Shown here: positions 1-64,000 of the stretch, in pieces
Position numbering within the stretch: position 1 is the first letter of the stretch
Layout: the number at the start of each line of letters is the position of its first letter
Source: Undaria pinnatifida
Lineage: Eukaryota; Sar; Phaeophyceae; Laminariales; Alariaceae
Length of the DNA: 64,000 bases
Direction: 5' to 3'
Assembly: GCA_012845835.1 (NCBI GenBank)
Contig: JABAKD010000027.1
Span: 14,788,573-14,852,572, forward strand
Program-made: the position numbers and the translations under genes
Notes under the pieces: model-generated
Seen by the model: the letters and a program-made list of their open reading frames with translations, nothing else
The model's database searches: none
Told to the model about the DNA's origin: nothing

Positions 1-207
1 TAGGGTTCATCAGCAATCCCATTGCTCGTTGATCTTTCATCGAGTGTCGCTAACTCACGCTCTCACGCTTTCCGCAAGTCAATTTGTGCACAAGAAAAAG
101 TTCCTACGACTAAATACGAGTATGCATGCGTTTGGGGGGACTCGAACTCACGAAACTGATCTACACCAGGCTCGAGGATAAACTGATACGGCACCGGGGC
201 GACCGAT
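1..207 (-). mobile_element. SINE-1 copy (tRNA-headed), cut by window edge
   Basis: Read on the minus strand, the element starts at about 207 with a tRNA-like head: a box A-like TGGCGTATCAGG-type segment and a box B-like GAGTTCGAGTCC. The body shared with the copies at 55112-55495 and 49440-49739 follows. The remaining 3' part lies outside the window. Non-coding retroposon; no protein expected. Confidence 0.6.
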
Positions 208-374
208 ACAGAACCCCTCGAGTCAAGACCCTTGCAAGGAAAAAAAAGGTTCACCCTGACCGCAGCATGTGGCCAAATACCCCCGTCGAACACGGGGAAA
301 AAAATAGCGCATTCTTTGGGATAAACTTCCAACTCGGTTTTCTCGAAAAGTAGCGGGGGGGGCACGCACACGGT

Positions 375-472
375 ACTCCTCAGCTCCAGAGTGACTGGAG
401 CCTGTCCTGTGACCACGGAATTGATTATGCGAGTTAATGCGAGAACAACAGCAACAACAGCAACAACAAACT
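375..472 (+). mobile_element. SINE-2 3' fragment with (AAC)n tail
   Basis: Carries the SINE-2 segment around CTCCAGAGTGACTGGAGCC and CTGTGACCACGGA, followed by GCGAGTTAATG and a tail of AAC/AGC triplets. It is the 3' end of the family seen in full at 6545-6810 and 16685-17100. 5'-truncated. Confidence 0.6.
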
Positions 473-1055
473 ACCACGAAAACGGCGTCGGTGGAGATCC
501 TTCCATACGTCTTGTCGGCGTTTTACGCCGCCCCCTTATTCGAGAAAACTAACTTTTTGTTCGTTGTGTATCCTCAGGCGGATTAAGGGGAAAAGAACAG
601 CTTGACGCCTTTACAACTGGAAACCCTTTTTGGGGACAATTTTACTTAAATTTAATATAGGGAAAGGTTTTAGTGCTCTAAAGTGGTTATAACTTGATTA
701 TGCGAATTAATGTGAGAACAACAGCAACAACAGCAACAACTACCACGAAAACGGCGTCGGTGGAGATCCTTCCATACACGTCTTGTCGGCGTTTTACGCC
801 ACCCCCGTAGTCGAGAAAACTATCTTTTCGCTCGTTGTGTATCCTCAGGCGGATAAAGGGAAAAGAACAGCTTAACGCTTTTACAACTGGAAACCCTTTT
901 CGGGAACAATTTTACTTGAATTTAATATAAGGAGAGGTTTTAGTGCTCTAAAGCGGTTATAACTTTACAACTGGAAACCCTTATGGGGACAATTTTACTT
1001 GAATTTAATATAGGGAGAGGTTTTAGTGCTTTAAAGGGGTTATAACTTATAACCC
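427..1055 (+). repeat. 267-bp tandem duplication containing MITE-A copies
   Basis: The segment running from the SINE-2 tail through ACGAAAACGGCGTCGG, the TTTTACGCC stretch and a MITE-A copy is repeated with an offset of about 267 bp (units near 427-690 and 694-960). A third, partial MITE-A follows to about 1052. The MITE-A copies are at about 609-686, 866-958 and 961-1052. No gene is seen here. Confidence 0.65.
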
Positions 1056-1139
1056 GTCATAACCCCGTTAAGAACTGTAAAATATATTTAACATCTCAAG
1101 CAATTTGTGCCCCAAAAGGTGGGGTGCACTTGTTGGTAA

Positions 1140-1600
1140 ATATCTCAGGGGACGGCAGTTTCAGCCCTTGACCGACGGACGGCAACGACCGACGGCAATT
1201 TTCCAATAATTTACCTTGACTGGCGCCAAAATTCTACTAGATTTTAGCGTCGGGAGATTGCACTTTTAGCCTTTGACCGACGGCAACTCTCCAATGATTT
1301 ACCTTGGCTCACGCCAAACTACTACCTGGTAGCTTTAGTGAAGAACGATCGGTTTGAACGTGGGATGTCTCTCCGCGCCATTGGCGGAACGGCCATGTTC
1401 CGGACGCGAGTAGGGGGTAGCCTGCCGGGGTCAGTGGTTGGCAACAACACCGTCTGTAGCGATTGGGGCACACATGCAACGAAATTAAAGCACTATCGGT
1501 ACCTGTTGAAGTGTGTGCTAGGCAAACGACCTAGAGCTACCCCTGACCGGTGGACGTTTTGCCTTCACTGACCGCCCCCTGACGTCTTTGGGGTCGAAGG
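1140..1600 (+). repeat. Dispersed repeat D, two local units
   Basis: Two related units (about 1150-1248 and 1258-1345) share GACCGACGGCAA, an ATTTACCTTG segment and a GCCAAA...TTTTAGCG end. A third copy lies at 34377-34560. Comparing the three copies shows the 9-mer TACCTGGTA/TACCAGGTA sitting as an extra 7 bp in two of them. The short open frames here look like chance. Confidence 0.55.
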
Positions 1601-1659
1601 GGATTAAGCCCACCGCATTCCTATGTATATTCATACTTTACGACAGGTGCCGTGTATCA

Positions 1660-1760
1660 GTTCAACGCAATCGCCTTCGCAATCCAGTGCTAGCCGGCGC
1701 ATCTTTCGGTTTCCGTCGCAACGGCAGCGCGAGCTGTCCCTTGGCCCTACCGACGGTCCC
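1660..1760 (+). repeat. Dispersed repeat E fragment
   Basis: Shares the segment CAATCCAGTGCTAGC...CGCATC...GCGCGAGCTGTCCC with longer copies at 33490-33670, 35530-35660, 36470-36600 and 41490-41640. No coding function is apparent. Confidence 0.5.
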
Positions 1761-2029
1761 CGTTACCACTACGAAAACCACCCAAGAAAGTTCGCCAAGG
1801 GATATGTCTTGTGTTAAAGTTGACCAAGGGACATGTCTTGTGTTGGGTGTTGTACTCGCACGGTATAATACTAGTGAAACATTGATGTACCACGCAGCTG
1901 GCAAAGTTGAGTTTCAACTAATCAATCGGTCGTACTCACAGCTTACGTTTTTCAAATGAAAAAAAAAACTGATTAAAGACTAGACGGGAAGAGATCGGTC
2001 TCTTTGAGGACGTTAAGGCGCCTTTCGGC

Positions 2030-2122
2030 GTAACCCCCTTTAGAGCCCCAAAATTCTTCCCTATACTAACTTCAAGTATATTTGTCCCCAAAACGGGCTT
2101 TCTGGTGTAAAGGTGTTAATGG
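2030..2122 (-). mobile_element. MITE-A copy
   Basis: About 90 bp. In this orientation it runs from TAACCCCCTTTAGAG to GTAAAGGTGTTAA. The family has imperfect 12-bp inverted ends of the type TTAACSCCTTTA and a conserved interior (TACAACTGGAAACCC, GGGGACAA, TATAGGGAGGGG). Non-autonomous and non-coding. Confidence 0.6.
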
Positions 2123-2249
2123 TGGTATAGCTATCGCTAGGAACTCGTGCAGCAGGATACGTGTAACTGCCGTGAACTTCTGTGCCTTGTTGGTTGGCGG
2201 CGGCGGACAATAATCCGGCTTCATGGATCTCCAAAGGGTTATATTCCAA

Positions 2250-2512
2250 AAATACAATTACACTCCAGCTGTGATACCGAATATTTCAATGGAATATTTC
2301 GTCGAAACTCATCTTTGCAAGCTGCGTGTGATACTCCTATCGCGCGTATCACTGGGTGCGTGTCCTCATTAAATATATAGGTCGGCGACTCCCCTTGGAA
2401 CTACAGTGTAGCTGGTACCACGGTCAACAGGGTGATGTTAATGAATCTGCGCACGGAAACTGTAAAACCCGTTCTTGAGGGGGACAAAATCTCACGGCTG
2501 TGGAAGGGATGG
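2250..2512 (+). repeat. Dispersed repeat R1 copy
   Basis: Contains the R1 hallmarks in order: CAGCTGTGA, TTTCGTCGAAACTCATC, TTTGCAAGCTG, TAGGTCGGCGACTCCCC, GGTCAACAGGGTGATG and ACGGCTGTGGAAGG. R1 occurs at least nine times in the window on both strands, so it is a mobile or formerly mobile family of unknown class. Confidence 0.65.
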
Positions 2513-3540
2513 TTATATTTGAAAAATTGAAAAAAATACACTTCAGCTGTGAGATCTTTATATATATAAAATACCTGGTAATATATACAACCGGTATCAA
2601 ACACAACCACAGCGACAAAAACAGCGACAAAAACAAACCCTACCGGACCCACGCAGCGAAACACACGCATACTATATCATTTATACCTTAACATAGCACA
2701 CCTGAGCAGGGCGGATGCCGACATCATCGTATGCATCAGTGACAATATTACCAGGTATATCAGTGGACACTCATACGTGAGTGTGGACTCAGACAACGCA
2801 GCTACCGCTAACCCATCAAACCCATCAAAAACGAGAGTGGTGAAGGATAGTAAAAGCGCAAGGAGTACAAAAAAGGAGCGCAACTATCACCACGCTACCC
2901 TACGTGATCGTACAGCTACTGGCGTTAGAGTTCTGGTTCGGACACACCCCCTACCCTCTTCCTCATCGGCTCAGGCTCGCTTTGTGCGGCCAATGCTGTC
3001 ATCTTCAAGAAGCGTTAAACATTTCTTCCCTCCCGAAAGGGTTTATTGGTTAATGGACAACATTACAGTATTAATGGACGACATTACAGATGACACCACC
3101 TGCAGAGATCAAAATGTTGATGAAAAATTATTCCCTATCAAACTCCGCGGAACATCCGGTAGATACAGTCGTGGTCGCTCATTGGTGCGATGCCTCGGCA
3201 GAGGACGACAACCGCACTAAAGTGGGACCGCGCAATATCCCGGAACGGTGCAGTACGCTACTAATAGCACTACATAGGACGAGAAATGTAGTGATCAGCC
3301 ACTATCACCGCACTAAACCGGGGGATCACACTAAAGCGTACCGCACTACTGCTGTAGCATGTGACCACGACTCTGTACACCTGTTATCAGAGTCAGTATT
3401 AACCCTTTCGAAAAAATAAAAAACACAAACGACACACCTTAGCTGGGAGAAAAATAAAATATTGTCGAAACTAGTCTTTGCACGCTGCGTGTGATATTTC
3501 CACCGCGCGTGCCACGTGGTGAGAATATTGTCGTTTTGTT
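2513..3540. other. No assignable gene; one unexplained open frame
   Basis: A 147-codon open frame runs on the + strand at 2777-3220. It is rich in Ser, Thr and Arg, has no recognisable domain, and has no splice or neighbour support, so I do not call it a gene. A repeat G fragment lies near 3460-3510. Otherwise nothing clear. Confidence 0.3.
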
Positions 3541-3790
3541 ATTCCTTTCATCGTCACGTTTACTCTCCAGCTCAACTCGTACTTCGAAGTATCATATAAA
3601 TAACAGCCTTTACCCCCTCGCTCAGCGAGCTTCTGGACAACGTCATGGTCATGGTCACAGGTGTCTTCCCTTCCCCCCCGGCACGTGCATTCATTATTAT
3701 CGCGCACAGGGTTCGGCATTCCCACTTTTCACCTCTCCATGCTCGTCGATTTTCATCGAATTTTGTACACATACCCTCGTGAAAGATAAT
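3540..3790 (-). mobile_element. SINE-1 3' part (5'-truncated)
   Basis: On the minus strand it carries the SINE-1 tail: the CGACGAG/CATGGAG body end, the accession of GACACCTGTGACCA and the CCAGAAGCTCG block. The tRNA head is absent. Related tails lie at 4746-4902, 39065-39203 and 54300-54510. Confidence 0.5.
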
Positions 3791-4139
3791 GCACGCCGGT
3801 GACTCCCCGGCCAGGCCCAGGTGAACGGTGCGATTGTACAAATATGTAGACACGCAATAATTCCGCGAACGGCTCCTATATTTGGGAGTGCTTCATCGCG
3901 GCAACATGACCAACACAGCATCGATCGCACGACGCAACGCGGTCTCCTAGGATAGCGGATGGTGCTTTTCATGTCGGTCTCCAACGCAAGGACTTACCAG
4001 GTACCAGGTATACGACAAGAGCATACATAGCGTGAACTACCGAAAGCTGCAGGGTCTCACACGACGTGCGGTAACACCGCACTTCTCATTCGTTTCACGG
4101 GTGATGCATGGTCCCCAAAACAGGATTTAACGCTTAATG

Positions 4140-4330
4140 CCATACCAATGTACAGCAGTAGAGGTCCGTATACGGTGCCGGTTGCCCTGTATAGTGCCGG
4201 CTGCCGGCAATAGTGCCTAGTAAATCGCTTTGTACAGTTGGGAACAACCAGTATGCGGAATAGTGCCGGTTGACGCTATAGTGCTGTTGTTTCCCTCTAT
4301 AGTGCACATACTAGCATTATGCAGGTACCA
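4140..4330. repeat. TATAGTGCCGG repeat block
   Basis: Several TATAGTGCCGG-like motifs in both orientations surround a segment (AAATCGCTTTG...GGGAACAACCA) that recurs inverted at 40385-40570. This suggests an old inverted-repeat element. No coding potential. Confidence 0.45.
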
Positions 4331-4630
4331 CTACTACTACCTGTACTCGAAGTATAAATATTAGTATTATACCGAAGTAGTACGAAATGATACCGGTAGG
4401 AAGGATCACGGCAAAGTGAAGTTTTCTGGCAGATGACGAACTCTCCATATAACACAAAATGCCCCCCGAGGAATCCAGCCCCTCACCGGAAAATGACAGG
4501 TTTGACTTTCATTCTGGCTCCTGGGGGGCAATTGCAGTGGGGAAAGTGTGGTGTCATGTTCTCTTCTCGTCGTGTACCCCTCAAGTAACCAACCGTGAAA
4601 TAACTATTACGGAGTATTATAACAACAAAA

Positions 4631-5045
4631 ATACTCTCCTCCAGCTGTGAGATCGAAGATTTCGTCGAAACTCATATTTGTAAGCTGTGTGCGGTACGAG
4701 TACTCCGATCGCGCGTACTACTGGATGTGTATCCTCCTTAAGGATTTATTTTTCTTCTTTCTCTTCATACACATCTACTTTCCAGCTTCTGGACAAGCCG
4801 TGGTCACAGGTGTCGTCCCTTCTGCCCCCCGGTTCTTGCCTTCAATTTTTACCGCGCATAGGATTCAGCAATCCCACTGCTCGTTGATTTTTCATCGAGT
4901 GTAGGATATAGGTCGGCGACTCCCCTTAGAACTACAGTGTAGCTGGTACCAGGGTCAACAGGGTTTGCTGATCAATCTGCGCGCGGAAACTATAAAACAC
5001 GTTTTTGAGGGGGGCAAAATCTGACAGCTGTGGAATGCACCAGTT
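4631..5045 (+). repeat. R1 copy interrupted by a SINE-1 insertion
   Basis: R1 sequence is continuous from 4631 to 4745 and resumes at 4903. The break is filled by a SINE-1 3' part. The pentamer AGGAT flanks the insert on both sides (4741-4745 and 4903-4907), as a target-site duplication would. Confidence 0.65.
4746..4902 (-). mobile_element. SINE-1, 5'-truncated, nested in R1
   Basis: Contains CTTCTGGACAAGCCGTGGTC, the CCCCCCGGTTCTTGCC stretch and the CATCGAGTG end of SINE-1, bounded by AGGAT direct repeats. Lacks the tRNA head. This shows SINE-1 moved after R1 had spread. Confidence 0.6.
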
Positions 5046-5778
5046 TATTAGGAATACCCTGTAGCTGCTTAGTATTAGTATTACCGCTGAGGGGAGGGGA
5101 GACAGGTCGCATAAACGATTAGAAGCGTACCGCTTGCGTGGTGCTAGTAGGTGATGGTGGAGGCGGCCGGGAAGGGCGGTGGGGGTCAATTGAAACTCGA
5201 CGACCATATAAACAAACTGGAGCTACTGCAAGGGGGGCTCGAAAGGTGCATCGATTAGACCACCTGTCGGGTAGTGTTTAAACTCTAGCGGATTATTATG
5301 TGTTAAGGTCGTTGACGTTCATCTCACAGTACCATAGAACACGCAAGACAGCAAGCACCCCCCTCGGCGGAACACAAGTATTTACTACAGCAGACCTCAG
5401 ACGTCACAGCCGAGCATACTCCCCAAAACACCAAACAAAACTCCAGCCCAACTAGGCGGTTGCAAGCGCTCAAAGCATGCCTCACCGCCTGGCGCTGTCT
5501 AAGGCCAGAGAGCTGGGGCTATGACATCGTTCGTCGCGCGCATGATCCTGCCCCAGCCTGCATGGGCTTGCGATGTTCAAGACACAGCATTGTGGTTTAT
5601 TTCTCGACGACTTCAGAGGACAAACGCCGAGCGACGCGTCAATAAAAATATATCCAAGACAACTTCCCAAAGCCTCCATTTCCGTTGTGCGCGCCCTCCT
5701 GATTGGGGAGAAAACTAGTCCAGAAAAACATCCAGTGGGTGTGCTATCTAGCGTGATATAGATACTATAAAATTAAAA
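5046..5778. other. Unique stretch, nothing assignable
   Basis: No repeat family or exon with splice signals recognised. Short open frames on both strands (for example 5460-5645 and 5482-5679) overlap each other and have no recognisable domain. Confidence 0.3.
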
Positions 5779-6090
5779 ATACGATCCAGCTGTGAGATCG
5801 AAGATTTCGTCGAAACTCGCCTTTGCAAGCTGTGCGTGATACTCCGATCGCGCGTATTACTGGGGGTGTGTCTCCTCATTAAGGATATAGGTCGGCGACT
5901 CCCCTCGGAACTACAGTGTAGCTTGTACCAGGGCCAACAGGGTGATGTTCATCAGTCTGTGCGCGGAAACTACAAAACCCGTTTTTGAGGGGGACAAGAT
6001 CTGACAGCTGTGGAAGGAAATGCATCAGTTTATCAAGTGTATCCCGTAAGTCGTATAACCGGTGAGGGGAGGGCGGGAGGGCGGAGATCT
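5779..6090 (+). repeat. R1 copy
   Basis: Near-full R1 with all hallmark blocks and the downstream extension (AAATGCATCAGTTTATCAAG, ACCGGTGAGGGGAGGGCGG) also seen at 27229 and 47815. The extension shows that R1 is longer than the CAGCTGT-bounded core. Confidence 0.65.
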
Positions 6091-6237
6091 TAAGGGCGTG
6101 GGGGCCGGGGTTTGAACAAGAGGGAGCGCGGGGGGGGGGGTTATATATATCATACGTGAGCCAAAATATATATAATCCAACAGATGTCTGTTTTTGTCCC
6201 CCTTAAATAAGTTTCCGTGCACAGAACAAGGCTGAAC

Positions 6238-6390
6238 GCCTTCGTCCTGTTGGCCCAGGCATCAGCAGGGGAGTCACCGACCTGTATCCTTCACGAGGGT
6301 AATTAATACACAGCACGTAACACGCGCGATCGAAGTATCACTGATCACACGCAGCTTGCAAAGCTGAGTCATAATCAATTTTTTTTTTGG
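6238..6390 (-). repeat. R1 fragment, reverse orientation
   Basis: Reads GAGTCACCGACCTGTATCC, CGCGCGATCGAAGTATCAC and AGCTTGCAAAGCTGAG, the reverse complement of the R1 middle. Diverged. Confidence 0.5.
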
Positions 6391-6544
6391 TCGATCGGAC
6401 ACTGACGAGCATTTTTTCATTACTTTTAATACAAATCTAGAACGGGGTGACCAAAAGGCACACGGAGTTACAGGCCTTCATGCGCTCATTCATTGACTGC
6501 CTGTACTGTGACCATGGGGGTGGAATGTGGTAGTCTTCCTTGGG

Positions 6545-6810
6545 TGGCAATCGGAATAGTTGGTTTCTCCAGGCGTGAGTAGTGAGACGTATGCACCGGC
6601 CTGGACCTGGCACATCGTAGACTGACTCCCGATTTCACTTTTATATGTTTCTGGTGGAGGCATGAATTGCGTCAGCTGTGATATATGCGTGTACCACCTT
6701 GGGTTGTGTGTGTTTTCCCTGGGGTATTCCTCAGCTCCAGAGTGACTGGAGCCTGTCCTGTGACCACGGACTTGATTATGCGAGTTAATGTGAGAACAAC
6801 AACAATGGCG
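6545..6810 (+). mobile_element. SINE-2 copy
   Basis: Blocks in order: GTGAGTAGTGAGACGTATGC, a CCTGGCACATCG segment, TATATGTTTCTGGTGGAGGC, GATATATGCGTGTACCACC, CTCCAGAGTGACTGGAGCC, CTGTGACCACGGACTTGA, and an AAC-rich tail. The layout and simple-repeat tail fit a SINE. Its 5' part has a weak box A-like TGGCAAxCGG and no clear box B. Confidence 0.55.
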
Positions 6811-7185
6811 GATGAGTTAACGCGAGAACAAAAACAAAAAAAAAACGCGTATTTACTCTGTGCTACTTTCGTATTCCATGTCCGCAGAGATGCTTTAGCA
6901 GCCATTTTTGTGACCACGAGCCAGATCTCACGTAAATGAGCGAATGTGGGAACATCATCATCACCATCATCAGGAAAACAGACAATAAAACTTACGTACA
7001 AGTACGGAGGTGGTATGATACAGGAAGGGGGCAAGCTGGTATCCCCACCATGGTATCGTATCTATAAAACGCAGAACCGGAGGCGGGGAAAATACAGGAG
7101 GTGTTTTCGCCTCGGGATGATATGGTTGGGTGTGCTGCTCCCTTTCAAACCGTCCTTTCTACCTATTAATACGAGGTGTTGTTGT

Positions 7186-7250
7186 TCTCACATTAACTCG
7201 CATAGTCAAGTCCTTGGTCACAGGACAGGCTCCAGTCACTCTGGAGCTGA
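7186..7250 (-). mobile_element. SINE-2 tail fragment
   Basis: GTTGTTGTTCTCACATTAAC followed by the reverse of the CTGTGACCAAGG and CTCCAGAGTGACTGGAGCC blocks. Only the 3' end of the family is present. Confidence 0.5.
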
Positions 7251-7339
7251 AAAGTATCGGCATCCAGCGCACCCCATCTAGGTTGCGCCGATTGTTCAAG
7301 TACAAGCTCAGTGGTCAACAGGTACGAGACAGAGAACAG

Positions 7340-7570
7340 ATCATGATCTGTCAATAGATCACCTAGTGTAGATCCTGTCTGCCGTTATGATAAGTCGTGC
7401 AGGATCTGCACATAAAGTACAGATCCCACCCTGAAAATATTAGCTAAATGATGCAGATCGTACTGCTCCCACCCGGCACCAAGAGCTAGACCACACAGAT
7501 CTTCCTGAAAGATCTACATCATCAAGTGGGGACAGATCATCTGTCTGACGTGTGTAAGGTACGAGACAGA
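7340..7570 (-). repeat. GATC-rich repeat J
   Basis: Dense in AGATC/GATCT (more than ten). It shares the block ATGCAGATCGTACTGCTCCC in inverted orientation with 54725-54975, where GGGAGCCGTACGATCTGCAT appears. A dispersed repeat rather than a gene. Confidence 0.45.
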
Positions 7571-8194
7571 GGACAGAGGGCTAGGGTACGAGTGGGGACC
7601 GAAACAAACGCAAGCGCGCCCAAGCAAGCGCTAGCCAAGACCACCTGAAAGACACAAAATAAAACATGCAGCACACAATATGCAACATGCAGCACCCACC
7701 AGCCCAACGCCCGACACCCCAACGCACAAAGACACGCCGCGCTGCCCTCGCTGGTCTCTATTGGCAGTCTCCGGCGTCTGGTGCTATGGGATAACACAAC
7801 AGTTTAAAGAGCTAAAAAAAAAGTCACCACATTTTCTGCACCAAAACAACCAAAAACAAGCTCAACACCAACAAAAGTCAGAAAACGGAGCAACAGGGAA
7901 CAAACAGGTTAAGACACCGGGCCGGGGTACGTACGCAGTTTACGTACGTACGTAGGTATCCAAAACACACAAAAAAGTTGACAATATTTAGAAAGCAAGA
8001 GCAAGGCACAACAAGAAAAACAAAAAAACGACCTGCCGCGGACCTAACGGGCTCCGAGAGGTACGACGGTATGCTGTGAGCAACAAAAAAATTCTTGATG
8101 GCATGGAGCCCATTCTCGTATCATAGAATCAATATTTTAGCAAGGAAGACAGCTAGGTACAAGAAGCAAGAAAAAAAACGACCTGCCGCGGACC
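7571..8194. other. No gene recognised
   Basis: A-rich, AACAA-rich sequence with no splice-supported exon. The frame at 7680-7955 has no identifiable domain. Confidence 0.3.
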
Positions 8195-8345
8195 TGTTGT
8201 TGTTGTTCTCACATTTAACTCGCATAATCAAGTCCGTGGTCACAGGACAGGCTCCGGTCACTCTGGAGCTGAGGAATACCCAGGGAAAAACACAAACACC
8301 CAAAGTGGCACCTGTACACCATATATCACACCTAACACAACAGGC
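8195..8345 (-). mobile_element. SINE-2 3' part
   Basis: Starts (read reversed) with the triplet tail and carries the GTCCGTGGTCACAGGACAGG and CTCCGGTCACTCTGGAGCTG blocks, ending in the region that reads CCATATATCACA. The 178-codon frame crossing it on the minus strand is a by-product of the repeat. Confidence 0.5.
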
Positions 8346-10160
8346 GCCGAGAGGTACGCTGTGAGAAAGAAAAAAAAAAAAAAAACATACCTGGTACATT
8401 TTTTCACTTGCATTTTTTCTTGCTGCCATGAAGCTTATACTGGTAGCATCAGACCGCGTAAAGAAATCAAAATAGTACCAATACGCTGCAGGTTGCAGTA
8501 CACGTACCACACTGTTCGAAAAAATGGAGCGTGTTTGAGCTTTGGGGCGTACATCCAAACCCACTCTATATATTAACGCACAAACAATAAAAAAAGTAGT
8601 ACATTCTTCCCCGCCACCTCCCCCTCTACCCCCCCGTTCCTTATCCTGTATGTTCAATATTTTCTTTCCATTTCTTTCTTTCGTTTTGTTTTCCTTCTTC
8701 GTTCCTTACTATTATATTGTCTTCCTTGCTCGTAGTCTGGTGTGACGGCTTGTTGCTCATGTTCCGCGCCCGCATTCCTTGCGTTCGGCATCGCATGGAA
8801 AAATCACCCGTACTTACAATACGTACCTCTGTATTGCAGTTTTGTCACCACAGAGCTCGTCCCTATAGGATGAGGCTAGTTGTGCTGGGTGTGTCATAGA
8901 TAGGTGGGCAAGTCAGTTTACATGTACACCCACAACACACACTTTTTTCTCCTCGGTTTTGTATGTATATACAATACTTGTACATTGTTTCAGTTTGATT
9001 TCCATTTTCCATGGCATGCGGTGCAGTCGATTTCAGTCGCGAGTCTTGAAAGGTGACCAGGTACGTACCCGTTTGATACGCTGGTACGCTGACTTGCGAT
9101 GTCGCGCTCATCTTGTTTTTGGCGGATGTCCGACTTGCTTCAGCTTGAATGATATACACGGTACATACATACCATGTTTGCATTTTTTGCTATTGTTGTT
9201 GTTGTTGTTGTTGTTGTTCTCACATTAACTCGCATAATCAAGTCTGTATAATATACCAGGTAAAGTATGTACGACCTGCTTCCTTTCTCCTGGGGTATTC
9301 TTCCACTCCAGAGTGGTTCACGGAGTGGTTCACGAAGTGGTTCGAGCCTGTCCTGTGACTACTGTCAGAGACTTGATCATGCAACAACACACAAAGTAAA
9401 GGAAACCCACCAAGAAAAGTTACAACGATAGGCAGGCTCATATTTACAGGAGTCAAGACCGAATCCGGCAGTACCTATCCCGTGTTGCTCTACTTGCTAC
9501 ATGCCCAAGGTAGATGCTACCAGGTACAAAACAAATAGTTCAGGCCCAGAGCCCACACAAAGCTGGTAGTTCAGTGCCGGGGGAAGCGCAATCTGCGGTC
9601 TCCTGCGAGGTTCCAGGCCCCGTGACAGTTAAAGACGTGGGGAGAGAGAGGACAGGGAAACAATTGGACATTGGACCGGCACGGGAAACGGGTTCCAACC
9701 AACAACGCAATGTACAGTTCGGTACCCGATTTAAGAGCCTGCGGGAACATGCAAGTGTTACCGCTCTTATATCCGGTGCCGCCCTTGTTGTTGTTGTTGT
9801 TGTCTCAAATTAACACTCTTATGTCCGTACCGCGCATATTCAAGACTGGGTGTCATCTTTGCCACAAAACGTCAGAAGCCGATTTGACCGGGTTTTTTTG
9901 TGGCGGAGCTACTACTTAAAAATAGCGTGGGATAAGGTTTGGGGTAGTAAAAGGGCACCAGGTATAAATACCTCCGTTTCCTCCTATTATGGTCTAAACC
10001 CATTTCCAACTCCTACAATATTCTATACAAATTCTAAGTGTTTTTTCCCCATGTCGGGAGTCCGATGCTAAAAGGGTTAAAAAAGGGTACCTCGCTATGT
10101 AATCCGTTTGCTTCAGCGGGATCACAGCATCGCCACAGAAAGCAGCCTGAGCCATTGGTA
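8346..10160. other. Repeat-poor stretch without a supported gene
   Basis: Includes a SINE-2 tail at 9190-9245 and a TTG-rich tract at 9787-9805. The 99-codon + strand frame at 9514-9813 ends in poly-Val encoded by that TTG tract and has no recognised domain. Three TACC(A/T)GGTA motifs fall here (8388, 9254, 9518). Confidence 0.3.
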
Positions 10161-10162
10161 GG

Positions 10163-10240
10163 GCGTGTGTCCGAGCGGTGAGTTGTGACGGAAGGGACTT
10201 TAGCACCCGCGCGGGACATGGTACTAGAACCACCGCACGC
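10163..10240 (+). tRNA. Degenerate tRNA-Leu(UAG)-like sequence
   Basis: GCGTGTG at 10163-10169 pairs over seven positions (one G-U) with CGCACGC at 10234-10240. A box A-like CCGAGCGG follows at once, and TTTAG is placed as an anticodon loop with TAG at 10201-10203, flanked by GGG/CCC. The T-arm is poor: the sequence reads GGTACTAGAACC where GGTTCGAAYCC is expected, so a working tRNA is doubtful. It may be a pseudogene or a SINE head. No second copy was noticed in the window. Confidence 0.35.
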
Positions 10241-12470
10241 TCTTGATACACCAATATAAAGGCTTGTTGGGCCGGTACACATGGGCCCCCAAAGGGGCAG
10301 TCTATTATAGATTATTTTTAGTACAAATTCAGCAGCAGTAACAGGAGATTCATCGCTTCTTTAATGAAGACGCCATTAATCTACAAGAGACCCGTCATTT
10401 TGGGCGCGTCAAGGGCACCGTCAAAGGCATACTATACCGCTTTTAGGGTAAGGGGCAGTCAGTCAAGGGGTCAAACCGCGGTCTGTTGTACACCAGGATA
10501 TAGCATCTACGGTTCCAAACAAACGAAACCAAAGTTTGCCTTGCAGTGAAGAGTGAACAACAAAATGCAGCGATGCAGCCTGCAAGAGCCTTGAAACCTG
10601 GGAGTGCCAAAACAAAGGAACTGATGTTCACGACAAAGCAGTCGTGACACGAGCGTAAATTGGTCGGGATATAAATCACAATTACGGGGGGGGGCGTGTA
10701 GGAGTCATTCCCGGGTTTCATACCTTGTGTTCTCGGGTTTGTGTTGGGGCTAGGGATACATGTTGAAAGTATAGCAGGGGTATTGATTCAAGTGAAACAC
10801 GGCTAGAGAAGAACGCCTTCGAGCATAAAGAGTGAAACCCGCTCGGCGTGCATGCATCTCTCGCATCATCTCCATTTGGTAGGTCGTGAAATAAAAGCAT
10901 CACAGCCGAAGTCAGCGGTCAAGCCAACTTAAGTAAGCCCATGGCCAGGCTAGCAAGTCGGAGGCAGACCGCAGACCGCAGACAGCAGGCAGAGGCTCTC
11001 CACGAATTATAAAAAAAGATACAAAATACGAATAAAACGAAACACAAAAAACATACTTCCTGGTGAAAGCTGAAAGCTCAAAGCGGGCTCTCTGACGTCT
11101 AGCTCTACGTTTAGCGCTAAAACAGCCTAGTTTTGGTACGAAAAAAACACGAAATAAACTGCTCGGAGGTGAAAGTTTTCTTCCACGTATTCCCCCTCCG
11201 TCTTTCTCTTTCGATTGTTTCCCCATAAATTTTCATTTTTCTCCCGGGCTGTGCGCACGCAGAGGACGTTCTTGAAGGCAATGGACTTACTTCTTTGGTG
11301 TTTTCTGTTTTCACTTTGCCCTAGGTTGTATAAATCCGAGAGTTGGGCTGGCCCTAAGTCTGTATCTCTCTCGCTTGGCGTCCATTTGAGCGCTGCGGCA
11401 CTCCCGATGCGGAGTTGTGTGTACCAGGTAGTGCGGAAAAGCTTTGCAGTGTCATGTACGAAAAGGGGTTGTTAATATTGTTCACATGGTCCTATAACCT
11501 GGTGCACAACCGTACGTACCAGGAATGAAATTCCAGTAATACTATATTGTGTTTAGTGTGAGATACGGGAGGGACAGGCAACCGCACGATGGGTGTTCTG
11601 GTATGGGTGCAATATGGGAAGAAGGGGAGGAGGGAGAGGGTACATGGATGGGCAAATCGTATCGCCAAAACAAATCTGAAAAATTCAATTCAATTCAATT
11701 CAATTTCAAAGCGCGTTTCAAAGAAGCGCGCCAACAATTCAACCATCACTCAATTCAGAAGTAATAAGGAACTTTTCGAGATTAGGAACCACGAAACCAC
11801 GCGATACAAAAATAGATCGAAGTGGTGGTGCGTCTTTCCTTTCTAAAGGGCGGGGGGGGGGGAAGGAAGGAAAAATGTGCTACAAGAGGGGCCGAGAGCG
11901 ATGTGCTTTGACGAGGGGGAGAGGGGGGAGTGTATGCGGGGTTGGAAAAGGAATGACTGGCGGTACTGAACTGAACTGTTCCGCCCATCATGTGAAAAAA
12001 CATAACGATTTTCGGCTAATCACCCGGTCGCTCGGTCTGTAAGCATATCCAAGTGACTGATGTCAGATGGCCGCTACGCGTTCTCGACGTGGAGGTAAGC
12101 AATCAGCGGCTTGCGCTAGCTAGCCCATAGGGTGAGAGACTGACGCAGGGGGGCACCATCAGTTCTTGGCGACGGAGGGGAGGGAGGGGTCTGCTCTGGC
12201 ATGGGGTGTCGAGAAGTCGTGATGGGCAGTAGGGGACGCAGTTTGAAATGGAGATGAAACATGACTCAAACCGCGCAGCAAGTAAAACGGTGAGACAGAT
12301 GAGAGTGACTTGACTTGAATATTGAATGCTGGCGGCCTCAGCCCGCTGCAATCATGGAGTATGATACGCAAAAAGCAAAACACGCTCAAAGGCAAAAGGA
12401 GAGGTAGGTGTGATAAGCCAACGTCTGCTGCTGCCGGAATACCAGGTATGTGTTTCTCTCTCGCGCGCGG
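10241..12470. other. No supported gene
   Basis: Mixed-composition DNA with no repeat family found elsewhere in the window and no exon that can be tied to a protein family. If the - strand exon at 12480-12560 is real, this stretch would be its first intron or later exons. I found no P-loop GAGESGKS-type motif on the minus strand. Confidence 0.25.
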
Positions 12471-12479
12471 CGCACCCAC

Positions 12480-12560
12480 CTGCTCTAGAGCCCGCTGGAG
12501 ATCTCGGCTACGTCTCGCTGCTGTCGTATCCTCCGCATCTTTAGACTGGGTGCACCCCAT
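12480..12560 (-). CDS. Candidate first exon with MGC lipidation motif (possible G-alpha N-terminus)
   Basis: The frame starts MGCTQSKDAEDTTAARRS and ends ...LQRALEQ directly at a CAG/GTGGGT splice donor. It is 27 codons long and ends in phase 0. Gly2 and Cys3 are the residues used for N-myristoylation and palmitoylation, so the product is probably membrane-anchored. The helix-like stretch after it (RRSRDLQRALEQ) resembles the amphipathic N-terminal helix of heterotrimeric G-protein alpha subunits, but other MGC proteins such as kinases and phosphatases start similarly. No later exon was found, so the gene is unproven. It is divergent from the exon at 13306, with 745 bp between. Confidence 0.35.
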
Positions 12561-13305
12561 GCTTCTTTGCTTGCTTGCTTCAGCTAGCTACCCCTGCTGC
12601 TTGCTGCTCCTGTGTGCTGCTGCTGTGTGTACCTGGTAAACTTGTACCTGGTAGCCAACACAAGGACTAATTTCTGTCTGGCGCTCTGTCTCGCAACCGA
12701 ACCAAAAGGCCACCGCCCTTCTCTCTTTGCGGTGAAGAAAGGACCGCTGAGTATTCCAGCTTCTACCTCACGGGGGTCTGGATACGCGCTCCAGTGGCAG
12801 TATGGCAACCGCTTTGGCCGAAACTCTCCAAAACACCCGACCCGCGGCTTCTCTCCAAGCGTTCCCAGTGGCTGATATGATAGATGTGCGGGACGGGCTT
12901 TTTTCGCCCCCGCGCTCGTCTGTGGTTTGTCAAGTTTTCCTGTGCTTTCCAGCTCTCCGGCTATCACGGGTGATCTCTAAGGTCGTGCCCGACCGTCCTA
13001 GCTCCAAGACAGCGGCTCACTGCTGTGTCGGGTAGGTTAGGTCCCAAGCTAAGGGACAGGCTAGGACACCTTCCTTGAGTGAGCGTTTTTGTGGTGTTGC
13101 TTTGTACAGCAGTTTGCGAGTGTCTCACGACGAGGTTGATATTTGTTTCTGGTTGTGCTGAATTTCGACGCAAAGCAATGCCCTTCATCTATACAAGAGG
13201 CATTATTAGGAAAGGGGAGAGCATGCTTATCATCCCCTGCTTTCGGTGTTCGATCGATCTAGAGTAGCGCTAGTACTGCTGGGGATAGAGCGTGCTTTGC
13301 TGGAC
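12561..13305. promoter_or_regulatory. Intergenic stretch between two divergent candidate first exons
   Basis: If both flanking exons are real this 745-bp stretch is a shared upstream region. It holds TGCTTGCTTGC and CTGCTG tracts and two TACCTGGTA motifs (12630, 12645). I see no firm TATA or initiator element. Overlapping frames on both strands (12584-12967 and 12802-13035) look like chance. Confidence 0.2.
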
Positions 13306-13472
13306 ATGAGGGCGTCCCTTGTGTGTGCACCGGTGCTGGCATCATGCGCGACGGCGTTCGTGGTGCACGCGCCGCCAAGCTCAGGTTTGACGACGGTGCC
13401 TGCCTCGACAACACGAGGCCATCAACAAATCTCAGCTGCTGTACGAGTAGCTAGCCGAGGATGTGCAAGGAG
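13306..13472 (+). CDS. Candidate first exon of a nucleus-encoded plastid protein (bipartite presequence)
   Basis: Translation starts MRASLVCAPVLASCATAF. This is a short basic start, a hydrophobic core, then ATAF. In heterokont algae plastid precursors carry a signal peptide cleaved before a Phe in an ASAF-like motif. The residues that follow (VVHAPPSSGLTTVPAS) are Ser/Thr/Pro-rich and basic later on, like a transit peptide. The exon ends in phase 2 at AGGAG/GTGAGT, a strong donor. No downstream exon was identified, so the mature protein is unknown. Codon 1 is chosen because it begins the hydrophobic segment; an earlier in-frame ATG at 13246 would hide it. Confidence 0.4.
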
Positions 13473-14987
13473 GTGAGTGAGCAGCGCGTAAAACCATGCA
13501 TGCTATTTCCTTCGACACCAGTGAGCTTAGTGTCCTGAGGCACAGCGTGCCTGTATATGCGCTTGTATCTGAGAGTGTCCGTCCTTGGTTCCTTCGGAAC
13601 GAGATGAACCTGGGATGTGAATAGAGGAATCATAGATCTACACGTGCGGCTGCGGCAGTCTGAGTCCACATGTGTTGCTTCTTATCCCCATACTAATTCC
13701 AGTATATAAGTACTCGTAGAGGGTACGAAGCAGAGAGCTAGATGACCACACTGGGTGGGACGGCAACCTACGGCAAGCAGTAGCGCATTTATGTAGTGAT
13801 GATGTACGGCTTGTGATTCATGCTTGACGTCGTCTTGTGGACGAACTATCTCTCACTGGCGTGGAGACTCTACTCTACGTCTGTTCATACCTCGCACATA
13901 TACTTGAATTCACGTGTCCAGCTGTAGGATGTTTCTTGGTACATGCATGTACTCGTCGTCGACTCTCAAACCTGTACTGTACCGGTATGTTTCCCCTTTG
14001 GATTTCAAACTTATGCTGAGACGTGCGATGATACTATTAATAGCGATACCACGGACGACCTGCTCTACGTTAGGCGTGGTTATTTGATGCCGATTATTAG
14101 TACCAGGTTCGTATGATACTACCTTCGTTTCCCACGAGTGTTGAACCCTGTAATATGGGTACATATGATAAGAGTTCGAACGGGTTATTGAGTGCTCGTA
14201 TTGTTCCACGAGCAAGCTACGACTACTATATGGAGCTGCAGACCTACGAAATACTACAGCAGTACTGCTAGAGTTTGTTACCTGGTACCTGGTACGTAAG
14301 TACGTACTGCTGTACTGACCACACCCCGGACAAAAGCCTTTGAATATGCCTATTGAATTCCAATAGGTTAGGGTATTGCATATCGATACCTATTGATACG
14401 TTCGATAAGTATGCGAATTTGTCGATCGATACCCATTGTTTGGACCAATAGGTCCAGAAAAATTGGTGCAATAGGCAATTGTTCTTAAGATAGGTGTGTG
14501 CATCTGTCTATCGATATCTATTTCAAATATATATTTCAAGGACGTCAGCCGTGAGTTCGACGAATATTCTTCGGCCAATAGGTTATGATAAATCGGCACA
14601 ATAGGCTATTGTTCTTACAATAGTTATCTCACACCGTCGATTGATACCTATTACTGTGACCAATAGGTACGTGAAAGTGTCGATCGATGCCTATTGTTTG
14701 ACCAATAGGTATGTGGAATGGTTGATCGATATATATTGCTATGAGCAGTAGGTATCGATCGATACCTATTGTTGACCAATAGGTATGTGAATTGTCGGAG
14801 GGCAAAAATAATAGGAGTAATAATACGTAGGTATGTGAATTGGTCGATCGATACATATTGCTATGAGCAGTAGGTGCAAAGCCCTGCACACGGTTGTCCA
14901 CCACGTATTGAGTATTCCTGTTGGTCTGTCCACAAGTTGGTGTATCGAATACCGATTAATTGAATATCGATACGTATTGTTAGTATG

Positions 14988-15200
14988 TTTGCCCTCCGAC
15001 AATATAGCGTAGATGCCGTTCCGAAGTAAATCGGATAACCTTCCATAGAGCAGTAGTATCTATGAAGTCGAATAATCCCTCCATAAAGCAGTGGTATCTT
15101 CTGCCAACCATTTACCCATTTCCTTTCCCCACACCTTTAATCTACTGCTTCCTTTCCTTACATACCGATTGAAATCCTCACAAGCCTATCGATTAATTAA
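14988..15200 (+). repeat. Repeat K copy (inverted partner near 63.5 kb)
   Basis: Starts TTTGCCCTCCGACAATA and continues through AGCGTAGATGCCGTTCCGA and AAGCAGTGGTATCTTCTGCC. The same order appears reverse-complemented at 63400-63625. GTCGGAGGGCAAA also occurs at 14796, so a 180-bp segment here is flanked by inverted copies of that motif. Confidence 0.55.
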
Positions 15201-15898
15201 AACTTATTTTAATACCAGGTTTTATCGTAAAGCTGCTGTTTTGAAACAAAAGGCAAGAAGTAGGTCCAGGTACATATTATTGCTATCATCCAAGGTATTC
15301 ATTAAAACAATAGGAGGGGTATACGGCGCTTATAGGTATGTTCTAAGCAGTACGAGGGTATACATTTACAAGCAGTAGTAGGTAGCGATCGAAACCCTTG
15401 CAAATATATATATATATATTATTTTGTCAGTAGGTATCGATCGATACCCTTGAAAACGTATTAAATTGGGCAATAGGCATCGATCGATACCCTTGCAAAC
15501 CTATTACATTGAGCAATAGGTATCGATCGATATCATCGCACACCTATCGCTTTAACCAATAGGTATTGACTGGTGGCGATAAAAAGGTATTGATCGAACG
15601 ATAGCCTGTTGGGAGTAATATTCAAATCATGTTGGTGCCCAAGATACGTATCGATATACACCTTCGCAAGCATATCGGTAGCACAATATGCTATTGTGGC
15701 CACTGCCCTTACCCTATTGTTGCTTACAATACCCATTGATAGACCCCGAAGCTGAGCTATTGTGCCCCGCGATAGGTACAAGTACCGATCCTCATAGTTG
15801 CCGACATATTGTTGGCCCAATAGCCTGTTCGATGAGGTATTATCCGGGGTATAAGAAGGAACTCGACGGCTCACAAACAGGTCGCTTTAAAGGACTGC

Positions 15899-16125
15899 AG
15901 GCTTGAGCTTCGCATCGAACACATAAGTAGTAATAACCACTTTGTTGTTGAGACCATCCACCTTGAGCTTCTTCGGGCACAACACGGACAGACAGCGCGG
16001 TTTTCGGGGATTCTCCGCTGGGCTGGAGGGGCGTGCGGCGTGGATGATGAATGGCGAACTAGAGTTGATTGTATCTAGGCGGGCTGTTTTCGAGCGCCTT
16101 TGCTCTCCAACACTGAAACAATAAA
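15899..16125 (-). other. Unidentified open stretch inside the palindrome array
   Basis: About 75 codons stay open on the minus strand, after an acceptor-like TTATTGTTTCAG, and include CPKKLKVDGLNNKVVITTY before a stop. The + strand is also open over part of it. GC content is higher than the surroundings. No family is recognised; it may be a fragment of an exon or transposon gene. Confidence 0.2.
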
Positions 16126-16684
16126 ATGGCGTAAGGTCTACGTACCGATACCTATCATCCGAAACGATAGAATGGTGAAAGGTTTATGAGTACCTATCGT
16201 CCCAAATAATATAATTGTGAAAGGTCTATCGATACCTATTTTCCAAATCAATAGGTTGGTGAAAGGTATATCGAACCTATAGGTTCCGCCTCTCAGCGCC
16301 AATATCCTATTGCCCGAACAATACCGTCCTGAACATGTCTATCGATACCTACTTGTTGTATCAATATGTTCAGATAAATAGGTACAATAGGCAATTGCCC
16401 AAACAGTAGATCGCTGAATATGACAATCAATACCCATTGTCGGCCCCAATAGGTTACGAAAAGTGCCCATCGATACCTATCGCGGGCAACAATAGGTCTC
16501 CTATTGGAATAGGATCCTATCTATTGCCTATTGGCCTGGAACCTGTTGTCCAGATTGTGGTTACTGACTGGTACCGTAATAGTAGGTCATAGTGGGAATC
16601 ATGTCCACGGCTCGGAAGTTATCTTTGGCAGCATCCTCTCAGTGAACTATCTCGCTTTGGGGTAGGGATGGGTACTGGCGCAGT

Positions 16685-17100
16685 ATTGTTGTTGTTGCTG
16701 TTGTTGTTCTCGTATTAACTCGCATAAGCAGGTCCGTGGTCACAGGACAGCAGTGTTGTTGTCTCACATTAACTCGCATAATCAAGTCCGTGGTCACAGG
16801 ACAGGCTCTAGTCACTCTGGAGCTGAGGAATACCCCAGGGAGAAAACACGAAAAAACCGGAGGTGGTACACGCATATATCACAGCTGACGCAATTCATGC
16901 CTCCGCCAGAAACATACAAAAAGTGAAATCGGGGGTCAGCCTAAGATGTGCCAGGTCCATACTGGTGCATGCGTCTCACTACTCGCGCCTGGAAAAACCG
17001 ACTACAGTATACCGCTTGCCACCCAGTAAAGACTACCACGTATATATTACACGTAGCACCTATCACTACGCATACGACGACAGACGCAAGTCGAATAGAA
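16685..17100 (-). mobile_element. SINE-2, near full length
   Basis: Read reversed, it runs from about 17100 (ACTTGCGTCTG region) through the GGTGGCAAGCGG block, the TATATGTTTCTGGCGGAGGC block, CTCCAGAGTGACTxGAGCC and CTGTGACCACGGACTTG to an AAC-rich tail at 16685. A second tail unit (16755-16775) suggests one SINE end landed in another. Sisters lie at 30357-30700 and 34855-35260. Confidence 0.55.
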
Positions 17101-17189
17101 AAAGAAACAAAGAAAATAAAAAAAGATAGTGTATAATGGCCTAACCCCAACCCGATAAAAATGAAGGCGTGTACTGGGCGGGGAAAGGG

Positions 17190-17260
17190 GAAGACGCCTG
17201 TGACCACGACTTGTCCAGAAGGTCGCTGAGGGTAAAACCTCTTACGAGTTGAGCTGGAGA
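17190..17260 (+). mobile_element. SINE-1 tail fragment
   Basis: GAAGACGCCTGTGACCACGA, CTTGTCCAGAAGG and a following GAGCTGGAGAGT block match the SINE-1 3' end. Confidence 0.45.
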
Positions 17261-17469
17261 GTAACCGGCAGTGGTGATAGAGAAAATACTGGTATGCGAA
17301 TATGCTGCCAGTGCAAGTATATTGCCAGTGCAAGTATACTGGTTGAAAACACCGGTACTAACTGTCTGTATACCAGGTACTTGAACAGCAGTATGTTGAC
17401 CTTTCGTGCGTCCCGCAAAACGCCGTTCACAGAACGGAAAACCTTTTTGAGAACTGAGTAAACGAGATC

Positions 17470-17700
17470 AACAAAGAGAAAGGGACGGGGATTTGCGCAA
17501 GGTGGCCGAGTCTTTGTATTTCCGCAATCGACTCCGCCCCAGATTGTCAGAAGGCAAGCGACGCGAAAATATCCTAAAACTCGTCTCAAGCGGGGCCCCC
17601 TCACTGACCGAGAGGGGCGATGGCTTTAAGCCGCGAGCTGCAGCTTCACCGCCAGGTTGCGACGTCGCCACAACAGTATACTGCGGGAATCCAGTATACT
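17470..17700. other. GC-rich island open on both strands
   Basis: Two opposed frames (+ 17493-17759, - 17468-17671) cover the same GC-rich block. Neither shows a domain I can name, and both are bordered by AGTATACTG-rich sequence. It could be a single exon whose strand cannot be decided. Confidence 0.2.
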
Positions 17701-17887
17701 GGCTTGCCGATTTCTACAGCAGTATATACTGCTGGCCAACCAGATACTTTACAAGTTGACTTTTTTTGCAGGCAGTTGGAACTAGTGTATCGGTGAATGT
17801 CTAGGGCTTCGCACTCTTGTAAAACACTACTTATGTTTCCAGTAACTACTGGCACAGTAGCTACTAAAGTTTGCGAATGTGTTGCCA

Positions 17888-18350
17888 GGGGAGGTGATAT
17901 AAGTACCCTCTGGGGTTCGTGAAGGCCACGTACCCTCGGCCGGGGGTACGTCTATATACGCACGAACCCCCGTACGAACCCCCCTCCAGTAGCACTGCTG
18001 TTGTATTGGACGGCGTTACGAGGGCGGATTCACTGATGATTGTGGGGAGACAGACATGGAGGATAACACCCATGTGAAAAAATGGTCGACCAAACCCCTT
18101 CTAGTTTTCGTGCAAGCATCCATCATGTTCGCGCTGTACTCCCTTTGATAACCGAAGCAAGGGCTTTGCGCTGCACATGGGTGATTTCCTCCATGTCTGT
18201 CTCCCCACAATCACCAGTGAATCCGCCCTCGTAACGCCGCCCAATACAACAGCAGTACTACTGGAGGGGGGTTCGTGCGTATATAGACGTACCCCCGGCC
18301 GAGGGTGCGTGGCCTCCACAAACCCCCGAGGGTACTTATATCACCTCCCC
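17888..18350. mobile_element. 463-bp foldback element
   Basis: Two arms of about 185 bp in inverted orientation (17888-18075 and 18174-18350) flank a 98-bp loop. The outer ends are GGGGAGGTGATATAAGTACC and its inverse. The arms contain ACCCTCGGCCGGGGGTACGT and GACAGACATGGAGGA. No transposase frame is present, so it would be non-autonomous. A one-arm relative lies at 28285-28385. Confidence 0.7.
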
Positions 18351-18726
18351 GCGCTATCATAGCCTCGGCTCCACCTCGTGTAGATACAAGATTGTACCCA
18401 GCTGGTATTAATTTTTAGTGCGGTGTTATATACTGTGGTCTACTGGAAAAGCGTGAGAAAAGACGCGGAGGAAATCGCACACGCCGCGCGAGTCGCGACA
18501 CGACGTGGTGACAATATTACTGCCGATCCTGCAAGGGTAAAAGATAGAAATACCATCAAACAAGGACGTTTGTTTCACTTTTCACTCGCATCAGTGTAGC
18601 GTAGCACATGGATGGTGACGATGCTACACGTACTCGAAATCTCGATCGAATTGACACAAGGCTCAATTGAGTATGATCTGACATCATACCAAGGGTAGTC
18701 AGTCTACTGATACAGATATAAGGGGT

Positions 18727-19014
18727 TTGGTCGACCATTTTGATGCAAACCGCCCGGATAATCATGATAGAGGGATGGAGATGGTGGCGAGGTTCATGCG
18801 GGATGCGCAGGATTTTATGAGGTACACCCCTCTTTCTGTCGGCCCTCCATATATCTCTAGAACCCTCAATCCGCCCGATTCGTCTGTCAGAAGTAAAAAG
18901 GGGAGTAGGCATCGAGATTGTGCGGAGCAAGGTCCATCGAGGAAGAGGCTAAATATCCGCGTCGGTGGCCATCAAGAGTGGGACAACGTGGTGAGATTGT
19001 TCAGTCAATCCTGA
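18727..19014 (+). CDS. Unidentified 95-codon open frame
   Basis: Begins MVDHFDANRPDNHDRGMEMV and is rich in Arg, Asp and Met, without low complexity. No domain is recognised. A 22-bp stretch just around its start (GGGGTTTGGTCGACCATTTT) repeats inverted in the loop of the foldback element at 18080, which argues for a repeat-derived frame. A - strand frame (18556-18930) overlaps it. Could be an exon or TE remnant. Confidence 0.2.
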   Translation: MVDHFDANRPDNHDRGMEMVARFMRDAQDFMRYTPLSVGPPYISRTLNPPDSSVRSKKGSRHRDCAEQGPSRKRLNIRVGGHQEWDNVVRLFSQS

Positions 19015-19662
19015 CCGCCGTGCGCTTCACTCATGTAAGGCCGTGATGATGTTATCGGTAGAGAAAGGCCGAGGGAATGAGGTTGGGGGGGTGGGGGGGG
19101 GTGTCAATTGCTTGACCCGCTCAGCTTCGTGAGAAGGAGCGTGGGCGCACCGTAGATATGCCGATGTGGGGTTCCGCAGAGCAATACATGAGAGATATTT
19201 GTATTTCATGTGCCTGACCACTCGCGCCTGCTACGGTATACGTGTACGTCTCGTGCACGTCTGGAGGTTGTTGTCTGCACCCCGGAGCCTGAGGAGCATG
19301 CACCAAAATATGGCGTATACATCAGAAGGCGTAAAATGTCCAGGAGGTGTATACTGGTATACGTCACCCCACACTTGCGACAAGGGTTACCTGTAGCCCA
19401 AGAATATCGCACACTTGCTTTGTTGCCGCCGTTATCGCCAGGAAATGATTGCTGCTTCGCTGATGATGTCGCTTTTGACACAGGAGATATTCCCCCTCCC
19501 CCTCCCCTCGGGGGGCTGTGCCTTGCGCCTGTACTAAAATCAACTATTAATACCAATTACAGCATGCTGCAGTAAAAATGTACCGGTATTCATTTTTGTT
19601 CATCAATTTGCCATCCGACATTGTGCAGCGAGTCAGTGTCATCAAAGACGATATGAGTTTCG
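19015..19662. other. Left flank of the recombinase element
   Basis: No gene supported. The last bases before 19663 read ATGAGTTTCGAC, which matches the interior of reverse-oriented R1 and continues on the other side of the element at 26334. A + strand frame here contains CCFADDVAF, which recalls a reverse-transcriptase box but stands alone. Confidence 0.35.
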
Positions 19663-19934
19663 ACAAAGGAGAGGGTTATGACCTTCGGGAACCGAAAGCG
19701 GCGTAACCCGTGGTTTGTTTGGACGCGAAAGAATTTAGGGTTGTTGTTCCATGCTCTGGTAACGGTCCACCACACGGTAGTTGGTGGCCATCACTCTTCG
19801 GTTGACTCGCGCAGCTAGGTAAGCCCGCACGTCGGAGGGCAAGGGACGGTACCGTGTAGGCTGTGCGACCAGAGAAGAGGCAAGTGTTAGTAGCCGGCCA
19901 GCGACCCAGCATTAGGTCGGCTCTCGTGATATTT
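19663..19934 (+). repeat. Split direct repeat A1 (left end)
   Basis: 272 bp, starting ACAAAGGAGAGGG and ending CTCTCGTGATATTT. It appears identical to A2 at 25678-25949. The satellite array starts directly after it. Confidence 0.85.
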
Positions 19935-19935
19935 A

Positions 19936-22900
19936 GTCTCCGTTGAGACGGGCGATGATTTATGTCGCCAATTATTTGTACCCCCCCTTCATGCTCGAAT
20001 TGAGAAACCAAAGACAGGATAACTACACCTCGTCTCCGTCGAGACAGGCGTTTATTTATTGCTGTATGCGACCGCCGGAATCACGGCTTCGCATGTTTCG
20101 CGTACAATCGATGGGTCATGGTTTCAGGTGGGGTTGAGGCAGAATACGTACCCAGTCTCCGTTGTGACGGGCGTTGACGTATGTCGCCAATCATTTGTAC
20201 CCCCTTTCATGCTCGAATTGAGGAACCAAAGACAGGATACTTACACCTCGTCTCCTTCGAGGCAGGCGTTTGGTTGTCGCTGCATGCGACCGCTGGTATC
20301 GCGGCTTCGCATGTTTCGCGTACAATCGATGGGTCATGGTTTCAGGTGGGGTTGAGGCAGAATACGTACCCAGTCTCCGTTGAGACGGGCGATGATTTAT
20401 GTCTCCAATTATTTGTACCCCCCCTTCATGCTCGAATTGAGAAACCGAAGACAGGATACCTATACCTCGTCTCCGTCGAGGCAGGCATTTGGTTATTGCT
20501 GTATGCGACCGCCGGTCTCTCGGCTTCGCAGGTTTCGCGTACAATCGATGGGTCATGGTTTCAGGTGGGGTTGAGACATAATACGTACCTAGTCTACGTT
20601 GAGAGGGGCGCTGATTTACCTAGTTTACGTTGAGAGGGGCGCTGATTTACGTCGCCAATTATTTGTACCCGCCTTCATGCTCGAATTGAGGAACCAAAGA
20701 CAGAATACCTACACCTCGTCTCCGTCGAGACAGGCGTTTAGTTACTGCTGTATGCGACCGCCGGTATCACGGCTTCGCATGTTTCGCGTACAATCGATGG
20801 GTCATGGTTTCAGGTGGGGTTGAGGCAGAATACGTACCTAGTCTACGTTGAGAGGGGCGCTGATTTACGTCGCCAATTATTTGTACCCGCCTTCATGCTC
20901 GAATTGAGAAACCAAAGACAGAATACCTACACCTCGTCTCCGTCGAGACAGGCGTTTAGTTACTGGTGTATGCGACCGCCGGTATCACGGCTTCGCATGT
21001 TTCGCGTACAATCGATGGGTCATGGTTTCAGGTGGGGTTGAGGCAGAATACGTACCCAGTCTCCGTTGAGACGGGCGATGATGTATGTCGCCAATTATTT
21101 GTACCCCCCCCCTTCATGCTCGAATTGAGAAACCAAAGACAGGATAACTACACCTCGTCTCCGTCGAGACAGGCGTTTATTTATTGCTGTATGCGACCGC
21201 CGGTATCACGGCTTCGCATGTTTCGCGTACAATCGATGGGTCATGGTTTCAGGTGGGGTTGAGGCAGAATACGTACCCAGTCTCCGTTGAGACGGGCGAT
21301 GATTTATGTCGCCAATTATTTGTACCCCCCCTTCATGCTCGAATTGAGAAACCAAAGACAGGATAACTACACCTCGTCTCCGTCGAGACAGGCGTTTATT
21401 TATTGCTGTATGCGACCGCCGGAATCACGGCTTCGCATGTTTCGCGTACAATCGATGGGTCATGGTTTCAGGTGGGGTTGAGGCAGAATACGTACCCAGT
21501 CTCCGTTGTGACGGGCGTTGACGTATGTCGCCAATCATTTGTACCCCCTTTCATGCTCGAATTGAGGAACCAAAGACAGGATACTTACACCTCGTCTCCT
21601 TCGAGGCAGGCGTTTGGTTGTCGCTGCATGCGACCGCTGGTATCGCGGCTTCGCATGTTTCGCGTACAATCGATGGGTCATGGTTTCAGGTGGGGTTGAG
21701 GCAGAATACGTACCCAGTCTCCGTTGAGACGGGCGATGATTTATGTCTCCAATTATTTGTACCCCCCCTTCATGCTCGAATTGAGAAACCGAAGACAGGA
21801 TACCTATACCTCGTCTCCGTCGAGGCAGGCATTTGGTTATTGCTGTATGCGACCGCCGGTCTCTCGGCTTCGCAGGTTTCGCGTACAATCGATGGGTCAT
21901 GGTTTCAGGTGGGGTTGAGACATAATACGTACCTAGTCTACGTTGAGAGGGGCGCTGATTTACGTCGCCAATTATTTGTACCCGCCTTCATGCTCGAATT
22001 GAGAAACCAAAGACAGAATACCTACACCTCGTCTCCGTCGAGACAGGCGTTTATTTATTGCTGTATGCGACCGCCGGTATCACGGCTTCGCATGTTTCGC
22101 GTACAATCGATGGGTCATGGTTTCAGGTGGGGTGGAGTCAGAATACGTACCCAGTCTCCGTTGAGACGGGCGATGATTTATGTCGCCAATTATTTATACC
22201 CCCCCTTCATGCTCGATTTGAGAAACCAAAGACAGAATACCTACACCTCGTCTCCGTCGAGACAGGCGTTTATTTATTGCTGTATGCGACCGCCGGTATC
22301 ACGGCTTCGCATGTTTCGCGTACAATCGATGGGTCATGGTTTCAGGTGGGGTTGAGGCAGAATACGTACACAGTCTCCGTTGAGACGGGCAATGATTTAT
22401 GTCGCCAATTATTTGTACCCGCCTTCATGCTCGAATTGAGAAACCAAAGACAGAATACCTACACCTCGTCTCCGTCGAGACAGGCGTTTATTTATTGCTG
22501 TATGCGACCGCCGGTATCACGGCTTCGCATGTTTCGCGTACAATCGATGGGTCATGGTTTCAGGTGGGGTTGAGGCAGAATACGTACCCAGTCTCCGTTG
22601 CGACGGGCGTTGACGTATGTCGCCCATCATTTGTACCCCCTTTCATGCTCGAATTGAGAAACCAAAGACAGGATACTTACACCTCTTCTCCGTCGAGGCA
22701 GGCGTTTGGTTGTCGCTGCATGCGACCGCTGGTATCACGGCTTCGCCTGTTTCGCGTACAATCGATGGGTCATGGTTTCAGGTGGGGTTGAGGCAGAATA
22801 CGTACCCAGTCTCCGTTGAGACGGGCGATGATTTATGTCTCCAATTATTTGTACCCCCCCTTCATGCTCGAATTGAGAAACCAAAGACAGGATAACTACA

Positions 22901-23310
22901 CCTCGTCTCCGTCGAGACAGGCGTTTATTTATTGCTGTATGCGACCGCCGGTATCACGGCTTCGCATGTTTCGCGTACAATCGATGGGTCATGGTCTCAG
23001 GTGGGCTCGATTTAACGAAGAAGTCAGATACAGAATATCAGGCTTTGGTGCGGGGTAAATGCATACCCAGTCTCCGTTGAGACGGGCGTTGGACCTATAT
23101 AGGTTGTTAGTATGTACCCCATTCATGCTCGAATTGAGAAACCAAAGACAGAATACCCACACCTAGTCTCCGTCGAGACAGGCGTCGGGTTCATTCTGCA
23201 TGGGAAGTCGAGAGAGGCGATCGACACGCCGTTGCGTGCGACCGCAGGTATCACGGCTTCACATGTTTCGCGTACAATCGATGGGTCATGGTTTTTAGGT
23301 GGGCTCGAAT
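19936..23310 (+). repeat. Satellite array, about 15 monomers of 218 bp
   Basis: Monomer starts (GTCTCCGTTGAGACGGGCG or close) fall at 19936, 20155, 20373, 20592, 20841, 21059, 21280, 21499, 21717, 21936, 22154, 22373, 22591, 22809 and 23070. A 31-bp local duplication lies at 20592-20640. Each monomer carries a second, diverged half beginning GTCTCCGTCGAGACAGGCG, so it is an old dimer. Monomers 1-3 repeat as 7-9 with an offset of 1344 bp, a higher-order duplication. The last monomer is longer and diverged. Long frames across the array reflect absence of stops, not a protein. Confidence 0.85.
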
Positions 23311-23879
23311 GATGCAGCCGTCGCTGTGTAGTACGAGTACCTGGTACAGCAGAAGATGTGATCTGACAAGTCGCGAATCATCGTACGTGTGTATATATTT
23401 ATACCACAGGTATGGTACCGAATATATCACAATACGCAGACCATGGTAAGAATGGTCATGAATCTGATGCGAAATTACGTGTCAATCGCTGAAATATTGG
23501 TCATCGTCATCATGTATTCATCGCGTATGCACGACAACTCAAGTGCTAGATGAACCGGATGTAAGTTCCGACAGCGTCTATTAAATGGGTGAACCGGAGG
23601 CGAAAAGAAAAAGAAGAAAAGAAAAAATATATACATACGAATATATATAAATTCGGACGGGGTCGAACGGGGGTTGGAAGGACACTTGATGCGTACCAGG
23701 TAGAATGTATCCCTGGTACCAGGTTCTCCGCATTCGATGGTTCAAAGTATATCTGGGATACGAGCAGGTTACGAACCGGTATATATCATATATATATAAT
23801 GTGTATATATAATTGTTATATACAGGTGGTATATAATGCATATATGTATTAAATGTTATATACGGGTGGTATGATAGTT
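23311..23879 (+). other. AT-rich spacer between satellite and recombinase region
   Basis: TATATA-rich DNA with two TACC(A/T)GGTA motifs (23338, 23694). No gene seen. Confidence 0.4.
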
Positions 23880-25430
23880 GTCCGCGGGCGGCACGTCAAG
23901 TTGGGCAAGAAGCGGCCCGTCGGCGGCGAAGCGGGCGAAGACGCAGACGGCGAGGCACTGTTTCGGTTGGGCCAAAAAGGAGGGTGGCCGTTTCCGGCAA
24001 TGTGCATTCCTTCACGACTCCGCGAAGAAGTACCGCAGCGGCAGCGCTGCAGCATCCGATGGATCTCGCGCTCCTAGCGCGGGAGCCGGGGGGTCACAAG
24101 CCGGCACGCAAGCCAGGGGACAAGCCATGGCACAGGGTGGTTCGACAGCTCGCACTGCCGCTGTACCTAGCAGCCCGTAGGGGTGCGGGCTCCGCTCACC
24201 CGCGGGGCCAACTCTGGGAGGACATCGAGCTGCAGCTACCAGGAGGGAGGCGCCGCTGGTACACCCGGGGTCGGAACCTGTATCCGGATCAGGAGCAGGA
24301 CCTAGGGCAAGCGGGTGCGGGTCTATGTACCGGGATTTTAGCGTCCAGTACATCCGGCAGTCAGTTGCGGGCTCGTCTGAACGCACTTATGGCTCAGGCT
24401 TCCGGTCTTGGTTAAAATTTCGTGAGTGGATAGGTAGCGAGTCATATCTTGAACCAGGGGAGTCAGAAAGCGCCTGATATGGGCCCTGGTCGATTTCGCG
24501 GCGTGGTGTGCCGCATCTGAAGGGAACCAAGCGGGGACCATTTCTGGTAAACTTGCCGCCGTACAGTATTTTCACCGGGTGGGTTTGGGTCTTGAGCTTC
24601 CTACAAAGTCGTCTTTGATGAAGAGCGCGTTGAAAGGGATTTCACGTTCACACACGCTCGCGGGAACAGCCCGCCCCGTACGCCTCCCGGTGTCATGGGA
24701 GATGCTGTGGGCAGGGAAAAGCCTAGCCCCGTCATGGGGCAGTGGTGGTGGCGTTCTGTGGCTTTGTTTGGGTATGGCATATTTTTTTGTTTTCATTATG
24801 CGGTCGGACGAGGTGTTTGCGGGCGCAGCAGGCGTCGTGCACGCCGCACACTGCCTTACACGTAGTGATGTTGCATTCTTTGCTGGAGAGAGCCAGTTGG
24901 ATATATTGCGGTGGCAAGGGGCCGATCGCTTGGAGGTACGCTTTCGGGGACACAAGGGTGATCAGGGGCAAGCAGGTAGCGTCATCGTGCGCACACGTTC
25001 CGCGGTGCGGGGTCCGCGTTCGGGTTTGGGCACCGGCGGCGGCGCCGTTGCCCTCATGGTGGATCTGTTGTCGCGGTATCCAGCGCTTCCCGAACGCGCC
25101 CCCCTCGCCTCGTATCGTAGTGACAACGGAGTGAGAGTATGGGGATATGGCCAAGCGATGCGAGCGTTGAGAGAGATTGTGGCGCAGTCGGGACGCAACC
25201 CCGATGAGTTTGCACTACACTCTCTCCGTATAGGAGGTGCGTCCGTGCTCGCGGCGGGAGCGACGTGCCCGAGCGAGTAACCCAGCGCGAAGGACGTTGG
25301 AAGTCTGATGCTTACAAGGTATACACTCGCAATAACGTAGAGGACGCAGGACGAGTCTCTCGCAAACTAGCGGTAGCAGGAAAGGGCCAGAGACAGCCAG
25401 GCCAAGGCACTATATGGGGGAAACCGTAGC
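23880..25430 (+). pseudogene. Broken tyrosine recombinase gene region of the element
   Basis: Fossil gene of the YR element. An upstream part encodes a possible zinc-finger-like segment (CFGWAKKEGGRFRQC). A segment with SSERTYGSGFRSWLKF resembles the N-terminal core-binding region of eukaryotic transposon tyrosine recombinases. The C-terminal part has HSLRIGG, the HxxR catalytic box, and GRWKSDAYKVYTR, where the last Tyr-containing block fits the nucleophile region. Base composition is more GC-rich than the flanking spacer. The region is interrupted about two or three times, so no full-length protein is expected from this copy. Confidence 0.7.
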
Positions 25431-25451
25431 AGTCTTCGGCGACCTCGTGTT

Positions 25452-25682
25452 TGGAGGAGTTTCCACGGTATCGTACCGTGGGTGGGACTCAGTCGTCTTA
25501 GACTGCATGGGTTTCGGTTGGGACCTGGCTAGTGGTTAACGGAGGGAGAGACGGGATTTAGAGTAGAGACCACCAGTGGAATACCGTCAAGGTTGGTTGC
25601 GGTAGATTGGTCTCTCGGGGTGCTCTCCCTCCCAAGTCACAGACACAATAATAACCAAGCAATTCGAAAGATATCAAACAAA
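25452..25682 (+). repeat. Split direct repeat B1
   Basis: 231 bp, TGGAGGAGTTTCCACGG to GATATCAAACAAA, appears identical to B2 at 26103-26333. It contains TCCACGGTATCGTACCGTGG, a palindrome that might be a recombinase or protein-binding site. Overlaps A2 by five bases. Confidence 0.85.
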
Positions 25683-25949
25683 GGAGAGGGTTATGACCTT
25701 CGGGAACCGAAAGCGGCGTAACCCGTGGTTTGTTTGGACGCGAAAGAATTTAGGGTTGTTGTTCCATGCTCTGGTAACGGTCCACCACACGGTAGTTGGT
25801 GGCCATCACTCTTCGGTTGACTCGCGCAGCTAGGTAAGCCCGCACGTCGGAGGGCAAGGGACGGTACCGTGTAGGCTGTGCGACCAGAGAAGAGGCAAGT
25901 GTTAGTAGCCGGCCAGCGACCCAGCATTAGGTCGGCTCTCGTGATATTT
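25678..25949 (+). repeat. Split direct repeat A2
   Basis: 272-bp copy of A1, abutting B1. The B1/A2 junction (ATATCAAACAAAGGAG) is the sequence expected if a circular intermediate joins the two element ends. Confidence 0.85.
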
Positions 25950-26102
25950 CTCCCACCCACCCACCCTTTTTCTTTCGAAGGTGAGGAGAAGGGGGAAATG
26001 TCGCACTGTGTATTTTATGACAATTGTGTTTGTCTTCATTTCTGTGCACTAGGAATTAACTGATATTGGTATATACAACAGTTGGTTCACTTAGGAGTCG
26101 GA

Positions 26103-26333
26103 TGGAGGAGTTTCCACGGTATCGTACCGTGGGTGGGACTCAGTCGTCTTAGACTGCATGGGTTTCGGTTGGGACCTGGCTAGTGGTTAACGGAGGGAGA
26201 GACGGGATTTAGAGTAGAGACCACCAGTGGAATACCGTCAAGGTTGGTTGCGGTAGATTGGTCTCTCGGGGTGCTCTCCCTCCCAAGTCACAGACACAAT
26301 AATAACCAAGCAATTCGAAAGATATCAAACAAA
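26103..26333 (+). repeat. Split direct repeat B2 (right end)
   Basis: 231-bp copy of B1 that forms the right end of the element. A 153-bp spacer (25950-26102) separates it from A2. Immediately beyond it R1 sequence resumes (AAATATTCGAT, CACAGCTGGAGTG). Confidence 0.85.
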
Positions 26334-26400
26334 ATATTCGATTTCACAGCTGGAGTGTAATTTAATTTTGATAATAACATTACATCAGGTATGCGCATTA
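26334..26400 (-). repeat. R1 remainder split by the YR element
   Basis: TTCGATTTCACAGCTGGAGTG is the end of a reverse-oriented R1. Its other half would be the few bases left of 19663. Confidence 0.55.
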
Positions 26401-27117
26401 CTACTTTACCGCTGCTGTGTGGAGTATTCATTTGGTATCAGCTGAAAACAGCAGTACGAGGTTGTGTACCCCACCCAGGTGTAAAATGTCGTTCAAGAGG
26501 GTTCTCTCGCCCTCGTTGCCCTCGCCGACTTGCCAAATATATATGCCAGTAAATACGATATACGAACACCCTCAATTTAGAACCGGGTCAACGTTTTCGG
26601 GACAAATTACTCGGAATTAGTATCGAATCCCTGGTAGGTTTTTTGGTAGTGGTTTTATCTGTCAGAAAGTCAAGTAGGAGAGGTTCGAAAGACGGTAAAT
26701 GCTTTTGACTTTTTTATCGCCAGCGCTACAGCCGCTATACTATGTGTGTATTACCTTGTAGGCGTTTTTACCCAAAACAGAGGTTTTCGTACTGTATCTG
26801 TGTTTTTTTTTGCGTACTCGTGGGGACAGGGGACAAGCTGTATTTCAGGTATTCAGCTAGATGTCCCACCAGCCCTATTGATTACCGGAGTAATTACCGG
26901 TATTGTACCGCGGGCGAAATACCCCTTCCGGAAATACATCAAGAGACCTTGGAGTAATTACCGGTATTGCCGATTACCGCGGGCGAATTACCGCTTCCGG
27001 GAAATACATCATCATGAGGAGACATGTACGTACCTCCTGCTGCTGTTGAAAGTCGTTCCCTACAAACACTGCTGCTGTTTCTCGTTCTTGCTATTGATAC
27101 TACCGCTGCTGCGTAAT
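26401..27117. other. No supported gene
   Basis: Contains imperfect repeats of GGAGTAATTACCGGTATTG and GGGCGAAATACCxCTTCCGG at 26880-27010. The overlapping + frames at 26742-27156 follow these repeats and are not called. Confidence 0.3.
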
Positions 27118-27195
27118 GCGCGCGATCGGAGTATCACACACAGCTTGCAAAGATGAGTTTCGACGAAATCTTCGATCTCACAGCTGGAGTGTATT
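27118..27195 (-). repeat. R1 fragment, reverse
   Basis: GCGCGCGATCGGAGTATCAC, AGCTTGCAAAGATGAG and TTCGACGAAATCTTCGATC. Nearly back-to-back with the forward copy starting 27229. Confidence 0.55.
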
Positions 27196-27228
27196 TTCAA
27201 TTTTTATAATATTATAAAAATAAAAAAA

Positions 27229-27690
27229 CACCAGCTGTGAGATCGGAGATTTTGTCGAAACTCATCTTTGCAAGCTGTATGTGATACTCCGATCGCGCGT
27301 ATTACGGCCTGCGGGTCCTCATTGAGGATATAGGTCGACGACTCCCCTTGGAACTACAGCGTAGCTATCAGGGTCAACAGGGTGATGTTAGTTAGTCTGT
27401 GCGCGGAAACTATAAAACACGTTCTTGAGGGGGACAAAATCTGACAGCTGTGGAAGGAAATGCATCAGTTTATCAAGTGTATCCTGTAAGTCGCAAAACC
27501 GGTGAGGGGAGGGCGGAGTTTTGAAGGGCGTGGGGGCATGGGTTTGAACAAGAGGGAGCGGGGGGGTGGGGGGGACGGGCGGGGCAACTCAATCTGTCGT
27601 GGAAACTGTAAATCCTTTAAGGGGATAAATCTGACGGTTTTGGAAGGAATGCATCAGTTTATGATGTGTATCCTGTATATTGGCTTACCC
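27229..27690 (+). repeat. R1 copy with downstream extension
   Basis: Full core (27229-27460), then the ATGCATCAGTTTATCAAG, GAGGGGAGGGCGGAG and GGGxGGACGGGCGGGGC extension and a diverged second copy of the GCGGAAACTATAAAxCC segment (27590-27685). The same order is present at 47815-48245. Confidence 0.6.
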
Positions 27691-27736
27691 GCACGTATGT
27701 TACCACACCACGTCGTATATTATCAAAATAAAAACA

Positions 27737-28000
27737 CACTACAGCTGTGAGATCGAATAAATTTGTCGAAACTCATCTTTGCAAGCTGTGTGTGATACTC
27801 CGATCGCACGTATAACGGGTTGTGTGTCCTCATTAAGGATATAGGTCGGCCACTCCCCTTGCAACTACAGTGTAGCTATCAGGGTCAACAAGGTGTTGTT
27901 AGTCAGTCTGTGCGCGGAAACTATAAAACCCGTTTCTGAGGGGGACCAAATCTGACAGCTGTGGAAGTAAATGCATCAGTTTAGCAAGTGAATCCTATAC
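27737..28000 (+). repeat. R1 copy
   Basis: Second forward R1 within 600 bp, CAGCTGTGAGATCGAATAAA through GACAGCTGTGGAAG. Lacks the long extension. Confidence 0.6.
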
Positions 28001-30356
28001 CAGATATAAAGGGAACAAGAAAAACTAACGGCCCGACGACGTTCAGAATGATTTCTGTGGTATCACAAGCATATATCTACATGGCAAGTTGCTGATCTGT
28101 GTGCGTGTGTTGTACGCGGCTTTTATAACAATAGTCACGCGCGCACCTCTCCTCTGCAGTGTTCGCCGTCTCTCGTGCTCTACTTCCGTGAGTATGCGGG
28201 TATTTACTAACTCGCGGCGGTACAGTGGAGCATAAGAGACGGCAGTGTATACTGCTGTGGTGCCAAAGGTATATCTATCTTGGGTATACTGGAGGGGGGT
28301 TCGTGCATATATAGACGTATCCTCGGCCGAGGGTATGTGGTCTTGGCGAACCCGCGAGGGTACATATATCAATCACCTCCCGTGTTGCCCGTATATTTGA
28401 TATTACGTTCATCCTAGAAACACGCCATAATATTTGATGGAAATCCGTTCAAAAGGGTTTCGGGGGTCGGGAGGGCAGATGGGAAATGAAACGAGAACGC
28501 GAATTTTAATTCTCCGCCGGCGCTTTCAGCGCCCCCCCCTCACCAGCCGGAGGGTTGGGGGCGACGGTTGCCCTCGCGTCTCTCGGTCGCCTTGCTTACT
28601 CGCTTCCCAGTATACTGATAGTCCAGTATACTGTCGCAGTCAGTATGATCTCTACTGACTTAAAGCTGCCGCGTACTATCAATATCGCCTGTGGTATTAG
28701 ATACATGTTTTTTTCCGTTGTGAAACCAGGTCGGTGACACGAAGGCCGTGGCAAACAGAGGGGTCGGTTTGCCCCCAAAAGTAGCTTGTGCTTACGCGAA
28801 TTACCGCAGAAAGCAGAGTGTGAGCTGCGTACAGGTGATTACTCAAGTCCAAATGTGGCAATACAGCAGCCAGCGGAGCTACCCACAGGGATAAGATGCA
28901 GGGATTCCATGTAGAAATATGTGGCTTGAGTGAAAGGGGACAGGTTTTGTTACGTAATTACGCCGCCCCAGACCATTTTATGGCCGCTAGTGTAACCTCG
29001 CCGTAGTGCCGTACTGCGGTAACCCAACATTCTTGATAATGATACGATGAATGCGCAACATACACAAATAGTAGTAAATAGTATCGGGAGTGAGTACAAC
29101 TACTATTGTAAGCTACGATACAAGGCATTATTGATGCGCAGGAAAGGCCAAGAACAGGTAGACCAAGTCACGTGGCGAACCGAAAACAGGTATTCATAGT
29201 CTTGGAAATAGGCGACGAAGACACGGCGGTCAGCAGCGACCGAAAAACAAGTGTCAAGTTTATTTTTTTCGTGCATGCAGGCTCGGCACCAAAACCTTCA
29301 TTTGCAGCCCCGATCCAACCTCTTACTACGCGCGTGCAAGGCGATCGGGGCGACGTTCAGGATTAAGGTCACAGGGTTAGGGTTCGGTTGGGCAGTGCCT
29401 GCCAAGCGAAACAGAAACAAAAATGATAACCAACCGCAGGGTAGCTGATCACTTCTTGAAGAAATGGTTTGCTGCCTGCGGCCGCGTTTGATTTGCATCG
29501 GCTACCCTCGATTTTGGTCGCCGTGGGGTCAGGGTGCTTGGTGTGCCCTGTCGACGGCTGCTTGTATACCCGGGGTCAGTTTGGAGGGCATACCCAGGTT
29601 CAGGTTGGAGGGATCAGGTCCAGGTGGGATTACGTCGCCATGCGAAAAATTGTGTCCGTACGTGTGTTGGGCAATGAAACATGCCCAAGTTTCAGTAGTT
29701 GACTAATACTGGGTTCCTCGATTGTATGGTAAACTGTACCCCCCTCCTAGTGTTTTTTCGACCAATCCCACAGCAGCCCTCTGCGCCGTGTGCGTGTCAT
29801 GCGCGCGGGCTCCTCCCGCGTCCAGGGTTTATCGCGCGCTCTGGCGGGTTCTTGAACTCAAGACTCGTGTGATGTATTGCTACGGCCAGTAGTCGAGGGG
29901 GGGCACTGCACGACCTCTGGTTGGTTGAAAATAGTTCGAGAACGGTTGAAAGCCAATCAAGAGTGGACATATTCAGAATCGCCTGTCGGACATAACAAGT
30001 GCGATATGTTTTCGGTAAATCGGAGTGCTCGTGGTGTGTGTTCGTTTTCGGGTACCCTGTTTTTTTTTCCGTTTTGTATGCTTCAAAATGAACACCTGTA
30101 CGTGTTTTTTGCCGCTACCCTGTGCTTTTTATCACAATGGTATGATATATCGCACGTCGGCTTATCGGCTTGTATTGTTACCATCGCACTTACAACATTT
30201 AGTGTTCGTTCCTTTTTCGAAACGCCTCTGTAAGCACTATTTTCCTACTGTGGAAAGGTGATCGGACGTAAAGGCAGGCCGGGTGTGCAACTAAAATATT
30301 GCACACCCCACCCTGCTCCCGCCTGGCGCCCTGATCCCGCACCTATCTGATCCCTG
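28001..30356. other. Mostly unique DNA without a supported gene
   Basis: A foldback arm is at 28285-28385. A GC-rich block at 28500-28600 and a 118-codon + frame (29877-30233) with a hydrophobic C-terminal half were examined. The latter could encode one or two membrane segments but has no family match or splice support. Confidence 0.3.
28285..28385 (-). mobile_element. Single arm of the foldback family
   Basis: CTGGAGGGGGGTTCGTGCAT, CCTCGGCCGAGGGTATG and GGGTACATATATCAATCACC match the right arm of the element at 17888-18350. Confidence 0.55.
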
Positions 30357-30700
30357 TTCTCACATTAGGTCGCATAGTCAAGTCCGTGGTCACAGGACAA
30401 GCTCCAGTCACTCTGGAGCTGAGGAAAACACCAGGGAAAGAAACACACAACCAAAGGTGATACACGCATATATCACAGCGGACGCAATTCATGCCTCCGC
30501 CAGAAAAACATATAAAAAGTGAAATCGGGAGTCAGCTTGAGATGTGCCAGGTCCATACTGGTGCGTACGTCTCCCTACTCGCGCCTGGGAATACCGACTT
30601 TACCGCTTGCCACCCAGTAGAGACTACTACGTACCAGGTATATATTACATGTAGTACCTATCACTACGCATACGCACGTCAGACGCAAGTCAAATAGAAA
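30357..30700 (-). mobile_element. SINE-2 copy
   Basis: All SINE-2 blocks in reverse order. Relative to the copies at 17030 and 35180 it has an extra TACCAGG within ...TACG/TATATATTAC, one of the clearest cases of the 7-bp insertion discussed under findings. Confidence 0.6.
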
Positions 30701-30710
30701 AAAGAAACAA

Positions 30711-30940
30711 AGAGAAGAAAAGAAAAGAAAAGAAAAGAAAAGAAAAGAAAAGAAAAGAAAAGAAAAGAAAAGAAAAGAAAAGAAAAGAAAAGAAAAGAAA
30801 AGAGAGGAGAAAAAAAAAAAAAAGAGAGGAGAAAAGAACAAGAAAAAGAAAAAGAAAAAGAAAAAGAAAACAAAAAGAACAAGAAAAGAACAAGAACAAG
30901 AAAAAGAAAAAGAAAAAGAAAAAGAAAAGGAAAAGGTCCC
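30711..30940 (+). repeat. Polypurine AGAAA/AAGAA tract
   Basis: About 230 bp of almost pure purine, first (AGAAA)n then (AAGAAA)n. Adjacent to the 5' side of the SINE-2 copy. The Phe/Ser frames on the opposite strand are low complexity. Confidence 0.9.
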
Positions 30941-31130
30941 TACCCAGGTCTGAGTCCTCCGGGCAGAGCACGTCACAGCCGACTGAGAACTGCTGCTCCC
31001 ATGTATCAAATTATTGTGCCTGCTGCTGCTGTCGCTGTTATGTATTACCCGTTATGGGACCGACGCATGCTACTATGCTACTATATGCTACTCTTAATAA
31101 TAGTAGTATAGTGTTAGAGTAGGGGTCCCC
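30941..31130. other. Short spacer, nothing recognised
   Basis: TACTATGCTACT-like short repeats only. Confidence 0.3.
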
Positions 31131-31610
31131 CGGTGCGGCGGAAGTGTGCCAGAGCTACGTATGTGACCGCCTTATAGAGGAAAGCCGCCTCATTCATTTC
31201 AGGTTTATGACTACTTTGGTGCAATTCCTCGGTCGTGAAAAATGATTTTGACCGCCTTGTATCGGGATACCGCCTTATACAGGGATACCGCCTTATTGGG
31301 AGATCGCTACTGTAATAAGATACTCGTAGTGTTAATAATAGTACTAACTAGCAATTCCTCAGTCGTGCCAGGGGATTTTGACCGCCTTATATCGGGATAC
31401 CGCCTTATTCAGACCGTCTTATTGGGGAACTCCTACCGTTATAGTTTACTTGTAGTGTTAATAATACTACTAAATGGCAATTCTGCGGTCGTGAAAAGCG
31501 ATTTTGGCCGCCTTATATCGGGATACCGCCTTATATAGGGATACCGCCTTATTGGGGGACTCCTACTCTAGTAGAATACTCGTAGTGTTAATAATACTAC
31601 TAAATAGTGC
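31130..31610 (+). repeat. Tandem CCGCCTTAT repeat (three units of about 130 bp)
   Basis: Units near 31220, 31350 and 31480 share GCAATTCCTCGGTCGTG, GATTTTGACCGCCTTATATC, GGGATACCGCCTTAT and GTGTTAATAATA. Related inverted-ended elements are at 45228-45430 and 55871-56078, so this looks like a multiplied MITE. Confidence 0.6.
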
Positions 31611-32025
31611 GGTAGAGGTGCACCGTTTTTTTTGTTAGGCTCCTCGCCTTAGGGGCCTCTATATGTACGTTCTTAACGCAATAACTGACTTCTTGGTGAA
31701 AAATAACAGTGTTACATACCCAATGAACAACCCCCAGTGTTGCCTCTATGATAGGTATACGGCGTTGAGGGACCTCTATACCCCACGCGAAAGCTCCCTT
31801 CGGTGAAAAATAAAAGTGTTATGATACACCATGAGCAGTCCCAGTGTTGCCTCTAGGTGTTCTACGAAAAAAAAACATTTGCGAAACAAGAATGAAATTC
31901 CGACGATTTTGAGTCGACGTGCCCCCTTTCATTCAGAAGACGTTCTGCTTCAGCCAAAAAAGTGCTGCAATACCTCTATATATCGTAGCACGGGTCGACC
32001 CCAATGTGGCGATATACCTGACAAC
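31611..32025. repeat. Diverged direct repeats, no gene
   Basis: Two related segments (about 31640-31740 and 31770-31850) share GTGAAAAATAA, CAGTGTTGCCTCTA and GACCTCTATA. Nothing coding is supported. Confidence 0.35.
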
Positions 32026-32106
32026 CCCTTCAGAGCCCCCAAACGCCTTCCTATACTAGAGACAAGTGAATTGTCCTCCAAAACGGGTTTCCAGGTGTAA
32101 AGGCGT
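32026..32106 (-). mobile_element. MITE-A copy
   Basis: AACCCCTTCAGAGCCCCC to GTGTAAAGGCGTTAAT, family interior conserved. Confidence 0.6.
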
Positions 32107-32229
32107 TAATTAAATAACGACAAGTAAAGCACGTTGTTCTCAACTTGTGGGAAAAGCGTTCGACGGCGCAAGCATCGTCTTACTCGCGTGCCAAAACCGC
32201 AGCTCCAGACTGATCCCGAGCTAGGAGTG

Positions 32230-32510
32230 AGGGGTGAGGGTTGAGGTGCAGCAGAAGTTTCTAAGAATTTTCTGAGATCCTAACGTGAGGAGCTCAGTGT
32301 CTCATCCGCCCGAAACACTGACTTGGAAGACTTTTGGTCAGTCCAACCCGACCAAATATATTTCTGTTCGCCGGTCGTGCAACAGAAACACTCCTAATGT
32401 TGTCATGCTAACCGGCAATAGTTCCATGCTGAAGGAGCTTGACCGCACTATAGAGGCCAGAAAACGATTTACCCAAAAACTGAAATCCACTACCGGGGGG
32501 TGACTTTCCG
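32230..32510 (+). repeat. Repeat F copy (coding-like)
   Basis: Includes TTCTAAGAATTTTCTGAG and ACGTGAGGAGCTCAGTGTC. The frame MRSSVSHPPETLTWKTFG... resembles conceptual frames of two other copies (47330, and the minus strand of 52370-52625), with shared MRSS(I/V)S, F(E)G and LTG(N/S). It may descend from a protein-coding segment. Confidence 0.4.
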
Positions 32511-32813
32511 TCCGTCGACGCCCGCTACGGTATGTAGAGGTGCGCCATTGAAGCATGCTACGATAGAAATATGTAGAGGTGCGTCATTGAAGCATGCTAC
32601 GATAGAGGTATACCTCTTTTTTTGGCAATTTTTTTTCCTGAATGATGGGCCCCCTTGACCCATGATCGTCAGAAATATACCTGGTACCATTTTTCTTTTG
32701 CGTGACTCTCGTTGTGTACCTGGCCATGGGATGTTTCATCCGGTGTATACGACGTACTTGTACGAAGTACGAAACAGTTTTAGTTTTTTCCCAGATCAGT
32801 TTTTGGGGAAGGT
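32511..32813 (+). repeat. Repeat H region
   Basis: Two copies of GAGGTGCGxCATTGAAGCATG, then the TTTTTTTGGCAA, GAATGATGGGCxCCCTTGAC and ATCGTCAGAAATA blocks also seen at 34690, 58525, 56795 and 61310. The 9-mer TACCTGGTA lies inside at 32678. Confidence 0.45.
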
Positions 32814-32904
32814 TTTAACCCCTTTACAACTGGAAACCCCTTTTTGGGGACAAAATTACTTGGATTTTGTATAGGGAGGGGTTCGGGGGCTCTAAAGGGG
32901 TCAA
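32814..32904 (+). mobile_element. MITE-A copy, well preserved
   Basis: TTAACCCCTTTACAACTGG to GCTCTAAAGGGGTCAA, 91 bp. The inverted ends TTAACCCCTTTA and TAAAGGGGTCAA are clear. Best reference copy for the family. Confidence 0.7.
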
Positions 32905-32943
32905 GCTCCCAAATTTAGGTAGGAACCGCAGACAACAAGTGAT

Positions 32944-33322
32944 TGTTATATGGCTTAGTTTGGGTAAGCTATTGGTTAACGTTTCGCAAGTGGTCGAACG
33001 GACTAATACCCCACTAATACCTCAACAAATGGCGTCGTCGACAGACTATGAGTTTTTGGGTCGTGGGTTCAAATCCCACATGCACCACAAAAAACGTTTT
33101 CAGATTTTCCCCGTGTCGAACTTGATGAATACTTTCCCCGGTATCCCCAGGAAATGAAACGGCTTGGTTATATAGACAGGTCCGCCCGTATATCCGGCCG
33201 ACCTGCTATCCCGCCGTTTCAGGGGGGGGAGTGTCATAAGGCTTAGTTTAGGTAAGCTATTGATTAACCTTTTTGCAAGTGGTCAAACGGACTAATACCC
33301 GACTATTTCTATTACCTTAACA
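32944..33322 (+). mobile_element. TRIM (terminal-repeat retrotransposon in miniature), looks whole
   Basis: Direct terminal repeats at 32944-33027 and 33232-33322 both begin TG and end CA. They are flanked by the 4-bp duplication TGAT. A primer-site-like TGGCGTCGTCGAC follows the left repeat, and a purine tract (AGGGGGGGGAG) precedes the right one. The interior, about 200 bp, has no coding capacity. It also includes GTGGGTTCAAATCCCAC, a perfect tRNA T-arm. LTR-retrotransposon kin treated as a fossil; non-autonomous by nature. The terminal repeats differ at about a tenth of positions, so it is not recent. Confidence 0.7.
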
Positions 33323-33945
33323 TGATTCACCTCCATCGTACGCGTAGTAGGCGTTTTTTTTATTATTTTTCTGACGCTCCTCACCTTAGGTGCTCCGTAG
33401 CTCACATCCCAAAACGGTGTTTTCAGCAAACTGAAAGGCCGACCCGATGAACGTACCCGTCGTCTGCTCTGTAGCTTTTATTAGTTTTTTTTTTTATCCT
33501 CCGACGAATGGGGAAAAAGAAAGCTTAAGCTCACTACCCTTTCACGTGTTTTCATACACGTCGAGTGTGTCAATTTAAGTCCATTGCCACTTCGCAATCC
33601 AGCGTTGTTAGCTGGCGTGTCCTTCAGTTGCCGTGGTAGGGATAGCGCGAGCTGTCCCTACCGGTGGTCTTCGTTGCTACTCCAGCGGGGCAAGCTCCTG
33701 CCTAGCTATGCAAGAAAAACACAGCAAAAACAAGAATGGCGTTGTGACGGCATTGCATTATTAATTATTATGCCGTTTGAAGCCCGTTATTATCGACCAA
33801 AAACAAAAGATCTGCGACATCACCAACCATGGAGGGAACGCCTGCAGCAGTGCATACATGTTATGCTATTGATGCTATTTATTGATGTTATCAGAACGCG
33901 GTTCCTACATCCTACATTATATAGCTACGTAGTCGTATAGCTCCA
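33323..33945. repeat. Repeat E copy and flanks
   Basis: 33490-33670 carries CCTCCGACGAATGGGGAAAA, CTTAAGCTCACxACCC and CACGTGTTTTCATACACG, the repeat E order. The frame at 33584-33940 runs across it and is not called. Confidence 0.45.
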
Positions 33946-34172
33946 TTGCCGTCAGATTTTGTCCCCCTCAAAGACGTGTTTTATAGTTTCCACGCACAGA
34001 TTGATTAAACACCCTGTTGACCCTGGTACAAGCTACACCAACTGTAGTTCTAAGGGGAGTCGCGGACCTATATCCTTTATGAGGACACACACCCAGTAAT
34101 ACGCGCGATCGGAGTATCACACACAGCTTGCAAAGATGAGTTTCGACGAAATCTTCCATCTCGCAGCTGGAA
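33946..34172 (-). repeat. R1 copy, reverse
   Basis: CCGTCAGATTTTGTCCCCCTC, CCCTGTTGACCCTGGTAC and CTTGCAAAGATGAGTTTCG in reverse R1 order. Confidence 0.6.
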
Positions 34173-34376
34173 TGTGTTGTTGCTGCCCCAAAATTCCACC
34201 TTGCAAGTGATCTAAATACCGGTCGGAGCTCTTTTTATAATATGTCGTATAGCTCCTCCTGCCGCAGCGCTTTGAGCTTTGAACACACCCTCTACCCAGC
34301 GTTCCGGCGGGCTGCTCTTTGGTGAGCCGATTGTGTTTTCGCCAGTTAATTTCGTCAATTGACCCCCTAAAGCAAA

Positions 34377-34560
34377 CATGTCAGGAGACGGCACTTTGAC
34401 CCTTTGGCCGAGGGCAATTTTCTAATAGTTGACCGTGACTGACGCCAAACCGTGACTGGCGCCAAACTAGTACCAGGTAGGTTTTAGCGTGGAACAACCG
34501 GTTTAACACCCTTGCCCGCTGGACGGTTTTCCTTGACTGACGTGACCGTCTCCTGGCATA
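34377..34560 (+). repeat. Repeat D copy
   Basis: GGAGACGGCACTTTGACCC, GACTGGCGCCAAACTAG, then TACCAGGTA (34471) and GGTTTTAGCGTGGAACAACC. Used in the three-way comparison with 1150-1345. Confidence 0.55.
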
Positions 34561-34854
34561 TTTGCTCTGAAGCCCCTAAAGGGGTGAAGGAGTCCCCTAA
34601 TTCAGGGAGTACGACTACTACTGCTGTTGTAGCCTAAAAGGCCCACCCTTAACGTAGCAGGTGCGCACGAACGCACCCCTCAGCAAGGCTACAACAGAGG
34701 TATACCATTTTTTGGCGAAATACGTTTTTCGAACGATGGGGCTCCCTAACCCAAAATCATCGGAATTTTTTACATCCTTGTGGGAGAATGTGTTTCGTTG
34801 TATAGCTACTGCTGTAGGTCATGGGATTGTCCATCTGGTACGAGTATGTATGTA
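34561..34854 (+). repeat. Repeat H copy and TTG-rich start of a SINE tail
   Basis: ACCATTTTTTGGCGAAATACG and GAACGATGGGGCTCCCTAAC at 34700-34760 match repeat H. GTTGTTGTTGCTG tracts follow. Confidence 0.4.
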
Positions 34855-34863
34855 TGTTGTTGT

Positions 34864-34895
<32 letters not shown>

Positions 34896-35260
34896 TTGTT
34901 GTTGTTGCTGTTGTTGTTGTCACATTAACTCACATAATAAGCCCGTGGTCACAGGACAGGCTCCAGTCACTCTGGAGCTGGGGAATACCCCATAGAAAAA
35001 AGTACAAACCAAGGGTGGTACAAGCATGAATATATCAAAGCTGACGCTATTTCATGCCTCCGCCAGAAACATATAAAAGTGAGATCGGGATTCAGCGTAC
35101 GATGTGCCAGGTCCATACTGGTTCATACGTCTCACTACTCGCACTGAAAAACCTACTATATCGCTTGCCACCTAGGAAAGACTACCACGTATATATTACA
35201 CTTATCTATCCTATGTACAAAGTTTGTGTTCGCCAAGGATGTTTGGATGATGTATATATG
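34855..35260 (-). mobile_element. SINE-2 copy with long triplet tail
   Basis: Tail of about 70 bp of TTG/CTG triplets (read reversed CAA/CAG), then the SINE-2 blocks through to the TATATATTACAC region. The poly-Cys and poly-Val frames are tail translations. Confidence 0.55.
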
Positions 35261-35872
35261 TTTCTGCAGCTTCTCAAGCCAGGAGCCTTACACCAAACAA
35301 AATAAGGCGCGCCTCTACATCAGTAGTAGCATGCGTCCCCTTTTACTCCGGTAGCCAAGGCTGCTCCGTGTGGCAAATGCTTCCAATCGTCATTTTTTTT
35401 TCCCGCAATTATTTTTTGTCTGAACTCCCAACGGGGTCACTCACTGTTATAGTGCTGTTGTAGTGCTGTTGTAGATGCTCGTAGTGGTACTCGGAGTGGT
35501 CTTTTTTTTTTTTTTTTTTAATTCTCCGGCGGATGGGGAAAAATAAAGCTTTAGCTCACCACACTTGCACGTATTTTCATACGCGTCGTGTGTCGATTTA
35601 ACTCAGTTGCTTTCGCAGCCCAACGCTAGCTGGCGCACCCTCGCTCCCATATTTGGGCTGCGTCGAAACGATGTTTTGGAACGGTAAGGACGAGTAGTTA
35701 ATTTTGGGCACCGCTTGCTAAGGAGATACAGCTGTGGGTATCCCGATTTAACAGCGCCCCGTGACAAGCCAAAACGAGCGCTCTTACCTAGACATTTGCT
35801 CTTATATGTAGTGTGTAGTGGAAAATACATATAATTTGTGAAGGCGGGACATGCCGAGTTGACCGCTCCTTA
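35261..35872. repeat. Repeat E copy and unassigned DNA
   Basis: 35530-35660 carries CTCCGGCGGATGGGGAAAAA and AGCCCAACGCTAGCTGGCGC, repeat E. No gene supported. Confidence 0.4.
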
Positions 35873-35957
35873 ATCCCTTTAGAGCCCCCGAACCCCTCGC
35901 TATACTAAATCCAAGTAATTTTGTCCCCGAAAAGGGGTATCCAGTTGTAAAGGGTTA
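35873..35957 (-). mobile_element. MITE-A copy
   Basis: TTAATCCCTTTAGAGCCCCC to CAGTTGTAAAGGGTTAA, with both inverted ends readable. Confidence 0.65.
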
Positions 35958-37305
35958 AACTCCCGGATGCTCTTAAATCGGGGTATCCACCACTGCAGTA
36001 AAAAGCTCGTGAGCATATATGACATCACATCGTGTAACCTTGGATGTATGCGATGTATGTGTGGAGATGCTTGCTGCGATGGTGAGACTTATCAAACAAT
36101 ATTTCCCTTTGGAATGTCGTGGACTTGAATTGAAATCCCGGGTGCCACAAGTTGCAAAAGGGGGACAACTCTTGAGCAAGCCAAAGGAAAAAAATTACGA
36201 AGCCACCGCCTTGCAAGTAACTCGCTGGGCAAGTCATACCGACCAGCCCAGCTTTGCCTATCACATCATTTCATTCGGCCTTGGATTTATGTTGGAGATG
36301 CCAACGCGTATGCTGCGAAACGCGTATGTTTAGGATTTGGGCTTCGATCACTGGACAAACGTTTCCGACTCTAATTCCTAGTATGTTTCCGTTTCCGTTT
36401 ATCGTTCTTGGTGTTGTCGTTTCCGACTTTAATTTCTCGCTTTTTCGCTTCCGACTCTTTTTTCTTTTTTCAATTTGTCCTCCGGCGGATGGGGTAAAGA
36501 AATAAATAGAGCTTTTCGCTCACCACACGTCCACGTATTTTCATCCATGTCGTGTGCCAATTTAACTCCACAGTAACTGTATTCGCAATCCAGCGACTCT
36601 AATTCCCAATACTTTCGTTTCCGACGCCTTCCTGCTCTTATTCCTACGGCAGTATTTTCATGTAGTTCCCAAAGCGTTGGTGCGGTCGTAAAAGGGTTAT
36701 GTGAGGTGATAGGGCGGAGACGTAGCCCCTGGCAGGTCTGTCTATTAAGCTAGTCCTCGGTGATTACTCACCTTGTTAGCGTCCGAAGAGGTAGCAGAAA
36801 AGCATCTTTCCTAGTTCCACCAGAGCCCCGGACCACATCTGAGCTGACGGGCTCTATTCGTCTCATTTTATGAGTATCCCGAATACGGAACGCCATCCCC
36901 ATCATATATAAAAACTGCGTATTACGTTGAGGTAATTACCGGCCTTCCGAGGCGTTACCTTAACAGTTATCACGCTTTTGGGATTTGAATATATCTTGAT
37001 GATAGTGTAGCGATGTAAAAAACGACAAATTGGGATGTTTCCAAGCGTCTACGAGCCGCATCGTGAGCGCGCGGCTGCACGAGTAGTGGTCATGCTGCAA
37101 CCGTCCCGTACATGGAGTGGAGTATTTGGTACAGTGAGGTACCCAGTTTAAGACCACCCAGTGACAAGCCAACTTAGATAGTGTTATCTCTACTATGGTC
37201 TTATCTTTTACTACTGCAAAAATTGTCCAAAATAAATTCCAAGTAGCTTCTTTGTCACAAGCCAATTTGCTTGGTCTCATCTGTATTGATACTATAGTCT
37301 TAACG
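35958..37305. other. No supported gene
   Basis: A 104-codon + frame at 36019-36333 begins MTSHRVTLDVCDVCVEMLA and is not low complexity, but no family or splice site supports it. Repeat E lies at 36470-36600. A 125-codon - frame at 36960-37337 overlaps MITE-A and is discounted. Confidence 0.3.
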
Positions 37306-37386
37306 CCTTCACTACTGGAAACCCTTTTGGGGGACAAATTTACTTGAAGTTAGTGTAGGCAGGGATTTGGGGGTTCTAAAGGGTTT
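37306..37386 (+). mobile_element. MITE-A copy
   Basis: CTTAACGCCTTCACTACTGG to GGTTCTAAAGGGTTTAA. Confidence 0.6.
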
Positions 37387-38261
37387 AAAACGGGCGGTCT
37401 TAAGATGGGTGAACCATTTGGTATTTGGCTTTTCTTGTATCCTAGTTCGGACGTCAAGTTTTATCATCGCTAATCAGCAGTTGCCGATCCCGTAGTCGGC
37501 CTTTTTCAGGAAATTATTTCAAATTCGTCTGCTGTGAGTTCGATCTATTTAAGGGTCGATACTCATGTTTGCAAGCTGCGTGATACTCCGGCTTCGCGTG
37601 CTTTCAGATGTAGTGTTATTTGAACGTGTGCGTATGATGCCCCTGGGTGTTGCGAGAGTGAAACAGGATGTTTTTACGGAAAAGGGGGCGATTTAGTTGG
37701 GTCCGTAATCATTCTGCGCACTACTACTATACTTGAAAGTATGGCCCGATAGCCCATATGGAGGGGGACAAAGCTGAAATTGTAGTAAGATATACAGCTG
37801 GTGTATTTTTGGTGGTCAAACTTTTTTCCGTCGGAAGGGCTAAGCTGACTCTGGGCGTCTCTATACGTTAACCCCCTGTGCAACCTCCGAAAGAAAGAAG
37901 AAAAAAAATGACGCAAAAAAACGACGATGAAGCCATCGGCCACTGCTTATCTACACGTGCAACGGTTACAGGTGACGTAACCATTCTTCTTTGCCTTCTG
38001 AGGGTGATTGGTGGCTTGATAAACTGCTCTACACCTCCTCGCCCAAAAACTGGTTTCGAGTAAAAAAAAAGTGCAGCCCGCCCGATGAACAAACGTTAAA
38101 AAAACGTAAAAAAAAAACATTTCGTATTGCCAAACAAGAAAAGCGGCCGGTGTATCATTCAGCTTGCAAAAATGAGTATCGACCCTAAATTTTATCGAAA
38201 TCACAGCTGACGTGTTTAGAAGAAAAACAAAAAAATACTGATTTTCCGACGATATTTAAGT
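37387..38261. repeat. Repeat G copies, no gene
   Basis: 37530-37600 (GCTGTGAGTTCGATC, GGGTCGATACTCATG, TTTGCAAGCTGCGTGATACT) and its inverse at 38140-38215. Repeat G resembles the first part of R1 and recurs at 39300, 49150, 53128 and 53463. Confidence 0.45.
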
Positions 38262-38350
38262 TAACCCCTTTGGAGCCCCAAAATCCCCTCTATACTAAAT
38301 CCAAGTAATTTAGTCGCCAAAACTGGGTTACCAGTTGTAAAGGCGGTAAG
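38262..38350 (-). mobile_element. MITE-A copy
   Basis: GTTAACCCCTTTGGAGCCCC to CCAGTTGTAAAGGCGGTAA. Confidence 0.6.
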
Positions 38351-38816
38351 GAGCCCCATCATGAAGGCCAAAAAAAACGCCCAACTAGCTCTGTCGTAGC
38401 ACGCGTCGATTGGCGATGATAAAATTGGTGTTCGAACGACAACAATGCAAAGACTCTACTCCACGTGCTCGACGGGCGAATCAGCATGACCCTGCTCATG
38501 CTGCTGCGTGCTAACGCTACTGATAAGACGCTTTTGGAAAAATGTCGCAATCGTCGTTTTGTTGGTCGCTACACTCATCAAGTAAAAAGCGGGTTCTAAG
38601 TACACCCAGGTTGTTGAGCATCAAACTGCTTTGGAGTTTGTGTAGAATTATTTTTAATTTTGTCCTTCTGCAAGTGGTGAGCTTGGTTTGTGCATACCAG
38701 GCTGTCGTTACTTGAGGCAGTGCAACTGCTGTATCCTGCCAGGCATCCCGTTAGAGGTTGCTTCTGGAAGCTGCTACTAGTACTCCCCCCCACCGTACTG
38801 ATGTGACCTAAAGCGT
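38351..38816. other. Unassigned DNA
   Basis: No exon supported. GCAACTGCTGTATCCTGCC near 38715 recurs at 39640 and 39850, a local dispersed repeat. Confidence 0.3.
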
Positions 38817-38924
38817 TATATGTACATTGCTACAGAACTAGACAGGATGTGCATACGGGCAGGACTGGGCTATGTACATTGCTACAGAACTGGACAGGAT
38901 GTGGATACGGGCAGGACTGGGCTA
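38817..38924 (+). repeat. 54-bp tandem duplication
   Basis: Two units beginning TATGTACATTGCTACAGAAC and ending GCAGGACTGGGC. Confidence 0.8.
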
Positions 38925-39064
38925 CAGACAGATAGACGGACAGCACTCTGGCCATGCAACTGCCGTGTCCTGCTAGGCGTTATACCTCGTAGTCGCCTCA
39001 TGAACTAAAAAAAAAAAAAAAAGTATGATAGCGGTGTATAGGAGCCTTTTTTTTTATTTTCTTC

Positions 39065-39203
39065 ACATACATGTACTTTCCAGCTTCTGGACAAGCCGTG
39101 GTCACAGGTGTCGTCCCTTCTCCCCCCCGGTTCTCGCCTTCAATTTTTAGCGCGCATAGGGTTCAGCAACAATCCCTCTGCTCGTCGATTTTTCATCGAG
39201 TGT
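39065..39203 (-). mobile_element. SINE-1 3' part
   Basis: CTTCTGGACAAGCCGTGGTC, CCCCCCGGTTCTCGCC and TTTTTCATCGAGTG. 5'-truncated. Confidence 0.55.
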
Positions 39204-40640
39204 ATACTTGAGCTTTTATACACCCTTGCTTGGGGGTGTATGTTCATAGGGGGTGGGATCAGGGTGTGTGTGGTGTGTATATATTTTATAACTAACTTTC
39301 AAGGACGTCAGCCGTGAGTTCGACGAATTTCAGGTCAATACTCATCTTTGCAAGCTGCGTTGTTGGTACTCGTAATATACTATATGGGTGATTTTTTATT
39401 GTTAGATGTCCTTTTTTTTGTCCACTATAATGTATATATTGCATGGCATGCATGGCTTATATGTATATTCCTGGTATGTATTTTCGGGTCGTCTGGAACT
39501 GCTACCCCCGTTTTTTGTCTTACTGTGGCTTGTAGCGTCATGTACATTGATACAGCAGTACTAGCCAGCGTTGTCGCATTGGGTACTGCTGTTGTGATGT
39601 GGAGGGAGACAGATGGGCAGACGTTCCGCGATCTGGCAGTGCAACTGCTCTATCCTGCCGGGTACCCCGTATAAGTTTAGTAGATTGTAGAAACAGCTAC
39701 AGTACCCCCGGTATTAGCATGGCCTATGGCGTTGCGTAGACAAACACAGATCTAAAAGAACTGTCGCACTGAATACGGGCAGTGCTGCCTGCGACTTTGG
39801 TGATCTGCCAGGCAGATAGAAGGGCAGACGGAGAGCGCTGCGGCGCTGCAACTGCTGTGTCCTGCCGGGTAGCCCGCATGATAGCCGCCTCTGGAAACTG
39901 CTTGTACCCCTGGATTGCTGTGGCTTCTGGCGTTCTGTGCATGGACACAGACCTGAGACAGAATTGTCGCGTTCGATACGAGCAGGGTCATGACCTTATT
40001 GTGCCCTGCAGACAGAGAGGACTCCACCTGACGATGGTATATAACAGTCTAGTGTAACACTGCTGCTGCTGCGCAGTACGAACAGAGTGTTGCGCTGCTA
40101 CGCGGTACTGTGTGATACGTATGGAAACGGTCACGACAGCAGTGTATACGAGTCGACCAGTGCGCACGAGCTGCGAGCCCAAGCGCTGGTAGTGTGTGAC
40201 ATGGCCTTCGTACCTAGTACGAACAGACGATACCTACGTATCATAGCTCTCGTCCGCTCGTCCACGCGTATGATATAGTGCGCGTTTGTCTTTCTGCTTT
40301 CAGGCTGTACCGGTACGTATTATTGTGCAGTAAATATGGGTTTGAACCCTTTGATCACTGCACACATGTTCTAACTCTAATTCCAAGTTCGGTAGTGGCA
40401 GTAGTGGGCCCTCTGTAGTGCCGGTGTATGTGCACTACCAGGTATATAGGGAAATGCTGGCACTATATCGGCAACAGGCACTACTCGGCACACTTGCACT
40501 TCTGGTTGTTCCCGTCTGTGCAAAGCGATTTCGCAGGCATTATCGAGGGCAACCGGCACTATAGAGGGATCTCAAGTGTACGTGCAGCTTGTCCCAGAAA
40601 AGGAGTTGCAGTTTCGATGCCCAGCTATCGCGATCTAAAG
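39204..40640. repeat. Diverged local repeats, no gene
   Basis: Repeat G at 39300-39365. Blocks around GCAACTGCTxTxTCCTGCCGGG at 39640 and 39850. A TATAGTGCCGG-type block at 40385-40570 that mirrors 4140-4330. The short frames have no domain. Confidence 0.35.
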
Positions 40641-41105
40641 AAGCGATAAGCACGGCGGTCTCATCAGCATTCTAGGACGAGCGTGCATCTATATGAGCAC
40701 GGTCTTACCAGCATTCTAGGAAGAGCGTGCATCAGTATAAGTACGGTCTTATCGTCTTATCAGCATTCTAGGAAAGCGTGCATCTGTGTAAGTGCGGTCT
40801 TATCAGCCATCTAGGAAGAGCCTGCATCTGTATACGTACAGTCTTCTCAGCATTCTGTCAATGGGAAGAGCATGCATCAGTATAAGTACGGTCTTATCGT
40901 CTTACCAGCATTCTAGGAAAATCGTGCATCTGCGTAAGTACGGTCTCCTCAGCATTCTATCAATGGGAAGATCATGCATCAGTACAAGTGCGACGTCCTC
41001 AGTATTCTTGCATCTTTGTAAGGACGGTCTTCTCAGCATTCTTGAAAAAACGTTCATCAGTTTAAGTACGATCTTATTTATCAGTATTCTAGGAAGAGCA
41101 GTAGG
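40641..41105 (+). repeat. Minisatellite, irregular units of about 60-65 bp
   Basis: Seven or eight units share GGTCTTATCAGCATTCTAGG, AAGAGCGTGCATC and GTATAAGTA with length variation. The Ser/Leu-rich frame on the + strand follows the repeat. Confidence 0.75.
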
Positions 41106-41211
41106 GTACCCGATTTAAGATCGTCCACAAGAAAAGAAGAATGGTTTTGAGAGCGGTCAAATCGGCTTACCACGCCTTGTGACGCCTAAATAAAAAAAGC
41201 TATCAGGTGTA

Positions 41212-41340
41212 TGATACCCAATCTGAGATAAGTGATACCCAATCTGACATAAGTGATACCCAATCTGAGATAACTGATACCCAATCTGAGATAACTGATA
41301 CCCAATCTGAGATAAATGATACCCAATTTGAGATAAGAGC
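41212..41340 (+). repeat. 20-bp tandem repeat, about six units
   Basis: Unit TGATACCCAATCTGAGATAA, nearly perfect. No unique spacers, so not a CRISPR. Confidence 0.9.
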
Positions 41341-42339
41341 AGCAACGGTCGCCTATTCTGGAGGCTTCTGAAACCGGGCACCCCTCTGTTGTGATAAGAG
41401 GGAGGGTTTCATGTTTTAAGAGAAACGTAACATGAGCCGCGAACGAACGTAAAGCCACCTGACCGGAAGTTTTTCCATCCTTTTTTGTTTGTTTGTTTCA
41501 TCCTCCGGCGGATGGGAAAGAGTAAAGCTTAAGCTCACCACACTTCCACGTGCTTGCATACGCGCCGTGTGTCGATTTAAGTCACTTGCATTCGCAATCG
41601 AGCTGGTTTTCTGGTGTTTCCTTCGGATCCCGCGATAACGATAGCGCGATTTCTTTTCATCTTTTTCATTGTTTTTTTCATCCGTACGACCGAAAGGGAA
41701 GCCCCTCTTGGGACTTTGAGGTCGGAACAGCCTGCTCGTACCCCGCGCTTCTAAGTTCTGCGATACGACCCACGATAGAACAAGCAGGGCAGCAGTGACA
41801 TCCAGATCTCCCAAGTAGTACTACTATATGCTTGGTGCATACGTACCGGCTGGGTTGAAGCCGTGAGTACCTCGTGACGTAAGATTTGGAGTTCCAAGCA
41901 ATGTTCGCTGGGAGTGTCGGTGTAGCTCTAGAGGTAGGGATAGAGAGCCACCCACACCAACGGGTCTGCTCGGTAAAGCCCCTCGTAAAGGTGGTGTCCA
42001 CCTTGGCTTCTAAGCTTTCTCAGATCTCCGGTTCGCCGAAAAGTTCTGCTGCGTACCGTGTGCCGTGATGGCCTACTACTTCGTACTTGGAATCTGTTAA
42101 CTATTAACCTCTTTACATCCGTCGGTATCAATGTTTCGGAGCGACCAATTTCTTGGTGATAAGGGTTGGATTGCGGTTGGGTTTTGGGGGGACAAACCTT
42201 TCGTGATATGAGCTTGATAACGGCCAGAACGGTTGCGGTCGTGGAGGTACTACGAACCGCTCTAATATTGAATTGACACCTTCGCTCGAGCCCCATTTTT
42301 CTCGAAGGACTCGGACGACGTCCTATGGTTGGTGCAGTT
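41341..42339. other. Repeat E copy and unidentified coding-like stretch
   Basis: 41490-41640 is repeat E. From 42296 down to 41678 the minus strand has two long overlapping frames of mixed composition that could be a decayed transposon gene or exon. No family recognised. The missing 5' exons of the hydrolase gene might be here or further upstream. Confidence 0.25.
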
Positions 42340-42670
42340 GCCCACCCCCACCTCCACCCCCATCCCTACCCCGGCCTCATCCCCACCCCACCCGCGACCC
42401 TCACCCCCACTCCAACTCCCCCCCCCCCACTCCAACCCCAACCCCGACGCCGCCTTCCCCACTCCCCCCCCCCCCCCCTACCTCCGCCCACATCCCCCCC
42501 CCCATCCACTCCCACACCAACCCCTACTCTACCCCCACCCCTACCCCCACTCCCTCCCCCTCCCCTCACCCGCACCCCCACCCCCACCCATCCCAACCCC
42601 ACCCCGACTCCCACCCCCACCCTTTGCCCTATTGGAACCCCCCCCTCCCCCCCCCCCTCCCCCCCCCCCC
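42340..42670 (+). repeat. C-rich CCCCAC/CCCTCC tract
   Basis: About 330 bp almost without G on this strand. Lies just upstream of the first recognised hydrolase exon. Pro/His frames through it are low complexity. Confidence 0.9.
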
Positions 42671-42723
42671 CCGCGCCATTAAACCGTTATTTGTGCCTTT
42701 TCTTTCGGTGACTGCACTTTCAG

Positions 42724-42847
42724 GGAGACGAGCCTATGGGGAAAGAAACTTCCCCCAGACGAGCAAGCGGCGCTCGATTTGCAGCTGGCCATGGAAGAGG
42801 CTGAGGACCCGGGCGGCAAGCCGAAGCAGGAGAGGTCCTCTGTCGGG
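42724..42847 (+). CDS. Hydrolase exon 1 of those found
   Basis: Acceptor CACTTTCAG, donor GGG/GTACGT. Encodes SLWGKKLPPDEQAALDLQLA and a Glu/Lys-rich acidic linker. It is not part of the catalytic fold and is assigned to the gene by strand and by exact phase fit (ends phase 0, next exon starts phase 0), so it is the least certain exon. Confidence 0.5.
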
Positions 42848-45800
42848 GTACGTTGTATATTTTGTTGTCTGCTTTTATTTTTGTGTGCGGCTGAATGCCT
42901 CGGCGCTGGTGGTGGGTTGATGTTGCTGGTGGTGATCGTGGTGACGGTGTTGGTGTTGTCGTTGGTGGTGGTGGTGGTGCTGGAATGCGGAAGCACGGGA
43001 GGTGTCCTGTGGGTGTACGCTTGTCTGACTGTCGTTGTTTGGCTATGGTGTAAGGCTGAATGCCACAGCATTGCTGCTGCTGGTCATATTGTTGATGGTG
43101 ATGATGGTGATGATGGTGATGGTGATGACTATGATTATGATTATGATGTTATATTGATGACGATGATGCTGCTGATGATTATAATGATGATGATGAAGCG
43201 ATGGCGATGACGATGCTTCTGCAGTTGTTGCTGCTGCTACCTCTTTTTTTATTGTTTTCGGGGGGGAGGGGGGAAGGTCGAAACTATGCGCACGAGCGAA
43301 AAATCGAGACTGCGAGGCTGTCAATGTTCAGCTTTTTTCCGCCCTTGCTTAAGAGCCGCATTTTCAAAGTCGACCGTATTCCAAAGTAATTTCGCTTATG
43401 TACAAGAGCGAGACTTTCGAATTGTACCCTATTCCGTCCGTCGACGCCTCGTACATGCCTCCTTATTTCTCGTTTGGGAGGCGGGGGGCGGGGGGAGGAG
43501 GGGTCAGCTTCGCGACTAGAGTGTGAAATATGGAGATACCGTTGTGGGGGGCGGAAAATGTCATGGTGGTTGGCCAAGACAAGATCGGCTAGACATCGAA
43601 ATTTTCGGGGTAGTCCTCGGGAAAGTTCCCGAGGGTCGTGGGAATTGGGGTGAATCAAACCGTAGCAGATTTACCAGTTAAAAAATAAACACTGCCTCAA
43701 GCACCGTAGGAAACACCAAACCACGGCGAATCGAACGACGGTGTTTTCTTTTACAAGCAGGAACCGCGGTATGGCCACGGGATTTTTTTTCCCACGGGAA
43801 TTGGTTTCGAATTCTCGAGGTAAAACTCCCGAGACCGATACCGCGGTTCCCGCTTCGTGAAAAAAAAAGAACCACACCTTCACTCGGTTCACCGTGGTTT
43901 GGTATATTTTATGGTGATTTTGCTTTTGTTTGGTCCTCGTCGGTAACTCTGTTATGGTTGATTCACCCCGATTCCACGATCCTCGGGAAATTTCCCGAGG
44001 AGGGCTCTGGTGGTGATGTAATTATTTGTATGGAAACGTGCTACGAGTAGGGTAGAGGTGCGCTGGCTCTTCTTTGCTTTCTGGGGGGGGTGGCTTGAGA
44101 AGCTCTATACTCGGAGCCACAAGGGTGACTTACATTATTGGGATTTGGGAAACCATGGAGCTAACCCTAACCCTAACCCATAGGAAATACTATACCGGTT
44201 GAAGTGCCCCCCTAGTGACGTCATAGTGACGTCACTGGGGTGAAATGGTTGAAAAAATCCACTAATGTGTATCACTGATTCAAGAGCTGATCTTGAGTAA
44301 ACTGAAAGTGCGACCCGATGGCCTACCTACTCAGTAGGCATTAAAGAGAAAAAAAAAAAAGCGAAAAAAAAAACAGATTTTTCTGACGATTTAGGGCTAG
44401 GTATACAGGCCCCCCGCCATGCAGAACATGTTCAAAGCCAAATTGCGCTGCCTCTATCAAGGCATGCGTCCATGGTATGGTTAAGCCATTTCTTAGTGCA
44501 GTTTATTGTCCCTTGGGGGGGTCAAGAGTAAAACTGACGATTGCAGGATCAGCCACACGAAGCTACGCGACTCGCCGAACACCTCACGGCGCTTGGCGCT
44601 TAGATCCCTACTGTACCTGCTGTCTACAGTTGCTAGCTTTGGGGGTGTTGAATTTGAATGGGGGACTGCAACGCAGGTTCAGAGTTGCACGACACGCGCG
44701 TAGCATGGCAAGTATCTATCACCGTCGTGTTTTGCGCGCTCATGCTATCATGATAAGGACTGTATTTCTTACCAGGTGTTTATGTGTTTTATCACTCTGC
44801 ATGGGCTCCCAAAGGGATAGTCTACTCACTTTTCGTGTGGACAGGCTTACTTTAACTTCAACCCCTTTAGAGCCGCAAAAACACCTTCCTTCCTAAACTA
44901 AATCCAAACGATTTTATCCCCGAAAACGGGTTTCCAGTTGTAAAGGCGTCAGTACAGTGTTGCCTAATGTGTGCACAAGTTCAAGTGTTGGGACCATTAT
45001 TAAGGCTGCGCCTTTTTTTAAGCCCCAAAACTCCTCCCTATACCAATTCCAAGTTATTTTCCCCAAAAACGGGTTTCCGGTTGTGGAGGGATTTTAGACC
45101 CCTCCCTATGCTAGTTCCAAGCTATTTGTCTTTCAAAACGGATTTCCAATTCCAATTGTGAAGGCGTTAAATGCGAGACAATCATAACATCAACGCAGTT
45201 TCGTCCATCGACGCTTCGCACATAGCAGTAGGGGTCCTCCAATAAGGCGGTATGTCGGTATAAGGCGGTATCCCCATATAAGGCGGTCGAAATCGCTTGG
45301 CGCCGCTGGGGAATTGCACGAAAGTACTCAATAACCTGGAGTGAAAAAGGCGGCTTGCCCCTATAAGGAGGTCATGTTGCTCTCCATAGTGTATACCACA
45401 CCACCGCGTTACTGGTGGACCCCCCTACTGGTGCACCTCTTTCTCGTTTTTGGAGGGGGAAGGGTCAGTTTCGAGAATCGGATAAGGAGCCCATCGCGGG
45501 AGAACACACTTCTTGACCGACAGGAAGCACCCACACGCAAACGACACCCACATCGCAACGTGAATGGCCTCCGCCGCCGCGAGCCATTGTTCTCGCGCAG
45601 GCGGTCCATACGTGGAGTGAAAAATTCCCCAAGCACGAATCGTCTAGATACGCTAGGGCCGGAATCCCTTTCGACCAAACTGTGAAGGTATGCCACCCTC
45701 GCCTAACTCAAGGTATGGTCGTACCCGTACGGACTCCCCGTACGGGCTTTCGCAACCCCTGTGGGGCAGGGATTATGCCAAGGTGATTGGGCCAGTGAGC

Positions 45801-47171
45801 CAAGAGCGGCTAGGTTCGTTACCCATCCGATGGGGTACAACATTGCGGGCGATCGCGGTAGTGTACGCGAGCATTTTTTGTTATTATATGAAATAAAGAG
45901 TGTTGAGGTTAGGGTTAGGGTTACCCTGCTGCTGCTGGGACTGTTGCCTGCTCGCACTCCGATGCGACACTGCTTGCTACTAGGCTAGCCGGCTAGGTCG
46001 GGAAGATTCCACAACACCTCCGCAAAGGCGCGGCGGAATTACTGTTGCAGACTTGTATTCTAATTTCTGTATAGTTTTTTAAGATATTGGTGTAGGCAGT
46101 CCGGCGATCGGTGGTATGATATCACCTTCAGTGAGTGGACTGTACGTCGGCAGCTGTCGCTGACCAAGGCACGTTTTTTCATTATATAAATATTATATAA
46201 ATATATACCAGGTGTTCCAGTACAACGTAAAAATTTGAAACAAACAAATTCCGTCGATTTAATGCCTTGTACTTGGTACGTTCGTTCTCGTTCGTCAGTT
46301 TCGGGAGGCTGGCGTGGAGTCTGCCGCGGAGAAGCCTTTGTGGGGAAGGGAAAAGACGATGGTGATAGGCCAAGACAAGATCAGCTACTTGGCTCTCAGC
46401 GGCGACAGGAACCCGGCGGTGCTGTACCTCCCCGCCTTTGATGCCCCGTCCCTCGACTACAAGGCGGAACGCCTACGCTCGTGAGGAAACCCTTTGCGTT
46501 GTGTTGTGTTCGTTGCTGCTGCTTTTGTCGTTGTTGTTGTTGTGGATGGTAGTGGCGATGTTGGCGGTACTGCTGGCGGTATTGTTTTGCGGTTTTTGTT
46601 CAGAACGCCTCCGCTCATGACAAAAACCTCTTTTTTGTGCGTTTGTTGCTGTTGTTGTGGGTGGTGGTGGTGGCGGTGGTGTTGGCGGTAGTGGTGGTGA
46701 TATTGTTGAGTTGTTTTTGTTGTTATGGTTGACCTCACATTGGCTCCTCCCAGCCTTCGATGACCCGGCCCTCGCCTACAAGGCAGAACGTCTTCACTCT
46801 GTAGGAAAACCTGTGTTAGTGTTTGGTGGTGTTGGTGTTGGTGGGTGTCGTATTTGTTGGTGTTGATGTTGGTGTTGATGTTGGTGTTGATGTTGGTGTT
46901 GATGTTGGTGTTGATGTTGGTGTTGATGTTGGTGTTGATGTTGGTGTTGATGTTGGTGTTGATGTTGGTGTTGATGTTGGTGTTGATGTTGGTGTTGATG
47001 TTGGTGTTGATGTTGGTGTTGATGTTGATGTTGGTGTTGATGTTGATGTTGATGTTGATGTTGATGTTGGTGTTGATGTTGGTGTTGATGTTGGTGTTGA
47101 TGTTGGTGTTGATGTTGGTGTTGATGTTGGTGTTGATGTTGGTGTTGATGTTGTTGTTGTGTTGTTGTTGG

Positions 47172-47206
<35 letters not shown>

Positions 47207-50200
47207 TTGATGTTGGTATTGATGTTGGTGTTGATGTTGGTGTTGATGTTGGTGTTGTCTTTTGTTCGGGGCGAGGAATAACAGCCCGCCGGTAGGGGTG
47301 CATGAGATTCTAAGAAGTCCCTGAGGTCCTCACATGAGGAGCTCAATATCTCACCCGATACTACATGACTTCGAAGGTATTCGTTCGCACAACCCGACCA
47401 AGCTTCCATGCCTTAGTCCTAAAACAATAGGTACTCGTGAAATGACTTGATCTATGACTAACCGGTAGTTCCTCACTTGAGGTAAGCTGAATCGAACAGG
47501 TACGTTATTTGTTAATCCAACAACTGCAGCCACTACCGTGGGATGGCTCCTTTTCTTCTTGTTCAGACCTTTCATCTGGGACCAAATTCATCGGAGACCA
47601 AATAATAATAGGATACGAAGTATGTTATGAGAATAAAAACACACTCCAGCGGCTGTGAGATCGAAGATTTCGTCGAAGCTCATATTTTGCAAGCTGTGTG
47701 TGATACGCTTTCGATCGCGCGTATTACTGGGTGTGTGTCCTCATTAAGGATATATAAGTCGGCGACTCCCCTTGGAACTACAGCGTTTATTTGTTCCAGG
47801 ATATATTATCAAAAATGAAAATACACTCCAGCTGTGAGATCGAAATTTTCGTCGAAACTCATCTTTGCAAGCTGTGTGTGATACTCCGATCGCGCGTATT
47901 ACGAGTTGTGTGTCCTCATTAAGGATATAGGTCGGCGACTCCCCTTACAACTACAGTGTAGCTATCAGGGTCAACAGGGTGATGTTAGTCAGTCTGTGCG
48001 CGGAAACTATAAAACCCGTTTCTGAGGGGGACAAAATCTGACAGCTGTGGAGGGAAATGTATCCGTTTATCAAGTGAATCCTGTAAGTCGAATAACCGGT
48101 GAGAGGGGGCGGAGTTTTGAAGGACGTGGGGGCCTGGTTTTGATCAAAAGCGAGCGGGGTTGGAGGGGGGGGGGGGGCGGACGGGCGGGCAATTTGTGCG
48201 TGTAAGCTATAAATCCTTTCAAGGGGATAGATCTGACGGTTTTGGGGGAAAAAAAAAATTAAAAAAAAAAAAATATCACATATCGCTGCTCTTGTAACGG
48301 ATCACTCCAGCATACACCATGTCACCGATAGCGCGAGACCCGCTTAGCCCCGTTATTAGCACTACCGTGCCATCGTTTTGGAAACGCCTTTTTTTTTCTT
48401 TCTCTTCTTTTTTGGGCGGGGGCACTGTTCAATACTTGGAACTAGTATGGGATACTTTTTTGCAATGGGAAAAGGGTCAAGATTTGCAAACCTAGCCCTA
48501 GACAAATTCCAAGTAATTTGTCCCGCAGGAAAGTGATTGCAGTTCTCAAGGAGGTATAGATAAATAACCCTTGCAAAAATATTTTATGGTAATTCGAATC
48601 CGTTTCGATGTCCCAAAAAAATGTGGGTGGAGTTGCTATGCAGTTGACAGTCCGGAGGCGTGCTTCTTTAGGGGTAGCAAATTCTGGTTGAAATGCTTTC
48701 AGAATGACGGGACTCCTCAGCCCTTTTGGGGCTCTTGTACATGGACAAAAAATACGGCGATTGCGACATTTTCAAGCGTGTACTAGTGAGGGAGCAGTAT
48801 TAATAGTACGACTAGGATTATGCTGCACATCTTTCTGTAAGACGAGCCCTTGCATTGCTGTACGTCGGGCATTAATGTTTGTCATCCCCCAATCTGCCAC
48901 AGACGGCGAAACGGGCAGGGGATAGGATAAGCAAACAGTTTTTTTATGTCATGTGTGGATGAAGCGTAACGAGCGCCCAAATGTTGGAGGTGTCTCTATT
49001 AGGAGTAGGAACGGTTCTCTGTCTCGAAAGGGATGCGTGGGCAACGGTCAAATGACTAAGGCAAGCAAAAAATGAGTACGCCCCCCCCCCCCCAATCAGC
49101 AGTGCACGATGCTGTAATCATCACTTTACATCGTCGATTTTGCCCTCTCAAGTTTTGTGAGTTTGATAAATTTAGGGTCGATACTCATATTTGCTAGCTG
49201 CGTGATACACCGGCCGCTCGTTTGTACAGATGTACTATCGTCTGAATACTGTGGGTGTTGTCAGGGTGAACATCAAGAGCAATTGTTACAATGTTTGTTT
49301 TTTTTTCTCACATTTTTACTCTCCAGCTTCTGGACAATGCGTGGTCACAGGTGTCGTTCCCGTTTGTACAGATGTACTATCGTTTGAATACTGTGGGTGT
49401 TGTTAGGGTGAACATCAAGAGCAATTTTTACAATATTTTTTTTCTTTTTTCTCACATTTTTACTCTCCAGCTTCTGGACAATGCGTGGTCACAGGTGTCG
49501 TTCCTTCTCCCCCCCGGTTCTTGCCTTCAATTTTTGTCGCGCATAGGGTTCAGCATTCCCCCTACTCGTCGATTTTCCATCGAGTGTTGCTAACTCACGC
49601 ACTCGCGTTTTCCGCAAGTCAATTTGTGCACAAGAAAAAAAGTCCCCACGAATCGAGTATGCGCTCGGCGGGGCTCGAACTCACGAAGCTGACCTGTACC
49701 AGGCTCGAGGATAACCTGATACGCCACCGGGGCGACCGGCTCACACAACGTTAGCTATTAATAGTACCAGTACGATAAGTTGTTATACTTGATTGTAGTA
49801 TAGGACGCGTGCTACGATAGCGGTGTGCACACCACTTTTTTTCTCAATACTACACCTCACTTTGGGAGCTTATGTTATAACACTTAGTTTGGGTAAGCTA
49901 TTGGTTGACCTTTTGCAAGTGGTCAAACAGACTAATACCCCACTAATACCTTAACAACTAGTGGTACTCCCGAAATATGCCAGTTGCCGGCCGGTATGGC
50001 GGACAAGAACAAATTGGTGCTGTATCCTCTGTATTAAGTACTAAAATAACAAAATAATAACAGGGCAGTACGACAATCCCGCCGTACGTACGGTAGTAAA
50101 GGTATCATCCTCTGTATGTAAGTTTTGCAAAACAAAAATGATAAAACGGCAGCAGTAGTACGTACGGTAGTAAAGGACAGAGGAGTGCAGCAGTGGGGAC

Positions 50201-53200
50201 GGTGGTATTCCCAAGCACCAGTGGGAGGCCGGTATTAAACTGTAGAAACGAAAAAAAGGGTTCAAAAAAAAATATCTCCCACAGGACGCAAAAAGACTCC
50301 CACATACAGAACGGCCCACCCACCCACCACGGACGACGCAGTGCACCCTCCACCCATCCACCGACCAAACCTTTACTACATACAGCAGAACAGCAGTGCA
50401 GCAGTACGTACAGCAGTATGCACCTGGTACGCGGGGCGCAGTTAGTTGGTTGGTTCTTATGAAACAGGAAACAGCAAAAAAAAGACTCCCACGTACAGAA
50501 CGGTCCACCCACTCACCACGGACGACGCAGTGCACCCTCCACCCACCCACCGACCAAACCTTTACTACATACAGCAGAACAGCAGTGCAGCAGTACGTAC
50601 AGCACAGCAGAACAGCAGTGCAGCAGTACGTACAGCACAGCAGAACACCACCCACCATGCACCCACGAACCTACCCAGTACAGCAGTACAGCAATGCAGC
50701 AGTACCTAGAGCAATACACCTGACAGGCGAGCAGCAGCCGATTTGTTGGTTACAATGCTCTCGGGCTGGTTAGGCCAAGCCAAAAGCGCTCGCGTTGCCA
50801 ATTCTGCGCACGGCGAGCGGCGACGGCTGGACGCTGCTGTGTTTGGTCCTGGTGTTGTGTGTGATAGCTGTTGACGCTGGCGCGCTTGCGTCCATGGCTG
50901 TGTCCATGGCCCAAGTGGCCAAAAAGCAATTCGAAAATTCAATATCGTTGGGAGTTCGAAGAAAAAAAATTAGCAGGCAGCGACGAAGAAAAAGCGGGGG
51001 GGGGGCAAGCGAGCCGTCCCCGGGAGGGCGATTTCCACGCTCCCCCCTCGCCGAGGTGGGGCACCGACGGCCGTTCTTTCGCCGGCATGTCGTAGTGCTG
51101 CTGTGCGGATGGGACGTGGCGGCACCGCGAGGCCGCCTGAGGCCGAGTGGAGCTCGGGAGTCGCCGCTTTTGGGGGGGGGGGGTGTTTTAACCAAGATAT
51201 TTTTCAAAGATCCAAAACGTCACGACCATCTGTAGCGTATTATATAATAAGGATATGGCGTCGTCGACAGACCATGGGTTTTTGGGGTCGTGGGTTCAAA
51301 TCCCACATCCACCGTAATAAACTTTTTCAGACTTTCCCCGTGTCGAACCTGAAAAATACTCTCCCCGGTATACCCAGGAAATAAAATCGCTTGGATATTG
51401 ACCGGTCCGCCCGTATATATCCGGCCGACCTGCTATCCCGCCGTTTCAGGGGGGGGGGGAGGGTTGTAAGGCTTAGTTTGGGTAAGTTATCGGTTAACCT
51501 TTTGCAAGTGGTCAAACGGACGAATACCCCACTAATACCAAACGCTTAAGACCACCCCCAAAAACTGATTTGGAGAAACGTAAAACAGCTACATACGTAC
51601 CGGATGAAAATCCCATGGCTTGGGTTCACACAAAGCGAGAATCATGTTTTGTTTTTGTGTTTTTCTGATCATTTTGGTCAAGGTTAAGGAGCCCCGTCAT
51701 TCAGACAAAACATAGCGATAAGACTGCTGTCTTTATCGCATCACTTGTCTCGTCGGTGTTAACGGCAAGATATCAAATACATACCGTAGTAGAACATTGG
51801 TCCTTGTATGCCTATCTTTGTGGTAGCACTTGTCTCGTCGGTGTTGACAGCAATATATTAAATATATACGGTAGTAAAACATTAGTCCTTGTATGATATG
51901 CTTATTATAGTGTGCCTTCTATAGTACAGTAGGTGGCCCTATATAGTGCGGGTGTCCGATATTGTGCGGGTGAAATCGTTTGGCACAATATAGACCCCTC
52001 TATAGTGGCCGGTTTGTATGTAGTGCGGGTGCCCGGTATAGTGCGGGTAAATTTTCGTGACACATACCCGCACTATATAGGGCCACCTACTGTAATGCTA
52101 TTGTAGTATGCTATTGTAGTAATGCTATTGTAGCATGCTTATTATAGGATGCCTATTATAGTATAGTATGCCTATTGTAGTATGCCTGTTGCAGGGATCG
52201 TTCATCGGGTTGCGCTTTTTTCTATTTATAGACTTACATCAAATGGTGTGTTTGGCGGAGGAGCCTTCGGAAAAACAAACAGAAAATAGCAGAATAAAAA
52301 TGCAGACAAAAAATGGTACACCTTTGAGTCATCCACCCCACAGAAGGGAGTGCCGGTGCAGTTTTTGGGCTTAAGGTTTCTCAAAATGTTGATAATGTTG
52401 ATAATGGTACGGTTCACCTCCACAAGCGAGCAACTGCCGGTTAGTCTTGATACCTTTACGAGTACATTTGTTTTAGTGTTTTAGCACTGCATAGCGCATA
52501 GAAGTGCTGGTCGGGCTGGGCGAACAAAACGCCTTCGAAGTCATGTTTCGGTGTGATGACGGATGATGTTGATATTGAGCTCCTCATGTTAAGGGCTCAG
52601 AAACTTCTTAGAATATTCTGCTGTACCCCTACAGTAGCGTGGGGTGACTCCTGCTCTGCCGTTGCGTGCATTTCCCGGCGTTGCTCTCTCTGATGCCCAC
52701 GCTGTTGCCCTTCTGTGACACAGGTACTGCGAAAAGGAAGAATACCCGTTCATCTCCATGGAGTGGTTCGGCGTCGGGGACAGCGAGGGCAGATTCGAGC
52801 ACGGGACCATCTCCAGGTGACCAAAACCAATCGAGAATAATCCTTGGTCTCACGCTTGGGTGTGCCAAAAACAACCCTGCATGCCCTTTTACGAGCATGC
52901 ACATGTTGTAGTGTGAGTCTCTGTCAAAACATGGGTATGTGATGTATCTCCAACCCTGTATATTGCCATCCTAACCCCCGCCTTGAAAAGCCCCAAAAAA
53001 CACACGAAAACCAATCGTAATATTATGGAGTGGCTCGGCGTGGGGGATATCGAGGGAAGATTTGAGCACACGGGGGGCTATCTCCAGCTCACCGCACCAG
53101 GGGAACCGCTGTTTCATGAAATTATTCTAACGACGTCAGCTGTGAGTTCGACGAACTTGAGGTCGATACTCATCTTTGCAAAGCTGCGTACGATGTCTAT

Positions 53201-56200
53201 CGCCCGTCTTTAGTAAGTTTCATTAATCAAAACTTGATATAAGATGCCATTGTGTTATTTTACCCATCATGTATAACAATTAACATGCCAATGATTACCT
53301 GAACACTTTGTTGTACCTGGTGCTAATAAACTCTCATTAAGTGATGCTTTATTAGGTAGCAGTAGGGTACCGGTTTGGTGTATCTTATTAAAGCAGCACT
53401 GTAATTGGGTACTTGTGTACTGAACTAGTGGCGAATTTTGAGCAAAATGTTATTTACTTTGTTTCCGATACGTCAGCTGTGAGTTCAATCAATATACGGG
53501 TCGATACTCATCTTTGCAAGCTGCGTGATACTCCGGTCGCGCGTTTTTACAGAGGATGTATTACTGTTTGATCAAGGTGTATGACTCCCCTGAATATTGC
53601 CCCTTCAAAAATAGAGCCAACTCAGCGACGTCGGATGCTCAGAGCACCGCCGCGGAGCTCGGCCGGGATCGAGACATGCGTCGTAATGTACCGATGGGCG
53701 CCTTGCTTGCCCCACAGCCCACAGCCTAAAGCGCGAGAAAAAACCTCGGCCGCCGGAGAACAGCAAGCCACGATAAAAAGTGCACTTTTTAGGTGCTTCG
53801 AGGTAGACATACATTTAACCCTGATGCTAACCCTATGCTACCTTGGACTGTACCGCTACTGGTTCTAACCCAAGCAACCCTGATGCTAACCCTATGCTCC
53901 CTTGCGCTGTATCGCGGCTTGTTGTAGCTGTAGCTGTAGCAACCCTGACCCTAGCTCAATGCTGTCTTGTGCTGTACCACGACTGGCGTATTCCAGGTTA
54001 TCTCTACCGCTAGCAACCCTGACGGACCCTGTACATCATCTCAATGCTGTCTTGTACTGCTCTGCGTATTTCAGGTGGAAGCAGGACGCCATCACCCTCA
54101 TCGACAAGCTGCTGCCCGAGTCTTACCAAGAGGTTATTATCGTTGGGGGAGGGGTGGGGGGTTGGATTGCCACGCTGATCGCTCTGGAGAGACCGGAAAA
54201 GGGTGAGGAGAACGGGGGCTGGGAATTGGCTGACTAGTTGTCAACGACTAGCTATTGGTTGGCTACGGAACTGTTTTTTTGTTTTGTTTTTTTTGTCGTC
54301 ATTTTTGCTCCAGCTTTACGCGTAAGATACTTTATTTACCCTCAGCGACCTTCTGGACAAGCCGTGGTCACGGGTGTCTGCTCTCCTCCCCCCCCCCCCC
54401 CCCCCCCCCGCCCACCGGTTCGTGCCTTCGTTTTTTTTTGTGTGTTGCATAGGGTTCAGCATTCCCACTTGTCAGCTTTTTTTATCAAGTTTAGCTGACT
54501 CATGCTCTCGCGCTTTCTGCTCGTCAAGGACTAGAAGGCAACGAGTAGTTATCAGTTGGATAAGTATTACAGAAGGTGCTTTGCGTACCACGAGGTTATC
54601 ATCGGGGGGGGGGGCTGTTGGGGGCTGGATAGCCACTTTGATGTCTCTTGATAGGCCGGAAAAGGGTCAGCACCAAGGCTATGAATTCGTTCACACGTCG
54701 GACAGACCGCGAATCCCCCGCTTATGGTCTAGATCTATGCGGAAATATCTGTATGGTGTAGCTCATGTTACCGGGTGGGAGCCGTACGATCTGCATGATC
54801 TGTGGCAATTTTTTCCAGGGTTGGACCTGTTCTCTCCAGGTACAGATCCTGCACAACATTTGAGGACGTCGGATACAGGACCTACTGCAGATGATCTATA
54901 TGATCTGTATGATCTTTATGATGTAGATATGTATGATCTGTATGATCTAGGTCGTCATCTATCTGTCCGAGGCGTGAATTTGTTGGCTAGCGTGCGGCTC
55001 ACCCTTCATGCCACTCGTCGAACACCTTACGGCGCTTCGCGCTGGGTGCACGCGATTTATGCCTGGTGGGTGACAACCCGACGTGCCTCGTCACGGCATT
55101 GCAGTACTACCGGTCGCCCCGGTGGCGTATCAGGTTATCCTCGAGCCTAGTATAGGTCACTTTCGTGAGTTTGAGTCCCCCCGAGTGCATACTCGTATAA
55201 ATTCGTGGGGACTCTTTCTTGTGCACAAATTCACTTGCGGAAAGCGTGAGAGCGTGAGTTAGCAACACTCGATGAAAAATCGGCGAGCAGTGGGATTGCT
55301 GAAACCTATGCGCGTTACGAATTGGAAGGCTAGAACCGGGGGAGAGAAGGGACGACACCTGTGACCACTGCTTGTCCAGCAGTGGGATTGCTGAAACCTA
55401 TGCGCGTTACGAATTGGAAGGCTAGAACCGGGGGAGAGAAGGGACGACACCTGTGACCACTGCTTGTCCAGAAGCTGGAAAGTAGATGTGTGTGGAAAGA
55501 AAAAAAAAGTACCACCATGCTCATGGCGTGGTCGTATACGTATATGGCCACGGCTACCCGTGAAATGAGTAAACCCTCCGCCCGTCTTTCCGACCGCGCT
55601 TATAAGATACAAGACCATGGCTACGCGTGAAACGAGTACACCCCCCACCTTCCCGGCCGCGCTTGTGTCGATCGCCTTTGTGCAGTCGGAGGCATCGTAG
55701 GGCTCGCTGCCGACCCGGACTTCACGGAAAACCTTCTTATGCGCTATCTGCCGAAGTCTACGATCGCCGAGATTTACGAGAAGGGGGTTGCGGATATCGC
55801 TTGGGGAGAGGTAAGTCAAGGCAATGATTATGGCCTCCACGCTGGAAGGACGCGTACTGCGATATCAGTACATGAGTACAGTAGGAGGGTCCCCCAGTAA
55901 GGCTGTGTGATGTGGTATTCACTGTAGAGAGCAACATGACCGCCTTATAGAGGGAAGCCTGCCTTATTCGTGCCAGGTTATGAGTGCAGGTCCCAAGTCC
56001 TGCCAAGCGATTTCGACCGCCTTATACCGGGATGCCGCACTACTCAGACCGCCTTATCGGGGGACCCGTACTGTGGTATTTTCTGCCGATAACATTTCTG
56101 GTGGACGAGGCTCCTCATGTAAATTATCTAAGGAAACTGCGTGCCAAATATCGACATGAGTTAGATTCCGTTTTGTGTGTTTCGATGTTTACCTACGAAG

Positions 56201-56638
56201 GCCGGCGGATTTGTTTGATCGCGTTGCGTTTTCGTTTTTTCGTCTCGAAGTGCTGTGTTTGGGTGGGCTGGAGCTAGCTTCTCAAACGAAGATCGGCAGA
56301 AACGAAAAAAAGCGGGGCTGTTGGCGGGTCAGATCACTTCTCGCGGGTCGGATCGTGTCACGGTGACCCGGCCTGACCCGTGACATTTGAAGACCTACTG
56401 ACCCAACCAGACTCGACCCATGACATTTCCAACACTTTCTAGCCCGACCCGACTCGACCCGCGGGTTTTTAAGTACTCCGATCCGCGGGCCGGGTCATGA
56501 CCCGTCAAAAGCCTTGAAAAAAAGGTGCTTCGTCTATTACAGCACGCGCGGAAGGCTCAGTGTCGTGCCCGCGGGTATCCGTTGTGGTTTACGAGACCCT
56601 GCGTAGTACGGCAAATAATAATGATAATAAATAATAAC

Positions 56639-56735
<97 letters not shown>

Positions 56736-59480
56736 GTAGTAGTAATAGTAATAGTAATAGTAAGTAGAGGCAGCGAAGCGCTCTTTGACGGACATCAATT
56801 TCTGAATTGACGGGGCTCCTTGAACCAAAACAGTCGAATTGTCCTTGTTGCCCTCTGCAGTGTGAATTTTAGGTACCGTATGCCTAGGCGGTGGGTTTGC
56901 TCTTTCGGCTTACTCTTGGTTTTTAGCACCGCACTCCCGACACGGGGACACAACACTTGGAGTTAGGCTATGATAGAATTATGTTAGGAGGTGGAAATGG
57001 GTTTAAAATGTCGTTTTGGGTGAGTTGTTGAATTTTAGTTTCCTTTTTTTACCAAGCCATCACCCTCAGACGGCGAAAACAATGGTTGCTGCACCGATAA
57101 CGTGGCGTGTGTCTCCTTGACCACCACCCCTCCCCCCACCCACCGACCCGCCTACCCCTCCCCCCACCCACCGACCCGCCTACCTCCGGACGCGGATTGC
57201 AATGACCGACCGTTTCAAAACTCGTCGCTTTTGTTTTGGGGTCTCAGAGGTCTTACCCTGTGAGCAAGGCGCTGATTGAGGATGCCAAAGACAACCTTGT
57301 GCTGGAGGGGCCGGTGGGCGGTCTACCCATCACGTGCCCTGTGCGATTGATACACGGGTGAGCTTCGTTCTGTTTTTTTTTTCGTGGTTTTCGGGTAGTT
57401 TTCGGTTTCCATCCTCTTTTGGGTTGGAAAAAATGGGATGATGGTATTGAAACCGACAAACGTCACAAAGCAAAAGAGACCAACCAACGCACGAAAAAAA
57501 TAGGTTCGACAGTAAAAGGTGGTAGGCAAACATGCATATATGTTCAATGTAATGTTTCGCTGCTTTGTCGTTGGTTGGGTTGGCCTTGGGTTGTCACGTT
57601 CGACGGTTTCAATACTATTATCAGTTGTTGTTGCTAGCTGGTGGTGGTGGTGTTGTTGTTGCTGTTGCTGTTGTTGCTCATGTTGTTTTTGCTGTTATAT
57701 ATTATTATAGGTCTTTCTACCCAGCCTAAGTTAGTATCTCGCAAACACGCTATTAATATTATACGGCGCGGTGGAGGGCATTCGTTTCGTGGGCCATCGT
57801 GCCATTGGTTTGCGTTTAATAGATTGTCACCGTAAAGGTGGATGCAGTCGTAAAGGGGTAGCGTGCGTGACGCCTTTAAAGCTGGAAGCCCATTTTGGGG
57901 GACAACTTTCGTGGAATTAGTAAAGGAAAGGGTTAAGGGGTGAAGTATAGTTGAATCACGGAATGATGATCCACGTTGTTGCTGTTGGATTCGTTGATGT
58001 TTTGGATAATAACGTTCAATGCTGCCGTCGGAGTCTTTGTTGGATTAAGTTTTTAGCCTCGCGGGTGCGCCGCCCTGACATGTTTCGGTGCCAATTTTGG
58101 TCGGGGGTGGGGGGTAGGGGGGGGGGGTGGGGGTGCTCACAGGGGTGGAAATCGTCGTTTCGCGCCGGCCTGGTCGCTCGATCGCGCGCCGTCACGTTTG
58201 TCAATACTATGCGTTGGTGTCCTGAACAGTTTTCCAGCTCCTGATTGTATCTTATTAGTAGTCGAGTTTTGACTGTTTTGTCCCCGGAGGGCGACGCTAA
58301 CATGGTTATAATCCCTCTCGTCTTTTATCGGTGTCGTTTTTTTTCTGGCAGACTGAACGATGAAGAGGTGCCCTACACCGTCTCTCTTGACCTCGCACGC
58401 CGGGTGCAGAGCACGAACGTCAACTTGTACCTCATCAAGGTGAGACATTAATGAGGCATTTGCCCTCGTCGGAATGCGTGTGCTAAAATAGAGGTAGCGC
58501 TTATTTTTTTTGGGGGGGGGAAATGTTTTCTGAATGACGGGGCTCCTTAACGCCTCTGCAACTGGAAACCCTTTTTTGGGGACCGTGTTAGTCAAGAGAA
58601 GTGTAGGGAGGGTTTTTGGGGCTCTGAAATTATTATACCCCAAAATCATCGGAATACGCCGTTCTTGTGCAGAATGGTTGCTTTTTGAAATATACACAGG
58701 CCACGTTTTTGTTCATAACAAAAAAAAAGCATTTTTAACATTGCTCAAAATCAGGTTTTTGGATGACGAGATGAGGAAAAAAACGGTGCACGCCTCCACC
58801 ATGGCGTGTGTCCAAAGCACAAAATAACCCCGCCATCTGCGCTTTTTTGTCATCGTCGATGCTTGCGCCTCCCTGGGGTGTGGGTGGTGGATGTAGCCGA
58901 CTTTGGTGGGGTAGGAGTTGGGTAAAAGACAACCTATCAGAACACGGTGTTGATACCGTCGAACGTCATAATCCAAGGCCAACCCAACCCAACCCACGAA
59001 AAATCATGAGCGACAAAATAGGTTAGAAATTTGTTTTCGTACGTGTGATACCATTTTTTTTTGGTCTAACGTAACTTGTTCGTGGCTCGGTTGACCTGAC
59101 CTTCGTCTGTTTCATCACTATTAATTTGTACATGTTTTCCTATCCAGCAGAGGTTGGAAATCGCGCAAACACCGTAGTTTCGCCAGGGCTTTTCGCGGGT
59201 CATGACCCGGGCCGCGGGTCGGGTCATGACTAGTTCCTGCCATTAGCACAAGAACACAATTACTGTAGGTTTATCCTTGCCGCACCCTTTCACCGCTGTC
59301 TTTTCTCGCCTTTTCGCTGATGTCTTTGCGTGTGCTCCTTCCCTGTACGCATCACGAAAACAGACCGCCAGCCATCACTTGGACAGAGGCTCGGTGCTAA
59401 ACATGGTCATCAACTCGCTCGAGGAGTGCATCGGCGCTTACGTGCCCCAAGCTGACCCGCCCCGCGTTGACAGCATCTGA
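42724..59480 (+). CDS. ABHD10-like alpha/beta hydrolase, eight exons, 5' end missing
   Basis: Exons: 42724-42847, 46299-46480, 52724-52816, 54075-54202, 55686-55810, 57248-57357, 58352-58439, 59364-59480. All junctions are GT-AG and all phases agree, giving about 321 codons and a stop at 59478-59480. The order of motifs (AVLYLPAFD; FGVGDSEGRFEHGTIS; VIIVGGGVGGW; GLAADPDF; ALIEDAKDNLVL; HGLNDEEVPY; SHHLD) follows the family of ABHD10, a mitochondrial serine hydrolase/thioesterase in animals, and its bacterial relatives. Asp in LNDEEVP and His in SHHLD sit at triad positions. The nucleophile Ser expected in GxSxG is Gly (GGGVG), so this may be a catalytically inactive protein or a decaying gene. 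No start codon was found; the first exon(s) with any targeting peptide lie upstream. Introns are 0.9-6.2 kb and full of repeats. Confidence 0.8.
43494..43597 (+). pseudogene. Decayed echo of hydrolase exon 2 (5' half)
   Basis: GTCAGCTTCG..., CCGTTGTGGGG, then ATGGTGGTTGGCCAAGACAA aligns with exon 2 from its acceptor to the GQDKI segment, followed by an in-frame stop. Lies 2.7 kb upstream of the intact exon 2, in the preceding intron. Confidence 0.65.
43611..44009. mobile_element. About 400-bp imperfect foldback
   Basis: Arms of about 190 bp. The left arm has CCTCGGGAAAGTTCCCGAGG, GGGGTGAATCAAACC, CCAAACCACGGCGAA and GAACCGCGGTATGG; their inverses follow in mirror order up to 44009. Inner segments are themselves palindromic. 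No coding potential. Adjacent to the exon 2 echo. Confidence 0.6.
44161..44179 (+). repeat. Telomere-like (CTAACC)3
   Basis: Three units of the TTAGGG-type repeat in an intron. Matched by three GGTTAG units at 45904-45922. Too short to be a telomere. Confidence 0.7.
44858..44951 (-). mobile_element. MITE-A copy
   Basis: CAACCCCTTTAGAGCCGC to TTTCCAGTTGTAAAGGCGTC. Two further partial copies follow at 45032-45094 and 45100-45172. Confidence 0.6.
45228..45430. mobile_element. MITE-C copy (CAGTAGGGG ends)
   Basis: Left end CAGTAGGGGTCCTCCAATAA, right end GGTGGACCCCCCTACTG, with several AAGGCGGT motifs inside. Related to 55871-56078 and to the tandem block at 31130-31610. Confidence 0.5.
46299..46480 (+). 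CDS. Hydrolase exon 2
   Basis: Acceptor TTCGTTCGTCAG, donor CGCTC/GTGAGG. Encodes KPLWGREKTMVIGQDKISYL and then AVLYLPAFDAPSLDYKAERL, the first beta strands and the oxyanion-hole region. Family members usually have an HGF-type motif where this has PAF. Ends in phase 2 and joins exon 3 to make a Ser codon. Confidence 0.75.
46600..46632 (+). pseudogene. Echo of exon 2 end (first)
   Basis: CAGAACGCCTCCGCTCATGAC repeats the exon 2 end and donor, with the GT lost. A TTG/GGTGG-rich tract follows as after the real exon, so a unit of roughly 150 bp has been duplicated in tandem. Confidence 0.6.
46747..46815 (+). pseudogene. Echo of exon 2 end (second)
   Basis: CCAGCCTTCGATGACCCGGC and AAGGCAGAACGTCTTCACTC repeat the PAFDAPSLDYKAERLRS region as PAFDDPALAYKAERLHS. 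Its donor-like GTAGGA would give the wrong phase for exon 3. Confidence 0.65.
46858..47265 (+). repeat. (GATGTTGGTGTT)n minisatellite, then (CTG)n
   Basis: About 300 bp of 12-bp units with some 6-bp steps, a short CTG run near 47173-47200, and a few more units. His/Gln, Pro/Thr/Ser and Val/Asp frames here are low complexity. Confidence 0.9.
47285..47560 (+). repeat. Repeat F copy
   Basis: ATTCTAAGAAGTCCCTGAGG and ACATGAGGAGCTCAATATC match 32250 and the inverse of 52600. The conceptual frame MRSSISHPILHDFEGIRS is cut short. Confidence 0.45.
47639..47800 (+). repeat. R1 copy, partial
   Basis: CTGTGAGATCGAAGATTTCG to CCCCTTGGAACTACAGCG; then the next R1 begins. Confidence 0.6.
47815..48245 (+). 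repeat. R1 copy with extension
   Basis: Second R1 in direct orientation, with the same extension as 27229-27690, including the GGCGGACGGGCGGGC block. Confidence 0.6.
48246..49215. other. Intron DNA without recognised feature
   Basis: A and T homopolymers, a poorly preserved MITE-A piece near 48480-48520, a C run at 49081, and repeat G at 49150-49215. Confidence 0.35.
49220..49505 (+). repeat. 143-bp tandem duplication
   Basis: Two units starting TTGTACAGATGTACTATCGT and ending with the SINE-1 tail block CGTGGTCACAGGTGTCGTTC. Confidence 0.8.
49440..49739 (-). mobile_element. SINE-1 copy with tRNA head
   Basis: Read reversed from 49739: GTCGCCCCGGTGGCGTATCA, box B CGTGAGTTCGAGCCCCGCC, body, CGACACCTGTGACCACG, CCAGAAGCTGGAG. 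Full-length relative of 55112-55495. Confidence 0.65.
49873..49956 (+). mobile_element. Solo terminal repeat of the TRIM family
   Basis: 84 bp, TGTTATAACACTTAG to CCTTAACA, equal to the terminal repeats at 32944-33322. No flanking duplication is evident. Confidence 0.65.
50288..50650 (+). repeat. 193-bp offset duplication and 32-bp tandem units
   Basis: GACTCCCACxTACAGAACGG to AGCAGTGCAGCAGTACGTAC occurs twice (about 50288-50420 and 50481-50605), then GTACAGCACAGCAGAACAGC units repeat. Frames on either strand follow these duplications. Confidence 0.75.
50760..51240. other. GC-rich open stretch within the intron
   Basis: A 146-codon + frame (50795-51235) has a hydrophobic segment near its start (WTLLCLVLVLCVIAVDAGAL), and a 145-codon - frame overlaps it. 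It could be a retroposed or nested gene fragment. No domain recognised; strand undecided. Confidence 0.25.
51256..51539 (+). mobile_element. TRIM family copy, incomplete
   Basis: Internal region from the primer-site-like TGGCGTCGTCGAC through GTGGGTTCAAATCCCAC and the purine tract to the right terminal repeat (from 51465). The left terminal repeat is absent. Older fossil. Confidence 0.65.
51925..52094. mobile_element. MITE-B, 166 bp with TA target duplication
   Basis: Perfect inverted ends of about 27 bp beginning CAGTAGGTGGCCCTATATAG, flanked by TA on both sides, as in Tc1/mariner-class elements. Interior has TAGTGCGGGT motifs. No transposase. Confidence 0.8.
52370..52625 (-). repeat. Repeat F copy, reverse
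   Basis: On the minus strand: ATTCTAAGAAGTTTCTGAGC, ACATGAGGAGCTCAATATC, then CATGACTTCGAAGGCG and LTGS-encoding sequence. Best preserved coding-like copy (MRSSISTSSVITPKHDFEGV). Confidence 0.45.
52724..52816 (+). CDS. Hydrolase exon 3
   Basis: Acceptor TGTGACACAG, donor CTCCAG/GTGACC. Encodes YCEKEEYPFISMEWFGVGDS and EGRFEHGTIS. It matches the conserved family stretch that usually reads FDYxGxGxSxGxFxDGTIS. Confidence 0.8.
53021..53095 (+). pseudogene. Decayed echo of hydrolase exon 3
   Basis: ATGGAGTGGCTCGGCGTGGG and ATCGAGGGAAGATTTGAGCA repeat exon 3 as MEWLGVGDIEGRFEH, then diverge. The intron start (AAAACCAATCG) is echoed just before it. About 200 bp after the real exon. Confidence 0.7.
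53128..53560 (+). repeat. Two repeat G copies
   Basis: GACGTCAGCTGTGAGTTCGA at 53130 and TACGTCAGCTGTGAGTTC at 53469, each followed by CGATACTCATCTTTGCAAG and a CGxGxGT end. Confidence 0.55.
54075..54202 (+). CDS. Hydrolase exon 4 (nucleophile elbow)
   Basis: Acceptor GCGTATTTCAG, donor AAAAGG/GTGAGG. Encodes WKQDAITLIDKLLPESY and VIIVGGGVGGWIATLIALER. The elbow of the family is G-x-S-x-G-G-W; here it is G-G-G-V-G-G-W, codons GGG GGA GGG GTG GGG GGT TGG, with Gly in place of Ser. Confidence 0.8.
54300..54510 (-). mobile_element. SINE-1 3' part
   Basis: CTTCTGGACAAGCCGTGGTC followed by a long C run and a CATAGGGTTCAGCATTCCC block. 5'-truncated. Confidence 0.5.
54586..54667 (+). pseudogene. 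Decayed echo of hydrolase exon 4
   Basis: CCACGAGGTTATCATCGGGG, GGCTGGATAGCCACTTTGAT and GATAGGCCGGAAAAGGG repeat the exon 4 end (VGGWIATLMSLDRPEKG). A G run replaces the elbow codons, again without a Ser codon, and shifts the frame. Confidence 0.7.
54725..54975 (+). repeat. GATC-rich repeat J
   Basis: TATGATCTGTATGATCTxTATGATG tracts and GGGTGGGAGCCGTACGATCT, inverse of 7340-7570. Confidence 0.45.
55112..55495 (+). mobile_element. SINE-1, full length, with internal tandem duplication
   Basis: Head GGTCGCCCCGGTGGCGTATC with box A-like TGGCGTATCAGG and box B-like GAGTTTGAGTCC. Body includes TCTTTCTTGTGCACAAATTC and CACTCGATGAAAAATCGGCG. The 3' part with GACACCTGTGACCACTGC occurs twice in tandem (unit of about 93 bp), then CCAGAAGCTGGAAAGTAG and an A-rich end. 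Best reference for SINE-1. Confidence 0.7.
55686..55810 (+). CDS. Hydrolase exon 5
   Basis: Acceptor CTTTGTGCAG, donor GAG/GTAAGT. Encodes GGIVGLAADPDFTENLLMRY and STIAEIYEKGVADIAWGE, the strand after the nucleophile helix and the cap segment. Confidence 0.8.
55871..56078. mobile_element. MITE-C copy
   Basis: CAGTAGGAGGGTCCCCCAGT at the left and TATCGGGGGACCCGTACTG at the right form imperfect inverted ends. ACCGCCTTAT motifs inside. Confidence 0.6.
56330..56520 (+). repeat. GACCCG-type repeat
   Basis: CGGGTCGGATCGTGTCACGG, GACCCGGCCTGACCCGTGAC and similar. Same family as 59190-59235 and the array at 62510-62945. Confidence 0.6.
56632..56735 (+). repeat. (TAA)n microsatellite
   Basis: More than 30 uninterrupted TAA units, then TAGTAG/TAATAG variants to 56765. 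Confidence 0.95.
57248..57357 (+). CDS. Hydrolase exon 6
   Basis: Acceptor GGGGTCTCAG, donor CACGG/GTGAGC. Encodes RSYPVSKALIEDAKDNLVLE and ITCPVRLIHG. The strand before the acid residue ends in HG, as in the family. Confidence 0.8.
57868..57945 (+). mobile_element. MITE-A copy, diverged
   Basis: TGACGCCTTTAAAGCTGGAA to GGAAAGGGTTAAGGGG. Another diverged copy at 58547-58629. Confidence 0.5.
58352..58439 (+). CDS. Hydrolase exon 7 (acid residue)
   Basis: Acceptor TTTTCTGGCAG, donor ATCAAG/GTGAGA. Encodes LNDEEVPYTVSLDLARRVQS. The Asp aligns with the catalytic Asp of HGxxDxxVP in relatives. Confidence 0.8.
59364..59480 (+). CDS. Hydrolase exon 8 (histidine) and stop
   Basis: Acceptor ATCACGAAAACAG. 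Encodes TASHHLDRGSVLNMVINSLE and a 15-residue tail. The second His of SHHLD aligns with the catalytic His (GDHR in relatives). TGA at 59478-59480. No clear AATAAA in the next 300 bp. Confidence 0.8.
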   Translation, partial: TASHHLDRGSVLNMVINSLEECIGAYVPQADPPRVDSI

Positions 59481-60860
59481 TCGGCTGATTGAATGACAGC
59501 TCGGTTCGATGTTCTGATTGGCTACAGTAGTTGATCGGTCCCACCTGATTGGCTGGCGAGGCTATCGATAGCACCTAATGGCTAGTTAATTGATATGATA
59601 GCGTTTGATTGACTGGTCGTATATTAGGTGGCAGATGCTGAATGGTCGACAGTTCGTCAATGTCTGCTTTTGAAGCATCTCATTGGCTGGTTGAAACATT
59701 AGCACTTGATATGGGTGGTCGTAATTCCTACTCTGGGCGGGAATATAAGGAACGTTTGATGCCCATTTTAGTATCACAACGTTCCCCATGTTTTTGTTCA
59801 AGGTGGTGTGTTGCAGGTGCTGAATGGTCGACAGCTCGACATAGTCTGCTTTTAACCTGTTGGAACACTGAACTATTGACATGCCCAGTATTCCAAGCAG
59901 ATGGTTCCTAAAAAGGGGTTGCGCGAGATGGACTACTTTTACGCGACGAAGATGTGTTCAGGGTGCAGTTCCTAGTTTGCAAACTGTTCTTTTTGGCTGT
60001 GCTTTTGGAGAATGATGGCGTGGCGTGGCTTGGCGTGGCGGCTACCGTTTCTTGATAGTTGTTTCTACGTACATATGCAGATTGTTTTTTATGACAATAC
60101 TTGCGAAAATCGACGTGTAGTAGCTGATGCTGTTTCTTTGATTCTTTGATTTTAGCTTGCCTCCTGTGGTAACTCGTAGCGTCGCGTACTGCGGCCATCT
60201 ACTGCGGCTCTTGGAACACGGCGGTTGCCTCGCCCATCGCTTTTAAGGCAGGAGAAACGAAATAAATTGAGGGGGAACATGCGCGCTCCGAAATATGAGG
60301 TGGCGCGATGCGTTGGTTGACATGGATCAAAAGCGGCACGCTATTTGCACATCGGGTATGCGTACAAAACTTTGCACTCCCTTTAGTCTATGCTGGTGTT
60401 TCGTGAGTGTTAGTTTTTTGCTGGGACGGTTTGGTGGAAAGCCACGATGTTGGTGGATCAGGTCAGGGTGGGAGTTGGGTCCCAAGCAGGAGTAGGTTTG
60501 AGGTGTGCAAGAGTTTGCTTGCACACCCGGGTTTGCAATTTGGTGTCGTCGGGTTGAAAAGGAGTTTTACGTGCAGGGAAGGCGTCGATGGTCGTCTAAA
60601 CGTCTCGTGGCGCCGGATCTGTCGCGGGTTTATATTTGTTATCACGCGGCAATTATGGTAATTTTTTGTTTTCCCTTGGGGCTGAGCCTGTAGTTGTTCT
60701 TCGTAATCAAACGGCCATTTTTTTTTTCAACTATGGTGGGGCAGAGCCTGGCTTGTTCGACACTCGTTCGACTCTTTTATGCCACTACCTACCACCAAGT
60801 GATGACGTAACGCGAATAGTACAGTAGTAGATGCACGTGCCAACTGTCTTAAGTGGCGAC
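59481..60860. other. Downstream of the hydrolase; no supported gene
   Basis: 59490-59700 has at least five ATTGG (inverse CCAAT) motifs, several as TGATTGGCTG. TGCTGAATGGTCGACAG occurs twice (59636, 59818). A 96-codon - frame at 59908-60198 and a + frame at 60407-60661 have no recognised domain. Confidence 0.3.
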
Positions 60861-60865
60861 TTACC

Positions 60866-61085
60866 CCATAGACGTGACGTCGCCATCCAGTAAAAATTGC
60901 CATGAATCCGTAAAAATACTTGTAAAGCTTTGGGTTTTGCCACGTCTCGAAGAAGCCGGCTTGAATTCGGAGAAAGATGTCACCGATGGACACGTTTATC
61001 TCGTGTCCGCGAATCGCATGGTTTTGTGGACCCCGTCGGCTCAAAGTATTGTGCCATGTAGTTTCTGACGCCGCCGAAGGTTCGG
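60866..61085 (-). CDS. Weak candidate exon
   Basis: The minus strand encodes INVSIGDIFLRIQAGFFETW and NPKLYKYFYGFMAIFTGWRR, then HVYG at a GG/GTAAGT donor. The composition is protein-like, but the acceptor side lacks a pyrimidine tract and the + strand is also open (60853-61068). Family unknown. Confidence 0.25.
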
Positions 61086-61299
61086 TGGCTAGGGTTGTGC
61101 GCTGTCTTGCTGGGCTGGTGTGTTTCTGTTCTTCTGTTTTTCATCCCATCTATTATCTTGACGCGGTGCGTTTTGTGCAGCTGCCTCCCTTTTCGTAACT
61201 CGGACCATATAGTCACATGGCAGGCCGTCATTCCCCCTACACACTGCGGGCGGGTGCACGCTTTCATTCATATCGCGAAAACTGACGCGTGCTACGTTA

Positions 61300-61620
61300 G
61301 AGGTACCATTTTTCGTCATATATAGATTCTAAATGACGGCGTTGCTCCTTAACCCAAAACCGTCGAAAATACGACATTTTTTTCCGCATGATTCTAGTTC
61401 TATGCCTCGGCCATGGGATTTTTTCATCCGGTAGCACTATTATTCTTCTCCAAATCATCAGCTTTTTGGGAGAGGTCTTGAGCTCCCGAATTGAGGGGTA
61501 GTGTTGAGAAAAAAATCGGCGGACCTCTTATCATGGCACGCGTGAAAAAAAAGAAAAAAAAAACATTGTCTTCCCTCCTTGACTCGCGTCGAATTATGCG
61601 TGCACACCCGCTAACATAAT
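61300..61620 (+). repeat. Repeat H copy and flank
   Basis: GAGGTACCATTTTTCGTCAT, TAAATGACGGCGTTGCTCC and CCCAAAACCGTCGAAAATAC in the repeat H order. Nothing coding. Confidence 0.4.
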
Positions 61621-62045
61621 AAGCGCTCTTTTCAGGTCACACGTTGCACAAGAAAAATGTGCGCGCTGCTCTGGACCTATAGACTACTTTTTCTATTGGA
61701 AAAGACGCCTCGGCGGTGAGATTGCGAAACTTCGCCATCATCATAAGCGCTCTTTTCAGGTCACACGTCGCACAAGAAAATTTGCGCGCTGCTCTGGAGC
61801 TATACTATTTTTTATTGGAAGAGACGCCTCAGCGATGAGATCGCGAAAATTCACCGAAAGCAAGTTTTTTGTGTTGACGCAGCTTTGTTCGACCGTGCTA
61901 TGGGGTGTACGTGGAATACCTGGTATGTATGGTTTCATCGAAAAAGATACCTCACTCAGTGGCGAGATCGCGAAATTCGGCGCGAAATTCACCGAAACAT
62001 TTTTTTTTGTGATATTTTCGCTTGAGCATACTATGGGGTGTTTGT
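61621..62045 (+). repeat. Tandem repeat, three units of about 115-140 bp
   Basis: AAGCGCTCTTTTCAGGTCAC starts the first two units. TTGGAAGAGACGCCTCAGCG and ATCGCGAAATTC recur in all three. The third unit is diverged and contains TACCTGGTA. Confidence 0.65.
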
Positions 62046-62509
62046 GATATCACACGAAGCACCAAAATCTGACCTCATGATGGGGTATAAGTTGGTTGCT
62101 CCCCAAGGGCGTGAAGAATCGAGGGTGAAGTCAACAGGACGATCGTACAAATATTACTTTCGTCACGGTTTTGGCCATTTTGAAGCCTCCAACTAATTTG
62201 GCAGGCCGGTACACGTTGTTCTAAATATCTTTCAAGGAAAAGAAAAAATTAGAAAAGCTTGGCGTTTGTCGGCAGGAAGTGGCCTTTCATATGAATAGTG
62301 ACGATTTAATTGATCGGCTCAATCTTGAAACTTTGTGCTCGTAGAGCGCAGTGTGGCAGGAGGAGGCAGACTGAATTTGACGATGTTGGGGCTTGCGATC
62401 GAAAACCGTTACGATACAACGAAAGTCTCTGGTCACGCATGCTACGATACGGATATCTCTAATTTTTCAGGGCTTCTCAAGGGCAATAATCCTACCCGCG
62501 AGCCGGGTT
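62046..62509. other. No recognised feature
   Basis: No repeat partner in the window apart from GGTCACGCATGCTACGATA near 62430, which recalls repeat H. No exon supported. Confidence 0.3.
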
Positions 62510-62945
62510 AGGAGGTTTCCAAACTCTCGCGGGTCGGTTCGGGCCGGGTCAGGTTGTCTCACGGTTCGGATCGGGTCAGGAGGTCTCACGGGTCGGGTCG
62601 GATCAGGAGGTTTCACGGGGCGGGTCGGGCCAAGAGGTCTACGGGGTCGGGTCGGGTAAGGAAGTCTCACGGATCGGGTCGAGTCAGGAGGTCTCACGGG
62701 TCGGGTCGGGTCAGGAGGTCTCACCGGTCGGGTTGGGTCAGGCAGTCGGGTCGGGTCAGGACGTCTCACGCGGCCGGTCGGGTATGGAGGTTTCAGGGTC
62801 GGGCCAGGAGGTCTCCGGGGTCGGGTCGGGTAAGGAGGTCTAACGGGTCGGGTCGGGTCGGATCAGGAGGTTTTTCAAATATCACGGGTCAGGTCAGGTC
62901 GTGTCGGGTCGTGGACACCCTGACCCGACCCGACCCGCGACCAGT
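62510..62945 (+). repeat. Minisatellite of GGTCGGGTCAGGAGGTCTCAC units
   Basis: About 14 irregular units of roughly 30 bp with GGGTCGGGTC, AGGAGGTCT and TCACGG, closing with CGACCCGACCCG in inverse orientation. Arg/Gly/Ser frames are repeat translations. Confidence 0.85.
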
Positions 62946-63399
62946 GACCAGACCCATGAAATGGCCCTGCTAAATGTCTTCACTCTTTCGGCAGAATATT
63001 TTCTGTCCGGGGACTTGCCGTCCAATGCCGTACATTTTGGTGAGTTCTATACGCCCTTTTGAGCCCCCCCCCAAGAAAGTTTCAAGACAATTTTGATGTT
63101 TGGCCTTATGAATCGTCTATCGTGAACAGTGCCATTGCTACCCGCGTGCTGTACGTACAACGCCTTGGGATGTAAAACTACAGTCACCACCCCGCTGGCC
63201 AACATAAACTGCTCTGCTTCGTGCGTTTTTTTGTTCCTTTTTATGTTCCTTCTCCTTTTTCTTCCTCCCAAGATTGTAATAGAATGCTCTCCGTAGAAGG
63301 ATATTTGATATATCTCTGAGGGATCGTCAGGCTGCGAGGGGAAGGGGGGACGAATCGGGAGGACTACGGCCACTGGCCTGGGGTGGCAATGTTGATGAG
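62946..63399. other. No supported gene
   Basis: A 108-codon - frame (63047-63373) has a basic stretch (GGRKRRRNIKRNKK) but no recognised domain. Confidence 0.25.
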
Positions 63400-63625
63400 G
63401 ATTAAGGTAGGCTCAGCTAAAACATACGTAGGGAAAGGAAATAGTAGATAAACGGACAAGACGTGGGGAAAGGAAAGGAGCAAATGGTTGGCGGAAGATA
63501 CCACTGCATTATGGTGCGATCATTCCACTTCATAGTAGGTACTACTGCTTCTTTATGGAAGGATATTCGATTTACATCGGAACGGCATCTACGCTATTAT
63601 AGTATTGTCGGAGGGCAAAAGTAAT
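63400..63625 (-). repeat. Repeat K copy, inverse of 14988-15200
   Basis: GGGGAAAGGAAAGGAGCAAA, GGCGGAAGATACCACTGC, TCGGAACGGCATCTACGCTA and GTCGGAGGGCAAAAG in inverted order relative to the 15-kb copy. Confidence 0.55.
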
Positions 63626-64000
63626 AATAATATTTCAAGTCTATAGATTCGACGTCCAACCATGTCATGGTTGAGGTAAAACCGCGTGCTATTGGATGTC
63701 ATGGTCACGTCAAGGCCATCATAGTTGGGCGATAATGTAAGTGACGATGATCGGACAAGCAGGAAGCCCCTCATCTCACTGCCCTACCCTGCCCTGCCCT
63801 GCATTGCCCCGTTTTGCTTGTCGTTAAGCGTTCCATTTAGAGCAATAATAACGTGTAAGCCTTGAGTCTAGCCGGCGAGCCATATGGGAGAGATGATAAA
63901 GACATTGGAACCCACGATGGGCACGCTACCCAACACCGGACAACCCCGCATCCCCCACTCGGAGTGCGGTGACAATATATATATCAGGTATTGATAGAAT
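63626..64000. other. Window end, nothing assignable
   Basis: CCCTGCCCTGCCCTGC short repeat at 63781-63805. The 61-codon - frame at 63589-63774 is not supported. Confidence 0.3.

What the first reader, a model, noticed from the sequence alone, without database searches (positions are those of the whole stretch)
19663..26333. Young YR element with split direct repeats but no visible reverse transcriptase
The A1-B1/A2-B2 layout with a 5-bp ACAAA overlap is the PAT/Ngaro arrangement of tyrosine-recombinase retrotransposons. Those carry RT and RNase H; here the interior is a satellite plus a recombinase region and I see no RT. All repeats look identical, so the copy moved recently even though its own recombinase gene is broken. 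It was probably mobilised in trans, or it represents an RT-less YR lineage that shares the repeat design.
Basis: partly seen in the sequence, partly recalled or inferred. Interest (0 to 1): 0.75.

Follow-up and report, generated by a model that had tools for sequence, protein, structure and literature searches.

The report
Retrotransposon-like element missing its reverse transcriptase
A 6.7-kb mobile element with the end repeats of tyrosine-recombinase retrotransposons carries a broken recombinase gene and a satellite array but has no room for a reverse transcriptase, so it was most likely copied recently with enzymes from a complete relative.

Summary
A1/A2 are identical over 272/272 bases and B1/B2 over 231/231. 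B1 and A2 overlap by ACAAA, which also bounds both outer ends. Inside lie 15 satellite units of about 218 bp, then a tyrosine recombinase (YR) gene in three pieces in three frames. Curated libraries missed the YR. A profile of nine bacterial/phage YRs finds it: 51.1 bits against 2.2 for the best of 200 shuffles, HxxR and Tyr aligned. No reverse transcriptase or RNase H appeared in six frames, and only about 1.0 kb is unaccounted for. Best reading: a non-autonomous relative of split-direct-repeat (Ngaro/PAT) retrotransposons, copied with RT supplied in trans and integrated from a circle at ACAAA. Not excluded: a DNA-only YR lineage, or two ACAAA-bounded YR elements in tandem. The decisive test, other copies in the host genome, could not be run: the genome search did not complete 18 times. 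New variant of a known kind, moderate interest.

The parts
19663..19934 (+). A1, left terminal split direct repeat (272 bp), begins ACAAA
   Evidence: identical to A2 over 272/272
19935..23323 (+). Satellite array: 15 units, mostly 218-219 bp (exceptions 249, 221 and 297), starting directly at the end of A1; first 685 bp exactly repeated at 21279
23878..24324 (+). GC-rich stretch before the YR; one frame is open from 23878 to a stop at 24178-24180 and holds a possible degenerate Cys/His (gag-like) motif at 23956-24018; low confidence
   Evidence: motif recalled, no library match
24325..24474 (+). YR gene, N-terminal piece
   Evidence: its segment scores 8.7 bits (E 0.07) with the YR profile, second of 1,486 window segments
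24453..25277 (+). YR gene, main piece (rest of the N-terminal domain, part of the catalytic domain with HSLR), in a different frame
   Evidence: 39.3 bits, E 3.2e-11, first of 1,486 window segments
25262..25426 (+). YR gene, C-terminal piece with GRW and the putative catalytic Tyr, in a third frame
   Evidence: aligned to Cre and eight plasmid YRs
25452..25682 (+). B1, internal copy of the right terminal repeat (231 bp)
   Evidence: identical to B2 over 231/231
25678..25682 (+). ACAAA, overlap of B1 and A2 (predicted circle junction / crossover)
25678..25949 (+). A2, internal copy of the left terminal repeat
   Evidence: identical to A1
25950..26102 (+). 153-bp spacer between A2 and B2
   Evidence: no repeat of 30 bp or more joins it to the rest of the element; no similarity to A, B or the satellite consensus beyond shuffles
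26103..26333 (+). B2, right terminal repeat, ends ACAAA
   Evidence: identical to B1

Best explanation
A non-autonomous derivative of the split-direct-repeat YR retrotransposons (Ngaro/PAT layout). It has the 3' part (YR gene, B1, A2, B2) and the 5' end A1. Between A1 and the YR gene it carries a 218-bp satellite array and no gag-RT-RNase H of usable length. Proposed cycle: RNA of the element is reverse transcribed by enzymes of an RT-bearing relative; the internal B1-A2 stretch serves as template to restore both ends, so A1 = A2 and B1 = B2 after each round; a DNA circle with a B|ACAAA|A junction forms; a YR, supplied in trans or by this YR before it broke, recombines the circle with a genomic ACAAA, leaving ACAAA at both outer ends and no other target duplication. 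SHOWN: the repeats, the overlap, the ACAAA ends, YR homology, the frame breaks, absence of a detectable RT/RH and of space for one. INFERRED: reverse transcription in trans, the circle, the order of events.
For: Exact A1/A2 and B1/B2 identity and the shared ACAAA. The layout A1-[interior]-B1A2-B2 with internal repeats downstream of YR is the one described for Ngaro (PMC8547959 section 11; PMC4157794 passages); lack of TSDs is typical of DIRS-order elements (PMC8969392 passages). YR identity: a profile of 9 YRs scores the interrupted YR at 51.1 bits against 2.2 for the best of 200 shuffles, and two of its three pieces rank 1 and 2 of 1,486 window segments. Of the 20 plasmid records listed (32 matched), 19 carry an annotated integrase/recombinase under the match, E 0.3 to 8. 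No RT/RH in six frames, and about 1.0 kb left over against the >600 aa used as RT/RH size criterion for VIPER/TATE (PMC6681497 passages). Both repeat pairs are perfect while the YR gene is broken: RT-templated renewal explains this; DNA-only movement would not reset A1 against A2. A non-autonomous split-repeat relative is in print (SIRE of VIPER).
Against: No other copy and no RT-bearing partner has been seen; the host genome could not be searched. Eight of the nine profile members were chosen because they matched the query weakly, most of them in its N-terminal half; the C-terminal half alone gives only 12.7 bits (best shuffle 2.9), and the N-terminal piece alone is not significant in the window scan (E 0.07). 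Lambda Int and XerD did not match pairwise. Pfam, NCBIfam, PHROGs and PDB searches did not recognise the YR, so Pfam's silence on RT is weaker than it looks and the space argument carries the weight. The frame breaks could postdate insertion or be assembly errors; the repeats could be kept alike by gene conversion. No inverted YR-binding arms around ACAAA beyond shuffles. The structure model was useless (mean pLDDT 38.5).
Confidence: 0.62

Rival explanations
1. Tandem pair: two separate YR elements with the same ends, A1-satellite-YR-B1 (19663-25682) and a short A2-spacer-B2 (25678-26333), each bounded by ACAAA, integrated side by side. It would then be a Crypton-like DNA element plus a short non-autonomous one, not a retrotransposon.
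For: ACAAA stands at all three boundaries; Cryptons have short terminal direct repeats, 5-6 bp in CryptonS of oomycetes and a diatom (PMC3212892 passages); only a YR was found inside. Two adjacent Ngaro1 insertions are reported in one Cafeteria virophage element, so neighbouring insertions occur.
Against: A and B identical over 503 bases between two independent elements of different content needs a very recent common origin, yet no repeat of 30 bp or more joins the 153-bp spacer to the long unit, so the short unit is not a simple deletion product of this long copy. Cryptons are described as lacking long direct repeats. The geometry is the published Ngaro arrangement, and solo AB copies are thought to derive from such elements.
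Confidence: 0.15
2. An RT-less YR lineage that uses the split-repeat design and moves only as DNA circles, with YR from intact copies.
For: Only a YR was found and there is no RT space; ACAAA ends fit YR circle integration.
Against: Without reverse transcription the internal B1A2 copy has no evident use, and A1/A2 and B1/B2 would drift apart as the lineage ages, yet they are identical although the YR gene has decayed.
Confidence: 0.13
3. Autonomous element ruined in place: a full retrotransposon lost gag-RT-RH by deletion and gained satellite units after insertion.
For: The satellite shows recent internal duplication (685 bp exact); frame breaks in YR.
Against: 0 differences in 503 repeat bases leaves little time for a multi-kb loss after insertion and for satellite units, the first 13 being 77-100% alike, to diverge and build up.
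Confidence: 0.07

Closest known systems
Ngaro retrotransposons (DIRS order)
   Same: A1-[interior]-B1A2-B2 direct repeats, internal repeats downstream of YR, YR with HxxR and Tyr, about 6-7 kb, no target duplication beyond the crossover
   Different: no RT, no RNase H, no confirmed gag; a 3.4-kb satellite fills the 5' half; YR broken
PAT-like / TOC elements of algae
   Same: split direct repeats; the TOC1 element of Chlamydomonas is recalled (from no call) as RT-less with internal tandem repeats
   Different: no RT, RNase H or methyltransferase found here; sequence relation to TOC elements not tested
SIRE, the short form of VIPER
   Same: derivative of a split-repeat YR retroelement, possibly mobilised by an autonomous partner (PMC6681497 and PMC12278014 passages)
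   Different: SIRE is only the A2-B2 region; this element has all four repeats and a YR gene
Crypton DNA transposons
   Same: YR without RT; 4-6 bp terminal direct repeats (PMC3212892 passages)
   Different: Cryptons are described as lacking long direct repeats; here two pairs of 272 and 231 bp

Membership tests
Ngaro | split direct repeats A1-[ORFs]-B1A2-B2 | tested here: met
Ngaro | internal repeats downstream of the YR gene | tested here: met
   YR ends at about 25426, B1 starts at 25452
Ngaro | tyrosine recombinase | tested here: met
   profile 51.1 bits, HSLR and Tyr aligned; gene broken
Ngaro | reverse transcriptase and RNase H | tested here: not met
   six-frame Pfam scans negative, about 1.0 kb left over
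Ngaro | Gag-like ORF | tested here: inconclusive
   only a possible degenerate Cys/His motif at 23956-24018; no library match
PAT-like | split direct repeats | tested here: met
PAT-like | RT, RNase H and methyltransferase domains | tested here: not met
Crypton | YR without reverse transcriptase | tested here: met
Crypton | short (4-6 bp) terminal direct repeats | tested here: met
   ACAAA at both ends
Crypton | absence of long direct repeats | tested here: not met
   272- and 231-bp repeat pairs
Non-autonomous split-repeat YR retroelement | shares A and B repeats with an RT-bearing partner in the same genome | not testable with these tools
   The genome search unanswered in 18 of 18 tries (first, last)
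TOC1-type | sequence similarity to TOC elements | not tested
   no TOC sequence was fetched; structure recalled only

The most novel reading that the evidence does not exclude
A YR element lineage that keeps the full split-direct-repeat design without using reverse transcription: either a DNA-circle element with split repeats, or a frozen tandem of a long and a short ACAAA-bounded YR element, the kind of intermediate from which the Ngaro/PAT repeat layout could have arisen.
Probability: 0.2. Interest if true: 0.7.

Novelty: new variant of a known kind. Interest (0 to 1): 0.42.

Why it matters
How split direct repeats arose and how YR retrotransposons replicate is, as far as I know, mostly modelled from sequence. 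An apparently recent copy with all four repeats and a YR gene but no RT separates the parts needed in cis (ends, B1A2 junction) from those that can be supplied in trans, and makes the circle and RT-renewal model testable. If it proved DNA-only, it would be a link between Cryptons and Ngaro/PAT elements.

Tried and rejected
Relatives: the search for related loci with the main YR piece in viral contigs (8 pattern stretches) and genome contigs (96), and with the C-terminal piece in viral contigs (16), confirmed none. Exact patterns of the satellite and the A start and degenerate patterns of YR motifs gave 0 hits in viral contigs. Library scans of the YR (Pfam; NCBIfam 57; PHROGs 29, 58; PDB 14, 56) gave no YR match; PHROGs gave weak hits only to two families of unknown function. 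Pairwise, lambda Int and XerD were no better than shuffles; Cre was better (2 of 300 shuffles as high; phmmer E 2.9e-4 for one target). Structure prediction from the single sequence was too poor to use (mean pLDDT 38.5), so no fold search was made. Inverted YR-binding arms around ACAAA: no better than shuffles in the junction or the target. Homology between the two halves of the satellite unit: not above shuffles. Host identity: Pfam on 10 ORFs picked by eye from the list gave nothing at E up to 0.1; a brown alga is my guess from the look of the sequence and is untested. A Suv3_C_1 match above its cut-off (E 1.3e-9) lies in the satellite read backwards and was set aside as a repeat artefact; other Pfam matches were below their cut-offs and to unrelated families. 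Rfam at gathering scores: nothing.
Full report
OBSERVATION. The reported anatomy is exact. A1 19663-19934 and A2 25678-25949 are identical over 272 of 272 bases; B1 25452-25682 and B2 26103-26333 over 231 of 231. B1 and A2 overlap by five bases, ACAAA, and the same five bases begin A1 and end B2, with unrelated flanks outside (TTTCG on the left, ATATTC on the right). No 16-base word of the element occurs in the window outside 19600-26400 on either strand, so A and B are not ordinary dispersed repeats of this neighbourhood; the rest of the genome was not searched.

INTERIOR. Directly after A1 stands a satellite array with 15 copies of a 20-base anchor. Units are 218 or 219 bp except for 249, 221 and 297. 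The first 13 units are 77-100% alike; the last two align worse. The first 685 bp are repeated exactly 1,344 bp further on. After an AT-rich stretch comes a GC-rich part (bin 24001-26000: 58.4%, against 41.5-54.2% in the other 2-kb bins) that holds the recombinase.

RECOMBINASE. The YR reading frame is in three pieces, about 24325-24474, 24453-25277 and 25262-25426, each in its own frame, so it has at least two frame breaks. Pfam, NCBIfam, PHROGs and PDB sequence searches did not recognise it. Three other results support it. (i) phmmer without filters against three YRs and five unrelated proteins gave Cre at E 2.9e-4, aligned at HSxR, GxW and Tyr, and no other target below 0.09; lambda Int and XerD did not match. 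In a Smith-Waterman test 2 of 300 shuffles reached the Cre score. (ii) tblastn against plasmids found 32 records at E up to 10; of the 20 listed, 19 carry an annotated integrase/recombinase under the match and one has no annotated feature; no single E-value is significant (0.3 to 8). One phage record matched at E 0.1, unannotated. (iii) A profile from Cre and eight YRs (8 of those 32 records, fetched) scored the interrupted protein at 51.1 bits; the best of 200 shuffles had 2.2. Caveat: the eight were chosen through weak matches, most in the N-terminal half, which gives most of the score (37.5 bits). A profile of the C-terminal half alone gave 12.7 bits against 2.9 for the best shuffle. Against all 1,486 stop-to-stop segments of 30 aa or more in the window, the full profile ranked the main piece first (E 3.2e-11) and the N-terminal piece second (E 0.07). 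The HSxR and Tyr columns are aligned, and the Lys region (GHKGD) falls on the profile's Lys at a very low score (1.5 bits). The box I Arg is uncertain: by eye I would take MRSDE, but the MAFFT alignment puts the Arg of LTRSD there.

REVERSE TRANSCRIPTASE. All six frames of 19663-26333, stops read as X, gave no RT, RNase H or methyltransferase family in Pfam at E up to 1 (four frames) or 10 (the other two minus frames, and three plus frames of 23300-25450). Because Pfam also missed the YR, this alone is weak. The stronger point is room: outside repeats, satellite and YR only about 23324-24324 (1.0 kb) and a 153-bp spacer remain, while RT/RH proteins above 600 aa were the criterion for potentially coding VIPER and TATE copies (PMC6681497, passages). 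Ngaro elements of Cafeteria, about 6 kb, carry RT, RNase H and YR named by Pfam families (PMC8547959 section 11).

MECHANISM. For DIRS1-like elements a model is in print in which the internal junction matches the joined ends and a circle integrates by YR recombination without target duplication (PMC3266345, passages); DIRS elements lack TSDs (PMC8969392, passages). The B1|ACAAA|A2 stretch here equals what joining B2 to A1 at ACAAA would give, which is the predicted circle junction. That both repeat pairs are perfect while the YR is broken is best explained if the last round used reverse transcription supplied in trans. A DNA-only cycle would not reset A1 to A2. This step is inference, and the breaks may be younger than the insertion.

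RIVALS. The locus can also be read as two ACAAA-bounded units in a row, A1...B1 and A2-spacer-B2. No repeat of 30 bp or more joins the spacer to the rest of the element. Only genome copies can separate this from the retroelement reading. A purely DNA-moving YR lineage also stays possible.

COMPARISON. Ngaro and PAT membership proper fails on RT/RH; Crypton membership fails on the long direct repeats. 'Works like' a split-repeat YR retroelement dependent on a partner is the fair statement. Precedents: SIRE of VIPER, solo AB repeats of Ngaro, and TOC1 of Chlamydomonas, called retrotransposon-like in PMC7722844 (passages); its internal tandem repeats and lack of RT are recalled, from no call. In Ectocarpus 15 Ngaro and 5 PAT-like families are reported and the word Crypton does not occur in the main text (PMC12477816, section 5 read and passages), but the host of this window is not identified. 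Eight paper searches listed no paper whose title or shown start of abstract describes an RT-less, YR-bearing split-repeat element with a satellite. Supplements and papers outside the library were not seen, so this is no proof of absence. Other papers seen in passages only: PMC4157794, PMC8226300, PMC3783388, PMC9210276, PMC3212892, PMC12278014.

Noticed in passing
window 19935-20619 and 21279-21963: 685 bp of the satellite are repeated without a single difference at 1,344 bp distance (about 6 units), a sign of very recent unequal exchange or template switching inside the element.
   Followed up: partly
window 23956-24018 (+): Open frame reads HCFGWAKKEGGRFRQCAFLHD, which looks like a CCCH zinc finger lacking one Cys; possibly a gag remnant next to the YR. 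Motif recalled, no library match.
   Followed up: partly
window about 20786-20860 (-): Pfam Suv3_C_1 scores above its cut-off (38.2 bits against 22.5) in a backward frame of the satellite; probably an artefact of tandem copies.
   Followed up: no
window 2289-2566, 4615-4697, 5760-6076, 27205-28027, 34041-34181, 47802-48113: A dispersed repeat family in direct and inverted copies, 61-95% alike, with CAGCTGTGAGATCGAAGATTTCGTCGAAACTC; one pair 511 bp apart at 27205/27716.
   Followed up: no
window 371-453, 6708-6795, 7186-7270, 8208-8292, 16762-16846, 30358-30442, 34917-35001: Another dispersed repeat (ACTCGCATAATCAAGTCCGTGGTCACAGGACAGG) in both orientations, up to 97% alike.
   Followed up: no
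window 17888-18350: Close inverted repeats, arms of 106 nt at 94% and 84 nt at 95%, 97 and 295 nt apart: a possible MITE or foldback element.
   Followed up: no
window 55286-55471: Perfect tandem pair of a 92-bp unit.
   Followed up: no
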